Assembly: GCA_963556255.1 (NCBI GenBank)
Contig: OY744608.1
Coordinates: 5,577,448 to 5,641,447 of the forward strand
DNA length: 64,000 bases
Reading direction: 5' to 3'
From: Allolobophora icterica
Lineage: Eukaryota; Annelida; Clitellata; Crassiclitellata; Lumbricidae
Positions 1 to 64,000 of this stretch are shown piece by piece (within the stretch, counting starts at the first letter, position 1; every line of letters starts with the position of its first letter). Both the position numbers and the translations under genes were made by a program. Under the pieces are notes generated by a model. That model saw nothing but the letters and a program-made list of their open reading frames with translations, made no database searches and was not told the DNA's origin.

Positions 1-415
1 CTATGCCTTTTAAAAATCAGTTAAGAAACTTTAATTTGCAAAAAGCTGTTAACTTGAAATGGGGCCAAGTCACGTATAAGCATCTAGCTGTTTATCTGGC
101 TCCTTTTCCTGTCAATTGTGTTCAATGCTGTAATATTTCTGCTTTATGTTATAGCGTAACTTTATGTTATGTTATGTTTAGCATGGGATGGTACTTGCAT
201 GGATGACCATCCATGCAGTGCGACCATATGTGGGCCAACTCAGCCCCTCATTCTTTGGTAGTGGTAGAAGTGTAATTTTAATCGCCAATGTACATGGCGC
301 CGTGTCAGAAACACCCTGCCTTGAGATGTGTCTGTGTAATCGTATAAAGAGTGTTTTGACTTTTATCTTTATTACCTTACCTTTTACCTGTATTACCTTG
401 TTGCTTCTATTTCAG

Positions 416-2297
416 CTTTCTGGTCCGCTGGATATCCAAATGTTGCAGCAGCTATTTCAACAACAGGAGCAACAGACGAAGCAACAGGTGGGTTGTCAGA
501 AATTGTTCAAACAGGCAGAGAAGGAATTAGTCAGTCAGTCAGTCAGTCAGTCAATCAATAAGTCATTCAGTTAGTCATTCAATCAGTAAGTCATGCAGTC
601 AGTTTTTCAATCAATCCGTCAATCATGCAATCAATAAGTCAGTCAATAAGTCAGTCAGTCAATCAATAAGTCATGCAGTCAATCAATAAGTCAGTCATTC
701 AGTCAATAAGTCATGCAGTCAGTAATTTGTTTAGAGATTTCTGCTCAACTTGTGCCTCGCTAGCCAACTCCACCATAATGAGTACACTGACCATACTCTT
801 TAGGTGGGAAGATGAGACGGTAAAGGGAGAGGACTAGCCATTCTCCCTCATATGCCGAGACTAAGAAAATTAGGTTGCTAACACTTCATACCCATGGCTT
901 CCTCTCCGGTTAAGAGACTGCTTTTCTTTACTTTTCTACACAATTATTGTTTACTACAAACGATGTTTACATTTGTTTGCAAAAGGAAGTGCAATTTCTT
1001 TGTCTTGTAGTTGATTCTCTTGGCACAGAAGCAACAGCAGTTGCAAATAGCATCACAAATTCAGCAGCAACATCAACAACAGACCGAGGCAACCGTTGCA
1101 TCGCAGAAACAACCAAAAGCTTTGTCTTCTGCAATCGTTGCTCCTCTGACCAATGCCCTTTCACCGCTCCAGGGGACTCAGACCCAACCCCTTATCATTC
1201 CCCTCATGCAGTCGCCCGTCGTCAGTGGAGGCACGTCGACGACCCCAACGCCCCAGGTTCTCTTCTTCAACTCGGTCGCACTGCAGCCGCAGTTCCTGCT
1301 TCAGGCTGGACAGGTCAGTTTGGGTCAACTATGTCCAGGTGTAAGAGGAAGACTTGTATAGCACCTGATGGTGGGAATGGGTTAGGGAAAATGGGTGTAG
1401 ATGTGACATTCTTGCAGCACTTTTGAATATTCACATACATGCATACACCTATGCATACATACATACATACATACATACATACATGTACATACATAATATG
1501 CATGCACAAATACATACACACACACGCATGCATGCATGCATACATACATACATACATACATATACATACTTAAATAGATACATGCATACACTTACATACA
1601 TTCATACATGCATATACAAACATACATGTATGGACACATGCATGCATGCCTATGTACATAAATACATGCATATGTACACACATATGCTTGCTTACATGCA
1701 TACATACAGGTTGAGATAGAGGGATCTTTTGTTAAATGATTGGTTGACTAACTAGAAGATTGATTGATTGAGCTATCAATGGATTTATTTATTGATGATT
1801 GATTGATTGAGTGACTGTTGAATGCTACACTTGCAGCCTCTCGATCAATCACAATAAACTGACAGTTGTGCTAACAGCTGACATTGTAAAGCATCCTAGA
1901 AGTAGCGAGCTGACGATACTATTGAAATTATTGTAATTGAGGACATAGCTTGTAGCATGGAAGAACAATGAACGAATATGCTTACACAGAACTGATGAAT
2001 GAAAATCTGATTGAGATGCTGAACTATGTTCCTATTGTTCTGTGCATCTTCAGTTGGTTCAAAGCATGCCATCTGCAGTCCTTGGTGCCAACAATGGTCA
2101 GACGATCATCCTCAATGCAGAGACTTTTGGCAAGACGCTTCAGCAGCAGCAGCAGCAGCAGCAACAACAACAGCAGACAAAGGAGATGCCTTCAATCGCC
2201 GATTCCCTGGTTACGGCCACTTCCTCCCTGCTCCAGGCCACGGAAGCCGGTCTTACCTACAACAAGAGCAACCATCCAGAGGTATTGATTCCGTCAG

Positions 2298-2336
<39 letters not shown>

Positions 2337-5300
2337 TATTATTATTATTATGGGTATGTGTAATCCCTCAGGAGATAAAAAATTGTCTAAGGACAGTTTA
2401 TGACTGTTATTATATTATTATTACTATTGTTGTTGTTGTTGTTGTTGTTGTTGTTACTATTTACTAGCCATTTATTAGGTGCCACTATATAATGACCAAA
2501 CATCATTCGATGGTCCTGTGCAATTGTAAGTGAAGGACTTGCTCAAGGGCCCTACAGAGTAATCATCTCAGAGGAGGCTTGAACCTGTACTTTCCCTGTA
2601 ACAAGAGGAGCGCTCTGACCAAATGCCTACCGTGTGCCGCAACAAAACGCTATTTGTTCATCTTGTTATATCGGTCAAGGGTCTTGCAAAGCTTTACCAC
2701 ATCACTCTTTTCCAACGGACAGTGATTTTAGATTATGTTGGATAATGATCTCGTGAAAATTTATGTATTTTGTTTGATTCATTTAGTTGTGGGTGCACAC
2801 CAGTCTAGCATCTTTGTTGGGATGCTGCGTCATTGCGCTGAAGCAACCTATCTATCTTGTAACTATGCGTCTGTCTTATTCGTGGGTGTTGCCAGTCAAA
2901 AGCCTGGATAAAGGAGGAGGGCAACATTAATCATCTTTGTATGACACAGTGTCTTTAAGTAGAAACTGGTTTCCTTCAGTAACAGTGTTGGAGAGTTGTT
3001 CCTGTTGCCGTGCTGTGGCTTGTGCTGTTGTGATATACCTTGTGCTGGTGTGACATACCTTGTGCTGGTGTGACATACCTTGTGCTGGTGTGATATACCT
3101 TGTGCTGGTGTGAGATACCTTGTGCTGGTGTGACATACCTTGTGCTGGTGTGATATACCTTGTGCTGGTGTGAGATACCTTGTGCTGGTGTGACATACCT
3201 TGTGCTGGTGTGACATACCTTGTGCTGGTGTGACATACCTTGTGCTGGTGTGATGTGCTGGTACATTGATTTGAACCTAGATATTACAGTTATGTTGGGA
3301 GTTTGGATATATGTCTCTTTCATTTCATGCTGTTACTACACTGGTCCATGCTCTGATCTGCACTAGGGTAGACTTTGGCAATGCTGTGTACATTGGCCTT
3401 TCCTCCTCCAATATGCACAAACTCCAGACTATCCTTAATGCTGCTGCTCGGCAGGTGACATTCCTAAGTTTGCCCACATTTCTGCCTTTATCCGTGATTC
3501 CCTCCACTGGCTCCCTGCTCAACAGCGAATTCAGTTTAAAACCCTCACTCTCATGCGCAACTGCCTTACTGCCTCTGCTCCGTCTTACCTAATGAATTTT
3601 TGCAACCCAGTTTCTTCCTTGCCTGCGAGGGCTTCCTTGCGATCTTCAGCTCGCGGCCTTATGGTTGTCCCTCGCATGCGATCTTCCACGGCACAATCCA
3701 GAAGTTTCGCCTATGTTGGCCCCTCTGCTTGGAACTGTCTCCCCTTGTTTCTCCGCCAAGAGCTTCTTGCCCTCTCCCCTCTCCAGTTCCGTAGACGCCT
3801 GAAAACTTTCCTTTTTGCCGGTGCCGGCATTGATGCGGGTTGAAAGCGCCGCTGATTTGAGTGGCGCTATATAAGTTTTCGGTTACAATTACAATTTCGG
3901 TTACAATATGAATCGTCTGTTCTTGTCTGTCTGACAGCCGGAAGAAAACATTGAGTTGGAGGAATTGGAAAAATTTGCGAAGAACTTCAAACGTCGTCGG
4001 ATTGAACTTGGTATGAACAGCTAAACAGATTTATGGTTTATGCTTTCGTGAGATGGCGAGGGAGAGGACTGGCCGTCTAGAGGATTGGCCACTTAACCTC
4101 ATATGCTATGACTAAGAAGTGACGTTGCTAACACTTCATACCCATGGCTGCCTGACCCTGTCTCTCAGGCTGCCTTCGTCTTCTTCTTGCTCAGGTCAAA
4201 GCCCTGAGCTTTATTTATCAAGGTTTGCAAGACAAGTTTTAAGATCAAACCAGCTTTGTCTTGGGTAAGGCCAAGTGATGTAATTATAGGCATAACTTCG
4301 TATTGTGATGGAGGTATCTGATCACCATCAGTTTTAAAAGTGGTGGTGACAGTCATCACCATTTTTTGGCCCTGTGCTGAAGTATTTTCTGTGACATGAG
4401 TGCGTTATTTTGGTTGAAGCAAGTTGAAACAACGACACTAAGCAGAGAGGGGATTGGTCACCAACCCTTTGTGGGTCAAAGTTACGCCTTTGAATGTAAT
4501 CCGGGAATTAAATCACGTATAGTTTTTTGATGAATGTGTGATCAGTGGAATTGAATTGATCAATCGGAATGTCAAGTCGCAAACATAAAGGTCAAAGTTG
4601 CAGCATTTGACGATTTTGAAGCAGTTTTGTGGTTTAAACCCTAAGCCTTTATTGGCCAAGGGTTGATATGCCTGTAGTACTAGGGAGTTTGTGTGAATGT
4701 GGAACCTGTACCAGCTGGTTAAGGCACTTGGTTTGTAAGACTTTGAGTCTCCAGCTAGATAATCACTGTGTAGGGACCTTGAGCAAGTCCTTCACGCACA
4801 TTTGCTCAGCACCAGGGGCGCCCGCAGGCTTAAAAAAATTGGACGCACAACAAAAAAATTTCAATTTAGATAACATCTAAGTGCTTTAGCATAACGTATT
4901 GCCGTTTAACAAAATACTTTTTTCTGTGAGCATTTATTTCCACTCTTGATTAAAAATAATTTAAGAATGTTTTGCATGTTATGTAGGTGATTCAATTGCT
5001 TTCAAAAATATCGATGCGAAGTCTATTCCGTGTGTGGATTTGATGGGTGGACGCACGTGCGTCACGCTGCGGGCGCCCCAGCTCAGCACCGTTTGTTCTG
5101 AAGTATGGTCGTGTGTGCATTCTCTGAACTTTAGCGTCATATCAAATACAGTTGTGTTGTAGTATTCTATTGTATACTTGTAAAAATAAATAAACAATGA
5201 TGAATAGATAAATATATTTGCTTTCATAAGTAAATGTTGTTTTCGTTTCCAGGATACACTCAGGGCGACGTCGGCCTTGCGATGGGTAAGCTGTACAGCA

Positions 5301-5950
5301 ACGACTTCAGCCAAACAACAATCTCACGTTTTGAGGCATTGAACCTCAGCTTCAAGAACATGTGCAAGCTCAAACCAATGCTTCAGAAATGGCTCGACGA
5401 TGCCGACACGCTGTCAATGGCTCCGCCACTGCTCTCTGACAGCCAGGACCCGTCGGACTTGGTGTCGCGCCGTCGCAAGAAGCGCACGAGCATCGACACG
5501 TCGATCCGCGTCGCGCTCGAGAAACTCTTCCTCACAAACTCGAAGCCGACGTCGGAGGAGATCGCCGACTATGCCAACCGGCTCCAGATGGAAAAGGAAG
5601 TGGTACGCGTCTGGTTCTGTAACCGACGCCAGAAGGAGAAGCGCATCAATCCTCCGTCGAGTTCCGTGAACCTCGGAAACTCTCCGCTTGTCATCTCCGT
5701 CGAAGCAGCCGGAACGTCGACATCGGCTGCCGTTTCCTCGGTTGGCGATGCTTCTCAGGCGACTGTAGCTTTCGTGTCGGTTGGCGGTACGGTCGGCAGG
5801 TCGCTGCCAGGGGTCGTGTTGCCGACGGTTACGTCGACTTCGGTGATGTCTGACAATACGAATCGACTGACTATGTTCAGTAACAGTGCGCTGCAGCAGG
5901 CGATATTCACGTTGAGCGGATCGCAGTTGACTGTGCCTGCTTCAATGTAG
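416..5950 (+). CDS. Pou2f: POU class 2 (Oct-1/Oct-2-like) homeodomain transcription factor, 3' part, five exons
   Basis: Exons 416-487, 1011-1313, 2054-2281, 3938-4010 and 5253-5950 all have AG/GT borders and compatible phases (0,0,0,1), giving 457 residues ending at TAG 5948. The gene is 5'-partial: exon 416 is preceded by TTTCAG and starts in frame, so earlier exons lie upstream of the window. Residues 1-201 are Gln-rich and resemble an Oct-type activation region, including a CAG/CAA run in exon 3. The POU-specific domain covers about 202-277 ([19 protein letters not shown], then [14 protein letters not shown] and [20 protein letters not shown]). A linker of about 20 residues follows, then the homeodomain at 298-357, with RRRKKRTS at its start and [13 protein letters not shown] in helix 3, including the POU-type Cys. 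The C-terminal 100 residues are Ser/Thr/Val-rich. The family binds the octamer ATGCAAAT in the nucleus. The sequence clearly indicates class 2, but the vertebrate paralogue number cannot be assigned. Confidence 0.95.
527..725. repeat. AGTC/AATC tetranucleotide-rich minisatellite
   Basis: An irregular tandem array of CAGT, CAAT and AAGT tetramers in a POU2F intron, just 3' of the first visible exon. Part is read by a spurious Ser/Val/Gln ORF. Confidence 0.85.
728..930 (+). mobile_element. SINE family B copy (body part)
   Basis: Contains 'gagatttctgct', 'aatgagtacac', 'gggaagatgaga' and 'gctaacacttcatacccat'. The same ordered modules recur at 4050-4180, 38815-38960 (- strand), 50310-50430 and 56615-56790. 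Only the 56.6 kb copy keeps a clear tRNA-like head. Confidence 0.6.
1431..1712. repeat. (CATA)n/(CATG)n-rich simple repeat
   Basis: A degenerate ATAC/ATGC tetranucleotide array in the POU2F intron following exon 1011-1313. Its Tyr/Met/His/Cys-rich ORFs on both strands are repeat translations, not genes. Confidence 0.9.
2300..2456. repeat. (TTA)n and (TTG)n microsatellites
   Basis: A TTA run at about 2302-2350 and a TTG run at about 2427-2453 flank 70 bp of unique sequence, just inside the donor of the exon ending at 2281. Confidence 0.9.
2457..2640 (-). mobile_element. tRNA-headed SINE family A copy, minus orientation
   Basis: The + strand reads tail first: 'catttattaggtgccactat', 'gatggtcctgtgcaat', 'gaaggacttgctcaagg', 'cagaggaggcttgaacc', ending in a tRNA-like segment. 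The same order recurs at 12665-12835, 16675-16825, 34230-34425 and 44135-44285. The adjacent TTA run is the element's simple-repeat tail. Confidence 0.65.
2880..2965 (+). repeat. Copy of the dispersed CTGGATAAAGGAGGAGGG family
   Basis: Carries 'tgccagtcaaaagcctgg', 'ataaaggaggagggc' and 'atgacacagtgtc'. The same modules recur many times, chiefly at 61-64 kb. Confidence 0.6.
3022..3255. repeat. 20-bp minisatellite, about 11 copies
   Basis: The unit reads as 'tgacataccttgtgctggtg', with only the third base of the unit varying (gacata, gatata, gagata). The unit is not a multiple of three, so all three - strand frames stay open and give repeated 'His-Thr-Ser-Thr-Arg' peptides. It lies in a POU2F intron. 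Confidence 0.95.
3320..3895 (+). mobile_element. CR1/L2-type LINE 3' fragment, frameshifted
   Basis: Translation in two frames gives the usual C-terminal reverse transcriptase tail of L2/CR1 elements: '[20 protein letters not shown]', '[11 protein letters not shown]', '[17 protein letters not shown]', 'ASAPSYL', '[14 protein letters not shown]' and 'RRRLKTFLF'. A frameshift near 3470 splits it. The end reads 'gtggcgctatataag' followed by a repeated 'ttcggttacaa' tail, as expected of a LINE 3' end. It is severely 5'-truncated and in the sense orientation of the POU2F intron. Confidence 0.85.
4050..4185 (+). mobile_element. SINE family B copy
   Basis: Shares 'gggagaggactggcc', 'cctcatatgctatgacta' and 'gctaacacttcatacccatg' with the copies at 790-920 and 38815-38960. 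Confidence 0.55.
4258..4490 (+). repeat. Dispersed repeat family C copy
   Basis: The module series 'ttggccctgtgctgaagta', 'gcgttattt', 'aacaacgacac' and 'ggggattggtcacca' recurs at 9520-9780 and 37540-37920. I found no terminal repeats. Confidence 0.5.
4668..4812 (+). mobile_element. SINE, interrupted by a hAT-like MITE
   Basis: A tRNA-like segment ('agctggttaaggcacttggt') is followed by the family A body ('agggaccttgagcaagtcct' and 'gctcagcacc'). The element resumes at 5082 after the inserted MITE. Confidence 0.55.
4813..5081. mobile_element. hAT-like MITE with 8-bp target duplication
   Basis: The termini CAGGGGCGCCCGCAG and CTGCGGGCGCCCCAG are inverted repeats with one mismatch. Both sides are flanked by CTCAGCAC (4805-4812 and 5082-5089). 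The 269-bp length, the TIR start and the 8-bp duplication fit a non-autonomous hAT element. It sits inside a SINE in the POU2F intron before the last exon. Confidence 0.85.
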
Positions 5951-6629
5951 GAATGAGAGTCACTGACTTTGTTGGACGTGGAATTCGTTGTGTGTCAAGA
6001 TCGTAGCTTCGGTTGACCGAAGATATGCTTTGGTGATGCAGACAACATCCGTTGCAGTTGGCGCAAAGCGTATGCTTTCTAATTGACTGAATATCAAGGT
6101 TTTGTGCAAGGCATATCCATCATATCTGCTTCAGTGGGAGGATAGGGGACTGCTGATAAGGCACTGTTATACATAGTGACCCAGGTCGCTAAATAGTGCT
6201 GGTAGAAAAGGAGAAGTGACAGCATGACCTTATGTCCAAGCGACTGGATGTGTCTCTTACTGCCTTGGGGCAGAGGAGAGGATGAGAAGCACCCACGTGA
6301 TTTTGGTCATTTTCTGACTGGAACTGGTGGCTGCGACTGAACGGGTTTTGTTATGATGAACTGTTTCTCGAATTTTGGTCACTACTTGAATGTGACAGAA
6401 CAGTTTCTGCATACGCTTTATTAGTATGTGAGGAAGTAGAACAGATGTAGTGTGCCACACACTTGTTATGATGCTCTGTTTGGGAGCAACATCGAGGTTG
6501 CACTATAGCAAGTTGTATTTGCTATCGGTGAATTAGTTTTGGGATTCATGTCTCTGGCCATGTTATTTCAGAATTCATGTTGCAGCAAAGCATGTTTTAT
6601 TCGGTCTCCAGTGTAACATAGAATAATTA

Positions 6630-6632
<3 letters not shown>

Positions 6633-6679
<47 letters not shown>
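6633..6679. repeat. (GA)n microsatellite
   Basis: An uninterrupted GA run of 23-24 units in the presumed POU2F 3' UTR. Confidence 0.97.
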
Positions 6680-6681
<2 letters not shown>

Positions 6682-7175
6682 CACAGATAGTCTAATCTCT
6701 CTAACATTCCTACAAATCATATGCAATCGGAACACTGATCTTGGACTGTTTGCATTTACGTTAGGGATTTTCTCTTGTCAGTTTTTAGCAGAACCTTGGA
6801 TTTACTTGTCCATTCAATGTTCGCAGCAGTGTTTGCCAGGGGTCATCCATTTCTGCAAAAGTTGACACTTGAACCATTCCCTCTCCTTGTTCATATTTCG
6901 CAGTACCCTCTTCCATCCTTTTTGCAGAGGTATGCACATTCAAGCAGATTAAAGTGACCTGTATTACGCTAACCTTCTGATCTTCATGGCTAACTGTACC
7001 ACATAGTGGGGTACTCTGATGTTGCCACATCCAGCAAAGGAACTAATCAGATACAATGCAGTACACACTGTCTTCTCTCTGACTGAAGTTCATGTTTAAC
7101 AGTTAACAAGAAGCTGCATTGGTTTCCCAGTCACTTTTAGTACATGTTAAAGTGTTACGGCAGAGGCTCTACTGA

Positions 7176-7181
7176 AATAAA
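7176..7181 (+). terminator. Candidate poly(A) signal of the POU2F gene
   Basis: AATAAA lies about 1.2 kb after the POU2F stop, followed by a TG-rich stretch around 7210-7225. It is the first canonical signal downstream on this strand. Confidence 0.4.
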
Positions 7182-7946
7182 CTGTATACACAAAATATTG
7201 ATTTGGATTTCACATGTTTGCATTTGGGTGACCCTTGCCCTAATGGACGACCCTCTACCAAAAAGCAGCCTTCCTTTCACTCGTATTTTTTAAAAAGGCT
7301 TTTGTGACAATCAAGAGTGAATGAGGACCAATTGTTAGATGATTTGTAGCGGTTAATTTGAATTTTTATTGAACACTGACATCGACTTGGCTAGACGAGT
7401 TGATTGTTCGCTATTGAGGTTTGTTTTGTTTTTGTTTAAACGTAGAATTATTGTGAGCTGATGCAATACGAGGCAGAATGGCTGAGATGTACAGATCTTT
7501 TGTGGTTGCCGTTTCAAAAGACTACGTGACTTTTATTGAAGATTTTGAGACAGTTGCGGAAGACTTGGTTTGTGTTTTGCGCTATGAAGTTTTCATGTGG
7601 ACACCATCCAAGTCTATGCAGTTTTTGTATTTAAACTTATGCAAGTGAGTTTTTGTTAATTCTGTTGTGGATTTAATTAAAGATATATGATGAAGGAGTG
7701 GTTGCTGTGGCATATTTTTGTCTTAGCAGTCTTACAGTTAGGGGTTGTTTTGCCTGCTATTCTCTGTCACTGCAGATGGTAACTCCTTCCATAAAACTTT
7801 GTGAATGTTTGATAAAACTGATTTGGTGAGACAGGTTTGCCGACTGTTAACACACTAAGTTTATTAAACCAGTGCAGCTAAATTGCGAGTTAGGCAGTCA
7901 CGGTCAGTACTTATGTTGTGTATGACGAGTTCTACTCCCAGATCCA

Positions 7947-8209
7947 CAGGGTCTGGCCCGAATCCCTAAAACCCGAATCCCCGAAACTGCTGAACATACA
8001 CAAAAGCCCGATTTCCCGAAAACAGTTTTATAGAAAGTGGTCGAACTCCCGAAAACTATTCAAAGTTAAATTGTAAACTCTTATGCATGATATAGACCTA
8101 GCGTGGCCTTGCTGTATCTCGATGTAATATAGAATATAGATATAATATACAGAAAATTGATTTCGGGGATCCGGGCGAAATTTTTTTCGGGGATTCGGGC
8201 TGATCCCTC
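7947..8209. mobile_element. TIR element (MITE), CAGGGTCTGGCCCGAATCCC type
   Basis: The left end reads CAGGGTCTGGCCCGAATCCC. The reverse complement of the right end (8190-8209) matches it over AGGG and the inner CCCGAATCCC. Several internal CCCGAA/TTCGGG copies repeat in opposite orientations. A target duplication is not clear (4 of 8 flanking bases match), so the class is tentative. Confidence 0.6.
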
Positions 8210-8954
8210 CAGAATGCTACCCCTCCCCACTTGTGGCAACGGACCGAGACCGTTAACCTCCACTCCCATTAGTAGACGCCACTGGCCCACTGTTACAAGG
8301 TTAGTTGCGAATGAGCTGTTTGTTTGAGAAAGATAACTCTGTAACTGTCTCAAGATCCAACTCTGCTTTTGCGCTGTCTTCGAATGCGTCCTAAAGATTA
8401 TATTTTCTCAGTCTTTTTCTCGTACGCCTCCTTTCTCTGTTCTCTCTGGCAACCGGTTCGGACCTCATCGATGTTTGGGCAACCCCTCTGACACTACACT
8501 GCGCTCGTCAATGAGCTGGTGTCCTGCACTTAATTGGCTTTAGAGTAGCGCTTCAGAAATTAGGAGATTAATTATGATTATCTGTATCGGCAAGTGTCGC
8601 TCCTTCGCTTGTGCTTCTTCCTTGCTACGGACCATTAATTGAAATGTTCTTAGTTGCTCGGTTATGAAAGTTCTGTGATATCACAGCCACAGTGTGAGAA
8701 TTGTAGAAAAAAGACTGGGGGGGAGGTCAGACTTTGATGAGTTTGATCCATGTAAAGTTGAATATTTTATCCGTGTTTTGCAAACTAAGAAAATTCAAAA
8801 ATGTAATAGAAAACGTAAACTCCTTCAAGTGATGACATCACCAAATTTATTAGTATACAATTTACATGGTCACAAATCTAACAATAAACCAGAGCATTAC
8901 TTTATTAGTACCCACAAAGAGAATTGTGAAAGAAAATGCTAAAATACATGCACA

Positions 8955-9100
8955 ATATAATCACACTAGCACAACTGGGGGTTGGAAACGACCCCTCTGG
9001 GGGTGTGCAATGAAGTCTTAACTGAGGGGTCCTAAGAAACACTAGGGGGGTTGAACCCTCCAAAACCCTCTGACAATTCTCACCCTGCACAGCCACATTC
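8955..9100 (+). repeat. Dispersed repeat; inverted partner at 51893-52035
   Basis: Contains 'actagcacaactgggggttg', 'gaaacgacccctctgggggt' and 'gacaattctcaccctg'. The reverse complement of this order, diverged, occurs at 51893-52035. Confidence 0.7.
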
Positions 9101-9519
9101 AGTGGGCCCGCAGTTAATTTACCCATAAAGGACCTCCAGATGCCACAAGTGGTTTACGTCGCGGGCGCACTGTATTCTCCAGTGTAGAGGAACTATCTGG
9201 GTTAATTATCTATATTTGGCTACGCATCACAAGCACTTCACGGCAGACTCCACTGAAGTGCTTTTTACGCGTCCGCCCAATACTTCTCATTTTGGAGTCT
9301 CCACAAAGCCTGCCTGACCCCTTTGGATCTTGACCTGGAACCGATTTGACCCCCGCCTATCGATTATGTTTTTACTAAGCGCGTGTGACTTCGCTTTTTT
9401 GGGCGCTGTAGATATTTTGAGATAACGATTTCGAGTTGACTTAAAACTGCATTGTTAGTTAACAGATTATAACAACTCCAAAGGGGCCAGACTTGAGGCC
9501 CAGGTTAGTTTAGGCATTA

Positions 9520-9780
9520 ATTTGTATAGTGTCACCAGCAATTTTTGGTTCTGTGCTGAAATATTTTTGCGACTGGACAGCGTTATTTCTGTTTGAAACA
9601 AGTTCAAGTAATACCAATTAACGGAGGTGTGTTTTGCATACTGAAATGCATTCTCTTCAGCTTACTTACTTGTTGTTTACTGCATAAATTGGTGACGTCA
9701 TGCATCTTGTTGTAGTTGACACCGAAGGAGGGGATTGGTCACCACAACTCTTTGGGGGCAAAGTTACGCAGTGGCAGGTT
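9520..9780 (+). repeat. Dispersed repeat family C copy
   Basis: Shares 'ggttctgtgctgaaatat', 'cagcgttatttc', 'taacggaggtgtg' and 'ggggattggtcacca' with copies at 4258-4490 and 37540-37920. Confidence 0.5.
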
Positions 9781-10175
9781 AGATTTCCGTTAACAATCGA
9801 TCAATCGATTCATTCTAGAGACTATTCTATCTGTTAAACCTCGTAAATCTGTGCAAATAATCGATCTGTTGAATGCATTTTCAAATATTGTGACGACGAT
9901 CAATTAAAACTTCAGCCTACTTATTAAACCGTAACTATGGTCTTTGCTGCTGTGTCAATCCATAGATGCGTAACAGCTTTAAACACCACTTCGTTGGGGT
10001 TGAAGTTCACCCCCAATACCCTGCAGCTAACCATATGGCTTGCCTTCGAAAAATCTACAAGTTTAACTTTATTCGTGTTCGACGTTTTTACATTAATTCT
10101 GCTCTAAAGCGTTGGAGAAACGAGAACGTTAAGTTTAATAAATATTGCGCTAAAGCAATCATCTAAAGTTCTCTT

Positions 10176-10198
10176 TATAAATAGCTTTATAAATATGA
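10176..10198 (+). promoter_or_regulatory. Two TATA-like boxes upstream of PRDX5
   Basis: TATAAATAG at 10176-10184 and TATAAATAT at 10189-10197 lie about 115-135 bp before the first PRDX5 ATG. The spacing suits a short 5' UTR, but in an AT-rich genome this could be chance. Confidence 0.25.
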
Positions 10199-10311
10199 AT
10201 GACCCCTCAGTCATTTTGCCCTTGCTGTTTTTCGCAGGGTTGCAGTGAGTGAACACGTTGAAGTTTTAAGGATAAATTGTTTAATTTAATTAATTTGAGA
10301 GTTGACACAAA

Positions 10312-13300
10312 ATGCGGTGTTTGTTGCAAAGCAGAAGACTTCTGGTAAACTACGTTTCGGCTCTCAACAGAACGATTTTCACGTCTGCTGTCAACATGGC
10401 TCCAATTAAGGTAACCGCAAATCACGAGTCTGGTTTACGTTCCTGCCCACTCGACCTACATACGCAATGTAAGAGTGTGCATATTGTAGTGTGGTGCAAT
10501 TAATTGTGAAAAGTGGACAGATCCATTCTAGAGAATGTTCTGTCTGTTAAATCGGTTCAATTCTGTAAATATTCGAGCTGTTAAATCGCTTTTCAAACAT
10601 TGCGACTTATCCTACACATATCTCCTTATTGAAAGACTGCATTTGTTCTTGTTCCAGTCATTACCAAAATAATTAACTTTTCCTCTTCTGTTGGTAATTT
10701 GGCCCTTCTTCTCAAACACTTTGTAGTCCCTCCTGAAGATATCATCACTCGATAAGGAAATCCTTTCCGTGTTTTTAACTGGATCTGCACTTGTATGTTT
10801 GTCATTACTCCTTTTCCACAAATGCTACCATGATTCCTCTTTCCCCTTACCTCTCGCCACTCCAATTCTAAACAGCATTCACCATAAATTTCTGACTGGA
10901 TCTAGACCTGGGACTGATTCAGTAACCACAATCAGACCAGAGATTTTGAGAATGAAAGATTTGATAATTTGAGATACAGGTGTATTTGTGCCAGCAACTA
11001 AGACTAAAATATTTATTTATTTATTCCGGATATTTCTATAGCGCCTCTCGAAGTCAACTACTACTCAGAGGCGCTCCCGACTACAGCATTTGATACTGTG
11101 CCGGAGTTTTCACGCCGAAGCGCCACGAGCAATTGCGAGTGAAGGACTTGCCCAAGGTCCGTACGCAGCGGGTAGAGTGGGTTTCGAACCTGCAACCCTC
11201 CGGTCACAAGGCGCCGAATTTACCACTGAGCCACCACGCCCCACCACGCCCATGAGCAATTGAGCCTTTTGGGTCCGCCCCCACTCATGCCTGGAACAAA
11301 CCTATTCAAAGGCCTTCATGTTTGTAAAACACAGTTAAAATGTACTTACTAGGTTACTATTAGCATTTGCGCTGACATTGTAGTATTCTAGAAGTAGCTT
11401 GCTACTGGCTATGTCGTATAAACTGTCTTAGTTACAGTTACAGTTACAATAACCGTTCCTATTAGGTTTATTGGCCCAACAGCACAAGCCCTTAGCAATG
11501 TATCACCAGTTCTGGGTAGAGTTGTTAGGTCATGAACCAGTTCAATTAATTTTTTACGACTTGCATTTTCTGTTGTGTTCAGAGTTGTTGAAATATTCGT
11601 TTTAGGCCGGAGACAAGCTGCCGACGGCTCCACTGTTCGAAGGATCTCCCACGAATAAGGTCACCTTGGCAGATGTGTTCGGCAACAAAAAGGGTGTCCT
11701 CTTCGCAGTTCCAGGGGCATTCACTCCAGGCTGTTCTAAGGTTAGTGGACGCAAATTTTATATCTGAATGTGGAGCATTCTCTTGAGGCCGCTGTATGCT
11801 AAGTATTTATGCATATATTAAGACATTGCCTTTGGGAACTGATCAGGAGTGCAGCTGTGCATACATTCAAAGACGGCATCGGATTATCTTTGTCTGGTCA
11901 TACCCGAAGCTAGAACTGTTCTTGGTCAACGAGCTTCTTTGTTTTGCTGGACCTACTTTTTGGAACTCTCTCCATGTGTCTGTGCGCTCTGCTCAGTCGC
12001 TTGTGTCATTTCATTCTCAACTTAAAACTGACCTGTTTCAAATTGCATATCCACGAAAGGCTGCATCTATGTTTTAACAGACTGATCTTCTGGATGTTGA
12101 CCTGATTATGGTGTGGTTTTGGTGTGCCATCGATTGATGCCTTTTGCATTTGACATCGGCACAATAGAAGTCACTGACTACTATTTACAGTTTTAAAATG
12201 TGTCTATTGAACTACTGGAGTTGGCCTGGAAGCACCTCTGAGTAGATATCGTTGAGGGGGCGCTATATAAGTGTTACGGATGAATGGATGGGTGGATGGA
12301 TTGGCAGGGTGGGTGGATAGATGGATGGATGGATGGGTGATTGATTGATTGATTGAATTGCAAGGTGGATGGGCAGGGTGGGTGGATAGATAGATGGATG
12401 GATGGATGGATGGGTGGGCAGGATGGATGAATGGATGACTAAAATCAGGTGTGACTCGAGTTCAACAGAGAATGAGTAACACCAAAAGCTTGCTAGACAC
12501 ATTGTCCATCTGTATTTTATACCAATTCTAAAATACCAGATCTGATACGACATAGTAGGAAATGTGGATAATAACTTTAACTCAGCTTAAAGACACTGCC
12601 TGGTTTTATAAAAATAGTTCCTTCAACTCCAGAACTATGTCTCTGGGGAGTCTGTACAAATGTATAAATACTATTATTATTACGCATTTATGAAGCACCA
12701 TTATCCGATCACCAAGCGTCAATTGATGGTGCTGAGCTATTGTGAGCTCAAGGTCCTTACACAACGACCGTCTCAGAGGAGGAGGCTCGAGCCCATGCTC
12801 TTTTCGTTTTACAAGGCGAGCGCTCAGCCACTCGGTTTAAGTCTGTTACGTTTACCATTTTATCTTCTAGTTTACATTATGTTATGACATTTCTTCTGAC
12901 AGACTCATCTGCCTGGATATGTGGAGCAGGCGGAAGCGCTGAAGAAGAAGGGAGTGGAAGTGATCGCTTGTATTTCTGTCAACGATCCATTTGTCATGGA
13001 AGCCTGGGGAAAGGCACACAATGCGGACGGGAAGGTATGAGCCTAGAGAAATAATCTACTCTAAATTGCATACACTTCAGTTAATTTGGGTAATTTTAAT
13101 TGTAGTTGAACATTTATTAGAGGTTGCTCAAAGGGAACACTAACTGCACTACCCCGCCTGATGTTAAATTTATTAAGATAAAAATGATTAATTATTAAGT
13201 CATTAAAAACTACAATAGAACATGAGTTGATTAGGTTTAGATGGTGGAGGCTGTTTGGTGCTGTGGATGTGTTGCTGGTAAGCACCGCGATGGAGGGCTA

Positions 13301-16300
13301 AGTGGACATGCAACCTGGTGTCAACTCAGCTTTCTGTGGTCAGTGTGGATGAGGAGCCGTAAAAGTTAGGAGTTTGTCCGTTTGTTTGTGTTTTTGATTT
13401 TGCAACTATTCTTTGATCTCACTACCGTATTTTCGCGGATATAACACGCACTCGTATATAACACGCACACGAATATAACCCGCTACTTTTAAGGGTTTGT
13501 GTAAAAATAAAATTATATATCACGCACCCGATTATAAGACGCACGTATTTTCAGGAGTCCACCAATGAAGTAACGGACGAAAATGTCCGAAAACGTCTAA
13601 CGTTAGTGCTACTTAACGGTTAACCTAATAAAATTTCTAATCGAATATAGTCATAACTGTTTCTATTAGACGCAAATAAAAATCATTTATTTGATAAAAA
13701 TTCCTTTTGCAAAGAAAGTGAAGAATCGTGAAAAAAGCGAACATTTCAATCAAGTTTTCTATCTAAATTTTCTGTACACATTTAAATCCTGTATTCGAAA
13801 ATTACCTTGTTACTAATTCTTTACTGGAATCTTCACAAGGTAAGGTCTCCCCTGTCGGAAAACATATAGCGCTATAGTAACTTTGAACGGATTAACCCGT
13901 AAACGACGCGCGTGCACTATACTGTAGTAGCTGTGTAGCCTACTATTGTAATAATGTCTGGTGACCTATCAAAAGCATATTTTTTAAACTTTGCGTCATA
14001 TAGGCCAAGATAATATAGTTGACTACAGAAATAAGTGGAAGATATGTTTAGAATGGGAACCCAAATACGTAATTCAACCAATGAAAACGGGCATCTAAAC
14101 ATATGTACTAACGCGTCCACTAGCCGTATAATATTTGAATAACGTTCGTTGACCTACCAAAAGCGTTATATTTTCAAAACTTTACGTCAAATAGGCCAAG
14201 ATAATATTACAGAGGAATCAAATTGTTGGAGGTCGTACTCAAGGTGTATGAAAAGATCATTGAGAGGCGTATCAGAGAGCGGGTTGAGCTACATGACAAC
14301 CAGTTTGGCTTCAGGCCAGGGAGGGGTACAACAGATGCAGTGTTCATACTGAGACAGGTACAGGAAAAGGTTTTAGAAGGAAACAACAAAAGATACTGGA
14401 CCTTCGTGGATATGGAAAAAGCTTTTGATAGAGTTCCAAGGGATGTCGTTTACTGGAGTTTGAGGAAGAAGGGAGTCTCGGAGGTAATTGTGCGCTTGGT
14501 AAAGTCAATGTATGAAGGTGCAAGAACAACAGTGAGGAGCAGTATAGGCAACACAGGAGAATTCGAGATACGAGTGGGTGTACATCAAGGATCGTGCCTG
14601 AGTCCTCTACTGTTTATTATTGTGATGGATGCAATATCAGAACATGTAAGGAGAGAGGTACCTTGGGACATGCTGTATGCGGATGATCTTATACTGGCGG
14701 ACGATGCAGAGGCGAAGATGCAAGCACGTTTTACAGACTGGCAGATGGCAGTGGAGAGCAAGGGTCTTAAGATAAACATCAATAAAACAGAAACCATGGT
14801 CTGCTCAAAAACAACGGAAGCAATTGAGATCAGAGACATTGCAGGAAAGTCACTGAAACAGGTTGAAACATTTAAATATCTGGGATCGACCATGAATGCA
14901 CAGGGTGGCTGCGAGCATGACATCAGGAACAGGATTAAGGTGGCTTGGCAGAAATGGAGAGAACTAACGGGAGTGTTGTGTGACGCCAAAATGCCAACTC
15001 AACTCAAGGGAAAGGTATACAAAACAATGGTAAGACCGGTGATGCTATATGGAGCAGAGGCCTGGGCGCTGACAAAAAGGGATGAAGGGTTACTGGAGAG
15101 AACAGAGATGAGAATGCTACGATGGATACTTGGGATCTCACTGAAGGACAGGAAAAGAAATGTGGACATCAGAAAGAAGCTCGGGGTGGCATGTATAACT
15201 GACAAAGTACGAGAGACCAGGCTGAGGTGGTATGGACATGTAATGAGAAAAGAGGATGATAGTTGTGTGAAAAGAATCATGAATGCAGAGGTATACGGAC
15301 GCCGCAGCCGGGGACGACAGAGGAAGAGATGGGAAGACACGATACAACAAGACCTAAAACTCCTAAAACTGAAGAAAGAAGATGCTCAAGAAAGAAACAA
15401 GTGGAAGAGAAGGATCCGAGTGGCTGACCCCTCTCCAAAGAGGGATTAATTCGAGCCTGAAGGAAAAGAAGAAGAAGAAGAGGCCAAGATAATATAATTA
15501 AGCACAGAAATAAGTGGGATATTTTTAGAATGGGAACGTAAATACGTAATTCAACCAATAAAAATGGACTTGAATCTGTTGCGTATTTGAATGACCCAAG
15601 ATGGCGGATAGGACTTGCGGATTCTGGGATGAAATAAACTTGCTGTTTGCTTGAGAAATTAGGTCCAAATGATGACAGTTTTGATGAATCTGACAATGAA
15701 AAACTGTCATGTATCAAATGAAGAAAATAAAGTGGCTTTGGCAAAGGAAATCCCGACTTTGACACGAGTTTACATGCGTACGTGGTCCGAACGCGTGAAG
15801 TGGGATGAAAAATATCGGGTGACCTGGTCTTACTAAAAAAAATTGTAACTTCTTCATTTATTAAAGTATTTTCAAAATTTCTGTTTTATCCTGTCTGGCG
15901 CTTGTCAAGCTGACTGTTCTATTTTGATAATACCCGGTAATAATAAACGAATGATGTCGGACTTCATGTTTTAACGATTTCGAGGACATCAATTGTACAG
16001 AGTTTGTGTAATATTAAATTTATATAACACGCCCACGAATATACCACGCATCTAGGGTGCGTCGTTTGTAAAACTTTGTATAACCCGCGGGTTATATTCG
16101 CGAAAATACGGTATATAACTTGACTTCCATAAAGGTATCTTATGTAATTGTCTAATCTCTTCCCTGGTGTGGAGGTGCCTGAAAAGTTGTGTGAACAGAA
16201 AATGTTTGTGAATTAATTCTGTTTATGTTTATGACTCAGCTATTGGAAATCGTGATTTGATTTATGGCAGCAATTTGATTTGATTTTGATTTGTTAAAGC

Positions 16301-17977
16301 TTCAAACCTTTAAAAAAAGTACATGTATTATTTTGTTTGGTAGGTTCGCATGTTGGCTGATCCATCGGGGGCCTTTACGAAGGTAATGCAAGCTTTTACT
16401 TTTTACTTCCAGTAACTGACCACTCATTTATTACCGGTACTTGCATTGTTTTACATTGGATTGATATCTGTAAAACTCCAATAGCCTTTGGTCACCTTCA
16501 AGTATGGAATTCTTTTCAAGAACAAAGGACATTTGCTACTGATATTTGTGATCGAAGGAATGCTTTGAGTTAGGCCGACAGTTGCTTTTCAGCCGATGTT
16601 TGGAGCAATCTCTTCACTGGCTGCCAGTGCGACACAAAATTGCGTACAAGCGCTGTGATTATGCCGACGTAATTATTATTATGCATTTATTAAGCACCTC
16701 TATCTAGTGACCAAGCATCAATCGATGGTGCTGAGCAATAGAAAGTGGCCTTGCTCAAGGTCCCTACACAGTAACTGTTTTAGGGGAGGAGGATTGAATC
16801 CATACTGTTTGCATCACACTGGGGTTCTATTCTTTTCTTTGGCAGAATCAAATTTTCAAGAGAACTTTCTGATCTGGGTTTGCTTGACAGTCTAGTGGTA
16901 AGCACTTGGGTTCAAAGGTCTTGGGTTCAAATCCACAGTGCATATGTCTGCTTCAAAATTCCTTCTTCACTTGAGGGATGCTCAAACTTGTACTCTGTGT
17001 TACAAGGCGAGCGGTTTAGCCAGTTGACTACCATATCCCGCATGAGTTGGAGCATGCAATATCAAACCTAACTTAGGCTAACGACTTCTCTAGTGCCGTT
17101 ATCATAGACACATTAGAGTACGTCGCATTTGTATTATGTCATTATGTCAACTTTGGCTTAATTTGAATGGATACGTTTTTTGTTGAATCAGGAGGTTGAC
17201 ATGGAGATTGACCTAAGCGGAGCTCTTGGTAACAAACGATCGAAAAGGTAAGCATTCTCTGGTTCTACTGGGGAGGGGGGATAGAGTAGTGGTAATACTC
17301 ATGGCCAGGAGAGCATAAGGTACGCGGATCGATTCCCGTAACCCCCTTCTAGGGCGGTGCCTTGTATGGCTGCCAAACCGTGTGTTTCATTAAGAAATTG
17401 ATTGTGCTTTCATGTTTCAATGTAATCTTACTGCGTCTGTCGGTTTGAAATAATAAAGAATATAATTTCTGGGCTGAAGCTGCAAAAGAGGTTCCCACTG
17501 TAAACCTGATTCATAAAGGCATGGAACCCAGAGAATTGTTATCCTGTCGCTTATAATCTTGAAATTTGAAGTCATGCTACTTTGATTCTTGTTTTCTGCG
17601 CTGAGAACCTGTGCCAAAGCCTAGCTTATGTTACCCAAGGGTTTTCTTGCATAAATTTGGTAAAACGTTGTTGGTTTTGAAGTGCAATGGGTTGCAATTA
17701 TTTTATCTGTACACCTTTCTAGATCGATTGTATAGGCATACATGTGCCTTTTAAAACTGGTGCAGGTAATTGTTATGCAGTAAGTTGTTGTGGTAATTGT
17801 TACAAAGGTATATATAATTAGTTGTTACAGGTAATTGTTACAAAGGTCATGCAAAGTCTGTCTCATTGTAGGTATTCTGCAGTCATTGAGAATGGCACTG
17901 TGAAGACTGTCAACGTGGAGCCTGATGGGAAAGGTCTTACCTGCAGTTTGGCACCTGAAATCCTGAAACAGGTGTAA
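10312..17977 (+). CDS. PRDX5: Peroxiredoxin-5, thioredoxin-dependent peroxidase, six exons
   Basis: Exons 10312-10410, 11606-11740, 12903-13034, 16344-16382, 17192-17247 and 17872-17977 have GT/AG borders and phases 0,0,0,0,2, giving 188 residues. The active-site motif [10 protein letters not shown] spans the exon 2/3 boundary, with peroxidatic Cys at residue 76. Cys101 lies in VIACISVND and the resolving Cys178 in GLTCSLAP, so all three PRDX5 cysteines are kept. The family reduces H2O2, alkyl hydroperoxides and peroxynitrite through an intramolecular disulfide. The first 28 residues are Arg-rich, without acidic residues, and end at an internal Met29 (NMAPIK). This suits a mitochondrial presequence, with Met29 as a possible cytosolic start. 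The C-terminus is KQV, not the SQL peroxisomal signal of mammals. Codon choice and splice sites look normal, and the gene appears functional. Confidence 0.97.
11011..11243 (-). mobile_element. tRNA-derived SINE, minus orientation
   Basis: On the - strand the head is GTGGCTCAGTGGTAAATTCG with a later GGTTCGAAACCC-like B box, both typical of pol III tRNA promoters. The body contains 'ggaccttgggcaagtccttc', and the element ends in (AAAT)n. A near-identical copy lies at 54717-54955. It is in PRDX5 intron 1. Confidence 0.85.
11850..12276 (+). mobile_element. CR1/L2-type LINE 3' end
   Basis: Translation gives '[17 protein letters not shown]' and '[14 protein letters not shown]', the usual C-terminal tail of CR1/L2 reverse transcriptases. 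The 3' end 'gggggcgctatataagtg' leads straight into an ATGG microsatellite, as L2 tails often do. It lies in PRDX5 intron 2. A fragment of the same 3' region occurs at 40425-40590. Confidence 0.8.
12277..12436. repeat. (GGAT)n/(GATT)n microsatellite
   Basis: An interrupted ATGG/ATAG/ATTG tetranucleotide array seeded at the LINE 3' end. The Pro/Ile/His ORF on the other strand is its translation. Confidence 0.9.
12665..12840 (-). mobile_element. SINE family A copy, minus orientation
   Basis: Reads 'tattattattacgcattta', 'gatggtgctgagctattgtg', 'aaggtccttacacaacg', 'ctcagaggaggaggctcgag' and then the tRNA-like end. It lies in PRDX5 intron 2, just upstream of exon 3. Confidence 0.65.
13945..14207. 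repeat. Diverged tandem duplication inside the TA-flanked transposon
   Basis: 'ggtgacctatcaaaagc', 'actttgcgtcatataggcc' and 'aagataatat' at about 13960-14015 recur as 'gttgacctaccaaaagcg', 'actttacgtcaaataggcc' and 'aagataatat' at 14148-14207. The second copy resumes after the LINE at 15496. The unit is about 190 bp. Confidence 0.7.
14208..15480 (+). mobile_element. 5'-truncated RTE-type LINE with 15-bp target duplication
   Basis: The ORF is open from the insertion point (TAC 14208, reading YRGIKLLE) to TAA 15447-15449, over 410 residues. Measured from the ATG at 14223, the reverse transcriptase motifs are [10 protein letters not shown] (61-70), [11 protein letters not shown] (121-131) and catalytic YADD (152-155). 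The C-terminal [14 protein letters not shown] region is typical of RTE-like elements. The 3' end is a short (GAA)n tail. AGGCCAAGATAATAT flanks it exactly (14193-14207 and 15481-15495), so it came in by target-primed reverse transcription. The endonuclease half is missing. The ORF has no frameshift, so the insertion is young or was recently active. Confidence 0.93.
16590..16670 (+). mobile_element. CR1/L2 LINE crumb
   Basis: Translates as '[18 protein letters not shown]', matching the conserved HWLPV.xRI.YK block of CR1/L2 reverse transcriptases. No more of it is recognisable. It lies in PRDX5 intron 4. Confidence 0.55.
16672..16830 (-). mobile_element. SINE family A copy
   Basis: 'tattattatgcatttattaa', 'caatcgatggtgctgagcaa', 'ttgctcaaggtccctacaca' and 'gggaggaggattgaatcc' follow the family A order. 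Confidence 0.65.
16876..17035 (+). mobile_element. tRNA-like SINE head
   Basis: 'gacagtctagtggtaagcac' and 'cttgggttcaaatccac' form A- and B-box-like blocks about 35 bp apart, typical of a tRNA-derived SINE promoter. Confidence 0.45.
17270..17350 (+). mobile_element. tRNA-like SINE head
   Basis: 'gatagagtagtggtaatact' is followed by 'gcggatcgattcccgtaacc', an A/B-box pair. A related inverted copy lies at 49425-49495 ('agtagtggtaacatcactgg' on the - strand). Confidence 0.45.
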
Positions 17978-18191
17978 GCACTGGTGGCATCCAATAGTCG
18001 TGCCGAATGCGCCTGTGAGCTCGTGGTTCTGCTGGAATGTGCAAGAAGGAGAGACACTGCTTTTGAAATCTCCTGTACGGTTAATATAGTATGGCCTATG
18101 GCTTATTTCGATAATTTAGTGGTTCATTTGATGAACCAATGCCTCAGGTTTTGTCGCATGCTTAGTTCTGGTTGCTTAGATTTCGGCCACT

Positions 18192-18197
18192 AATAAA
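18192..18197 (+). terminator. Poly(A) signal of PRDX5
   Basis: AATAAA lies 215 bp after the PRDX5 stop codon. This gives a short 3' UTR and is the first canonical signal after the stop. Confidence 0.6.
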
Positions 18198-18199
18198 AC

Positions 18200-20104
18200 T
18201 CTACTCAACATTTGCGGTGTTATCTTGCTGTTGGAATTGTATTCACAGATTGACCTCTAGAGCACCTCTTCAAGACCGACTCGTCAGAGGCGTTTCATCC
18301 TCGGGGATATCCTGCACGAGGTTGTGGGAGCATTTAAAGCCAGAGCTTTTCCCTGTTGGTGTAGTGGTATTTCTCTCTTTGCCTTGGGTCATGGTACGGC
18401 ATGTTCGAAAGGATCATGGCATCATGCCCAAAACATAAACGCGTACACTTTCATTGAAGTTGGAGGTATTAAAAGTCAACAAAGGTTTATGGTACGGTCT
18501 GCAGAATTCAACCAGTCATCACAGGTATATTGTATTCTCTGAAACAAATTACGTTCTAAGTCAGCATAGTAGGATCATACTGTCAATATGATATATGGAG
18601 TAATAGACAATATTATAGATGTTATATTGACAATATGACCAGGCAAATAATATCTAGCATAACAATTAAATCGGTTTATCCTAACAGCACCCTCTAACAC
18701 AATTCCTAAAGGATCGACCATTAAGGACATCCACCAAGAATAGAGGGTGGGACCTTTACCTTAAACACCAACTTTTTATCTAATTGGTTTGACGCAGTAA
18801 CCCATTCCACAGCACACATAATTTAGTCCGTTACTCGGAATACCGACGTCCATAATTGGGGAATTGAGAGGGTAATGCCAAACGCGGACAAGGAGGGTTC
18901 CCAAATAGGGCATTTTTTTGAACGTTCTTTATGGACGACCCACAATAGCATTTTTTAGAGTATAATTGAATGCAAAGCTGCTGTCTGAAGATGTTCTCAT
19001 TTCTAGATGTTGCACACCTCTCTCTCTAAAGTTCCGAAGTGCAAAGCAAAAGTCTATAAAAAAGTACACAATTCGTAAAATAGAGTAAATAACTCGACGA
19101 GTTTTAACAAAATCAAGGTTGGAAGATGACCTGAAGAATAGGACAGGTTTCTTAAATGCAGTAGAATTTGATATGAAATCAATTTCCTCATCAATATCCT
19201 TAATTAAATGCTGATAATTGTAAACTTCAGGAAAATGATAGTAACATGGATGATGTTCAAGTAAAAATTCATTGGTAAGTGACCAGCTACCAATACTCCA
19301 CGGTATTAAACTCCGTTTTAACAGAACCTGGAAGCCGAGTCTTTCAATTTTAATTACATTTTGGCCACTTTCAAGCAGGCACACGGCCAGCCCAAACGTT
19401 TTCCCACTGAGGCAACATACCCATTGAGTCAATTGAGATACCTACCATCTGGGTTCAACCTCTCATTTTTCACTGCAATTAACTAACCTTACTTATTTGT
19501 CTGGTCACTCTCGATCATTTAGTTTTAAGCATGATTCAGACACTAATGGAATTCATGTTCTTCCTTATTAAAGCAAACTGTTGAGCTGCTCAATTTCAAA
19601 TGCATTCAGGCAGTGACAGAAATTGAACGATTTTGTTGATACGTTTACTTCAGGGGACAGTTTGAAATCCACCAGAGGTCAACAACATAAAGAGAAGTTG
19701 ATTGCTCGAAGGCAGTCTTCTTAAATGAAACTCTTCTGAAAAATGGGAATTGATCAAAAATCTTTATATAAAATTCAGTGATTCTGTGTTCACAGGATAA
19801 AGCCTGCAGTTATTACAAGCTAAAACAGGTAGTTCAAAAATATCGACTTGCTGAGCAGAACATATGAAGCTACTGAAATCACACAAAATAAAAATACCCT
19901 GAAAACTGTAATCCAGCCAAATAGATCTGAGAATGATGTCTGAACTACACACAATTTCAATAAAATTCGATCAAAAATCTGGAATTTTCAATCACAATCC
20001 ATGATAAACTCTGGCCCATAAGAACCAAAACGAAACTGTCACGTAGCCGTGGCCCACAGTCGAACATCAACATGCACGACAATCGGTAACAACTCCTAAA
20101 CATG
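18200..20104. other. Region between convergent PRDX5 and the coiled-coil gene
   Basis: Holds a diverged SINE-like stretch near 18240-18330 and an open 167-codon - strand ORF (18929-19432). The rest is unique AT-rich DNA, and much of it could be 3' UTR of the - strand gene. Confidence 0.5.
18929..19432 (-). CDS. Unrecognised ORF, 167 residues
   Basis: An uninterrupted ORF of complex composition, with a hydrophobic Cys-rich start (WVCCLSGKTFGLAVCLLESG) and an aromatic stretch near residues 115-130. I recognise no family. It is longer than expected by chance in DNA this AT-rich and is not made of simple repeat. It lies just downstream of the coiled-coil gene on the same strand, so it may be chance sequence in that gene's 3' UTR, a decayed element or a small gene. 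Confidence 0.2.
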   Translation of the reverse strand: MTQWVCCLSGKTFGLAVCLLESGQNVIKIERLGFQVLLKRSLIPWSIGSWSLTNEFLLEHHPCYYHFPEVYNYQHLIKDIDEEIDFISNSTAFKKPVLFFRSSSNLDFVKTRRVIYSILRIVYFFIDFCFALRNFRERGVQHLEMRTSSDSSFAFNYTLKNAIVGRP

Positions 20105-21987
20105 TTAGGCAATCACACATCCAGTTCTCTTCTGTGTTGGATCTTCTCGCTGTGGATCATCCTGTGTACTCAGTGGTACCCGGGTCGCACTGAACAAGAT
20201 GAACAGTTCTCGTTCCTCCGCGCGCTTTGACCTTTCCGATCTCTTGTGACTTTTGCGTGTTGAAGAATTGCTGCACTCCTTGTCGTCGCTGTTTGGTTGG
20301 TCATTAGAAATCGTGATGCCAGATGTGGACTTTTGGTGGCTGTGTGTGGTTGGAGTGATATCATCGTCTTCTTCGCAGTCGCTAAGGGAGTGGTCTTCCT
20401 GCTCAAAGTGGCGCCCCGGTTCGTCACCCTTCACCTGGATGCCCTCGCGCATTTCCAGAATGTTTCCCAGCCCTGGAGTAGATAAGCGATGCCAGTGGAA
20501 CAAAGTCAGAGATCCTGTAACATGTCAAGCAATCAGACTTTCAGTCCATCTGTCAGCAATCATACGGTCCTATAAATAGTGATCAACCTTACAAACAGGA
20601 GACAACTGGAATTCTTGAAGAAACTGCTTTTGTGCAAATGCTACTTTCAATATACAACAATTTAGGTAACAATGATGCAACTGCTGACATTGCAACACCG
20701 ATACTTTCAATAAACGTTCTCCAGCGGGGTCAAATTTATTAAGTAAATGTAGTCAAAGATTAGTTTTTAATAAATTACTTTACCTAGATTAGTACAGTGT
20801 GAGTTTAGCACAAGGTTGCATTATAGTGGTTCAACATTATGTAATGTAATATAAATATCTGAAATTTCTCAGCACCACACAAACGCGGTGTCATTGGGAC
20901 CAACTGATTTGCTGGTACTTATCCAATCAAGTTCACAAAAGCTAGGTCACTGGGACACTTTTGGTGCCAGATCAGAATCTGGTTCTAACCAGAGAGTAGA
21001 AAGAGCAGTACCGAGGTGGACTGTAATTAAAATTCAAGTAGGATTAGGATCAGAGCAGCACCACAGACCTTCCAAAGGCTTCACCAGCTGTAGTTTCTCA
21101 GACTGATGACTCGAGTAACTGGAAAAACCGCTGGTTGTACTTCGCGGAGTTTGGCATCCATCTGATATGCAGTCGTCATCCAACCTAGAAAAACAGAACA
21201 AAAGCCTCGTCTGGAGTTTAACTCCGAGTGTAGGCACAAGACAAAGATAAATTTATCTATTTACATCACTAGCAGTTGTTTCCAAACATTTTTTGCCCCA
21301 GTAATAACCATTTATTCGTACTCATTGCTGCCAAATAGGTGGCATCAGGAACTGATGATGATGATGAATAACTTCGGGACTGTGACCCATCAAGTCAGCA
21401 TTTTTATTCTAAATAAAGCAAAAATGAAATGTCTTCAGATTGTTATTACACATCCATCCCCTGGGTGCTTAACATCGTATGGTTAATACAAATGAAACAA
21501 TAAATAATAAATTGAGATGTCATGAATCAACAAACCAGCAGTGTCACTCTATGAACTTTCAAATTACAGCACTTGCAATAAACGTCTATTTACTATTTCA
21601 ACACTTTAACGACTAGTGTCTAAAAGCGACTGGGAAACCAATGCAGCTCATTGTTAACGTGTTAAACTATTGTTATACATATGCTTACAATCTAATTAAA
21701 TCTAATGACTTCTATAGCGCCCTAATCATAATCTCCAAGACATCATTTAATGGTAGTGCACAGTGGCAGAACTTGGATAATGAACAGCAACATCTACAGA
21801 ACACAGTCTCATTAAAACGTGATCTCCTTACAATGTGCCACCTGAAGTGGCTCCCAAAGCATCACAAGTGGTTCCAGAGAAGTTCTCTACAGGCAAAATA
21901 ACTCGTTCCTCTTAAAGTTTCCTTATGAGAAATCTCACAGTTACATCATCAATGACAGAGCAGTTTGAACGTAATGCTTAAGTGTAC

Positions 21988-22024
<37 letters not shown>

Positions 22025-25000
22025 GACAATTTATATGGCGCCGTAACGTGGCCATGCCGCTACAAGGGCGCCTACTAACCTTGATTCATTCTCATCGTCC
22101 TCATCCGGCCACAGTTCCTCCAGCTGGCCAGTCTGTAGTGGGGACAAGTGGACCTTGTATCCAAGGGCAAATTCAAGGTCAAGTGAACCTGGTCTCCCAG
22201 GGCAACCAAGAGGTACAAATCTGGAAGAAAACATGGAAAAAGGATTACGATTATTATTACTGTTATTATTATTTATTATAATGGTTATTAAATTTTATAA
22301 TGTGCAGTCACACATTGCATATCTAAAGTAAAAGAACTAAAGACAAGCTAGAAGCTGAAACAAGATACTTCACTTCAGGGTAGGGTAGAACAAGAAACAC
22401 GTGTTGTAGGGTCATGGAGAAGGATGTGTCACCTCAGAGTTTCTGACTTTATACAGCAGAAACAGAGATCACGGCAAAAGGCATGGCATCATATCACGTA
22501 CAAGTCGCCCTCTATTTTTTCTACCTCCGCTCTGTACTGCTTGCCCTTTATCCGGGGGCATTTCATACAAGACTCCTGAACCTCTATCCTATCCTGTTTC
22601 CAGTCTTGCACTATCCTATGACCACCAGAATTGTTTCACCGTACCAATGTCGTCTGCCATGGCTTGATTCCCCTAATTCTCTGACATGGCACTTAAACCA
22701 ACCCAACAACATGGCTCTTGTGGACTGAGCGGACAAGGTGCCAGTGAATAAGTCGGTGTTTCTGATGCAGCACCGAGAAATATTGAAGATTTACATTTAC
22801 ACATAACAAGTCTCAGCTCAGACATGCAAGCCACTGTATGAAGAAGAAAACCAACTGGTCAAGGGACATTCTGGCCTTTCTTAAATCGCTCCCTTTTAGA
22901 TCTGCTAGACATGCCACATTCAGCACCCTTGTGAGGTTCTTAACAGGTGATATAGTAAGTGTCTGCAGACATACACACATATATGCATATGTACATACAT
23001 ACATACATACATAACATAACATAACATAATTCTTTATTGTATCTCATCATAAATTGAACAAGACAGAGAATAGCAAATATACACAAAACACAAATGATGA
23101 TTGAATTTAACCAAAAAAAATTATAAAAAAGGAACATGCCTACATACATATGTGCATGCATACATACACACATAGGTACTTGCATGCATACATACATACA
23201 TGCACGCACAAATATATACAAGAAGAAGAAATGATGTATAACATACATGTTTTGTGGAAGAGTGTCATCGTTGACATGGTCCGGAGTGATATCTGCATCA
23301 GTCTCGGCTTTTTCCGAGTTCGTTGAACCAAGATGCAGATCCGAAGATATGCTGGAATTTCTGTTGAGGTTGTAGAAGAGCGTGTAACCTTCGGAGACAC
23401 CACGGCGACGACCACCATGAGCCAAGCTCACCAGATGGATCATGTTCAAGACACGACGTTTCTCATCTCTGTACAAGTTTTGCAACAGCAATCATACACC
23501 ATGCACCAAATTACAGCGCTCCTGAATAAGATTTAAACTGGTCTATCTGGCTATAAAACCCTTGCAACAAGCACTCCTAACTACCTTCAACCACTGGTTT
23601 CTCAGTACACCTCTCCCTGCAGTCTGCGGTCTTCGGTTATGGGTCTTTTGGTTGAGCCTAGATGTAGCACTGTCGTGGGCTTTCGTGCATAATGTGCATT
23701 CCATTTTACTGCCAAAGGTAGGAATCAACTACCAATGTTAATCTGTTGCTCGAACTCCTTTTCTTCTTTCAAGAAACACCTCAAAACTCAATACTTCTCT
23801 TTGGCCTTCAAACATCTGGATATCTAATTGCTCTTCACCTGGAGCCTCAGATTTGCATTTCCATGTGATTTTGCATGAGTTAATTATGTTTGTAATAATA
23901 ATAATAATAACAATAATAAACTCGTCATAACGTGCAACATTGCATGAATTCTCATACAATACAGGCGAGGAGCAAATTCTGAAATCATAACTCGATGAAT
24001 TCCACACACTTGCTGTTAACTGAAGACAAGAACTGATGGATAAGCAAACTGGAAAACATGATATCTTATTTCTATTGAGACTTCATATAAGCCTCTCATT
24101 TGAGACTTTATAAAAGCATTTCCAGTTGAGATTTTATTTAAGCAACTCCATGTCAGACTTTATAAAAGCATCTTCATTTGAGACTGTATTTCCATTTGAG
24201 ACCATATAAAACATTTTACTTGAGACTTTATAAAAGAATTTTTATTTGAGACTTTATATAAGCATCCCCATTTCAGAATTAATAAAAGCATCTTCATTTG
24301 AAACTGTATAAAAGCATTTCCATTTCAGACTGTAAACAAACATTTCCAACTGAGACTTTATAAAAGCATTTCCATTTAAGACTTTATAAAAGCATCTTCA
24401 CTTGGTCCTCACCCAGGTTCCGAGTTTTACTTGAGACTTTATAAAAGAATTTTATAAAAGCATTTCCATTTAAGACTTTATAAAAGCATCTTCACTTGGT
24501 CCTCACCCAGGTTCCGAGTTTTACTTGAGACTTTATAAAAGAATTTTTATTTGAGACTTTATATAAGCATCTTCACTTGGTTCTCACCCAGGTTCCGAGT
24601 TTCAGAATTAATAAAAGCATCTTCATTTGAAACTGTATAAAAGCATTTCCATTTCAGACTGTAAACAAACATTTCCAACTGAGACTTTATAAAAGCATTT
24701 CCATTTAAGACTTTATAAAAGCATCTTCACTTGGTCCTCACCCAGGTTCCGAGTTTTACTTGAGACTTTATAAAAGAATTTTATAAAAGCATTTCCATTT
24801 AAGACTTTATAAAAGCATCTTCACTTGGTCCTCACCCAGGTTCCGAGTTTTACTTGAGACTTTATAAAAGAATTTTTATTTGAGACTTTATATAAGCATC
24901 TTCACTTGGTTCTCACCCAGGTTCCAAGTTTCAGAATTAATAAAAGCATCTTCATTTGAAACTGTATAAAAGCATTTCCATTTCAGACTGTAAACAAACA

Positions 25001-28000
25001 TTTCCAACTGAGACTTTATAAAAGCATTTCCATTTAAGACTTTATAAAAGCATCTTCACTTGGTCCTCACCCAGGTTCCGAGTTTTACTTGAGACTTTAT
25101 AAAAGAATTTTATAAAAGCATTTCCATTTAAGACTTTATAAAAGCATCTTCACTTGGTCCTCACCCAGGTTCCGAGTTTTACTTGAGACTTTATAAAAGA
25201 ATTTTTATTTGAGACTTTATATAAGCATCTTCACTTGGTTCTCACCCAGGTTCCGAGTTTCAGAATTAATAAAAGCATCTTCATTTGAAACTGTATAAAA
25301 GCATTTCCATTTCAGACTGTAAACAAACATTTCCAACTGAGACTTTATAAAAGCATTTCCATTTAAGACTTTATAAAAGCATCTTCACTTGGTCCTCACC
25401 CAGGTTCCGAGTTTTACTTGAGACTTTATAAAAGAATTTTTATTTGAGACTTTATATAAGCATCTTCACTTGGTTCTCACCCAGGTTCCAAGTTTCAGAA
25501 TTAATAAAAGCATCTTCATTTGAAACTGTATAAAAGCATTTCCATTTCACACTGTAAACAAACATTTCCAACTGAGACTTTATAAAAGCATTTCCATTTA
25601 AGACTTTATAAAAGCATCTTCACTTGGTCCTCACCCAGGTTCCGAGTTTTACTTGAGACTTTATAAAAGAATTTTTATTTGAGACTTTATATAAGCATCT
25701 TCACTTGGTTCTCACCCAGGTTCCGAGTTTCAGAATTAATAAAAGCATCTTCATTTGAAACTGTATAAAAGCATTTCCATTTCAGACTGTAAACAAACAT
25801 TTCCAACTGAGACTTTATAAAAGCATTTCCATTTAAGACTTTATAAAAGCATCTTCACTTGGTCCTCACCCAGGTTCCGAGTTTTACTTGAGACTTTATA
25901 AAAGAATTTTATAAAAGCATTTCCATTTAAGACTTTATAAAAGCATCTTCACTTGGTCCTCACCCAGGTTCCGAGTTTTACTTGAGACTTTATAAAAGAA
26001 TTTTTATTTGAGACTTTATATAAGCATCTTCACTTGGTTCTCACCCAGGTTCCGAGTTTCAGAATTAATAAAAGCATCTTCATTTGAAACTGTATAAAAG
26101 CATTTCCATTTCAGACTGTAAACAAACATTTCCAACTGAGACTTTATAAAAGCATTTCCATTTAAGACTTTATAAAAGCATCTTCACTTGGTCCTCACCC
26201 AGGTTCCGAGTTTTACTTGAGACTTTATAAAAGAATTTTATAAAAGCATTTCCATTTAAGACTTTATAAAAGCATCTTCACTTGGTCCTCACCCAGGTTC
26301 CGAGTTTTACTTGAGACTTTATAAAAGAATTTTTATTTGAGACTTTATATAAGCATCTTCACTTGGTTCTCACCCAGGTTCCAAGTTTCAGAATTAATAA
26401 AAGCATCTTCATTTGAAACTGTATAAAAGCATTTCCATTTCAGACTGTAAACAAACATTTCCAACTGAGACTTTATAAAAGCATTTCCATTTAAGACTTT
26501 ATAAAAGCATCTTCACTTGGTCCTCACCCAGGTTCCGAGTTTTACTTGAGACTTTATAAAAGAATTTTATAAAAGCATTTCCATTTAAGACTTTATAAAA
26601 GCATCTTCACTTGGTCCTCACCCAGGTTCCGAGTTTTACTTGAGACTTTATAAAAGAATTTTTATTTGAGACTTTATATAAGCATCTTCACTTGGTTCTC
26701 ACCCAGGTTCCGAGTTTCAGAATTAATAAAAGCATCTTCATTTGAAACTGTATAAAAGCATTTCCATTTCAGACTGTAAACAAACATTTCCAACTGAGAC
26801 TTTATAAAAGCATTTCCATTTAAGACTTTATAAAAGCATCTTCACTTGGTCCTCACCCAGGTTCCGAGTTTTACTTGAGACTTTATAAAAGAATTTTTAT
26901 TTGAGACTTTATATAAGCATCTTCACTTGGTTCTCACCCAGGTTCCAAGTTTCAGAATTAATAAAAGCATCTTCATTTGAAACTGTATAAAAGCATTTCC
27001 ATTTCACACTGTAAACAAACATTTCCAACTGAGACTTTATAAAAGCATTTCCATTTAAGACTTTATAAAAGCATCTTCACTTGGTCCTCACCCAGGTTCC
27101 GAGTTTTACTTGAGACTTAATAAAAGAATTTTATAAAAGCATTTCCATTTAAGACTTTATAAAAGCATCTTCACTTGGTCCTCACCCAGGTTACGAGTTT
27201 TACTTGAGACTTTATAAAAGAATTTTTATTTGAGACTTTATATAAGCATCTTCACTTGGTTCTCACCCAGGTTCCGAGTTTCAGAATTAATAAAAGCATC
27301 TTCATTTGAAACTGTATAAAAGCATTTCCATTTCAGACTGTAAACAAACATTTCCAACTGAGACTTTATAAAAGCATTTCCATTTAAGACTTTATAAAAG
27401 CATCTTCACTTGGTCCTCACCCAGGTTCCGAGTTTTACTTGAGACTTTATAAAAGAATTTTAAAAAAGCATTTCCATTTAAGACTTTATAAAAGCATCTT
27501 CACTTGGTCCTCACCCAGGTTCCGAGTTTTACTTGAGACTTTATAAAAGAATTTTTATTTGAGACTTTATATAAGCATCTTCACTTGGTTCTCACCCAGG
27601 TTCCGAGTTTCAGAATTAATAAAAGCATCTTCATTTGAAACTGTATAAAAGCATTTCCATTTCAGACTGTAAACAAACATTTCCAACTGAGACTTTATAA
27701 AAGCATTTCCATTTAAGACTTTATAAAAGCATCTTCACTTGGTCCTCACCCAGGTTCCGAGTTCTTCCGCTGCCTCAATCGCAAACGAATCGATTCCTCA
27801 ATTTCAGATGAGATGGACTGCCGTGCAACGTAAGGAGAGTTTGGCGTGCTCAAGTGGCGAAGGACTTTTGGCTTGTGCTCGTGACGTAGGGAAGCATTTT
27901 CCGCCTTCTGTTCTTCCAGTAACACACGGTACTCCTGATACAAGCACTCCATCTCTTTCAGCTGCAGTAGAAAGAATAACTCCATTCACCCAAGTTTTAA

Positions 28001-28398
28001 AAAGATTTACCATTCCTCTGGAAGCCAGAGCCATGGCCTGAAAATCAGTCATATGCTAAAACTGCTTGCGAGGGTCACAGCAGGTGATTGCTAGAGCTCT
28101 TGTCCTGTAATGTGATGAGCGTAGAGCTTAAGCTGGGGCAGTCACTGTTCGGGACCTTGAGCAATACATTCAATTACAACTGCTCGGCGCCCTTGAAGTG
28201 CTATTGTATCAAATGAACTTCCACCTGGCTTTCGGACTTTGACCAGACTTTTCCAATGGATGATGATTTTTGACTGTTACTTGAAGCGCCATCGACTAAT
28301 GAATTTCGATGGCTGGGTTAACTACTTGGAATAGCCTTACTCTACATCAGAATCTAGGAGAGTCACTGCACCAAGGCCACAGTTGCAAGAGCCAAAAC

Positions 28399-28431
<33 letters not shown>

Positions 28432-31400
28432 AAGACAGATAGACAGACAGAGATGGGAATATATTTAGAGTGAAATGCACAAACAGATCTCACCTTATGC
28501 TTGAGATCAACAATAGACAGATAGACAGACAGAGATAGGAATATATTTAGAGTGAAATGCACAAACAGATCTCACCTTACGCTTGAGATCAACAATAGAC
28601 AGATAGACAGACAGAGATGGGAATATATTTAGAGTGAAATGCACAAACAGATCTCACCTTACGCTTGAGATCAACAATAGACAGATAGACAGACAGAGAT
28701 GGGAATATATTTAGAGTGAAATGCACAAACAGATCTCACCTTACGCTTGAGATCAACAATAGACAGATAGACAGACAGAGATGGGAATATATTTACAGTG
28801 AAATGCACAAACAGATCTCACCTTACGCTTGAGATCAACAATAGACAGATAGACAGACAGAGATGGGAATATATTTAGAGTGAAATGCACAAACAGATCT
28901 CACCTTACGCTTGAGATCAACAATAGACAGATAGACAGACAGAGATGGGAATATATTTAGAGTGAAATGCACAAACAGATCTCACCTTACGCTTGAGATC
29001 AACAATAGACAGATAGACAGACAGAGATGGGAATATATTTAGAGTGAAATGCACAAACAGATCTCACCTTACGCTTGAGATCAACAATAGACAGATAGAC
29101 AGACAGAGATGGGAATATATTTAGAGTGAAATGCACAAACAGATCTCACCTTACGCTTGAGATCAACAATAGACAGATAGACAGACAGAGATGGGAATAT
29201 ATTTAGAGTGAAATGCACAAACAGATCTCACCTTACGCTTGAGATCAACAATAGACAGATAGACAGACAGAGATGGGAATATATTTAGAGTGAAATGCAC
29301 AAACAGATCTCACCTTACGCTTGAGATCAACAATAGACAGATAGACAGACAGAGATGGGAATATATTTAGAGTGAAATGCACAAACAGATCTCACCTTAC
29401 GCTTGAGATCAACAATAGACAGATAGACAGACACAGATGGGAATATATTTAGAGTGAAATGCACAAACAGATCTCACCTTACGCTTGAGATCAACAATAG
29501 ACAGATAGACAGACAGAGATGGGAATATATTTAGAGTGAAATGCACAAACAGATCTCACCTTACGCTTGAGATCAACAATAGACAGATAGACAGACAGAG
29601 ATGGGAATATATTTAGAGTGAAATGCACAAACAGATCTCACCTTACGCTTGAGATCAACAATTTCGTCTTTGCTCCTATGAAGGTGATTTACCAACTCTT
29701 CGTTCTCAACCATGCCCTAAAATATAAAATTACTTGCGATTTTAAAACTCAGCAGTCAGAAAATTATCACTGTTCAAATGATTCATTCATTCATTCACTC
29801 GAGTATTTATATAGCACCTCTTCAAGGGGGCTATTCAGAGGTGCTCCCGACTCCAGCACGGCCAAATTTCTCCCTTCCCGAATTAGATGTGGCTTAGCCA
29901 ACCTGGACATTTAACAATTCCCTCAAGCTATTTTCAAACATGAGGGATCATATGTACCTCGGGACTCAAAAAAATAATAACTACTCATAATGTAAATTCT
30001 GATATAAACTTACCATACTCAAGACAATAGAAGCAAACTGAAAACAATTACTTCGTTGTGGCAAATTTCCAGATGACAAATCCGCTGCTGCTGGTCATCG
30101 AATTCGTCTCGGAGTTCCAGAATTTCCTCCTCTTTCGATGCCAACTGGACTTCCAGCAACTGCAAGGATTTGAGCAACCCGTTCAGGTCAGCCACCTGTT
30201 GCTTCGACTCTTCCACTTCCTCTTCCAGTACCTTCTTATCAATTAACAATTCGGCCACTCTTGCCTCGAGTTCTGCATTCTCTGCCACCTTAGCATCAAG
30301 TTTCCGCATGAGTGCTTCTCCGTCGACGCAGATGCTGCTCCGCCGAAGAGGATCGGTCCTGTTGTAAAGTAACGTACAACGTACTGCAAGGAATCTAGAT
30401 TACAGGATTAGTAACTCACCAAAAAAATTGTATATTCGATTGCGTCCTTACCCACAGAATCTGATGTCGCCCCAATTCTATTTTTACTTCTGATATTAAG
30501 ACAACTACCAATATAATCCAATGTAAACTAATCTAATGGCTTCGTTATCATAATGTCCAAGACATCAGTTGAAAGTCACCTTCAACAAAATCTTAATAAA
30601 AATCTGAATCTATTGGAGAAGTCAACGAGAAACATAATAGCAACCGTTCCTTTGCTTTAGGTAAACATACTTTCTCTTTAGTGACATTGCATCACAGCAA
30701 AGATGATCTGCAACACCCTCTCCTTTATCCAGGCTTTGGACTGGCAATACCTGGACGGCCGTGCTCAATTTTATCGTTGAGGAAAATGTAGACAAAACGC
30801 TTACAGATACAAACACTACAGTAAATTGCAATTGTAATCATAAACTCCAAACTTCTAATGCACCACTTATGGTTAGAGTGCTCAGCTTGCAACACAGAGT
30901 GAAGGCCCAGGCCTCCACTCAGGCCGTCACCGTGTAAGGACTCGATCAAGTCCTACATTCACAATTACTCTGCACTCTGTTGTATGGTCATATGTGCACT
31001 TTTGAACTTTGGAAGGAAGGCAATATAAAATGCAAATCTATTGTATTGTATAACTATATTGCGTTGGAAGACAGTGGCTGAATGATTAGAGCATTCACCT
31101 TGCAACATGAAGATTATGGGTTCGAGCCTCCAACAACACAGAACTTCATTGTGTGGGGACCTACTGTAGAGCAAGTCCTTTATACACACAATTGCACTGC
31201 ACCATTGATTGACGCTTGGGTCATCTGTCAAGTCTATTGCCCCCTTAGTGTTAGTCCAAGTGGTGTTATGCCCTCATTTAGTGTTTACTTGGTGTGCCTT
31301 TGTTTCTTTTTCCTTCAAATCTTGCATACTGGATTTAACTGATACTGGTAAACTCAAACAGATTCTTGTGTATGTTTGACTTATCAATGAATAGTAACAT

Positions 31401-34400
31401 TTACATGAACTGTTTTGCGAGAGGCTCTTCCTTTATCCGATCTACTTCTTCATCCATTTCATTTCTGTGCCGGAGAATTCTTTGCAGATGAGTCCTTTCG
31501 TGTCTAAGCTTTGCAATCTGTAGAAAACAATTGGCAACTTCCTAGCACTGCTATGCAATGATACACGTGGAACAGGGGTTCCCAACCTGGGGTGCGAGAT
31601 GGTATTTCAGGGGGTTCGACAAAGAGGGAAAGTATGTTACCATTGTACTGAATTTTTTACTGTTTACAATTTTTTCGAATTGCTCAGTTTATATTTGCAT
31701 TTTATGCACTGAGTTAAAAGCTTATTTTTTAGTTCAATTTGTTCACCTGCAGTACTGTATGAGTGTATGTGGTTCAGTCTGTGGTTGCAAAAATAGAAAT
31801 TTGACTTATTCATCTTCAAATGTGATATTAATTTTGTAGGGGGCGCAAAACTTAATCAAACATTTCCTACAGGTGCAGGGCCTAAAAAGGTTGGGAACCT
31901 CTTACGTAGAATCGATTAATTGTAATGTTATGTAAGTAATAAATTGTAAATTGCAAATTTATATAGCGCCACTTCACGAGGAACAAATCAGAGGCACTCC
32001 AGGCTAACAGAACAAAACCACAATTGAACAGAATGGATTTCAAGTGCTGAGGAAAATGAGGCAGAGAGACCAAGAAGCGCAAGTCACAGTGACTGCTCTT
32101 CTATCTCAAGGTCTTGCTATTCTGACTTGGTGTAAAATCAGTTGTAATTTTAATCCAACATTTATAAAGCACCACTTCAAGAAAACACTCATCAGTGGCA
32201 CTCCTGATCCGAACCAAATTACTGAGAAATAATTAAATAATTTAATAATTAAAACGAATAATATATCTTTGCTCCGATCATTCATTCATTGTCCAACAAA
32301 ATACTATTTTTAAGGTTTTGACAATTATTAATTAAAAGTGAAGATCGTACCTGTTCTTGGGCCTCGGACAGCTGAGATTTGAGGCTTTTATTGTCCTGTA
32401 GCAGACTGTCGATGTAAGAGAGGCTGGTATGACCGAGTGCTTCCAGCATCTTCTCTTCAGATCTCTGTCAAATTAAGAATATAACATACCTCTTCACTCG
32501 CGCTTTTGACTGCACATTGGCAATGACTCGCAAATTAACTCCTTATAAACTTAAGTAAAGTAAGGAAAGACATGGGAACATAACGCCTAATTCTGTGTAG
32601 GTCACGAATGAAGAATATACGACGACTGTATGTAATATATGACGAATATACGACGACTTACAAATACTGTTTACATGGTCAGTGAGAGACATGGTAGGAT
32701 TGAAAACAACGGTTAAGTTACAAGTAGTATCTGCCAGCTCAACAATTGAGTCACCAAGTCTCAATGACCTAAGGCAATCAAAATTTTAAGTTGGCGTGGA
32801 ATCCACCATAGTAGAAATTCAGTCTTTAATGGGTTAAGGAGCAGTCCATTGGCAGCCATCCAACACTGTACCACATCAATGGCAGCACCGAGCAGACTTA
32901 TTGGTGGCCAAGCAATCCTGATACTGATAAGTTTGAAGCCGAGTACGAAATGACTAAAGCACTGAGCATATACACGGAGAGAATTCCAAAATTTTGGTCC
33001 AACAGCAAAAAAGCTTGTTCACTTAAGACAGTTATAGCCTTGGGTATGACTGAAGATAGGCAGTCAGATGACCTTTGTTGAATAAATGCCTTAAATAACT
33101 GCCTTACAAAAGATCATTTCATTTTCTTCCTCACCGTTGCAGCCGACACATCTAATCCGCAAGATGTTCGATGTTGAGGTGTACTCCACAATTTCTCTGG
33201 AAAAATTTACAAGTAACATTTAGGCTACTAGTCTAACAAATACAGTGCTCTCATAAACACAAGTCATGTATGTATGTATATGTGTATGTATCAGAGCACT
33301 TGTTTAGTGCTCTGATACATACATACATATGTATGTATAAACTTATGTCATTCTTCATCTTTGGTGCAATTGCCAATCGTGCCAATGCATTGGTTGAGTG
33401 CTAAAGGTCTGCGTGAGACTGCCAGTGGAGACCTTCTCCAGGACTTTTTTCAAGTATACAAGCATCATTTACATACAGACAGATCTGTCATTCTTTTCTA
33501 ACTCTAGCATCGGTCAAGATACCAAGATGTGCTTTCAAACGTGCCTCAGCACTTTAATGACGAGCTTGTACTCAAATGTATGGAAAACTAATCCCTCTTG
33601 TCGTTAAAAGGTTAGAAAACATTGCAGAAATACCTAGATACATAGACAAGCACTGATTGTAAGCAATCAGTAATAGCATTCACAGTAGTTATTACCAAGA
33701 ACTTCAGAAGTAATTCACGATTACATTACATTACAACAGAATACTCAGACACCGAATAGCACTGCACCAGTTCTTTAACCGACAATAAGTCATCATATTA
33801 TATTACAATAATACAATTACTTAAACAGTGCATTCCAGTACACAATTAACAACAAACGTCATTATAACCAATACATACAATTACTTAGTGAATGACAGGG
33901 AATAGTGCAGTAAACACCGGAAACTGCAATGCAAAAAGTATCTAATCTATCCAGGAGCGTCTACACCATAGAAACCTTGGAGCAAATGCTCCATTCAAGA
34001 AATGGGGGGAAAGATTTATCAGTGTGTGTGCCACCATTTTAGGGGGGGGACGGGGAGGGGGAAGAAGAGGGAAAAAGACGTTGCTCCAATGACTTAGGGG
34101 GGATAGACGCCCCTGAATCTATCCACAACTACTGGTATACAGAATTTATTTACAAAATCAGGCAATCAATCTGAATTTCATCTACAATACATTGCAAAGA
34201 ACTCTGAAATCCAATTACATACTGAATACCAGTTACTACCATTATTACAAATTTATCAAGAGCCACTATCTGTTGACTAAGAAGCATCAATCGATGGTGC
34301 TGAGCAATTGTCAGCAAAGGACTTACTCATGATCCCTATACAGTAACTGTCTCAGAGGAGGCTTGTAACCTGTAATCTCCGCGCTACTAGATGAGCACTC

Positions 34401-35133
34401 TGACCAATTGGCTACTGTGTCCCAAAGTGCAACACTACTCCAAATACCCACTAACAGTAAAGCTGCAATATGCAAATTACCCAATCTTTGGCAACTAAAT
34501 TGAACAATCTGTTGCACTGTAAGTATGTTTCAAGATACTTAATATAGTACCTTTTAAGTATCTCACAAAAGCGCTGCACATATGGCTATCTGACTGATCT
34601 AACCAACTGCATTTTAAGACAGTTTGACAACAGGCTGGACCTGCAACACTGCGATTATCAGCATTGCATTGTAAACAACTACTTAGAGCCAATACCTACC
34701 TTGACCACGGTTCATAATGTAATGTTCAGCACACACGAAGACTTCAATATAATCCTTGAAAACTACAGAAGGCACAATCCTTGAAGACCCCAAAGAGTAA
34801 AGTTACTTTCTCAACCTGTTAACGCATTTCTGATGAACTTACTGGACCCGAAGCACAGCGCTTATCTGCGTTGTTTACAGCAAAGTGCATTTCATTTCAA
34901 CACACAAAGTCTAAGAAGTGAGGCTTCACAAGCCAGAGCTCTTGACCAACTAAGTTTTTATAGAGTCGTGGCTCGACCAATCTACAGATCAGACTTTTCT
35001 GAATTCCAATTGGCTGCGGCACAGAGCAATCATGTTTTTACCAGTAACTACTTATAGATAATCAATTCACTCTTTTCTCCTGCACTCAAGTGGCTACTCA
35101 AGTTCTCACATTATAACAAGACGTAATCGTTTG

Positions 35134-35198
<65 letters not shown>

Positions 35199-36336
35199 GC
35201 GTGTGTGTGTATTATATATATCATATATAAAAATTATAAGTGCCCCGGTTTAAAAAGAACGATGATAAGAAGGATAAAATGCACGTGGTTATCTGTTCAA
35301 AAATCTCAAAAATGGAGCTCATATATGATCTAAATATAACGCTCCAGCAAGAAAAATAAATAAACATATGCATACTGTATACTTACGCATTTTTGTATAC
35401 TAATGCATTTCGTTTGTACAATGTATGCATTTCGTTTGTATACTTAAATGCATTTCGTTTGTATACTTGTATGCATTTCGTTTGTATACTTGTATGCATT
35501 CCGTTTGTATACTTGTATGCACTTCGTTTGTATACTTGTATGCATTTTTGTATACGAATGCATTTCTTTTGTATACTTGTATGCATTTTTGTATACTATT
35601 GCTTCTCTGTTGTATACTGTATTCCGACGTTATACGTTCCAGGTCAAGATTCACAGGTCAGGCAGGCAGGCAGACACTTGTACGGCTCTGATGGTATGAG
35701 ATTCAAAATTGGATGGCAAAAGAGGTTGGGGAATAGAAGGAATGAGGTCGGATATGTGGAAAAAGAGTGTTTTCGGTTTGAGTGAAAGACATGCAGAGAT
35801 TGAAAGAAGTGGAGTTGTGGCGAGTTTGCATTGGTTGCAAATCAGGCTGGAATTTATTCCAGAGAGGCAGAGTACCTAGGGCTATGAAGTGATTATTCGC
35901 AAAGGATTCACTTAATTATCTATAATGTGCCTATATAGGTGTGTTACCATGCATATATAATATATATATAAACACACACGCATATATAATATATATAAAC
36001 ACACACACATCATATGTACAATGTTGGATAGTTACTTTTCAAAAGTAACTAGTTACAGTATCTAGTTACTGGAGAAGAAAAAGTAACTAGTTACCTACAA
36101 ATAGTTACTTTAAAAAGTAACTAGTAACTGGTTAGCTTTACTTTGAAAAAAGTAACAAAGCATTTTTAGTTACTGTAAGTTACTATATTTGCAACTTGAA
36201 TTTTCAGCTCCCTCCATGATGAGGTTAGACTTAGAAAGCGACGAATAAAAGAAAAGGGTTCAGAGACATGAGCACAAAAGGAAATGTCCGGGACAATTTA
36301 ACGCACATGAAACAAAGAATTTGCAGGTTGATGATA

Positions 36337-36429
<93 letters not shown>

Positions 36430-39400
36430 CGGGACTTCTACCCTTGTGGGTCTCCCATTGTGTTCCAAGAACTAACTGATCTTATTAGGCTTATATCAAG
36501 CAAGCTACATGTTAAGTCAATGAGTTATTATCGGTGATATTTATGTGTATTCTGTTTTGTTATTCTCTATTTGGACCAATGAACAATGATTGATGACTGA
36601 CTGTGACTGATTAATGATATATATATACATATATATATATATATTATATATATTAATATATATTTATTTGTTAAACTTTACCATACACTTCTCATACTTT
36701 GGTGGCAGTTTAACAGCAAATCACTGCATAAAAACTAAAAAAACACTTGTAATTAATCTATAAGCACTTGACTTAATCTAAATTAGGTTTTGAGAATTTA
36801 TACAGACCAAAGGACTCTGCTACCCACAGTGTTGTTTCCGACATCCTTTATCTAAGAGAAAAGTTTGACCTGCCACCGAAACAGACCAAACAACCTGGCT
36901 CTTGCCCAATCGAATTTATAAGAATTTATATAGCACCGGTCAGTAAGCTTGTCGCCTTTATGCAGTTTCCAGAGATTTACATTAACAATATTGGGTGAGC
37001 GATGGTCTAGTGCTTGGTGATCTGGGCTGTCAGTTGAGAGGTCAAGGTTCAAATCCCGCCATTGCAGCAATTTCTGTAGAGACTTCGGATCCACTTGAGC
37101 CACAAACCAATTCAGTTATATCGAGGACAAGGATCGTATACTGTCGGTGGGAGATTAGACGGCGGGGAAGGGCCTGGGCACCTGCTGACATATACCAAGG
37201 TTAAGGAAAGTGAAATTGCCAACACTTTCACCTCACGGCTAGCTCTAGACTGCTCTTCTTCTATATTTACAATGGCTAAACTATAAACGTTTAAACGTTT
37301 ATCATGTGCATGGGCAGTTTTACAGCAAATTACTGCATCATAAAACCCGATTGCAACTAATATACAAGCACTTAAACCTACCATAAATTAAGCATTGAGT
37401 GTAATCTCTCGAAAGAAAGAGCGAGTAGAGACAGAATTAACATGGTAAAGTGGCTTTAAAAGTTGATGTATGTCTCCGGACGGTTATGGGAAATCCTTTA
37501 CGTAACATCTCAAGTACAGTTTGGTTCTCTCTAGGTAAAAATTTCTGTGTGCTACATTTTGAACTTGCTGCACAGGCGTAGGTGTAACTTTGCATTGTGA
37601 AGGTTGTGTCGTCCTGTCACCACCGTTCAAAGTGAGGTGACAGTCATCCCTGTTTGGCCCTGTTGCAACACAACAGCGTTATTTTAGTTCAACAATTAAC
37701 GGTGGTGTATTCTGTGATACTTAACAATTGCACCTTCAGTTAGCTTACTTACTTATTGTTTTATGTTGCATAGATTGGTGACATTATCCATCTTGTTGTA
37801 GCTGACAGTACCATATCAGGTTTGTATAAAATGTCAGGAGGGAGAGGGAGGGAAAAGGGAATGGGTAAGGGGAGAGGAGAGGATTGGTCACAACCAATGG
37901 GGCAGAGTAACAGGGATTTTTTTGAGGGGGGTGATATTTTCTATTGTTTTAACCATTAGTTGTATGTGCACGGTCACATATATCTTCTCCTCGGCTGTGT
38001 AGCTTAGAGGGAACAGCATGCTCCGATGTGCTGCTGTTTAACACACCAAGTCTCATGATCTTGAGAGTCAACAATCCATAACTGTGGTGTCCAGGAGCTG
38101 TGATCTTTGCATCCATCATTGGCCCTGACAGTGCTGTCCACGATAAATGATCTCAGCATTCTGCGGCCCACAATATTAGCATCCATAACCCACACAACCT
38201 AATCTATTGATTTTTATTGCCCAAGTGCCTCAGCTAGGAGATCAACAGAATTAGGTTTCATCTCCAATACTTTTCCAATACTTTTCCAATGGTGTCCAGC
38301 CTCACAAGGTCACTATCTACATTCATAGACACCTCCTCTCCAAACAGCCCCAACAACTAGAATGTGACCTGATTTTCCAGAGATCAGTGTGACGTAAGCT
38401 ACCATCCACTGAACATCTGGTGCCCACTAGCCGTCCATCATTACCAGGTATACAAGTTCCTATCCTAGCCTTCTTGTTCTTGAGGGATCATTTCTCTTTT
38501 AATCTTCTTACAAAACCAGAACCATCTGTATCTTCTGAAGCCCACGATTGCTGATTATACTTTCTCGCAATTTAAAACTAAACCTGCACTCACCATTCAT
38601 CAAGCAGCAAAAATTTATTTAATAGCATACGAAAATAAACCAATTTCAACCATAGCATCATACAAGTATTCCCACAAAGTTTACACTACGTAAAAAGGAA
38701 AATACAGGTGAAGGTCTAATCAGCAGAGGTACAATAGTACAATACAATGAATAAATATAAAAATTCAAAAAATACAATAAAATACAGTGAAGAGAAGAAG
38801 AAGAGCAGTCACTTAAGCTAGCCCTGAGGCAGCCATGGGTATGAAGAGTTAGCGACTTCATTTTCTTAGCCTCACCACATGAGGGCGGATGGCCAGTCCT
38901 CTCCCTTGCAGTCTCATCTTCCCAACAACAGTATACGGTCGGTACTCATCATAGCTGAGTTGGCTAATGGTGCAGATGGAGAATAAATCTCGAACCAAAT
39001 TTCTGCCCTGCATTCACATTAATCCAACATACAGAAGTTCACTGAAAAGAACTCCCAAAGTAACCCGTCTCAGTAACAGAAGCGATAGATTACACAAATA
39101 TTCCCATAAACAATACAGAGTTTTTTATCCACTAAATACCAAAAAAAGACAAATACAGGTGTAGGTCCAATCACCAATTTTGTCATTAGTATACCTTACA
39201 ATACATCACAGAACTTTTAATCAGTTCAGCCTCCACCCTCTGCATTCCTGTCAAGGTCAATGCACAAAATGGTACGACATACCACATAAACACGCAACAG
39301 AACACTGCATACTATGTGCTCAGCGATCTAATTTTATCCGAATAAAAATTCATTTACGACTATCCCCTACCCACATTATATACAAATATGCATATAAAAA

Positions 39401-42400
39401 TGCACAACTTGTACAATACACCTCCTTGTGTCTGCATAAAAATGCGTGCATGACTGTGCCATGCATACCCATATAACACTCTCGCACACGTGCAACAGGA
39501 GAACGCATACCTTGCAATACCGACCTACTTTTGTCAGGATAAAAATGCACACTTGTCAATCCATAAATCATTCTGTAATTGACCAGAACGGCCAACTCAA
39601 GTACAGGACAAAATCCACGAAACCAGCTGAAGCTAGTCAGGCGAAGGATGAATTTTTTTTAACTGACGAGAAACACCTGTCCATTATCTATCTCTTTCAT
39701 CACTGTTTCTTTGTATCTTATATGAGGTGACAAATTATCAATTGCAAAACAAGGGCAAGGAATGGCAAGTTGACGTAAGGTGAGGTGCGGTGAGATAAGG
39801 AAGCTAATTTAAGGTAATTTATCAGGCAAGTTAAATTAGGGCAACAAGGGGTAAAGTACAGAATGCAAGGTAAGATAAGGCAAAAAAATTAGATTACAGG
39901 AGGGTTAAGTAGGTTAAGGAAAGGCAAGGCAAAGCAGGTGAAAGTATCGTAAGGTAAGGTGGGGTTTGGTAAGTAATGTTACTTTATGACAAGGTAATGC
40001 AGGGTAATATTAAGCGTAGCTAAGGTAATGCAAGAGAGGGTAAGGTACAGTAAGGTAGGTAAAAGTATGATAAGGAAAGGTAAGTTAAGGTGAGCATTCA
40101 CATGTTATTCTATGCCCGATTAATTAACACAACAACCTGCATGGCTCTTTGATCTTTCTGCTGAATGCAGCCCTGACAACACAGAAGTTTCTATGGTAAC
40201 ATGTAAACAAAAGTGTCACCTTTACATTTACATACTTTACACATACCTTTATACACATCTTTATGCATACCTTTCTACACACCTTTACACATACATTTAT
40301 ACATCTCTGGGACATACACATAGGCATTTTAACAACTAATTTTTCCCTTTTTATTTCTGAGGATTTGTATACAGCCATATAAACTAGTGCATTACCCTTA
40401 AAGATTTTCTGCAGTCACCTGTGTCATTTCATGCTCCTCCTAAAGACTTGTCTGTTTAGGACTGCTAATATCACAGGCTATCTCTCGGTGTCAACAGACT
40501 GATCCTCTGGATGTTGACCTGATTAAGCCTAACCTTGGTGCGCTATCGGTTGAAAACTAGCGCATTAGACATAGAAATACTAACTAATAATAATAATAAT
40601 TCTGAGTATGCAAGCGCAAAAGTGTTTTACCATTTTAATGCTATGGTCATAGTTTCTGTGATTTTATGTCTTTATGCCACTGACTGCTAAGAGTAAGAAA
40701 CATACTAATCGTCTATCATCTGTGTAAACTTTTGTTTTGTGCTATGACCAAGATTATTCTGCAGTTTATGTCTTCGCGGCAGCTGTGACAAAGCACAGCT
40801 TTGCTATTGTCTAAACACTTTCTTCAAATTTATGAATTTTATATTTTTATTACCTCCAGCCGGGACCATATTGGCGTGTCTCAAGTGAGAACAGACACAC
40901 ACTTTTGGCTATCTAGGAAAACACTCGCGTTATCGTATCGTATATCCCCACAAAGCGCCAGACTTGCGAGAAAGTTTAAGGTTAAAGGTAAAGGTAGCGA
41001 CTTGTTTATGTACCACTACAAATACTCCTCAGGTGTGTAAAGGTAAAGCACACTTACAATGTAAACATTTTTCTAAAGGGACCATTATGGTCTCGACCCT
41101 GCTCAGTTTTCAGTGAACTGATCGGGTGGGATCCTTTACAGTAGCGCTTTAGAAATTCTGAGTTTACAATTACTATTGTGATTATGATCCTTCACCATCG
41201 ATGCCCCTTTGAGAGGGTGCCACACCCTTTGAGGTTCAAGAACTTCAAGTGTATGGAAAATGGACCGTACTAGACCAAGATTCAACTGTCTGAAACAAAG
41301 CCAGCATTGGTTTACTCTATTGAGCTCCTTGGATGCTTACAGATGAAAGTTACGAAATAATAACATTGTTCACAGGCCTCTTATAGAAACAATTCAGAAC
41401 TGTACAGACGACAGGTGTGTTAGCAGACCTCTTTAGAAACTGCACAAGAGTAGAGATAAAGACACTTGTTAGCTCTCAGAAGCGCGGTCCCACGGTTGAT
41501 GAGTATCCAGGTATCTAATTACCATAACATCACAAGTAAGGAGTGATTTATAGTATCTCAAAAGCTACTGGTTAGGCCCTATAGATTGCCGCAATCTCTT
41601 TTTTCCGCAGTTAATACCAAACGATGCTGCCCTCTAATGAATACAGTGCAAGTTACATCAACATCAACATTATGTAGGTTAGCTAAAGTACATGACAATA
41701 TTTCCTAATACGCTTCACATATCCTAGATATGGCACCAGATATGGGCAAATATAAGGGACATATGATGTCCATATGGAAAAATTGTTAGTGTGGGTTTCA
41801 AATGTCTATATACCTAGGGCGCTGATCCCTCTCGTCTTTAAAGGCTTAAACATGGTTAGAGATTTCTTCTTGATAAAGAATGTATTTAACTGAATCATAA
41901 TCATGAATTTTGTAAAAATTACTTAAAAACTAAGTGCAGGGCCCCAGCTTATTTGCGAGCACTGCATCAAGTCGGAGGCATTGTGTGAAGAACAAGATTC
42001 GGTAGCCTGGAGACTACCCAGTCTTGTTCTGCACTGAAGGAAATGGAGAAGTTTTCTTTAGGTGGAAAGGTATTTAAGTTGAAATAGGAATGTGGAAGAC
42101 TGGATGAAGTCAGGGTATGATTTGCTGAGGCTGCTTTACAAAGCAAGGTATCGAATACAGGGCTAAGGTCGACAACCATGGCCCTATTGTCATCAGATAT
42201 TGTCGCAAACACTGGATACTACATTTGAAAGTGAGGCTGGTAGTGGGAACAACTCAGAGTGACCAACAAGAGGTTCAACAAAACTGAATGACTAAATTTG
42301 ATCATTTACAAAAAACAACTCCAAGATGAAGAGTTGTATACTAATGCCAAATGCCAACTATGAAATGTTAGTATTCTAAAATTACCACTGCTAGCAATAC

Positions 42401-45400
42401 TAATGTAACCACTGCTAGCAATACTACTGCTACCATGGCTAGCAATACTAATGTAACCACTGCTAGCAATACTACTGTTACCATGGCTAGCAATACTAAT
42501 GTAACCACTGCTAGCAATACTAATGTTACCACTGCTAGCAATACTAATGTTACCACTGCTAGCAATACTAATGTTACCACTGCTAGCAATACTAATGGGT
42601 TACCACTGCTAGCAATACTAATGTTACCACTGCTAGCAATACTAATGGGTTACCACTGCTAGCAATACTAATGCTACCACTGCTAGCAATACCAATGTTA
42701 CCACTGCTAGCAAACTAATGTTACCACTGCTAGCAATACCAATGTTACCACTGCTAGCAATACTAATGTTACCGTTGTAGCATAACAGGTCAAAAGATCC
42801 TTTAGCTCCAGAACCACGGTGCATATCAGTAGCATGGTGGTAGAGTTTGTAGTGCACCTGTTCTATAATCCAACGATTATGAGTCTGAGCCTAGAGAATT
42901 GACTCCAAGTAACGACCTGGGGCAAATTGTTTACACACACCGGTCTCTATCACCAGGTAATAGAATTTTGTACCAACACTACCTGGCAAGTTATTATCAA
43001 ACCAATAAGCCTTACGATGTAGTGAGAACTTGTCCATGACCCTGCAGTTGACCTACATTGCAGGGTCAAAGGTCTAAATCCCAAGAGTCGAAATTATGCA
43101 TCGCCTAGTCATTCAACTATGGAATATCAGAAGTAAACGAACTTCTTGGGACTACTCCACTATAAAGACTATTGTCTACGAATCATGTAGTACAAAGCGC
43201 AGGACTACAACACATAATTACCTTAAAACCAGTGGGTAGATAATGTTAAGGTTGCCACTAACCTTTACTCGGCAGCCATTCACCTCTGGAAGGAAACCAA
43301 GCCTTACTAACATCAGAACAAGTCATTTTCAATAAATGTCCACCCTTGAAATCCGTCTATACGATCTGACGAGTCTAAAACAACACAGCAACATTGTGTA
43401 GACTCCTCCTCACTGTGAAACGATACCATCCCTATAATTCACAGTGAGGCAGGAACATTAATCCAATGTTCCATGGTGATGATTTCTCCTTAAAAACTAT
43501 GTGCTGTAATATTAACTGAAATACCATTTTGAATCGTAATTGTGATTGTAAAATCCAATTTTATAAAGCGCTACTCGAAAGCTAGGCACGGGCACTTGCT
43601 TATTTGCGAGCACAGAGTCATGTCAGAAGCGTTGTCCAGAGGTGGGCAACGGATGATCCGCGTCTGGTTACCAGAGAGGAGGAAGAAGAGGAGCTGCTAA
43701 GGTGGGTTTTGCTGAGGGTGAGAAGGTTTGGAAGGCAGAGGATTGGATGGATTAGGCTAGGAATTCTTGAAAGGTAAGACTTCAACTTGGAGTGGAAAGC
43801 CTGTGGGGGTGATAAGCAGATGAGCCCAGGGAAAACATTGCATAGAATACTGGATAGAATTTTTTACTGCGCATATACTTCTTCATGTGCGGAGTCAGGT
43901 GTAATTTCTCAAATGCACTTTAATGTTGCATAACTATTTCACCTCTATATTGCCTAACAAGAATAAAAAACCACCATGAATACCTTTACTCCTAAACAGT
44001 AACAGGCATTTCTTATAACAATGTCTTCATGCACCGAGCTATTCAACACAGATGCACTAACAAAATCCCCAGTCAACTGCTCTATATATGGTGTTCTCAG
44101 TCCTGAATAGGACTGACAACACCATCTCACAATACCAACAATACAATTGAGCATCAGTCAATAGTGCTGAGCAATAACACACTGTGAGTTAAGGACTTGC
44201 TCGAGGCAACTACAGAATAACTGTCTTGGAGAGGCTTGAACCCGCACTCTCTGCATTATAAGCCGAACACTCTTACCAACAGGTTAGTGGGTAGCAGTTA
44301 CAAGTCCGTAATTTGGCTCACAAAAACTTAGCTCAGCAAATAAACTGAATAGGACTGAGAACTGCCATTGACAAAGTTGAATAACAGATACGTGATTGTA
44401 ATCCAGAGGATTTTCAGTTTGTATTCGCTGTCAGAGATGGTTGTGGACTTTGTTCGGCCCTGGTCCACCTCTTATGCAAGGTTCTCTAAATAGAGACATC
44501 TATAAATGCATCCGAGTATTTATAGAGTGCCTTCTATGAAATTCGCATAGACACTGCAAATAGACTGTCAACGTCATAAGAATGTGACTTAAAGCAAGCT
44601 GAAATATGTCTCTTGATCTATTTGTTTTGGTGGAACATTGTATGTTTTTGGTGTTTCAGTGGAAGAGTGCTCAAGAGGACAGTCCTCTGCATGAGAAGGT
44701 TTGAAGTGTTTAACTACTACTGTACAGGAGAGTGAGATTAGCTGGTTCCCAAGGGCTGCAGAACAGAACAACGGTATGTGCCATGAAAAAAGAGAGCTCC
44801 TGAATAAGCCGGTGCCCTGTGCTTAGCTTTTAGGCAGAATTTAAGAAATTTTGAGATGATTATGATTCATTCTTGGACCCCAATGATGATCGAGGCTTGC
44901 CCAACAAAGAGACTCAACAATATAAGCAGTCTTAATTGGCAGCCATTACAGTGTGTCTTGCATTTGGTTCAAAACACACAACTTTGGCCAAGTTAACCAT
45001 GAATTTCCATGAATTATATGGCACAGATGAGAATGTATTAAAACTGATTTATCCCGTACTGTGGGAAATCTGCAATTACAGCACTACATCCATGGGCGTC
45101 CAGAGGGGGAAGGGGGCATTTGTCCCTTTGGATTTTGAAAATATTTTAAAAATTAAATCTTTTCATTATTATGATTATTACAACAGTCCCAACACGAGCT
45201 TCAATGCAAAAAAACTTAATTATTTAGGCAAAGTCCTTGACTATTATTTATTTTTAAAGTTGTCATGTGTTCTGTGTTCATTCTATGCAAAAACGTCATT
45301 TTGCTCCCATAAAAAATCCCCCCCCCCTAATTTTTTTTGCCCCAACAGAAATTCTTGCAGACGCCCATGACCACATCCAATGCATCATCATCCCTTGTAG

Positions 45401-47916
45401 TGTTCAAAAGTCACAGCAGCATAAAAAAAGCATAAATAGTGCCATCTGAACTTGATCTGATACAGTAGAAAAGCGCAGAAAACTGCAGAATGAGTTGATT
45501 TTATTGGTCACTGATCACATCAAAGTTCGCTGAAAGCATTGCTTAAACTACAGACATTGAGAACTACCCAGGTGTGCGCTCATCTTCAGCAAGCCTCGTT
45601 TAACTGATCCTGCTTACATCTGAAAACAACTCGTCTCAAATACAAAATATCAACTGTCCACAAACGGGCACGACAGCTGCTACCCATAAAATTGGCAAGA
45701 CACCTGAAAAATCAATACAAAACCAGGGCAGAGACAAAACGTTATGAGTCAAAGAACAACTCATAACGTGAAGAAGCACACACTTATGTCCGTCGGTTCA
45801 ATAAATCACACAACCAAATGTGCTACTCCCCATTTCAAGTTTATCCTCCAAATTGCAGAAAGACCCAAGAACAATGCAGATCTGCAACACTGCAAAATTT
45901 GCTAAGATTATATAATACACAATACAATACAACTGTAATTTGATGATGCCCTCCTTACACAGATCAGAACTAAACATTAAAGCCAGGCAACATCTACGGG
46001 CCATTTTAAGACTGGAAGAGGTACTTTATCCGGTTAGAGCCGATACGAAACATTTCATTACTGTGTACTTTCAAAGCAAAAGTACTAAAACTGCAAAATA
46101 TCAATAATTGCATGGTAAACGCACTACAACGTACAAGTAGTGACGAGACAAAATATGTCATTACCACTTCTCTGCTAGCATGCAAGTCAGTTGGAAGAGC
46201 TTCTGCTTATAGACCAATGCGGTTCACACTGAAGAAGCTGATGAATCGAACAGAAATCCAGTAATTTCTTCAACTTTTTCAACAATGTTTTTCTCTGTAT
46301 CAGACCACAGGCCATAATAAACACCGAGGTGAATATTAGATGGAGCATAACCTCGGTCACATGTGAAAGGTGGTAATATATAGAGTATAATCATAAATAC
46401 TGTAAAGTATGAAAATAATATATATAATAAGTAGTAAGTTATAGGTTCGCCAGATGGCGGGTCAATTTAAAAATAATCCAAGTCCTAGTTACTACGGTAG
46501 CCATATTATATAATCTATTATCGTAACAAGGGATGGGAATTCTATAAAAAATGTCCGAAATATGTCTAAAATATTCGAAGAAATCAGTCAAGGTGGAACG
46601 GGTAAGTTCTATAATGCAATGTGTGGTAGGTAACACTGTTAAAAAGAAAGAGAAACGGAAAGAAAGCCAAGTGCGTCAAATTTAAAACCAACTTCGAATA
46701 TTTTAGACATATTTCGGACATTTTTTATAGAATTCCCATCCCTTGTTACGATAATATGGCCGTTGTTGCACCTGCACTTTCCTCTTTCTTTCAACACAAC
46801 AAAAATTAAACACTAAATTACAATTCTAAAGCTTAAAAGTAACATAACATTTAGTTAGTTACCTAATTAACTAATATAATGGTAAATATTATGATGTTAC
46901 TGAAAAATTTCAAATAATGTTTCAATAATGTTAATGAAATGTAAAAACTGATCCTCTATGAAATTGCATGCACAGTAATATTATTGCAATAGTACAGTAA
47001 TAATGTGCAAAGCCTTTTGAAAGGTGCTGTACAAGTATTTTGATAATGCACTCCAGTACCTATAATCCTATATAGTATACATAACTAATGATGTCCAGTA
47101 TTCCTGTCATACATGACCACTGCCAGAGGAGACATTTTCAATTTTCCAGAATAAATAGGTCTAGATATATATACAGATTGATAGAAACACATATGCCTAA
47201 TGGTAGACAAATACTGGGAGATAGATAGATAGATACATACATACATACATGGATACATACATACAGACAAACAGACAGACAGGCAGGAAAGCCTAGAGAC
47301 AGAGAGAAAGTATTTGATTTCTGATGGGTAGATAGGCTAGGTTTGTTGGATCTATATATAGGCTTACTCAAACACCAATACATTATGATTACACAACCTA
47401 ACAACATTAAAACTAGGTACATGCTCAAATAAACAGAGGATGATGACTTGCCTACACCAACAAAACTGACAACAGTACTCCACATCATTATCATAATCTC
47501 TAGATTTATAGCATAAATATTACTTATGCACGAAAACAGTTTAAAAAAACCAGTCATAACAGTTATGCGTAACTGCTGAGTGACTATTATTCTTATTATA
47601 TGAAGATTTATAAAGCACACGTTAATATAACTAAATACACCACATATGTCCCAATGTGATGTGCTTAACTTCCCAGTCATTCCTTCACTGGTATCCCAAC
47701 ATAATGTTGATTAGAAGCCTCATTAGGGTAAATATACATTATACGGTGAGAAAACTTTCTTTTTTGAATCATTCTCAACTTCCCAGTCATTCTTTCAGCC
47801 CCACCCACAGTCAAAAGAGATTAAAACAAAAATAAAGGTACTTACAGATCAGATAAACCGTTTTCTTTGGATGATCTCTTGTAAGATTGACAGCCTGCAG
47901 AGGGAGTTCCAGCCAT
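20105..47916 (-). CDS. Coiled-coil protein with C-terminal CaaX box, multi-exon, not recognised
   Basis: Nine 3' exons (transcript order) join in phase: 32351-32464, 31405-31517, 30052-30358, 29642-29716, 27750-27961, 23247-23468, 22080-22220, 21069-21184 and 20105-20514. They give 569 residues. Exon 33135-33196 fits in frame before them (reading KLWSTPQHRTSCGL). ATG-bearing exon 47846-47916 (MAGTPSAGCQSYKRSS, donor GTAAGT) is a likely start, but its phase needs one more exon. Residues 1-75 and about 90-240 form heptad-rich coiled coil (for example LIDKKVLEEEVEESKQQ and LASKEEEILELRDEFDDQ). RRSSI and RQRKNS are possible kinase sites. The C-terminal third is acidic/Ser-rich, then basic, and ends KRTGCVIA. 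CVIA fits a CaaX box, and Ala at X favours farnesylation, so membrane attachment is inferred. I cannot name the family; a Rab/microtubule-adaptor-like role is only a guess. Two introns carry donor-containing arrays. Confidence 0.8.
21985..22024. repeat. (AAT)n microsatellite
   Basis: A TAA/AAT run of about 12 units in the - strand gene intron, next to the exon ending at 22080. Confidence 0.95.
22970..23220. repeat. (CATA)n/(CATG)n and ACATA simple repeats
   Basis: Tetranucleotide and 'taacataaca' blocks in the intron just downstream (transcript sense) of the exon 23247-23468. Cys/Met/Tyr-rich ORFs there are repeat translations. Confidence 0.85.
24060..27763 (-). repeat. Higher-order tandem array carrying the splice donor of exon 27750-27961
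   Basis: The array is built from about 25-bp 'gagactttataaaagcat' subunits. From 24.4 kb it forms higher-order units. The marker 'ggttctcaccc' recurs at 24579, 24908, 25237, 25472, 25707, 26036, 26365, 26694, 26929, 27258 and 27587, giving spacings of 329,329,235,235,329,329,329,235,329,329. The 235-bp form lacks one 94-bp subunit. The array runs into the exon: the last 14 exon bases (CCAGGTTCCGAGTT on +) and the donor (CCTGG/GTGAGG on -) are part of the unit, giving about 31 donor-like copies including the real one. Eleven copies have AATAAA on the transcribed strand 37 nt after the GT. The left end (24060-24400) is more diverged. Confidence 0.95.
28075..28215 (+). mobile_element. SINE-like fragment
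   Basis: The tRNA-like segment 'gattgctagagctcttgtcc' is followed by 'gggaccttgagcaatacatt' and 'aactgctcggcgcc', the family A body order. Confidence 0.45.
28400..29662 (-). repeat. 82-bp tandem array carrying the splice donor of exon 29642-29716
   Basis: 'gagatggg' recurs every 82 bp from 28450 to 29598 (15 registers) with only isolated substitutions, for example at 28539, near 28795 and at 29434. The unit includes the last 21 bases of the exon (29642-29662) and its donor AAG/GTGAGA, so 14 intact decoy donors follow the real one in the transcript. The unit also has (ACAG/ATAG)n, from which the array may have grown. It occupies most of the 1.68-kb intron. Confidence 0.97.
29775..29905 (-). 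mobile_element. SINE tail fragment
   Basis: 'cattcattcattcactcgag', 'tatttatatagcacctcttc' and 'cagaggtgctcccgactcca' match the 3' module of the SINE at 11011-11243. Confidence 0.55.
30625..30745 (-). repeat. Dispersed CTGGATAAAGGAGGAGGG family, minus copy
   Basis: On the - strand it reads 'tgccagtccaaagcctgg', 'ataaaggagagggtg' and 'gtcactaaagagaaagt', related to the 61-64 kb copies. Confidence 0.55.
31070..31225 (+). mobile_element. tRNA-headed SINE
   Basis: A-box-like 'tggctgaatgattagagc' and B-box-like 'gggttcgagcctcc' are followed by 'ggggacctactgtagagcaa' and 'caattgcactgcaccattga', in family A order. It is in an intron of the coiled-coil gene. Confidence 0.65.
31573..31903. mobile_element. 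hAT-like MITE with 8-bp target duplication
   Basis: The ends CAGGGGTTCCCAACCT and AGGTTGGGAACCTCTT are inverted repeats. The flanks ACGTGGAA (31565-31572) and ACGTAGAA (31904-31911) match at 7 of 8 bases. The 331-bp length and the terminal CAGGGGTTCCCAAC fit Charlie-like hAT elements. It has no coding capacity. Confidence 0.8.
31940..32230. mobile_element. Two SINE 3' modules
   Basis: 'ttatatagcgccacttcacg' with 'cagaggcactccagg' (31960-32015), and 'tttataaagcaccacttcaa' with 'cagtggcactcctga' (32160-32205). Both correspond to the conserved SINE/LINE 3' module seen at 11030-11075. Confidence 0.45.
32543..32920 (-). mobile_element. Decayed CR1/L2-type LINE fragment
   Basis: Two frames on the - strand give 'AIDVVQCWMAANGLLLNPLK', 'TEFLLWW' and then 'NLTVVFNPTMSLTDHVNSIC' with 'KSSYIRHI', the post-YxDD part of CR1/L2 reverse transcriptase. 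A frameshift near 32765 separates them. It lies in the intron between exons 33135-33196 and 32351-32464. Confidence 0.8.
33269..33336. repeat. Hairpin: inverted repeat with 7-nt loop
   Basis: GTATGTATCAGAGCAC and GTGCTCTGATACATAC are perfect complements separated by TTGTTTA. The arms extend outward through imperfect TATG/CATA repeats. Confidence 0.85.
34230..34430 (-). mobile_element. SINE family A copy, minus orientation
   Basis: 'gcatcaatcgatggtgctga', 'aaggacttactcatgatccc' and 'cagaggaggcttgtaacctg', with the tRNA-like head 'agccaattggtcagagtgct' on the - strand. Confidence 0.7.
35136..35212. repeat. (GT)n microsatellite
   Basis: A near-pure TG run of about 38 units with two C interruptions at its 3' end. 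Confidence 0.97.
35388..35612. repeat. About 23-bp minisatellite
   Basis: Tandem copies of 'tatgcatttcgtttgtatac' plus 'ttg', with shorter variants. ORFs on both strands here are repeat translations. Confidence 0.9.
36016..36195. mobile_element. AGTAACTAGTTACT-rich element (MITE-like)
   Basis: Self-complementary 'aagtaactagttac' and variants occur at least five times in 150 bp, in both orientations. This resembles a palindromic MITE, but exact ends and a target duplication are not visible. Confidence 0.5.
36340..36428. repeat. (TA)n microsatellite
   Basis: An uninterrupted AT run of about 44 units. Further short TA tracts lie at 35955-35995 and 36616-36665. Confidence 0.97.
36990..37260 (+). 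mobile_element. tRNA-headed SINE
   Basis: 'gagcgatggtctagtgcttg' and 'ggtcaaggttcaaatcccgc' are A/B-box-like. The body contains 'tcgaggacaaggatcgtata' and 'gacggcggggaagggcctgg'. Confidence 0.5.
37540..37920 (+). repeat. Dispersed repeat family C copy
   Basis: 'gtgacagtcatccctgtttg', 'cagcgttattttagttcaac', 'taacggtggtgtattctg' and 'aggattggtcacaacc' match the copies at 4258 and 9520. Confidence 0.5.
38815..38965 (-). mobile_element. SINE family B copy, minus orientation
   Basis: 'gaggcagccatgggtatgaa', 'cctcaccacatgaggg' and 'ccagtcctctccc' form the reverse complement of the 790-920 module order. Confidence 0.6.
39750..40098. repeat. Degenerate AAGGT/AAGGC-rich tract
   Basis: A purine-rich, strand-asymmetric tract of irregular 'ggtaagg' and 'ggcaagg' words over about 350 bp. 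On the transcribed (-) strand it reads CCTTACC, so its many GTAAGG words are not donors for this gene. Confidence 0.7.
40425..40590 (+). mobile_element. CR1/L2 LINE 3' fragment
   Basis: 'aacagactgatcctctggat' and 'gttgacctgatta' repeat, nearly exactly, the 3' region of the LINE at 12070-12110. 'gtgtcatttcatgctcctcc' precedes them as at 12000-12020. Confidence 0.65.
42383..42778. repeat. 24-bp minisatellite, about 16 copies
   Basis: The unit is 'taccactgctagcaatacta' plus 'atgt'. The unit length is a multiple of three, so several frames stay open on both strands, giving LLAVVTLV- and ASNTNVTT-like peptides. Variants with 2-bp insertions or deletions interrupt it. Confidence 0.95.
44135..44290 (-). 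mobile_element. SINE family A copy
   Basis: 'gcatcagtcaatagtgctga', 'taaggacttgctcgaggcaa' and 'ggagaggcttgaacccgcac' follow the family A order. Confidence 0.6.
45091..45369. mobile_element. hAT-like MITE with 8-bp target duplication
   Basis: The ends CATGGGCGTCCAGAGGGG and TTGCAGACGCCCATG are inverted repeats. The flanks ACTACATC (45083-45090) and ACCACATC (45370-45377) match at 7 of 8 bases. It is 279 bp and AT-rich inside; the ORF crossing it is not a gene. Confidence 0.8.
46517..46755. repeat. Perfect 64-bp inverted repeat (fold-back) with about 110-bp spacer
   Basis: The arm 46517-46580, which starts ATTATCGTAACAAGGGATGG, is the exact reverse complement of 46692-46755. Outward, 'gtagccatatt' and 'aatatggccg' continue the pairing after a small offset in the left arm. 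The spacer 46581-46691 shows no repeat. It lies in the first intron of the - strand gene, so its RNA could form a long hairpin. Confidence 0.93.
47205..47290. repeat. (GATA)n/(CATA)n/(CAGA)n tetranucleotide repeats
   Basis: Three short adjoining tetranucleotide blocks in the long intron. Confidence 0.85.
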
Positions 47917-47920
47917 TCAA
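47846..47920 (-). other. Probable first coding exon of the coiled-coil gene
   Basis: ATG at 47914-47916 opens 23 codons (MAGTPSAGCQSYKRSSKENG) before a strong donor CT/GTAAGTAC. An in-frame stop (TGA) immediately precedes the ATG, which supports this start. The exon ends in phase 2, which does not fit the next placed exon (33135-33196), so a missing exon is implied. Confidence 0.5.
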
Positions 47921-48299
47921 CACTTCATCTCATAACAGCTAATTCCCAGTCACGCTTGATTGCACATCTCCAACCTGTCCCTAATTCAACTGAGCCCTGC
48001 TTAACACCTCGGCATCCAACCAGCCTCTACAATCCAGCCAGGTTTAAAGGTTAACCTGCTCCACTTGGGTCAGAAACTTCGGTGACCTGTACCGTAGATA
48101 AGCATGCCCTAGACCTTTTATGGCTCGAATTGTGTGTCAACACTGTCTACAGGCCTTTCGCAGCACTTAAAGTCCACCATATAGATCAATACGAGGCTAT
48201 AACATCACAGGTCCTCCTAACCTCACACCGACTTCTACAATATGGGACCACGGTCACTTAGCCTAAATAGAAAACATCAAACAGACCGCTCCGTAAGTA

Positions 48300-49190
48300 C
48301 GGTTAGTAACATTCGGCAGACAGCCAGCTCTGATACTGGTCTAGTAACCGTCACGCAAGGCTTGCCGGGACTTTCCGTGCGGCGTGCGCAGCATCACGTA
48401 CGCGATTTGGATCTCCCAAGCGTATACAGTGGCACGTGAAACAAACCTGCCTGGCGCGTGCTATCACGACGGGACCGTGGGTTCCTTGGCCGAGCAGGCG
48501 ACAAAATGGATGGATTGACAATGACCTCCACGGATTCGCGTTTCACGCGCAAGTCTCGGAAATGGCGCAAAGAAATCGCTGGGCCTACATTAGCCAAAAT
48601 AACGACGAATAAAGCACAAAGCAATGTGTGAGATTTTAACGACTGTATTATCGCTATCCAGCAGTTAAAAATGCGAGCGCCCAACTGTTTTCCTTTAAAT
48701 AAATTACGTACCGACAGGTTAAAATAGCGCCAAACGTACCCGCGGACTACGTGCTCTTTCTCCGACCGTACTGGCCAGCGGCAAGATGACCCGTTGACGG
48801 CAATACCCCGCAACCACCAACGACCAAAACATTCCCCAGTTCCAAGGTTCAGAATTACTTAACACCAGGTAGGATACCACGGGCGTCAGTTATCGCCAAG
48901 GTGCACAAAAACGCGTGACTGCACACGAGTGAAGCAGACCACAATCGTCTACCATTAAGAAGAGATTACGAAGGTCTAAGTGCTACCAGCCTACGTGGAT
49001 GGGATCATCTTCGCCCAAACGAAAGACAACTCGTGACACACAAAGAAAAGCGCTTGAAAGCGACCACGTAACAGTCGAAGCCAAGGACGAAAACACGATC
49101 AGCCATCTTGCGGAACGCTGGACCAGACGACCACTACGGCGAGTCGGCGACCTCATTGTAGCAGGATTGGCTGCTAACTAAGCTTATCAA
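48300..49190. promoter_or_regulatory. Relatively CpG-rich stretch, possible promoter of the - strand gene
   Basis: CpG is visibly denser here than in the surrounding AT-rich DNA (clusters around 48340-48420, 48470-48580 and 49010-49150), 0.4-1.3 kb upstream of the presumed start exon. No TATA box or known element stands out. The assignment is positional inference. Confidence 0.3.
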
Positions 49191-49424
49191 AGTGAATAAG
49201 TAAGTAACTAAATAAATAATAAATAATCTTCGTTTAATATCTTCAAACTGACAATTACGCAGTATGATTACAAATCAGTATGAACGGATGATCACAAGTT
49301 ATTACAGGAGTCGAATTTAACTGTACACGGCAGCCATGCAAGGCGCCCATCACGTCCTACATCTCATTTTATCAAACGCGCCATCTCGCGAATGAAAGGC
49401 TAAGTGGACCTAAATTTGGGGAGG

Positions 49425-49495
49425 TAGCGGGAAGCGATCCCGCTACCGCTTGCTCTTCACGCCAGTGATGTTACCACTACTCTATGGACCCCATA
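49425..49495 (-). mobile_element. tRNA-like SINE head
   Basis: On the - strand 'catagagtagtggtaacatc' and 'gcgggatcgcttcccgctac' resemble the A/B boxes of the 17270 element. Confidence 0.4.
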
Positions 49496-49554
49496 AATAA
49501 AATAAATAAAAGTTCTATTAACAGAGTAAGAATAATAATTGTTTAAAGACGATG

Positions 49555-49850
49555 TGGTATAACGTAGAAGATTAGCGCTGCCTTCCTCCTTTATCCAGAA
49601 ATGAGACTTGACGATTTCAAATGGAAATGTAAATATTCGAAATTCATCAGCGCCACACAGAAGCCGCGTCAAAATGCGGCCAGCTTATAAAGCGCAGTCG
49701 ATGAATGCCATGAAGTGTGAGTCAAAAAGTCAAGATTACAATGTCAGCCTAAACACATCACTGTATTAACCAGTGTTTAACGACATCTTGTCGCTGCGTT
49801 TAACGACATCTTGTCGCTGCCAAAGCCATTGACGTCAACGTTATGTTGGC
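49555..49850 (-). repeat. GTTTAACGAC-family repeats
   Basis: 'gcgctgccttcctcctttat' followed by 'ccag' (49573-49597) and two directly repeated 'tttaacgacatcttgtcgct' units (49778-49818) belong to the dispersed family dense at 61-64 kb. Confidence 0.55.
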
Positions 49851-50309
49851 TTACGCAACAGTTAGAAAGTGTCAATTCTGCTATAGTAATTTCCGTTGTT
49901 CAACCACATCTTGTAGATTCAAGGCCTTTTGACGTTGACTTCGACCTGAAGTTACTTTCTTACCTCTCGAACGGAACTTACGTAAGTAGTTCCTGTGTAA
50001 ACATGCTATCGAAGACTATTAGAGTCGCCTTCCTCGTTTGTCCATGTAATGACGGGGAAGAATTCATCAAGAAGACGAAGGTAGACCTAGGCTACTGTGA
50101 AGTTGTCTCCTCCTACAACCGAGTGCTTTGCAAGTTTCCAGGTTGAAACGCCATCTGGTGGCTACCAAACCGACAACATCGGCCTCATCATGCCTTACAT
50201 TTTTCAAGAATCATAAATAATTTGTTTACTTAAGTTGTAGACTTATACAGGAGGGGTAAAAAGTAGTCATTGTTGTGGTCGTGTTTGCATCTGAATAATG
50301 CTTCAACTT

Positions 50310-50430
50310 AGGGAGATGAGACAGCGAGTGAGAGAGTGTTGGTCACCCGCTTCAAATGTCGAGGATGAAAAAATGAAGACGCTAACACTTCATGGCCATG
50401 GCTGCCTCTCAGACTTTGTTAGAAACACAT
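50310..50430 (+). mobile_element. SINE family B copy
   Basis: 'gggagatgagacagcgag' and 'cgctaacacttcatggccat' with 'ggctgcctctcag' match the B modules. Confidence 0.55.
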
Positions 50431-51579
50431 GGATCTATAGATGTATCCAGAGTTTAACGACATCTTCTGGCAACGAAGGCCGTTTGTATTGCATAGAAAG
50501 ATCCAGATAAATAGTTAACAAACACTTTCCGTCTGCGTGTAGTTAAATGGCGAATGGAACACTTAAAAGAGGTGTGTAAGCGACTGCTCTTCTCTTCCCT
50601 CCTTCAGATGTAGGCTAGGCTATATACGACAGCTAACCCTAAATCGGAATGGTATGCATAATACACATATTGTTTGCGAGCAAATTAATGGCAAGTGTGT
50701 TTTTTTTGTATCCCACTTGTGTTACCATGCACTCGGCTAGAGGAAGGTAATTACAACTTCTGAAAACCCCTTTGGGGACTGACTTAATTATCTTGCGAAC
50801 CTTGTTCATTGATGGAGTTGAAAAATCATGAGTAGGCCTATGTCATTGACTCTTAGCATAAGCGTAATTTCCGGGAAGTACGAGGAGTACTTGTATCCCT
50901 GCTTTTTGTCCTGGAAGGTACCGTACCCCATACCCAACTTTTCATGCCCAGAAGAAGCAAGAGCTAAATCAATTTACTCGAATTAACCGTTACTGATAAA
51001 TCCTGTGTTACTTTACAGCTAACGATGGAACTGGTCGACCACAGCGTCGCTGAACATCGTCAACAAACGAATGTTTTCGAGCATAGATCAGTAAGTCACC
51101 AATTTTAATATTCACTTTCGTTATAGAAAGTGATGGCGTTTTCACAACTACGTTGTAAGCTGGTTGACCTCTTGACGCGCATTTCGATAATGCAGCGCCT
51201 GCCATGTGTTATCTACCTGGTATTAAAAGAAAAGCAATATCTAACTGTATCTTACACACCTTTTAATGTTTAACACATAATGAACAAGTGCAATAAAACC
51301 GCCCCTAGCACACCTCTTTAATCTTTACAAATGATCTATAAGAAAAACAGAAGCCGCTGATAAGCGTGTTTATCAATGCCTCTATAGGATCCCTGGCGAT
51401 TTTAACCATTTTGTAGTGACGTTCCGTGCTTACACCAAAGCACTCAGTTACTCACGGAAACCAGCGCATCACCCGTCCAATTTCTCAAGAAATGTAGCCT
51501 AATTGTGCCTTGTGGAGTTGGTGTAATTTTAGACTTTAGAATTTAATATTTAGACTTTAGACTTGTGGAAGCTATTATA

Positions 51580-51775
51580 TTTTACATTTATCATCATCAT
51601 GACCATCCTCATTGCTGCGGATCGGAGACCAGAGCCAACGACGTCAGTTTTCTCCAACCCTCTCTGTCCCCTGCTCTCCTTACGCAATCCGCCAACTGCA
51701 GACCTGTCCACTCCTCTACATCGTCCATCCAGCGTCTTCTCGGTCTTCCTCGGGCCCTTTTTCCATTCACATATT
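51580..51775 (-). mobile_element. RTE-type LINE 3' end
   Basis: The - strand reads 'NGKRARGRPRRRWMDDVEEW', then 'TGLQLADCVRRAGDREGWRK', the distinctive C-terminal block of RTE/BovB-like reverse transcriptases. It ends in a short (ATG)n tail at 51585-51600. Only about 60 codons remain. Confidence 0.85.
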
Positions 51776-51892
51776 TTACATTACAAATACAATAATTGTA
51801 TGTTTCAGTCACCGTGAAAGTTAGATAGCATGCTGCACTCTTGTGCAACCAATAATTGTGACAATGTAAACTCAGAAAACTTAGATTATCAG

Positions 51893-52035
51893 GTTTTTTA
51901 TATTAATGTCAGGGTGGGAATTGTCGGGGTGAGGACTTCAATCCCAAGTCTTTCTTAGGACCCCAGTTAAGTATTCATTGAACACCCCCAGAGGGTCGTT
52001 TCCAACCCCCTCAGTTGTGCTAGTGTGATTTAGCA
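51893..52035 (-). repeat. Inverted copy of the 8955-9100 repeat
   Basis: 'cagggtgggaattgtcgggg', 'acacccccagagggtcgttt' and 'caaccccctcagttgtgcta' are the reverse complement of the 8955-9100 order. Confidence 0.7.
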
Positions 52036-52424
52036 TTATTTGACTCTGAGTCTCTAACAAAGAGAAGACATTTCCATGGTGTATCATGTATGCATTTTTT
52101 TAACTTTCTCAACAAAGGAATTGATTTTGATTCAAGTCTAACTTGCAAAACTGCTACCGTTGAAATTAGCTGCTTTCAAATTTCGTTGACATCAGTTTGC
52201 AAAATACGGATAAAATGTTCAACCCCAGTCTCTTTTGTACAATTCCCACACTGATTAATGTTATGCCCGTAGATACATGTAGACGATAACACATCGCAAG
52301 TCACGCCCTATATATATATAGATAGTTCCCTTGTTATACATTTCGTCATCAGAGGCCCGTATTGTTCCCTTTTCAAAACCACACTACAATGCACTTAATA
52401 TAATATTAAGACTTATATAGGCCT

Positions 52425-52535
52425 ATGTATGTACGCTTGTATGCATGCATGTATGTATCATGTATGCATGTATGTATGTATGTATGTATGTATCATATAT
52501 ATGTATGTATGTATGTATGCTTGCATGCATGGATA
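52425..52535. repeat. (ATGT)n/(GCAT)n simple repeat
   Basis: A TATG tetranucleotide array. Cys/Met/Tyr ORFs here are repeat translations. Confidence 0.9.
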
Positions 52536-53486
52536 CATGTATGCGTGTATCTGTATACGCGTGTGTGTATTCATCTGTGTTTTTATAGTGCGCATTTTTA
52601 AATCTCTCAAAAGCGCTGTGAACATGGCTGCAGGGGCTTGGACTCTTTTCAGATATTGGTCCAAAAAGAAACAGAGTAATCTATTAAAACGCTGGGCAAC
52701 AAATAACTTCAATCAAGTTAAGTGCAAAATTGTTGCCTGTTGGTTTCGGCATATTAAACAGCTTCAGTCTTGGCCGAATCGTAGAGACACCTAGGCTACT
52801 ATTCGTCCTCAATAGTCTCGCTATTTTATGGTGGTCATGGTAATAAATCGGAACTTGCACAGGTTAGTACTCGAAAACTACATTAGAATACGCAAAGCTT
52901 ACTGAGCAATAGATGGATATTCCTTTTCGACCATTATTTAACATGAATCCAAGCCCCTACAACTATTTTCTCAGCGCCTTTGAGAGATTGTTAGATGCGC
53001 GTTATAAAAGCACAGAATGCTACTGCACTGGATGATTACGGATGGATACAGCAAACTAAAGGAAGTAGCCATCACCAAGAAGAGCGACGCCATTGGACGT
53101 CTGAACCTGCCGGAGGGCACAGAACTTAAAGAAGAAAGTTATCTTACATTAGAAAATATATAGGCCTATAACAGAACTGCATTTGATATTGTCCTCTAGC
53201 CCCTCCTTCCAAAGTTCAGAACTGCACACACGGCCACACGATAGAATATCAATGGCGCTGAACATTGAGACTTTTCTGTGCACCGTTTCAATAGGTAAAG
53301 CTATAAATTTACGTTCATCTTGGTTTCTGATGAAGTGTTACTTAAATTTTTCCAGTCCAGTAGCATCGGTCAATTCGGCTGTGAGTTATCTAGTTGTCAT
53401 TTCGGTGCGGATGTAAAATAACTTTATATAGCCTTTGATGTATTCGTTTTAAAGGTGTCCAAGCAGTCGTCGACTTTATTTAACAT

Positions 53487-53893
<407 letters not shown>

Positions 53894-54164
53894 AATATTC
53901 TTTATTGAAAAACCAACAGCGAACCGTACATTGGTGAACAAGTATAGAAAAAAATAAAACATTGAAGTAATAAGAAGATAATAATATTTGAAAAAAGGAG
54001 TGTAAATTTAAAAAAAAATATTACTAGGCTAATAACACTACATCATAAACATCATAATAGTAGAGAAATTTAAAACTAATAACTATTATCTAAAATGTTA
54101 CTTACACTGATAATTTTACACGACTGATAATCTGCCTATTTTATGGAGTATTTTGGAGTAGTTT

Positions 54165-54235
54165 CTGTTTAACGACGCTATATCGCAACAAAAATGATGA
54201 GCACCATTTTCTTTATCCGCGAGTAGGCCTATGAT
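54165..54235 (-). repeat. GTTTAACGAC-family copy
   Basis: 'tgtttaacgacgctatatcg', 'caacaaaaatgatgagc' and 'tctttatccgcg' match the family consensus read from its GTTTAACGAC end. Confidence 0.55.
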
Positions 54236-54716
54236 GAAACAGTGGCGGATATATACTGCTATTGTGCTTTCCTTTCGTTTCCATTTCAACAGTTCTGTTT
54301 GCTTTGTCACTTGTAGAGTACATTTTGTCGTGAACTAACTTACTTACTTCGAGTGGCGCTATAGAAATTTGGAGTTTACGATTACGATTAGCCTACTTAA
54401 CTGAAGTTAACTCCCCGATTTTTGTCGACAAAGTACTGCCAGAGTACCTCTTCTACACTCGGGTTAGCTAGGGCGTTAGTGGAGTTCTGCAGAACAATTA
54501 TTATTGCGCGGACGTACACATGCAGTTTATCTATGAACACAAGAAGCGACGTCTTGTTTGGCTATGCACTCTGCTTTATAGGCAATGTCTGGGAACATAT
54601 TATACTAAAATGGACGATAAAGTTAACGCAAGAACTGTGGAGTTTGGGGGGCTTGGATTAAACCAAATATTCATTTATTGGATATAACCAGGTCGATGGA
54701 TATAACAGTATATCTA

Positions 54717-54955
54717 TTTATTTATTTATTTATTCCGGATATTTCTATAGCGCTTCTCGAAGTCAACTACTACTCAAAGGCGCTCCCGACTACAGCATTT
54801 GATACTGTGCCGGAATTTTCACGCCGAAGCGCCACGAGCAATTGCGAGTGAAGGACTTGCCCAAGGTCCGTACGCAGCGGCTAGAGTGGGATTCGAACCT
54901 GCAACCCTCCGCGGTCACAAGGCGCCGAACTTACCACTGAGCCACCACGCCCCAC
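54717..54955 (-). mobile_element. tRNA-derived SINE, near-identical to 11011-11243
   Basis: It shares almost every base with the copy in PRDX5 intron 1, including '(TTTA)n', 'ttccggatatttctatagcg', 'cgccgaagcgccacgagcaa' and the tRNA-like head on the - strand. Differences are a few substitutions and a short insertion near 54911. Confidence 0.88.
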
Positions 54956-55079
54956 ATCGCCACATCTTAGGCAACAAAGGACGTTGACGTCGATAGGAAT
55001 ATATTTAGAACAGTTGCCTCCGTTCGTATGGAATAATAGAGCCTTACTGTAATAATATGCTCTGCGATGGTTGGTTAGC

Positions 55080-55175
55080 AAGAGTTTAACGGCATCTTAT
55101 GTCAACAAAGGCAATTAACATCGGCGAATAAGTTTTCCAATTATGGCAACAAAGGCCGTTGACGTTGACAGAAAT
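55080..55175 (-). repeat. GTTTAACGAC-family copies
   Basis: 'gtttaacggcatcttatgtc' and 'aacaaaggcaattaacatcg', then 'ggcaacaaaggccgttgacg', match the family's short module. Confidence 0.5.
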
Positions 55176-55533
55176 TATTCGCAAAAGTTTTCACCGTATT
55201 TATGTCATAGTGTAACAACTTGCAGGTGTAAATTAGTAGCTATTCGTCGTCTGTTTTCACTTATAGGGCAATTGTAAGCTTAAAAGAGGTGTGTAAGGGA
55301 CTGCTCTTCTCGTCCCTCCTTCAGATACGACGGCCACTGACAAATTGAAATCGCAAGCATAACACACGTGTATACATACGAGTCTCGTGTTGTTGGTCGA
55401 ACAAAGATCGCCATCTGCCGATCATCGAGACGCTTATCATATACGACCATTGGTAGAGATTTTTCATCATTCTCACGATTAGGTTTAGGCTACTAATTGG
55501 GTTAAAGCCTACTTGATGGGTTTGCAAATCATC

Positions 55534-56258
55534 AGTCTTGTTGTCCTCGAGACCAAGGTCTTGGTCTCGAGTGCACTCGAGTTCGTTTTAAAAAGTCTTG
55601 GTCTTGGTCTTGGTCTTGAGGTTCAAGGTCTTGGTCTTGGTCTTGAGGTTCAAAGTCTTGGTCTTGGTTTTGACTTCCGGTTATTTACCATGGAATTATT
55701 TCAAAACAGACTCATGATTAATTTGTACATTTACATCCGGTTCTTGAAAAGCTGCTTTGTGTGCTAGCGATTTCAGCACTTTTAGGCCTAGTCCGTGTTT
55801 TTTCACATGGCAGAATTTTTATAACGCTCCACAGGTCACGTCTTGGTCAGAAAATTCTGAGCAAATTGGTCTTGGTTTTTATAAAATTCAACAGGCATTT
55901 GGAATAACATTTCGCATGAAAGACTTTTTTAAATGCGAATTCGGAATTCTCTGCAGTCTCCATTTAGAGTTGTTTTGCTTGAATAAAAGAAAAAACTCAT
56001 GTTTTCATTAAAATAACGAGTTGTCCGACTGGACAATTTTTTAGCAAGGAACAGAAGTCTGGACACGACTGTGATTTTTTGGGTCTTGGTCTCGGTCTTG
56101 GTCTTGAGGTTCAAGGTCTTGGTCTTGGTCTTGGTCTTGAGGTTCAAGGTCTTGGTCTTGGTCTTGAGGTTCAAGGTCTTGGTCTTGGTCTTGGTCTCGA
56201 GGTTCAAGGTCTCGGTCTTGGTCTTGGTCTTGAGGTTTAAGGTCTTGACAACAAGACT
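55534..56258. mobile_element. TIR element built of GGTCTT repeats, exact 10-bp target duplication
   Basis: AGTCTTGTTGTC and GACAACAAGACT are perfect 12-bp inverted termini, flanked on both sides by GCAAATCATC (55524-55533 and 56259-56268). Both inner ends hold tandem 'ggtcttggtcttgaggttca' units in the same orientation. The left end also has CTCGAG palindromes. The centre (55700-56040) is unique and AT-rich. No transposase is visible. A 10-bp duplication is unlike hAT (8) or mariner (2), and would fit Mutator-like elements. Confidence 0.8.
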
Positions 56259-56614
56259 GCAAATCATCGGGTTTACTTATTAGGCTTAGTTGTTTGGTTT
56301 AAATATTGTCTTTTATTATTAGGTTGATTGGTGGTTACTTCTCGGGTTAACTTTAGTTATTATTAGTTTAAGTCATTAGATTTAATTAACAGGTTTACTT
56401 ATTATGTTCATTTATTATTTATTAATAGTTTAACTTATTAGTTATACTTATCGGGTTTACTTATTAGGTTTATTCAGTAAGTTATGTTATTAGATTTATA
56501 GACTATTAACTCTAAAACTTGATGGTTTTGGATCTTTTAACTGATATTTTGCCACTTTTTCACGGTCATCATTGTTCTTTTAAACGTGGAGTTTGCTTCG
56601 CGTTAATATTTGCG

Positions 56615-56790
56615 CGATAATCCAGCGGTTATAGCGTGCTGGATTGTCAACCAAGAGGTCCGGTATTCAACTCCCCACAGGGCAAAAATTTGTGATGAGA
56701 TTTCTGCTCCATCTGCGTCCCTAGCCAACGCAACTATAATGAGTACACCGAGCTTACACTGTCACTGGGAAGTTTACATGTGACATTGAT
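56615..56790 (+). mobile_element. SINE family B with tRNA-like head
   Basis: 'gataatccagcggttatagc' and 'ggtccggtattcaactcccc' resemble pol III A/B boxes. The body follows with 'gagatttctgctccatctgc' and 'aatgagtacaccgagc', joining to 'tgggaag'. It is the most complete B copy here. Confidence 0.65.
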
Positions 56791-57839
56791 CTATGAATGT
56801 GTAGTTCTTGTCAATAATATAATATAAATTTGACAGTATCACATTGAATACTGTTTATTGGCTAAAACAGAGAACGGAAAAAGAGGCGCAATCTCAAGAC
56901 GCATTCAGGTGAGTAAAACATATTCATACTCTTTTCTGAGTTTCTATTTAAGCCGAAAGTCGCTTTTAGTAGGTTAAATTGAAGGGATCCATCATACCCC
57001 AGTGATCCATCTCGCCCCTAGTTCCCCTACACTCTCGTCGTAAAGATACGTTCTAGGAAAGTTGATGTGCAAGGACGTGCAACATGTTTGCGTTTTGTAT
57101 AGAAATTGTAGGGCGCGTTGGCCGATTAATTAAAGCGCACCGTTGAGACCTCTGGAATAGTTATTATTTACTGATATAAATGAACACGTACAGGCGGTTC
57201 ACTTGTTTTCACATGCACCATCAACCACAGTCGAATAAGTGGATTCCGTTATTGTTGCTATCCAGCACAGCATTCCTCCTATATAAATCATATTCTCCGA
57301 CATTCGAGCAGTTAAGTTCAAACGCAGATACCCGCCTCCTTTCTGCAGTGCTGGGGGGGGGGAAATGGCATACATGTATTACATAACTTGATCCCCCCAA
57401 TGAGGCCACCAATTATATTCTTCGCCCCCGGCCCACGGCCGAATTTCACCGGCAGATAGCTTGATGCGCAAAACCTTTTCTGAGACTTGATGCATGTACA
57501 CCAAAATGCGATTAGCAATTGGTTCTGTTAAAGAATATTCTTACTTACTTGCATACGTAACTTGCTTTACCTGAACATAGACATCACCCAAATAAACGGC
57601 CCTGAAGCTATTTAAAATGCTGTCGCCCGTGTTGTCATTAATACCTCGCCCACACCCCAAAAAACCCCACCACATCACTTCTGTCCTCCAATTTCTTCAC
57701 TTGCTTAAAAAAATTCGCTGCCTGAAGACTTCTTTTCCCTCGGGGCTGTCACGTTGAGAGAGCCTCTGAATAGTTTATGCTGTGAGCGACGCTTTACAGA
57801 TTTCCAGATACACAACACAACGTAACAAGACTTAGTGTT

Positions 57840-58140
57840 TTAAGTGGTTCAGAAGACGTGTAGTCCGTGCAGCTGTGTTAGAACCACTGCCAACTTAACA
57901 TCGAACGCTCAATGGCCCAATTTTCCTAGATTCTTTTTTAAAGCTGCGATAGTGTCCACTGAGAAAGTACTATCATCCAAACCCTTCCACAAGTCTACAA
58001 CTCTTGCACTGAAGAATTTCTGCCCTAATGTTCCTTCCGGCTTCTTAAATAATTTATACCTGTGTCCCCGAGTTTGCCTAATTTGGTGTTTATTCAAAGA
58101 ATCTCCCCCACTGTATAGTCACTACAGTGCTTCCTACGAA
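57840..58140 (-). mobile_element. LINE reverse transcriptase C-terminal fragment
   Basis: The - strand translation 'QTRGHRYKLFKKPEGTLGQK', then 'FFSARVVDLWKGLDD' and 'FSVDTIAALKKNLGKL', is the common C-terminal block (TRGHxxKLxK, FFSxRVVxxWNxLP) of CR1/jockey-type LINE proteins. The rest is missing. Confidence 0.8.
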
Positions 58141-58252
58141 TAGATCTACGATACGATACTAAAAACACAAGCAACATAATTTTACATAAACCATCATCAC
58201 TCGTGCTAGAAATTTAAATAGAGATACTGGGATATCCTTATGTAGAGTGTAG

Positions 58253-59519
<1,267 letters not shown>

Positions 59520-59873
59520 AAGGCCCGGCTCAAGACATTTGGCGGCCCTAGGCAAACCGTCCGAAGGATGGTCACTAAAAAATTTTGAATTTCGACATGG
59601 TAATTTCATCCATCTTTTTTTAATATCATATTACAAAAAAGTTTATGACCTTTTTTTAGGAATTCGTCTCAGACAAATGTCATGACATTTAGGAATTCAC
59701 GGTAACACCTGCGATTTTTTACACCAACACTATGATATTCAACTTTTTTCATTTATGAATTTCCAGAAACTATTTTTTTAAAGTTTATTTTTGAAAATTG
59801 GAAAATTGGCGGCCCATAAAAATCGGCGGCCCTAGGCGGCTGCCTAGTTTGCCTAACGGACGAACCGGGCCTG
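59520..59873. mobile_element. hAT-like MITE with exact 8-bp target duplication
   Basis: The ends AAGGCCCGG and CCGGGCCTG are inverted repeats, with inner 'ggcggccctaggcaaac' and 'gcggccctaggcggc' also near the ends. CCCCTCCC flanks both sides (59512-59519 and 59874-59881). It is 354 bp without coding capacity, and is inserted within the repeat that splits the amylase pseudogene. Confidence 0.85.
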
Positions 59874-60578
59874 CCCCTCCCCAAACGACGCCCAGTGGAA
59901 CCGAAAGAGAGTCCAGGGCATGATCGAACGATGCAACGTCGACGCAGTCATCAACCACATGTGTGGACTCGGTCGAAGTGGAACGGGCACCAATGGAACC
60001 TACTTCGATGCGGACCTCGGGGACTTTCCCGGAGTTCCATACACGAGCTCCGATTTCCCGCTCAGTATCAGCTCACTCTGACAAAAGATGGCTTCCCAGG
60101 AAATGCATTATCTATCTACGGAAGTTTTTTTAGGAGCTTCGTCTGAAAAGACCAATTTCGTTGGAGAGAATTAATTTGTTGATTAACATAATTGAACAGA
60201 GTTTCACTGGGAAGTACAGAGAGGCCACACCTTCGGTAAGCATATCAAATGTCACTTTTGGATCCAGAGTGGAAGTCCCAAAGTAACAGACCAATCAAGA
60301 ATCACACGGGTAGCCGGAAGCTTCCAATGACTTAGCATGGCCTACGTAAGCTAGAATTCAGAGTGGTTCAGTAGCCAGTTGAATTTTGAGATGGTCAATT
60401 ATTCGTACATCATACATTAACAGTTGCACAAACAGAATGCATATTTAAGCTGCACGTGTAGCTACCATAGTTGCTATTTTAAACTGTTCATGTAGCTGAC
60501 ATATTTGAACCTAAGTTTCCTTAACTACCAAGTATACGTGAATTAACAGTGCTTACTTTGCGCGCGTTAAAAATGTTT

Positions 60579-60686
<108 letters not shown>

Positions 60687-60999
60687 GAAACAGTTTCAGT
60701 TCTAACAGAATATTTCCAATTAAAAAATATCAACTAGGCCTATATCCAGGATAGACACATTTGTTAACAAGAATTTTTCAATTCAAATGTGTCATCTATA
60801 TCCAGGATAGGCGCATTAATTAACAGGAATTATGTAGTTTGGCAAACTAGTTATATACCAACTAACCTGTAGGTTGGTACATGAAAAGAACGTTACATAA
60901 TTTTGCGTATCAGCGACAATGAGCTTGTGTATACAGATTTATTATTTTGTAGACGGTGTTACCCCTCTTCACTGTTCCATCCCTTTAACCTAGAACCAG

Positions 61000-61575
61000 T
61001 TCCATCGTTTAACGACATTTATGGCTGCTATGGCCGTTAACATCGACTTTACCGTAGGCAAACCATATGTCATGTTAACCTAAATTCGTGCGTTGTGCCG
61101 GTGTTTTGAAATACAAAGATTAAACTTTAAAGTGGTGTGCACGGGAGTAAATTATGCTTTGACACGGTTCACGCGAACGAGCCTTCTAGCCACAGTAATA
61201 TCTTGTCTTATCAGACATTAAGCTCCAAACGTTCCATTCAATGTCATAAATGCCACCAGGAACGTCGTAACTCTGTCCCGAAGGCGTAAATAATTCATAC
61301 GTTAGAAATAAACACTTTTAGTTTAGGTGCAAATATTATACGACCATATTCGTTATCAACTGCGACAATCCCCACTGCTCGTACTTTGGCAGTGCCAGTC
61401 TCAAACCTGGATAAAGGACGAGGGCGACGCTAATGATCTTTATCACAGTGTCGTTAAACTGAAACTACTACTGCGACAATGCCGTCGTCGGGTGGTGCCA
61501 GTCCAAAGCCTGGATAAAGGAGGATGGTAATCATCTTGGTTTCGAAACATTGTCCTTAAACAGAAAATACTTAGG
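61000..61575. repeat. GTTTAACGAC / CTGGATAAAGGAGGAGGG family cluster
   Basis: A reverse copy at 61007-61060 ('gtttaacgacatttatggct') is followed by two direct forward copies (61385-61455 and 61490-61570), each with 'tgccagtc', 'cctggataaagga' and, in the first, 'cacagtgtcgttaaactg'. Confidence 0.6.
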
Positions 61576-61629
61576 CCTACGTTTTTTTCAGGACCAGATG
61601 TCGACGTAGGCCAGGGCATATTTTAACTG

Positions 61630-62000
61630 TATAACTAGTGGGACAAATGTCCCAGTAGTGTTAGGATTTGTCCCAGTAGTCAGGGTGATTTGTCCCAGGC
61701 AATGCATGTATAAAGTGTAACTAGTGGGACAAATGTTGGAAGAATTCTAAGATTTGTCCCAGTAGTAAAATGAGAAAGGTATGACATTGTTGTTCAATGA
61801 CCCCTTATTATTGGTTGGGAGACCCGAAAAGTTGTAAAAAGAAGGTGATGACTAAAAAAAAAAAGTCATCAACTTTTTTTGGAGATGAATTCGAAGAAAA
61901 AGTCTAAAAGTTTTAAAGTTTTTGGAAATTTATGAATTTATTCCCCCAAAAAAGTTCTACGACCAGACCCATGGCTGATTTTGTCCCAGTAGTCAAAATT
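61630..62000. repeat. TTTGTCCCAGTAGT interspersed motif region
   Basis: 'agtgggacaaatg' and 'tttgtcccagtagt' occur at about 61640, 61668, 61690, 61725, 61754 and 61981 in both orientations. This suggests an old TIR element whose ends carry this word. Confidence 0.5.
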
Positions 62001-62392
62001 CCTTAAAATATGCACTGACGTAGGCCTACTCTAAGTCGAGGTAAATTTGATATTACCGCTTCACACTGAGTAGTAATACTATGTTTCCAGTTGGCATCTA
62101 CCTACAGATACCTTAAAGTGACGCTGTAATATATGTAAACTTTTTATTACTGTATCTTAAAAGAGTAATGTAAAGTCGAAGTTAACGGCCATAGCAGCTA
62201 TTAAATGTAGTTAAACACTGGGTACTATAGCTACTACATACCTTTTATACCTAATGCTAATTAAACCCAACACGCTAAGTTGAAATCTACGTATTATAGT
62301 GTCTAGTGTCGTATGAAACCATCGTTAAACTCAGAATCCATCCATAATCGCAAATAGGATACCTTTCGCCTGATGTTCGGGGTGTAGATGAA

Positions 62393-62590
62393 TTGGTAAA
62401 TGACACTGATTTAAACCTACTTCGGTCTGTCTTCAATCCATGTACTTACACCTATTTCCCTCCTACGGTTGAGCGTTCTCACAGCTTAAGACCTAGGCAA
62501 AATGATTTCTTATTGCCTTTTAAGGATAATAGAAATTTTATTTCCAGGGTTTTGTATAAAAACATTAAAACTTTAGTACCGTAGATTGAT
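62393..62590 (+). mobile_element. Possible LINE reverse transcriptase C-terminal relic
   Basis: 'RSHSLRPRQNDFLLPFKDNR' followed by 'NFISRVLYKNIKTL' resembles the H.Y.LR.....LP......F..R....WN block of jockey-like elements. Only about 40 codons match, so this is tentative. Confidence 0.35.
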
Positions 62591-63099
62591 TAGTGTAAGT
62601 TTGCTTATTATTATTACTTGATCATTATTACTCTTTTTATACATGCGGTCAGAACTGCTGAAAGATAATTCCCCACCTTGATAAAGTCAGATATTCGCCT
62701 AAAAATCTGCTTTTACTTATAAGGCAAATATCTCACTTAAAAGAGGTGTGGAATTATGTAATACAGTTTAACTCCGTCACTCGAGATCTTCGTATTGTGG
62801 CACTTGAGAACTGTTCAAACTAATTTTTGTCTATCAACGGCCTTTGTTGCCAGACGCCGTTAAACTCATAATCCATCCATAATCGCAAATGAACTGTTTT
62901 TAGAAGAACAGTACCATACCAACATTATTTCTGGCGCAAATTGTAAGAACGCTTTATCAAATGAGCAAAAAACCTTCAAAGATGTGAACGGCCATTGTGT
63001 TCATAAGATGTCGTCAAACACTCGAAACAAACAATTAATCGCGAGTGCAATAAAACCTCTTTCATTAATTCTTCCAGTTGCGTCAGTTTCTTTTAATGG

Positions 63100-63690
63100 C
63101 CAGTGCAACTCCGCCCTTACTTTGGTAGTGCCAGTCAGAAACCTGGATGAAGGAGGAGGGCGACGCTATGCATCTTTGTTATGACACAGCGTCGTTAAGC
63201 AACAACTAACCAACCTGTCCAGTTAGAACTCCGCGACTACCCGTACTCTGGTAGTGCCAGTCCCACGCCTGAATAAAGGAGAGGGGCGAAGTTAACAGCC
63301 CTGGCAGCCGTAAAACATTTGAGGGTCTTGAAAGTTCTACAAGTTCAGTTACCTTTGATTTTGTACTGAATATGAACGCATTCTTCGGGTGTCTTAAAGG
63401 TTAATGTATCCCGTCCAATTAACTCCGTCATTGCCCGTATTCTGGTAATGCCAGTCCCAGCCCTGACTAAAAGAGGAGGGCGACGCGATTCATCTTTCTT
63501 ATGACACAATGTCGTTAAACAGCAAATAGCCAATGAGCTAGCACGTACTAGCGATTGAACGAAAGTTACAATAATATAGTGTATGAAATACACGATTTAA
63601 AGGTGTCTAATAGCCGGATAAAGAAGGAGGGCGATCTTAATCATCTTCGTTATGACAATATCGTAAAACAGCGACTAACCAACGAAACAC
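63100..63690 (+). repeat. Four direct copies of the CTGGATAAAGGAGGAGGG family
   Basis: 'ggtagtgccagtc' or 'ggtaatgccagtc', then 'ctggat/tgaat/tgact' plus 'aaaggagg' and 'gggcgacg', recur at 63125, 63248, 63438 and (without the first module) 63612. Three are followed by 'atgacac' or 'atgaca' and 'tcgttaa'/'tcgtaaa'. Spacing is 120-190 bp. ORFs here follow the repeat. Confidence 0.65.
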
Positions 63691-64000
63691 TAATTGCCAT
63701 ATTATGGGTAGTTATTTAATTAAAATTACAAGTATATTCTGTCTTTTGTAAAAATGCACTTATAATTGATAAATGGCAAATGGAATTCGCCAATGGCCAG
63801 AGGGGCCGATTCTATAAGGCACTACATGCTATTGCAAGCACCAGTGTTTCAGTTGTCCAGGATTTTTGGGTTCAAGCCCCTAGGTCTTCTAACCCCCTCA
63901 GCTAAGTAAATGAAAAGATTTTGGGGTCAAGTCTTGACCCCAGCTCTTTCATGCCTTTGAAAGGTCCGCCGCTTACAGCACGTATTGTAGAAAAAATATG

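Follow-up and report, generated by a model that had tools for sequence, protein, structure and literature searches.

What has given two adjacent introns of one gene tandem arrays whose every unit carries the end of the upstream exon together with its splice donor, and what would the additional donors do to the transcript? The question is raised by a locus within a window of 64,000 nucleotides, which is the whole stretch of DNA analysed. The two arrays are very probably separate donor-spanning minisatellites, or "mirages", that arose in one TRAK/milton gene by tandem duplication, then expanded and have been tolerated.

The gene carrying both arrays lies on the minus strand and is, judged by its predicted protein, of the TRAK/milton kind, a mitochondrial transport adaptor. 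TRAK/milton adaptors link mitochondria to kinesin. Its exons, in the order of transcription, are the following:

32351..32464, minus strand: exon Ea, probably of TRAK/milton (MLEALGHTSLSYIDSLLQDNKSLKSQLSEAQEQ) and included in the joined protein; open frame, splice sites placed by eye.
30052..30383, 5' limit approximate, minus strand: coding exon Ec, coiled-coil part; open frame with an in-frame join to Ed, HAP1_N match of the joined protein.
29642..29716, minus strand: exon Ed, 25 codons, phase 0 at its 3' end; aligned with P0001.
27750..27961, minus strand: exon Ee, phase 2 at its 3' end; aligned with P0001.
23247..23468, minus strand: exon Ef, acceptor TACAG/AGATGAG, carrying on the reading frame of Ee (codon split GG|A).
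22080..22220, minus strand: exon Eg, FVPLGCPGRPGSLDLEFAL; P0001 has a near-identical stretch.
21069..21184, minus strand: exon Eh, EKLQLVKPLE, within the Milton match of the joined protein; aligned with P0001.
20108..20514, minus strand: exon Ei, end of the coding sequence (TAA next); its final part was matched by eye to the C-terminal end of P0001.

The identity of the gene was initially our guess, made from the exon translations and the human TRAK1 sequence, and the Pfam test came afterwards. The joined protein of 521 aa, comprising Ec, Ed, Ee, Ef and further exons on either side, contains both domains of the TRAK/milton family, HAP1_N (39.9 bits, cut-off 33.9) and Milton (25.3, cut-off 22.3). 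A piece of 184 aa by itself stays under the HAP1_N cut-off (23.4 vs 33.9), which was passed once the longer protein model was tested after it, and Ed and Ee on their own have no Pfam match. The PDB sequence search gives three weak coiled-coil matches, the best at E 0.033. Among 7994 candidates scored in the protein search, two proteins lie at E ≤ 0.001. The first, P0001 (616 aa, from a 2436-base contig), has 44% identity over 89% of the query, and the second, P0002, is a Rhodnius milton protein with 40% identity over 21%. The searches for Rfam families (gathering threshold) and for tRNAs found none.

The exons that flank the arrays join as open frames, in phase 0 at 29642/27961 and in phase 2 at 27750/23468, and Ec, Ed, Ee and Ef (from 23468) make up one open frame when joined. 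The alignment with P0001 runs without a gap over both the Ed/Ee and the Ee/Ef junctions. P0001 is the protein of a relative, and it supports the exon limits while being silent on the choice of donor in this animal. The calls of Ed and Ee are sound on account of the in-frame joins, the HAP1_N and Milton cut-offs passed and the read-through of P0001, and the exons proposed earlier for this locus hold on the same grounds. The donor of Ec is GAA/GTAATT. A SINE-like stretch with tandem GAAT at its end, recognised by eye at 29775-29910 (minus strand), lies just upstream of Ed.

The introns after Ed and Ee hold the arrays and the simple repeats that adjoin them:

28433..29662, minus strand: array 1, 15 units of exactly 82 bp in register (TRF and unit alignment).
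28399..28451, minus strand: CTGT-type microsatellite at the distal edge of array 1, its probable seed (TRF period 4, junction comparison).
24271..27763, minus strand: array 2, in which A (154 bp), B (81 bp) and C (94 bp) units form a higher-order array with 31 donors TGG/GTGAGR.
24075..24404, minus strand: older, diverged 26-bp minisatellite that overlaps the distal end of array 2, its probable seed (TRF period 26, 72% matches).

Array 1 starts 21 bp inside exon Ed, with no break between exon and array, and occupies 1209 of the 1680 bases of its intron. Its unit consists of the 21 bp of exon end, the donor AAG/GTGAGA, and intron sequence that closes with a CTGT/CTAT tetramer tract. The donor is AAG/GTGAGA in 15/15 units, namely the real one at 29641 and 14 copies; 14 of the 15 are identical from -21 to +25, and the remaining one differs at -5. 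The mean pairwise identity of the units is 99.3%, with five distinct sequences among the 15.

Array 2 starts 14 bp inside exon Ee and occupies 3479 of the 4281 bases of its intron. Each unit has the last 14 exon bases and a donor, and the units follow one another in the order ABCABCABABCABCABCABABABCABCABCA, so that the periods of 329 and 235 bp given by the first-pass annotation represent A+B+C and A+B. The 31 donors comprise the real one at 27749 and 30 copies, all near-identical over about -14 to +17. Mean identities are 98.8% for A (12 units), 99.8% for B (11) and 99.5% for C (8). Most of the intronic part of the units is the 26-bp minisatellite, which by eye begins some 12 bp away from the donor. 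No exon sequence is seen in the older 26-bp repeat at 24075-24270.

This anatomy bears out most of what the first-pass annotation had described, that is, two arrays that abut their exons, with 21 and 14 exon bases and a donor in each unit. Its estimates of about 14 and about 30 decoy donors agree with the 14 and 30 copies counted beside the two real donors. The donor motif it gave for array 1 is found throughout, while that for array 2, TGG/GTGAGG, applies to only 20/31 donors, unit B having TGG/GTGAGA (11/31). Its claim that the array sequences are unrelated is also upheld, as blastn finds no match between them at E ≤ 1. Elsewhere in the window there is no match to either array's unit at E ≤ 1e-3. 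With no detectable sequence in common, the two arrays look independent in origin.

If placement is uniform, the chance that an array edge falls within the last 25 exon bases is roughly 25/(free intron bases + 50), or 0.048 for array 1 and 0.029 for array 2. The product is about 0.0014, a post hoc value uncorrected for the many introns of a genome. A scan of 16 borders of this gene, allowing up to 5 mismatches in 24 bases, finds multiplied borders at 2/7 donors and 0/9 acceptors.

The use of any copy donor would lead to a premature in-frame stop (44/44), whereas the frame stays open from each of the two first donors. In the first of these introns, all 14 copies lead to a stop after 22 added codons, within the exon piece of the second copy; in the second, TGA stands right at the border for all 30. 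The first-pass annotation had also suggested that multiplied donors might be useful, and for the protein this finds no support, since the frame closes before the next exon from all 14 + 30 copies. A longer protein is impossible from any of them, and the copies thus look tolerated rather than useful. The case for the extra donors being useful is weak; toleration of donor multiplication is plausible, with a good case behind it. The idea of a microexon or of recursive splicing in array 1 was set aside, given that the exon ends in array 2 read TGG, which provides no acceptor there.

Splicing presumably still proceeds from the first, exon-proximal donor in both introns. The copies equal the real donor in local sequence, which counts against their being ignored. 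Because the local sequence is the same, the first donor could be favoured only by farther features, for instance the remaining exon sequence or how far away the exon's acceptor lies. Favouring by these features is the idea of exon definition, which, we infer, favours the first donor here.

The proposed origin starts from what is directly seen, namely the anatomy, the exon calls, the stops on copy use and, at the distal flank of each array, its own simple repeat. Each array runs at its distal end into a simple repeat that also closes its unit, and the units abut the exons in register, which supports this origin. First, a stretch reaching from just within the exon to the intronic simple repeat would have been duplicated in tandem; its intronic end would lie in the CTGT tract for array 1 and in the 26-bp minisatellite for array 2. 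Unequal exchange or replication slippage would then have multiplied the unit, and in array 2 the 26-bp repeats would have given further rearrangement into A, B and C. The exon-proximal donor would have remained intact beside a whole exon, the mRNA would be unchanged if that donor is chosen, and the array would be tolerated. The order of events, the mechanism of exchange and the use of the first donor are what we infer from the anatomy. The near-identity of the units indicates that the expansions are recent or homogenised. Two details count against the proposed origin. The junction of array 1 has 0 bp in common with the exon source, and hence no microhomology (array 2 has 2 bp, AA), and the lowest A-to-A identity is 94.8%, from the final A copy, where the array passes into its flank.

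A broader view would make exon-intron borders, in this lineage and thus outside lancelets, mutational hot spots for tandem expansion from whose donors introns grow outward, and would have the spliceosome of such animals strongly enforce the exon-proximal donor among dozens of locally identical ones. It is offered tentatively and is rather doubtful.

Among the rival explanations, regulated poison splicing survives best, even if it is improbable. A tunable fraction of transcripts would take a copy donor and reach a stop, leading to decay or a truncated adaptor, and repeat number would set expression. It accords with the early stop from all 44 copies, and the nearest copy in array 1 would give an exon of 157 nt (75 + 82), a normal exon size. 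A title in the reference list of PMC2630376 ties the 31-bp VNTR of human CBS to reduced enzyme activity, and the junction VNTR of FAM20C is said to affect alternative splicing (PMC5941971). However, near-identity of units that follows from recent expansion makes the intact donors no sign of selection, and lancelet data suggest that splicing is undisturbed (PMC3087553).

That both arrays are assembly artefacts is very improbable. One lancelet mirage appears to be aberrantly assembled in a draft genome (PMC3087553), but the units here differ from one another by substitutions, follow an irregular ABC/AB order and are flanked on either side by clean, unique sequence. The position of both arrays on exon ends is also hardly expected of an artefact. 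U1 suppresses premature polyadenylation signals, and a role of the copies as a U1-binding platform against such signals within the AT-rich array 2, where AATAAA occurs 11 times on the sense strand (6.3 expected from base composition) alongside 30 copy donors, is barely credible, since array 1 has 14 copy donors without AATAAA, and AATAAA is also present in the flanking old repeat, so that signals and donors were probably merely copied.

Elsewhere in the window, a POU2F (Oct1-like) gene on the plus strand has an open frame at 5234-5950 that encodes the homeodomain and a portion of the POU-specific domain. Glutamine-rich open frames upstream of it (1011-1361 and 2015-2467, plus strand) may belong to the same gene. 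Besides the window's own protein P0123, the best matches of the POU2F piece have 96% (P0124), 66% and 60% identity, among the best 120 of 5015. The named matches among these 120 span many animal groups, including arthropods, molluscs, annelids, echinoderms and hemichordates, and Branchiostoma is absent from them. An open frame for reverse transcriptase at 14205-15449 (plus strand, 414 aa, RVT_1 E 1.4e-32) is part of a non-LTR element by eye. It has 79% identity to one protein, and among the best 120 of 1962 matches the best with a named organism is Petrolisthes (48%), with one Branchiostoma match at 39%. A lancelet host, an idea prompted by the mirages, was given up since the named matches among these best 120 for each of the two proteins include no close lancelet one; the host is probably a bilaterian of a thinly sampled lineage. 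The open frame at 58253-58534 (plus strand) is taken by us to resemble the start of an animal alpha-amylase. A 20-bp repeat of about 12 copies at 3019-3253 (minus strand) has donor-like sites AAG/GTATGT, GTATCT or GTATAT in its unit, and no exon was recognised upstream of or beside it. A 24-bp repeat of about 16 copies at 42382-42773 lies farther upstream than the TRAK exons recognised here, with no adjoining exon recognised.

The structure is of a known kind, represented in the literature by the lancelet mirages and the repeats of human CBS and FAM20C. Its tandem units have exon and intron sequence over a real border, and a splice signal is found in all of them (15 of 15 units in array 1, 31 of 31 in array 2). 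Lancelet mirages, of which Adh3, TnC and globin genes provide cases, occur at 5' and 3' borders alike; their units measure 10-72 bp in Adh3 and, in the globin genes, 150-160 bp (PMC3087553), and they are also treated in PMC3902484. They resemble the present arrays in having border-spanning tandem units, many with splice signals, and homogenised sequences (PMC3087553, PMC3902484). BflGb6 has 6 and 3 units in two haplotypes and BflGb9 has a duplicate (PMC3087553), whereas the present arrays have 15 and 31 copies, lie on adjacent donors of one gene and include the higher-order A/B/C structure. Unlike that of the mirages compared, the host here is probably not a lancelet. Adh3 data and the RT-PCR of the globin authors suggest regular splicing without interference (PMC3087553).

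The 31-bp VNTR of human CBS is designated c.1444_1467+7(16_21) (PMC2630376). Read here as the last 24 exon and first 7 intron bases in 16-21 copies, it multiplies a donor in the manner of array 1, which with 15 copies is no longer than the CBS VNTR in copy number. CBS differs in being a single vertebrate locus with a short unit. The FAM20C VNTR is likewise situated over an intron-exon junction. In potato RdRp, as in the present gene, a tandem duplication extends across an intron-exon boundary (PMC4974935). That was one duplication and made a new intron, whereas the present arrays lengthened introns already in place, with no sign of a new exon. Avian GC-rich genes were rejected as a precedent.

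The novel aspects are the gene, a host that is probably no lancelet, the arrays on two adjacent donors and the higher-order structure; the 31 donors of array 2 also exceed the copy numbers of the published cases compared. The locus represents a natural experiment on donor choice, as its donors differ mainly in position, and RNA would show the weight of exon definition against local donor sequence. Mirages, the locus suggests, extend beyond lancelets, and a single gene shows how introns can lengthen through copies of their own borders.
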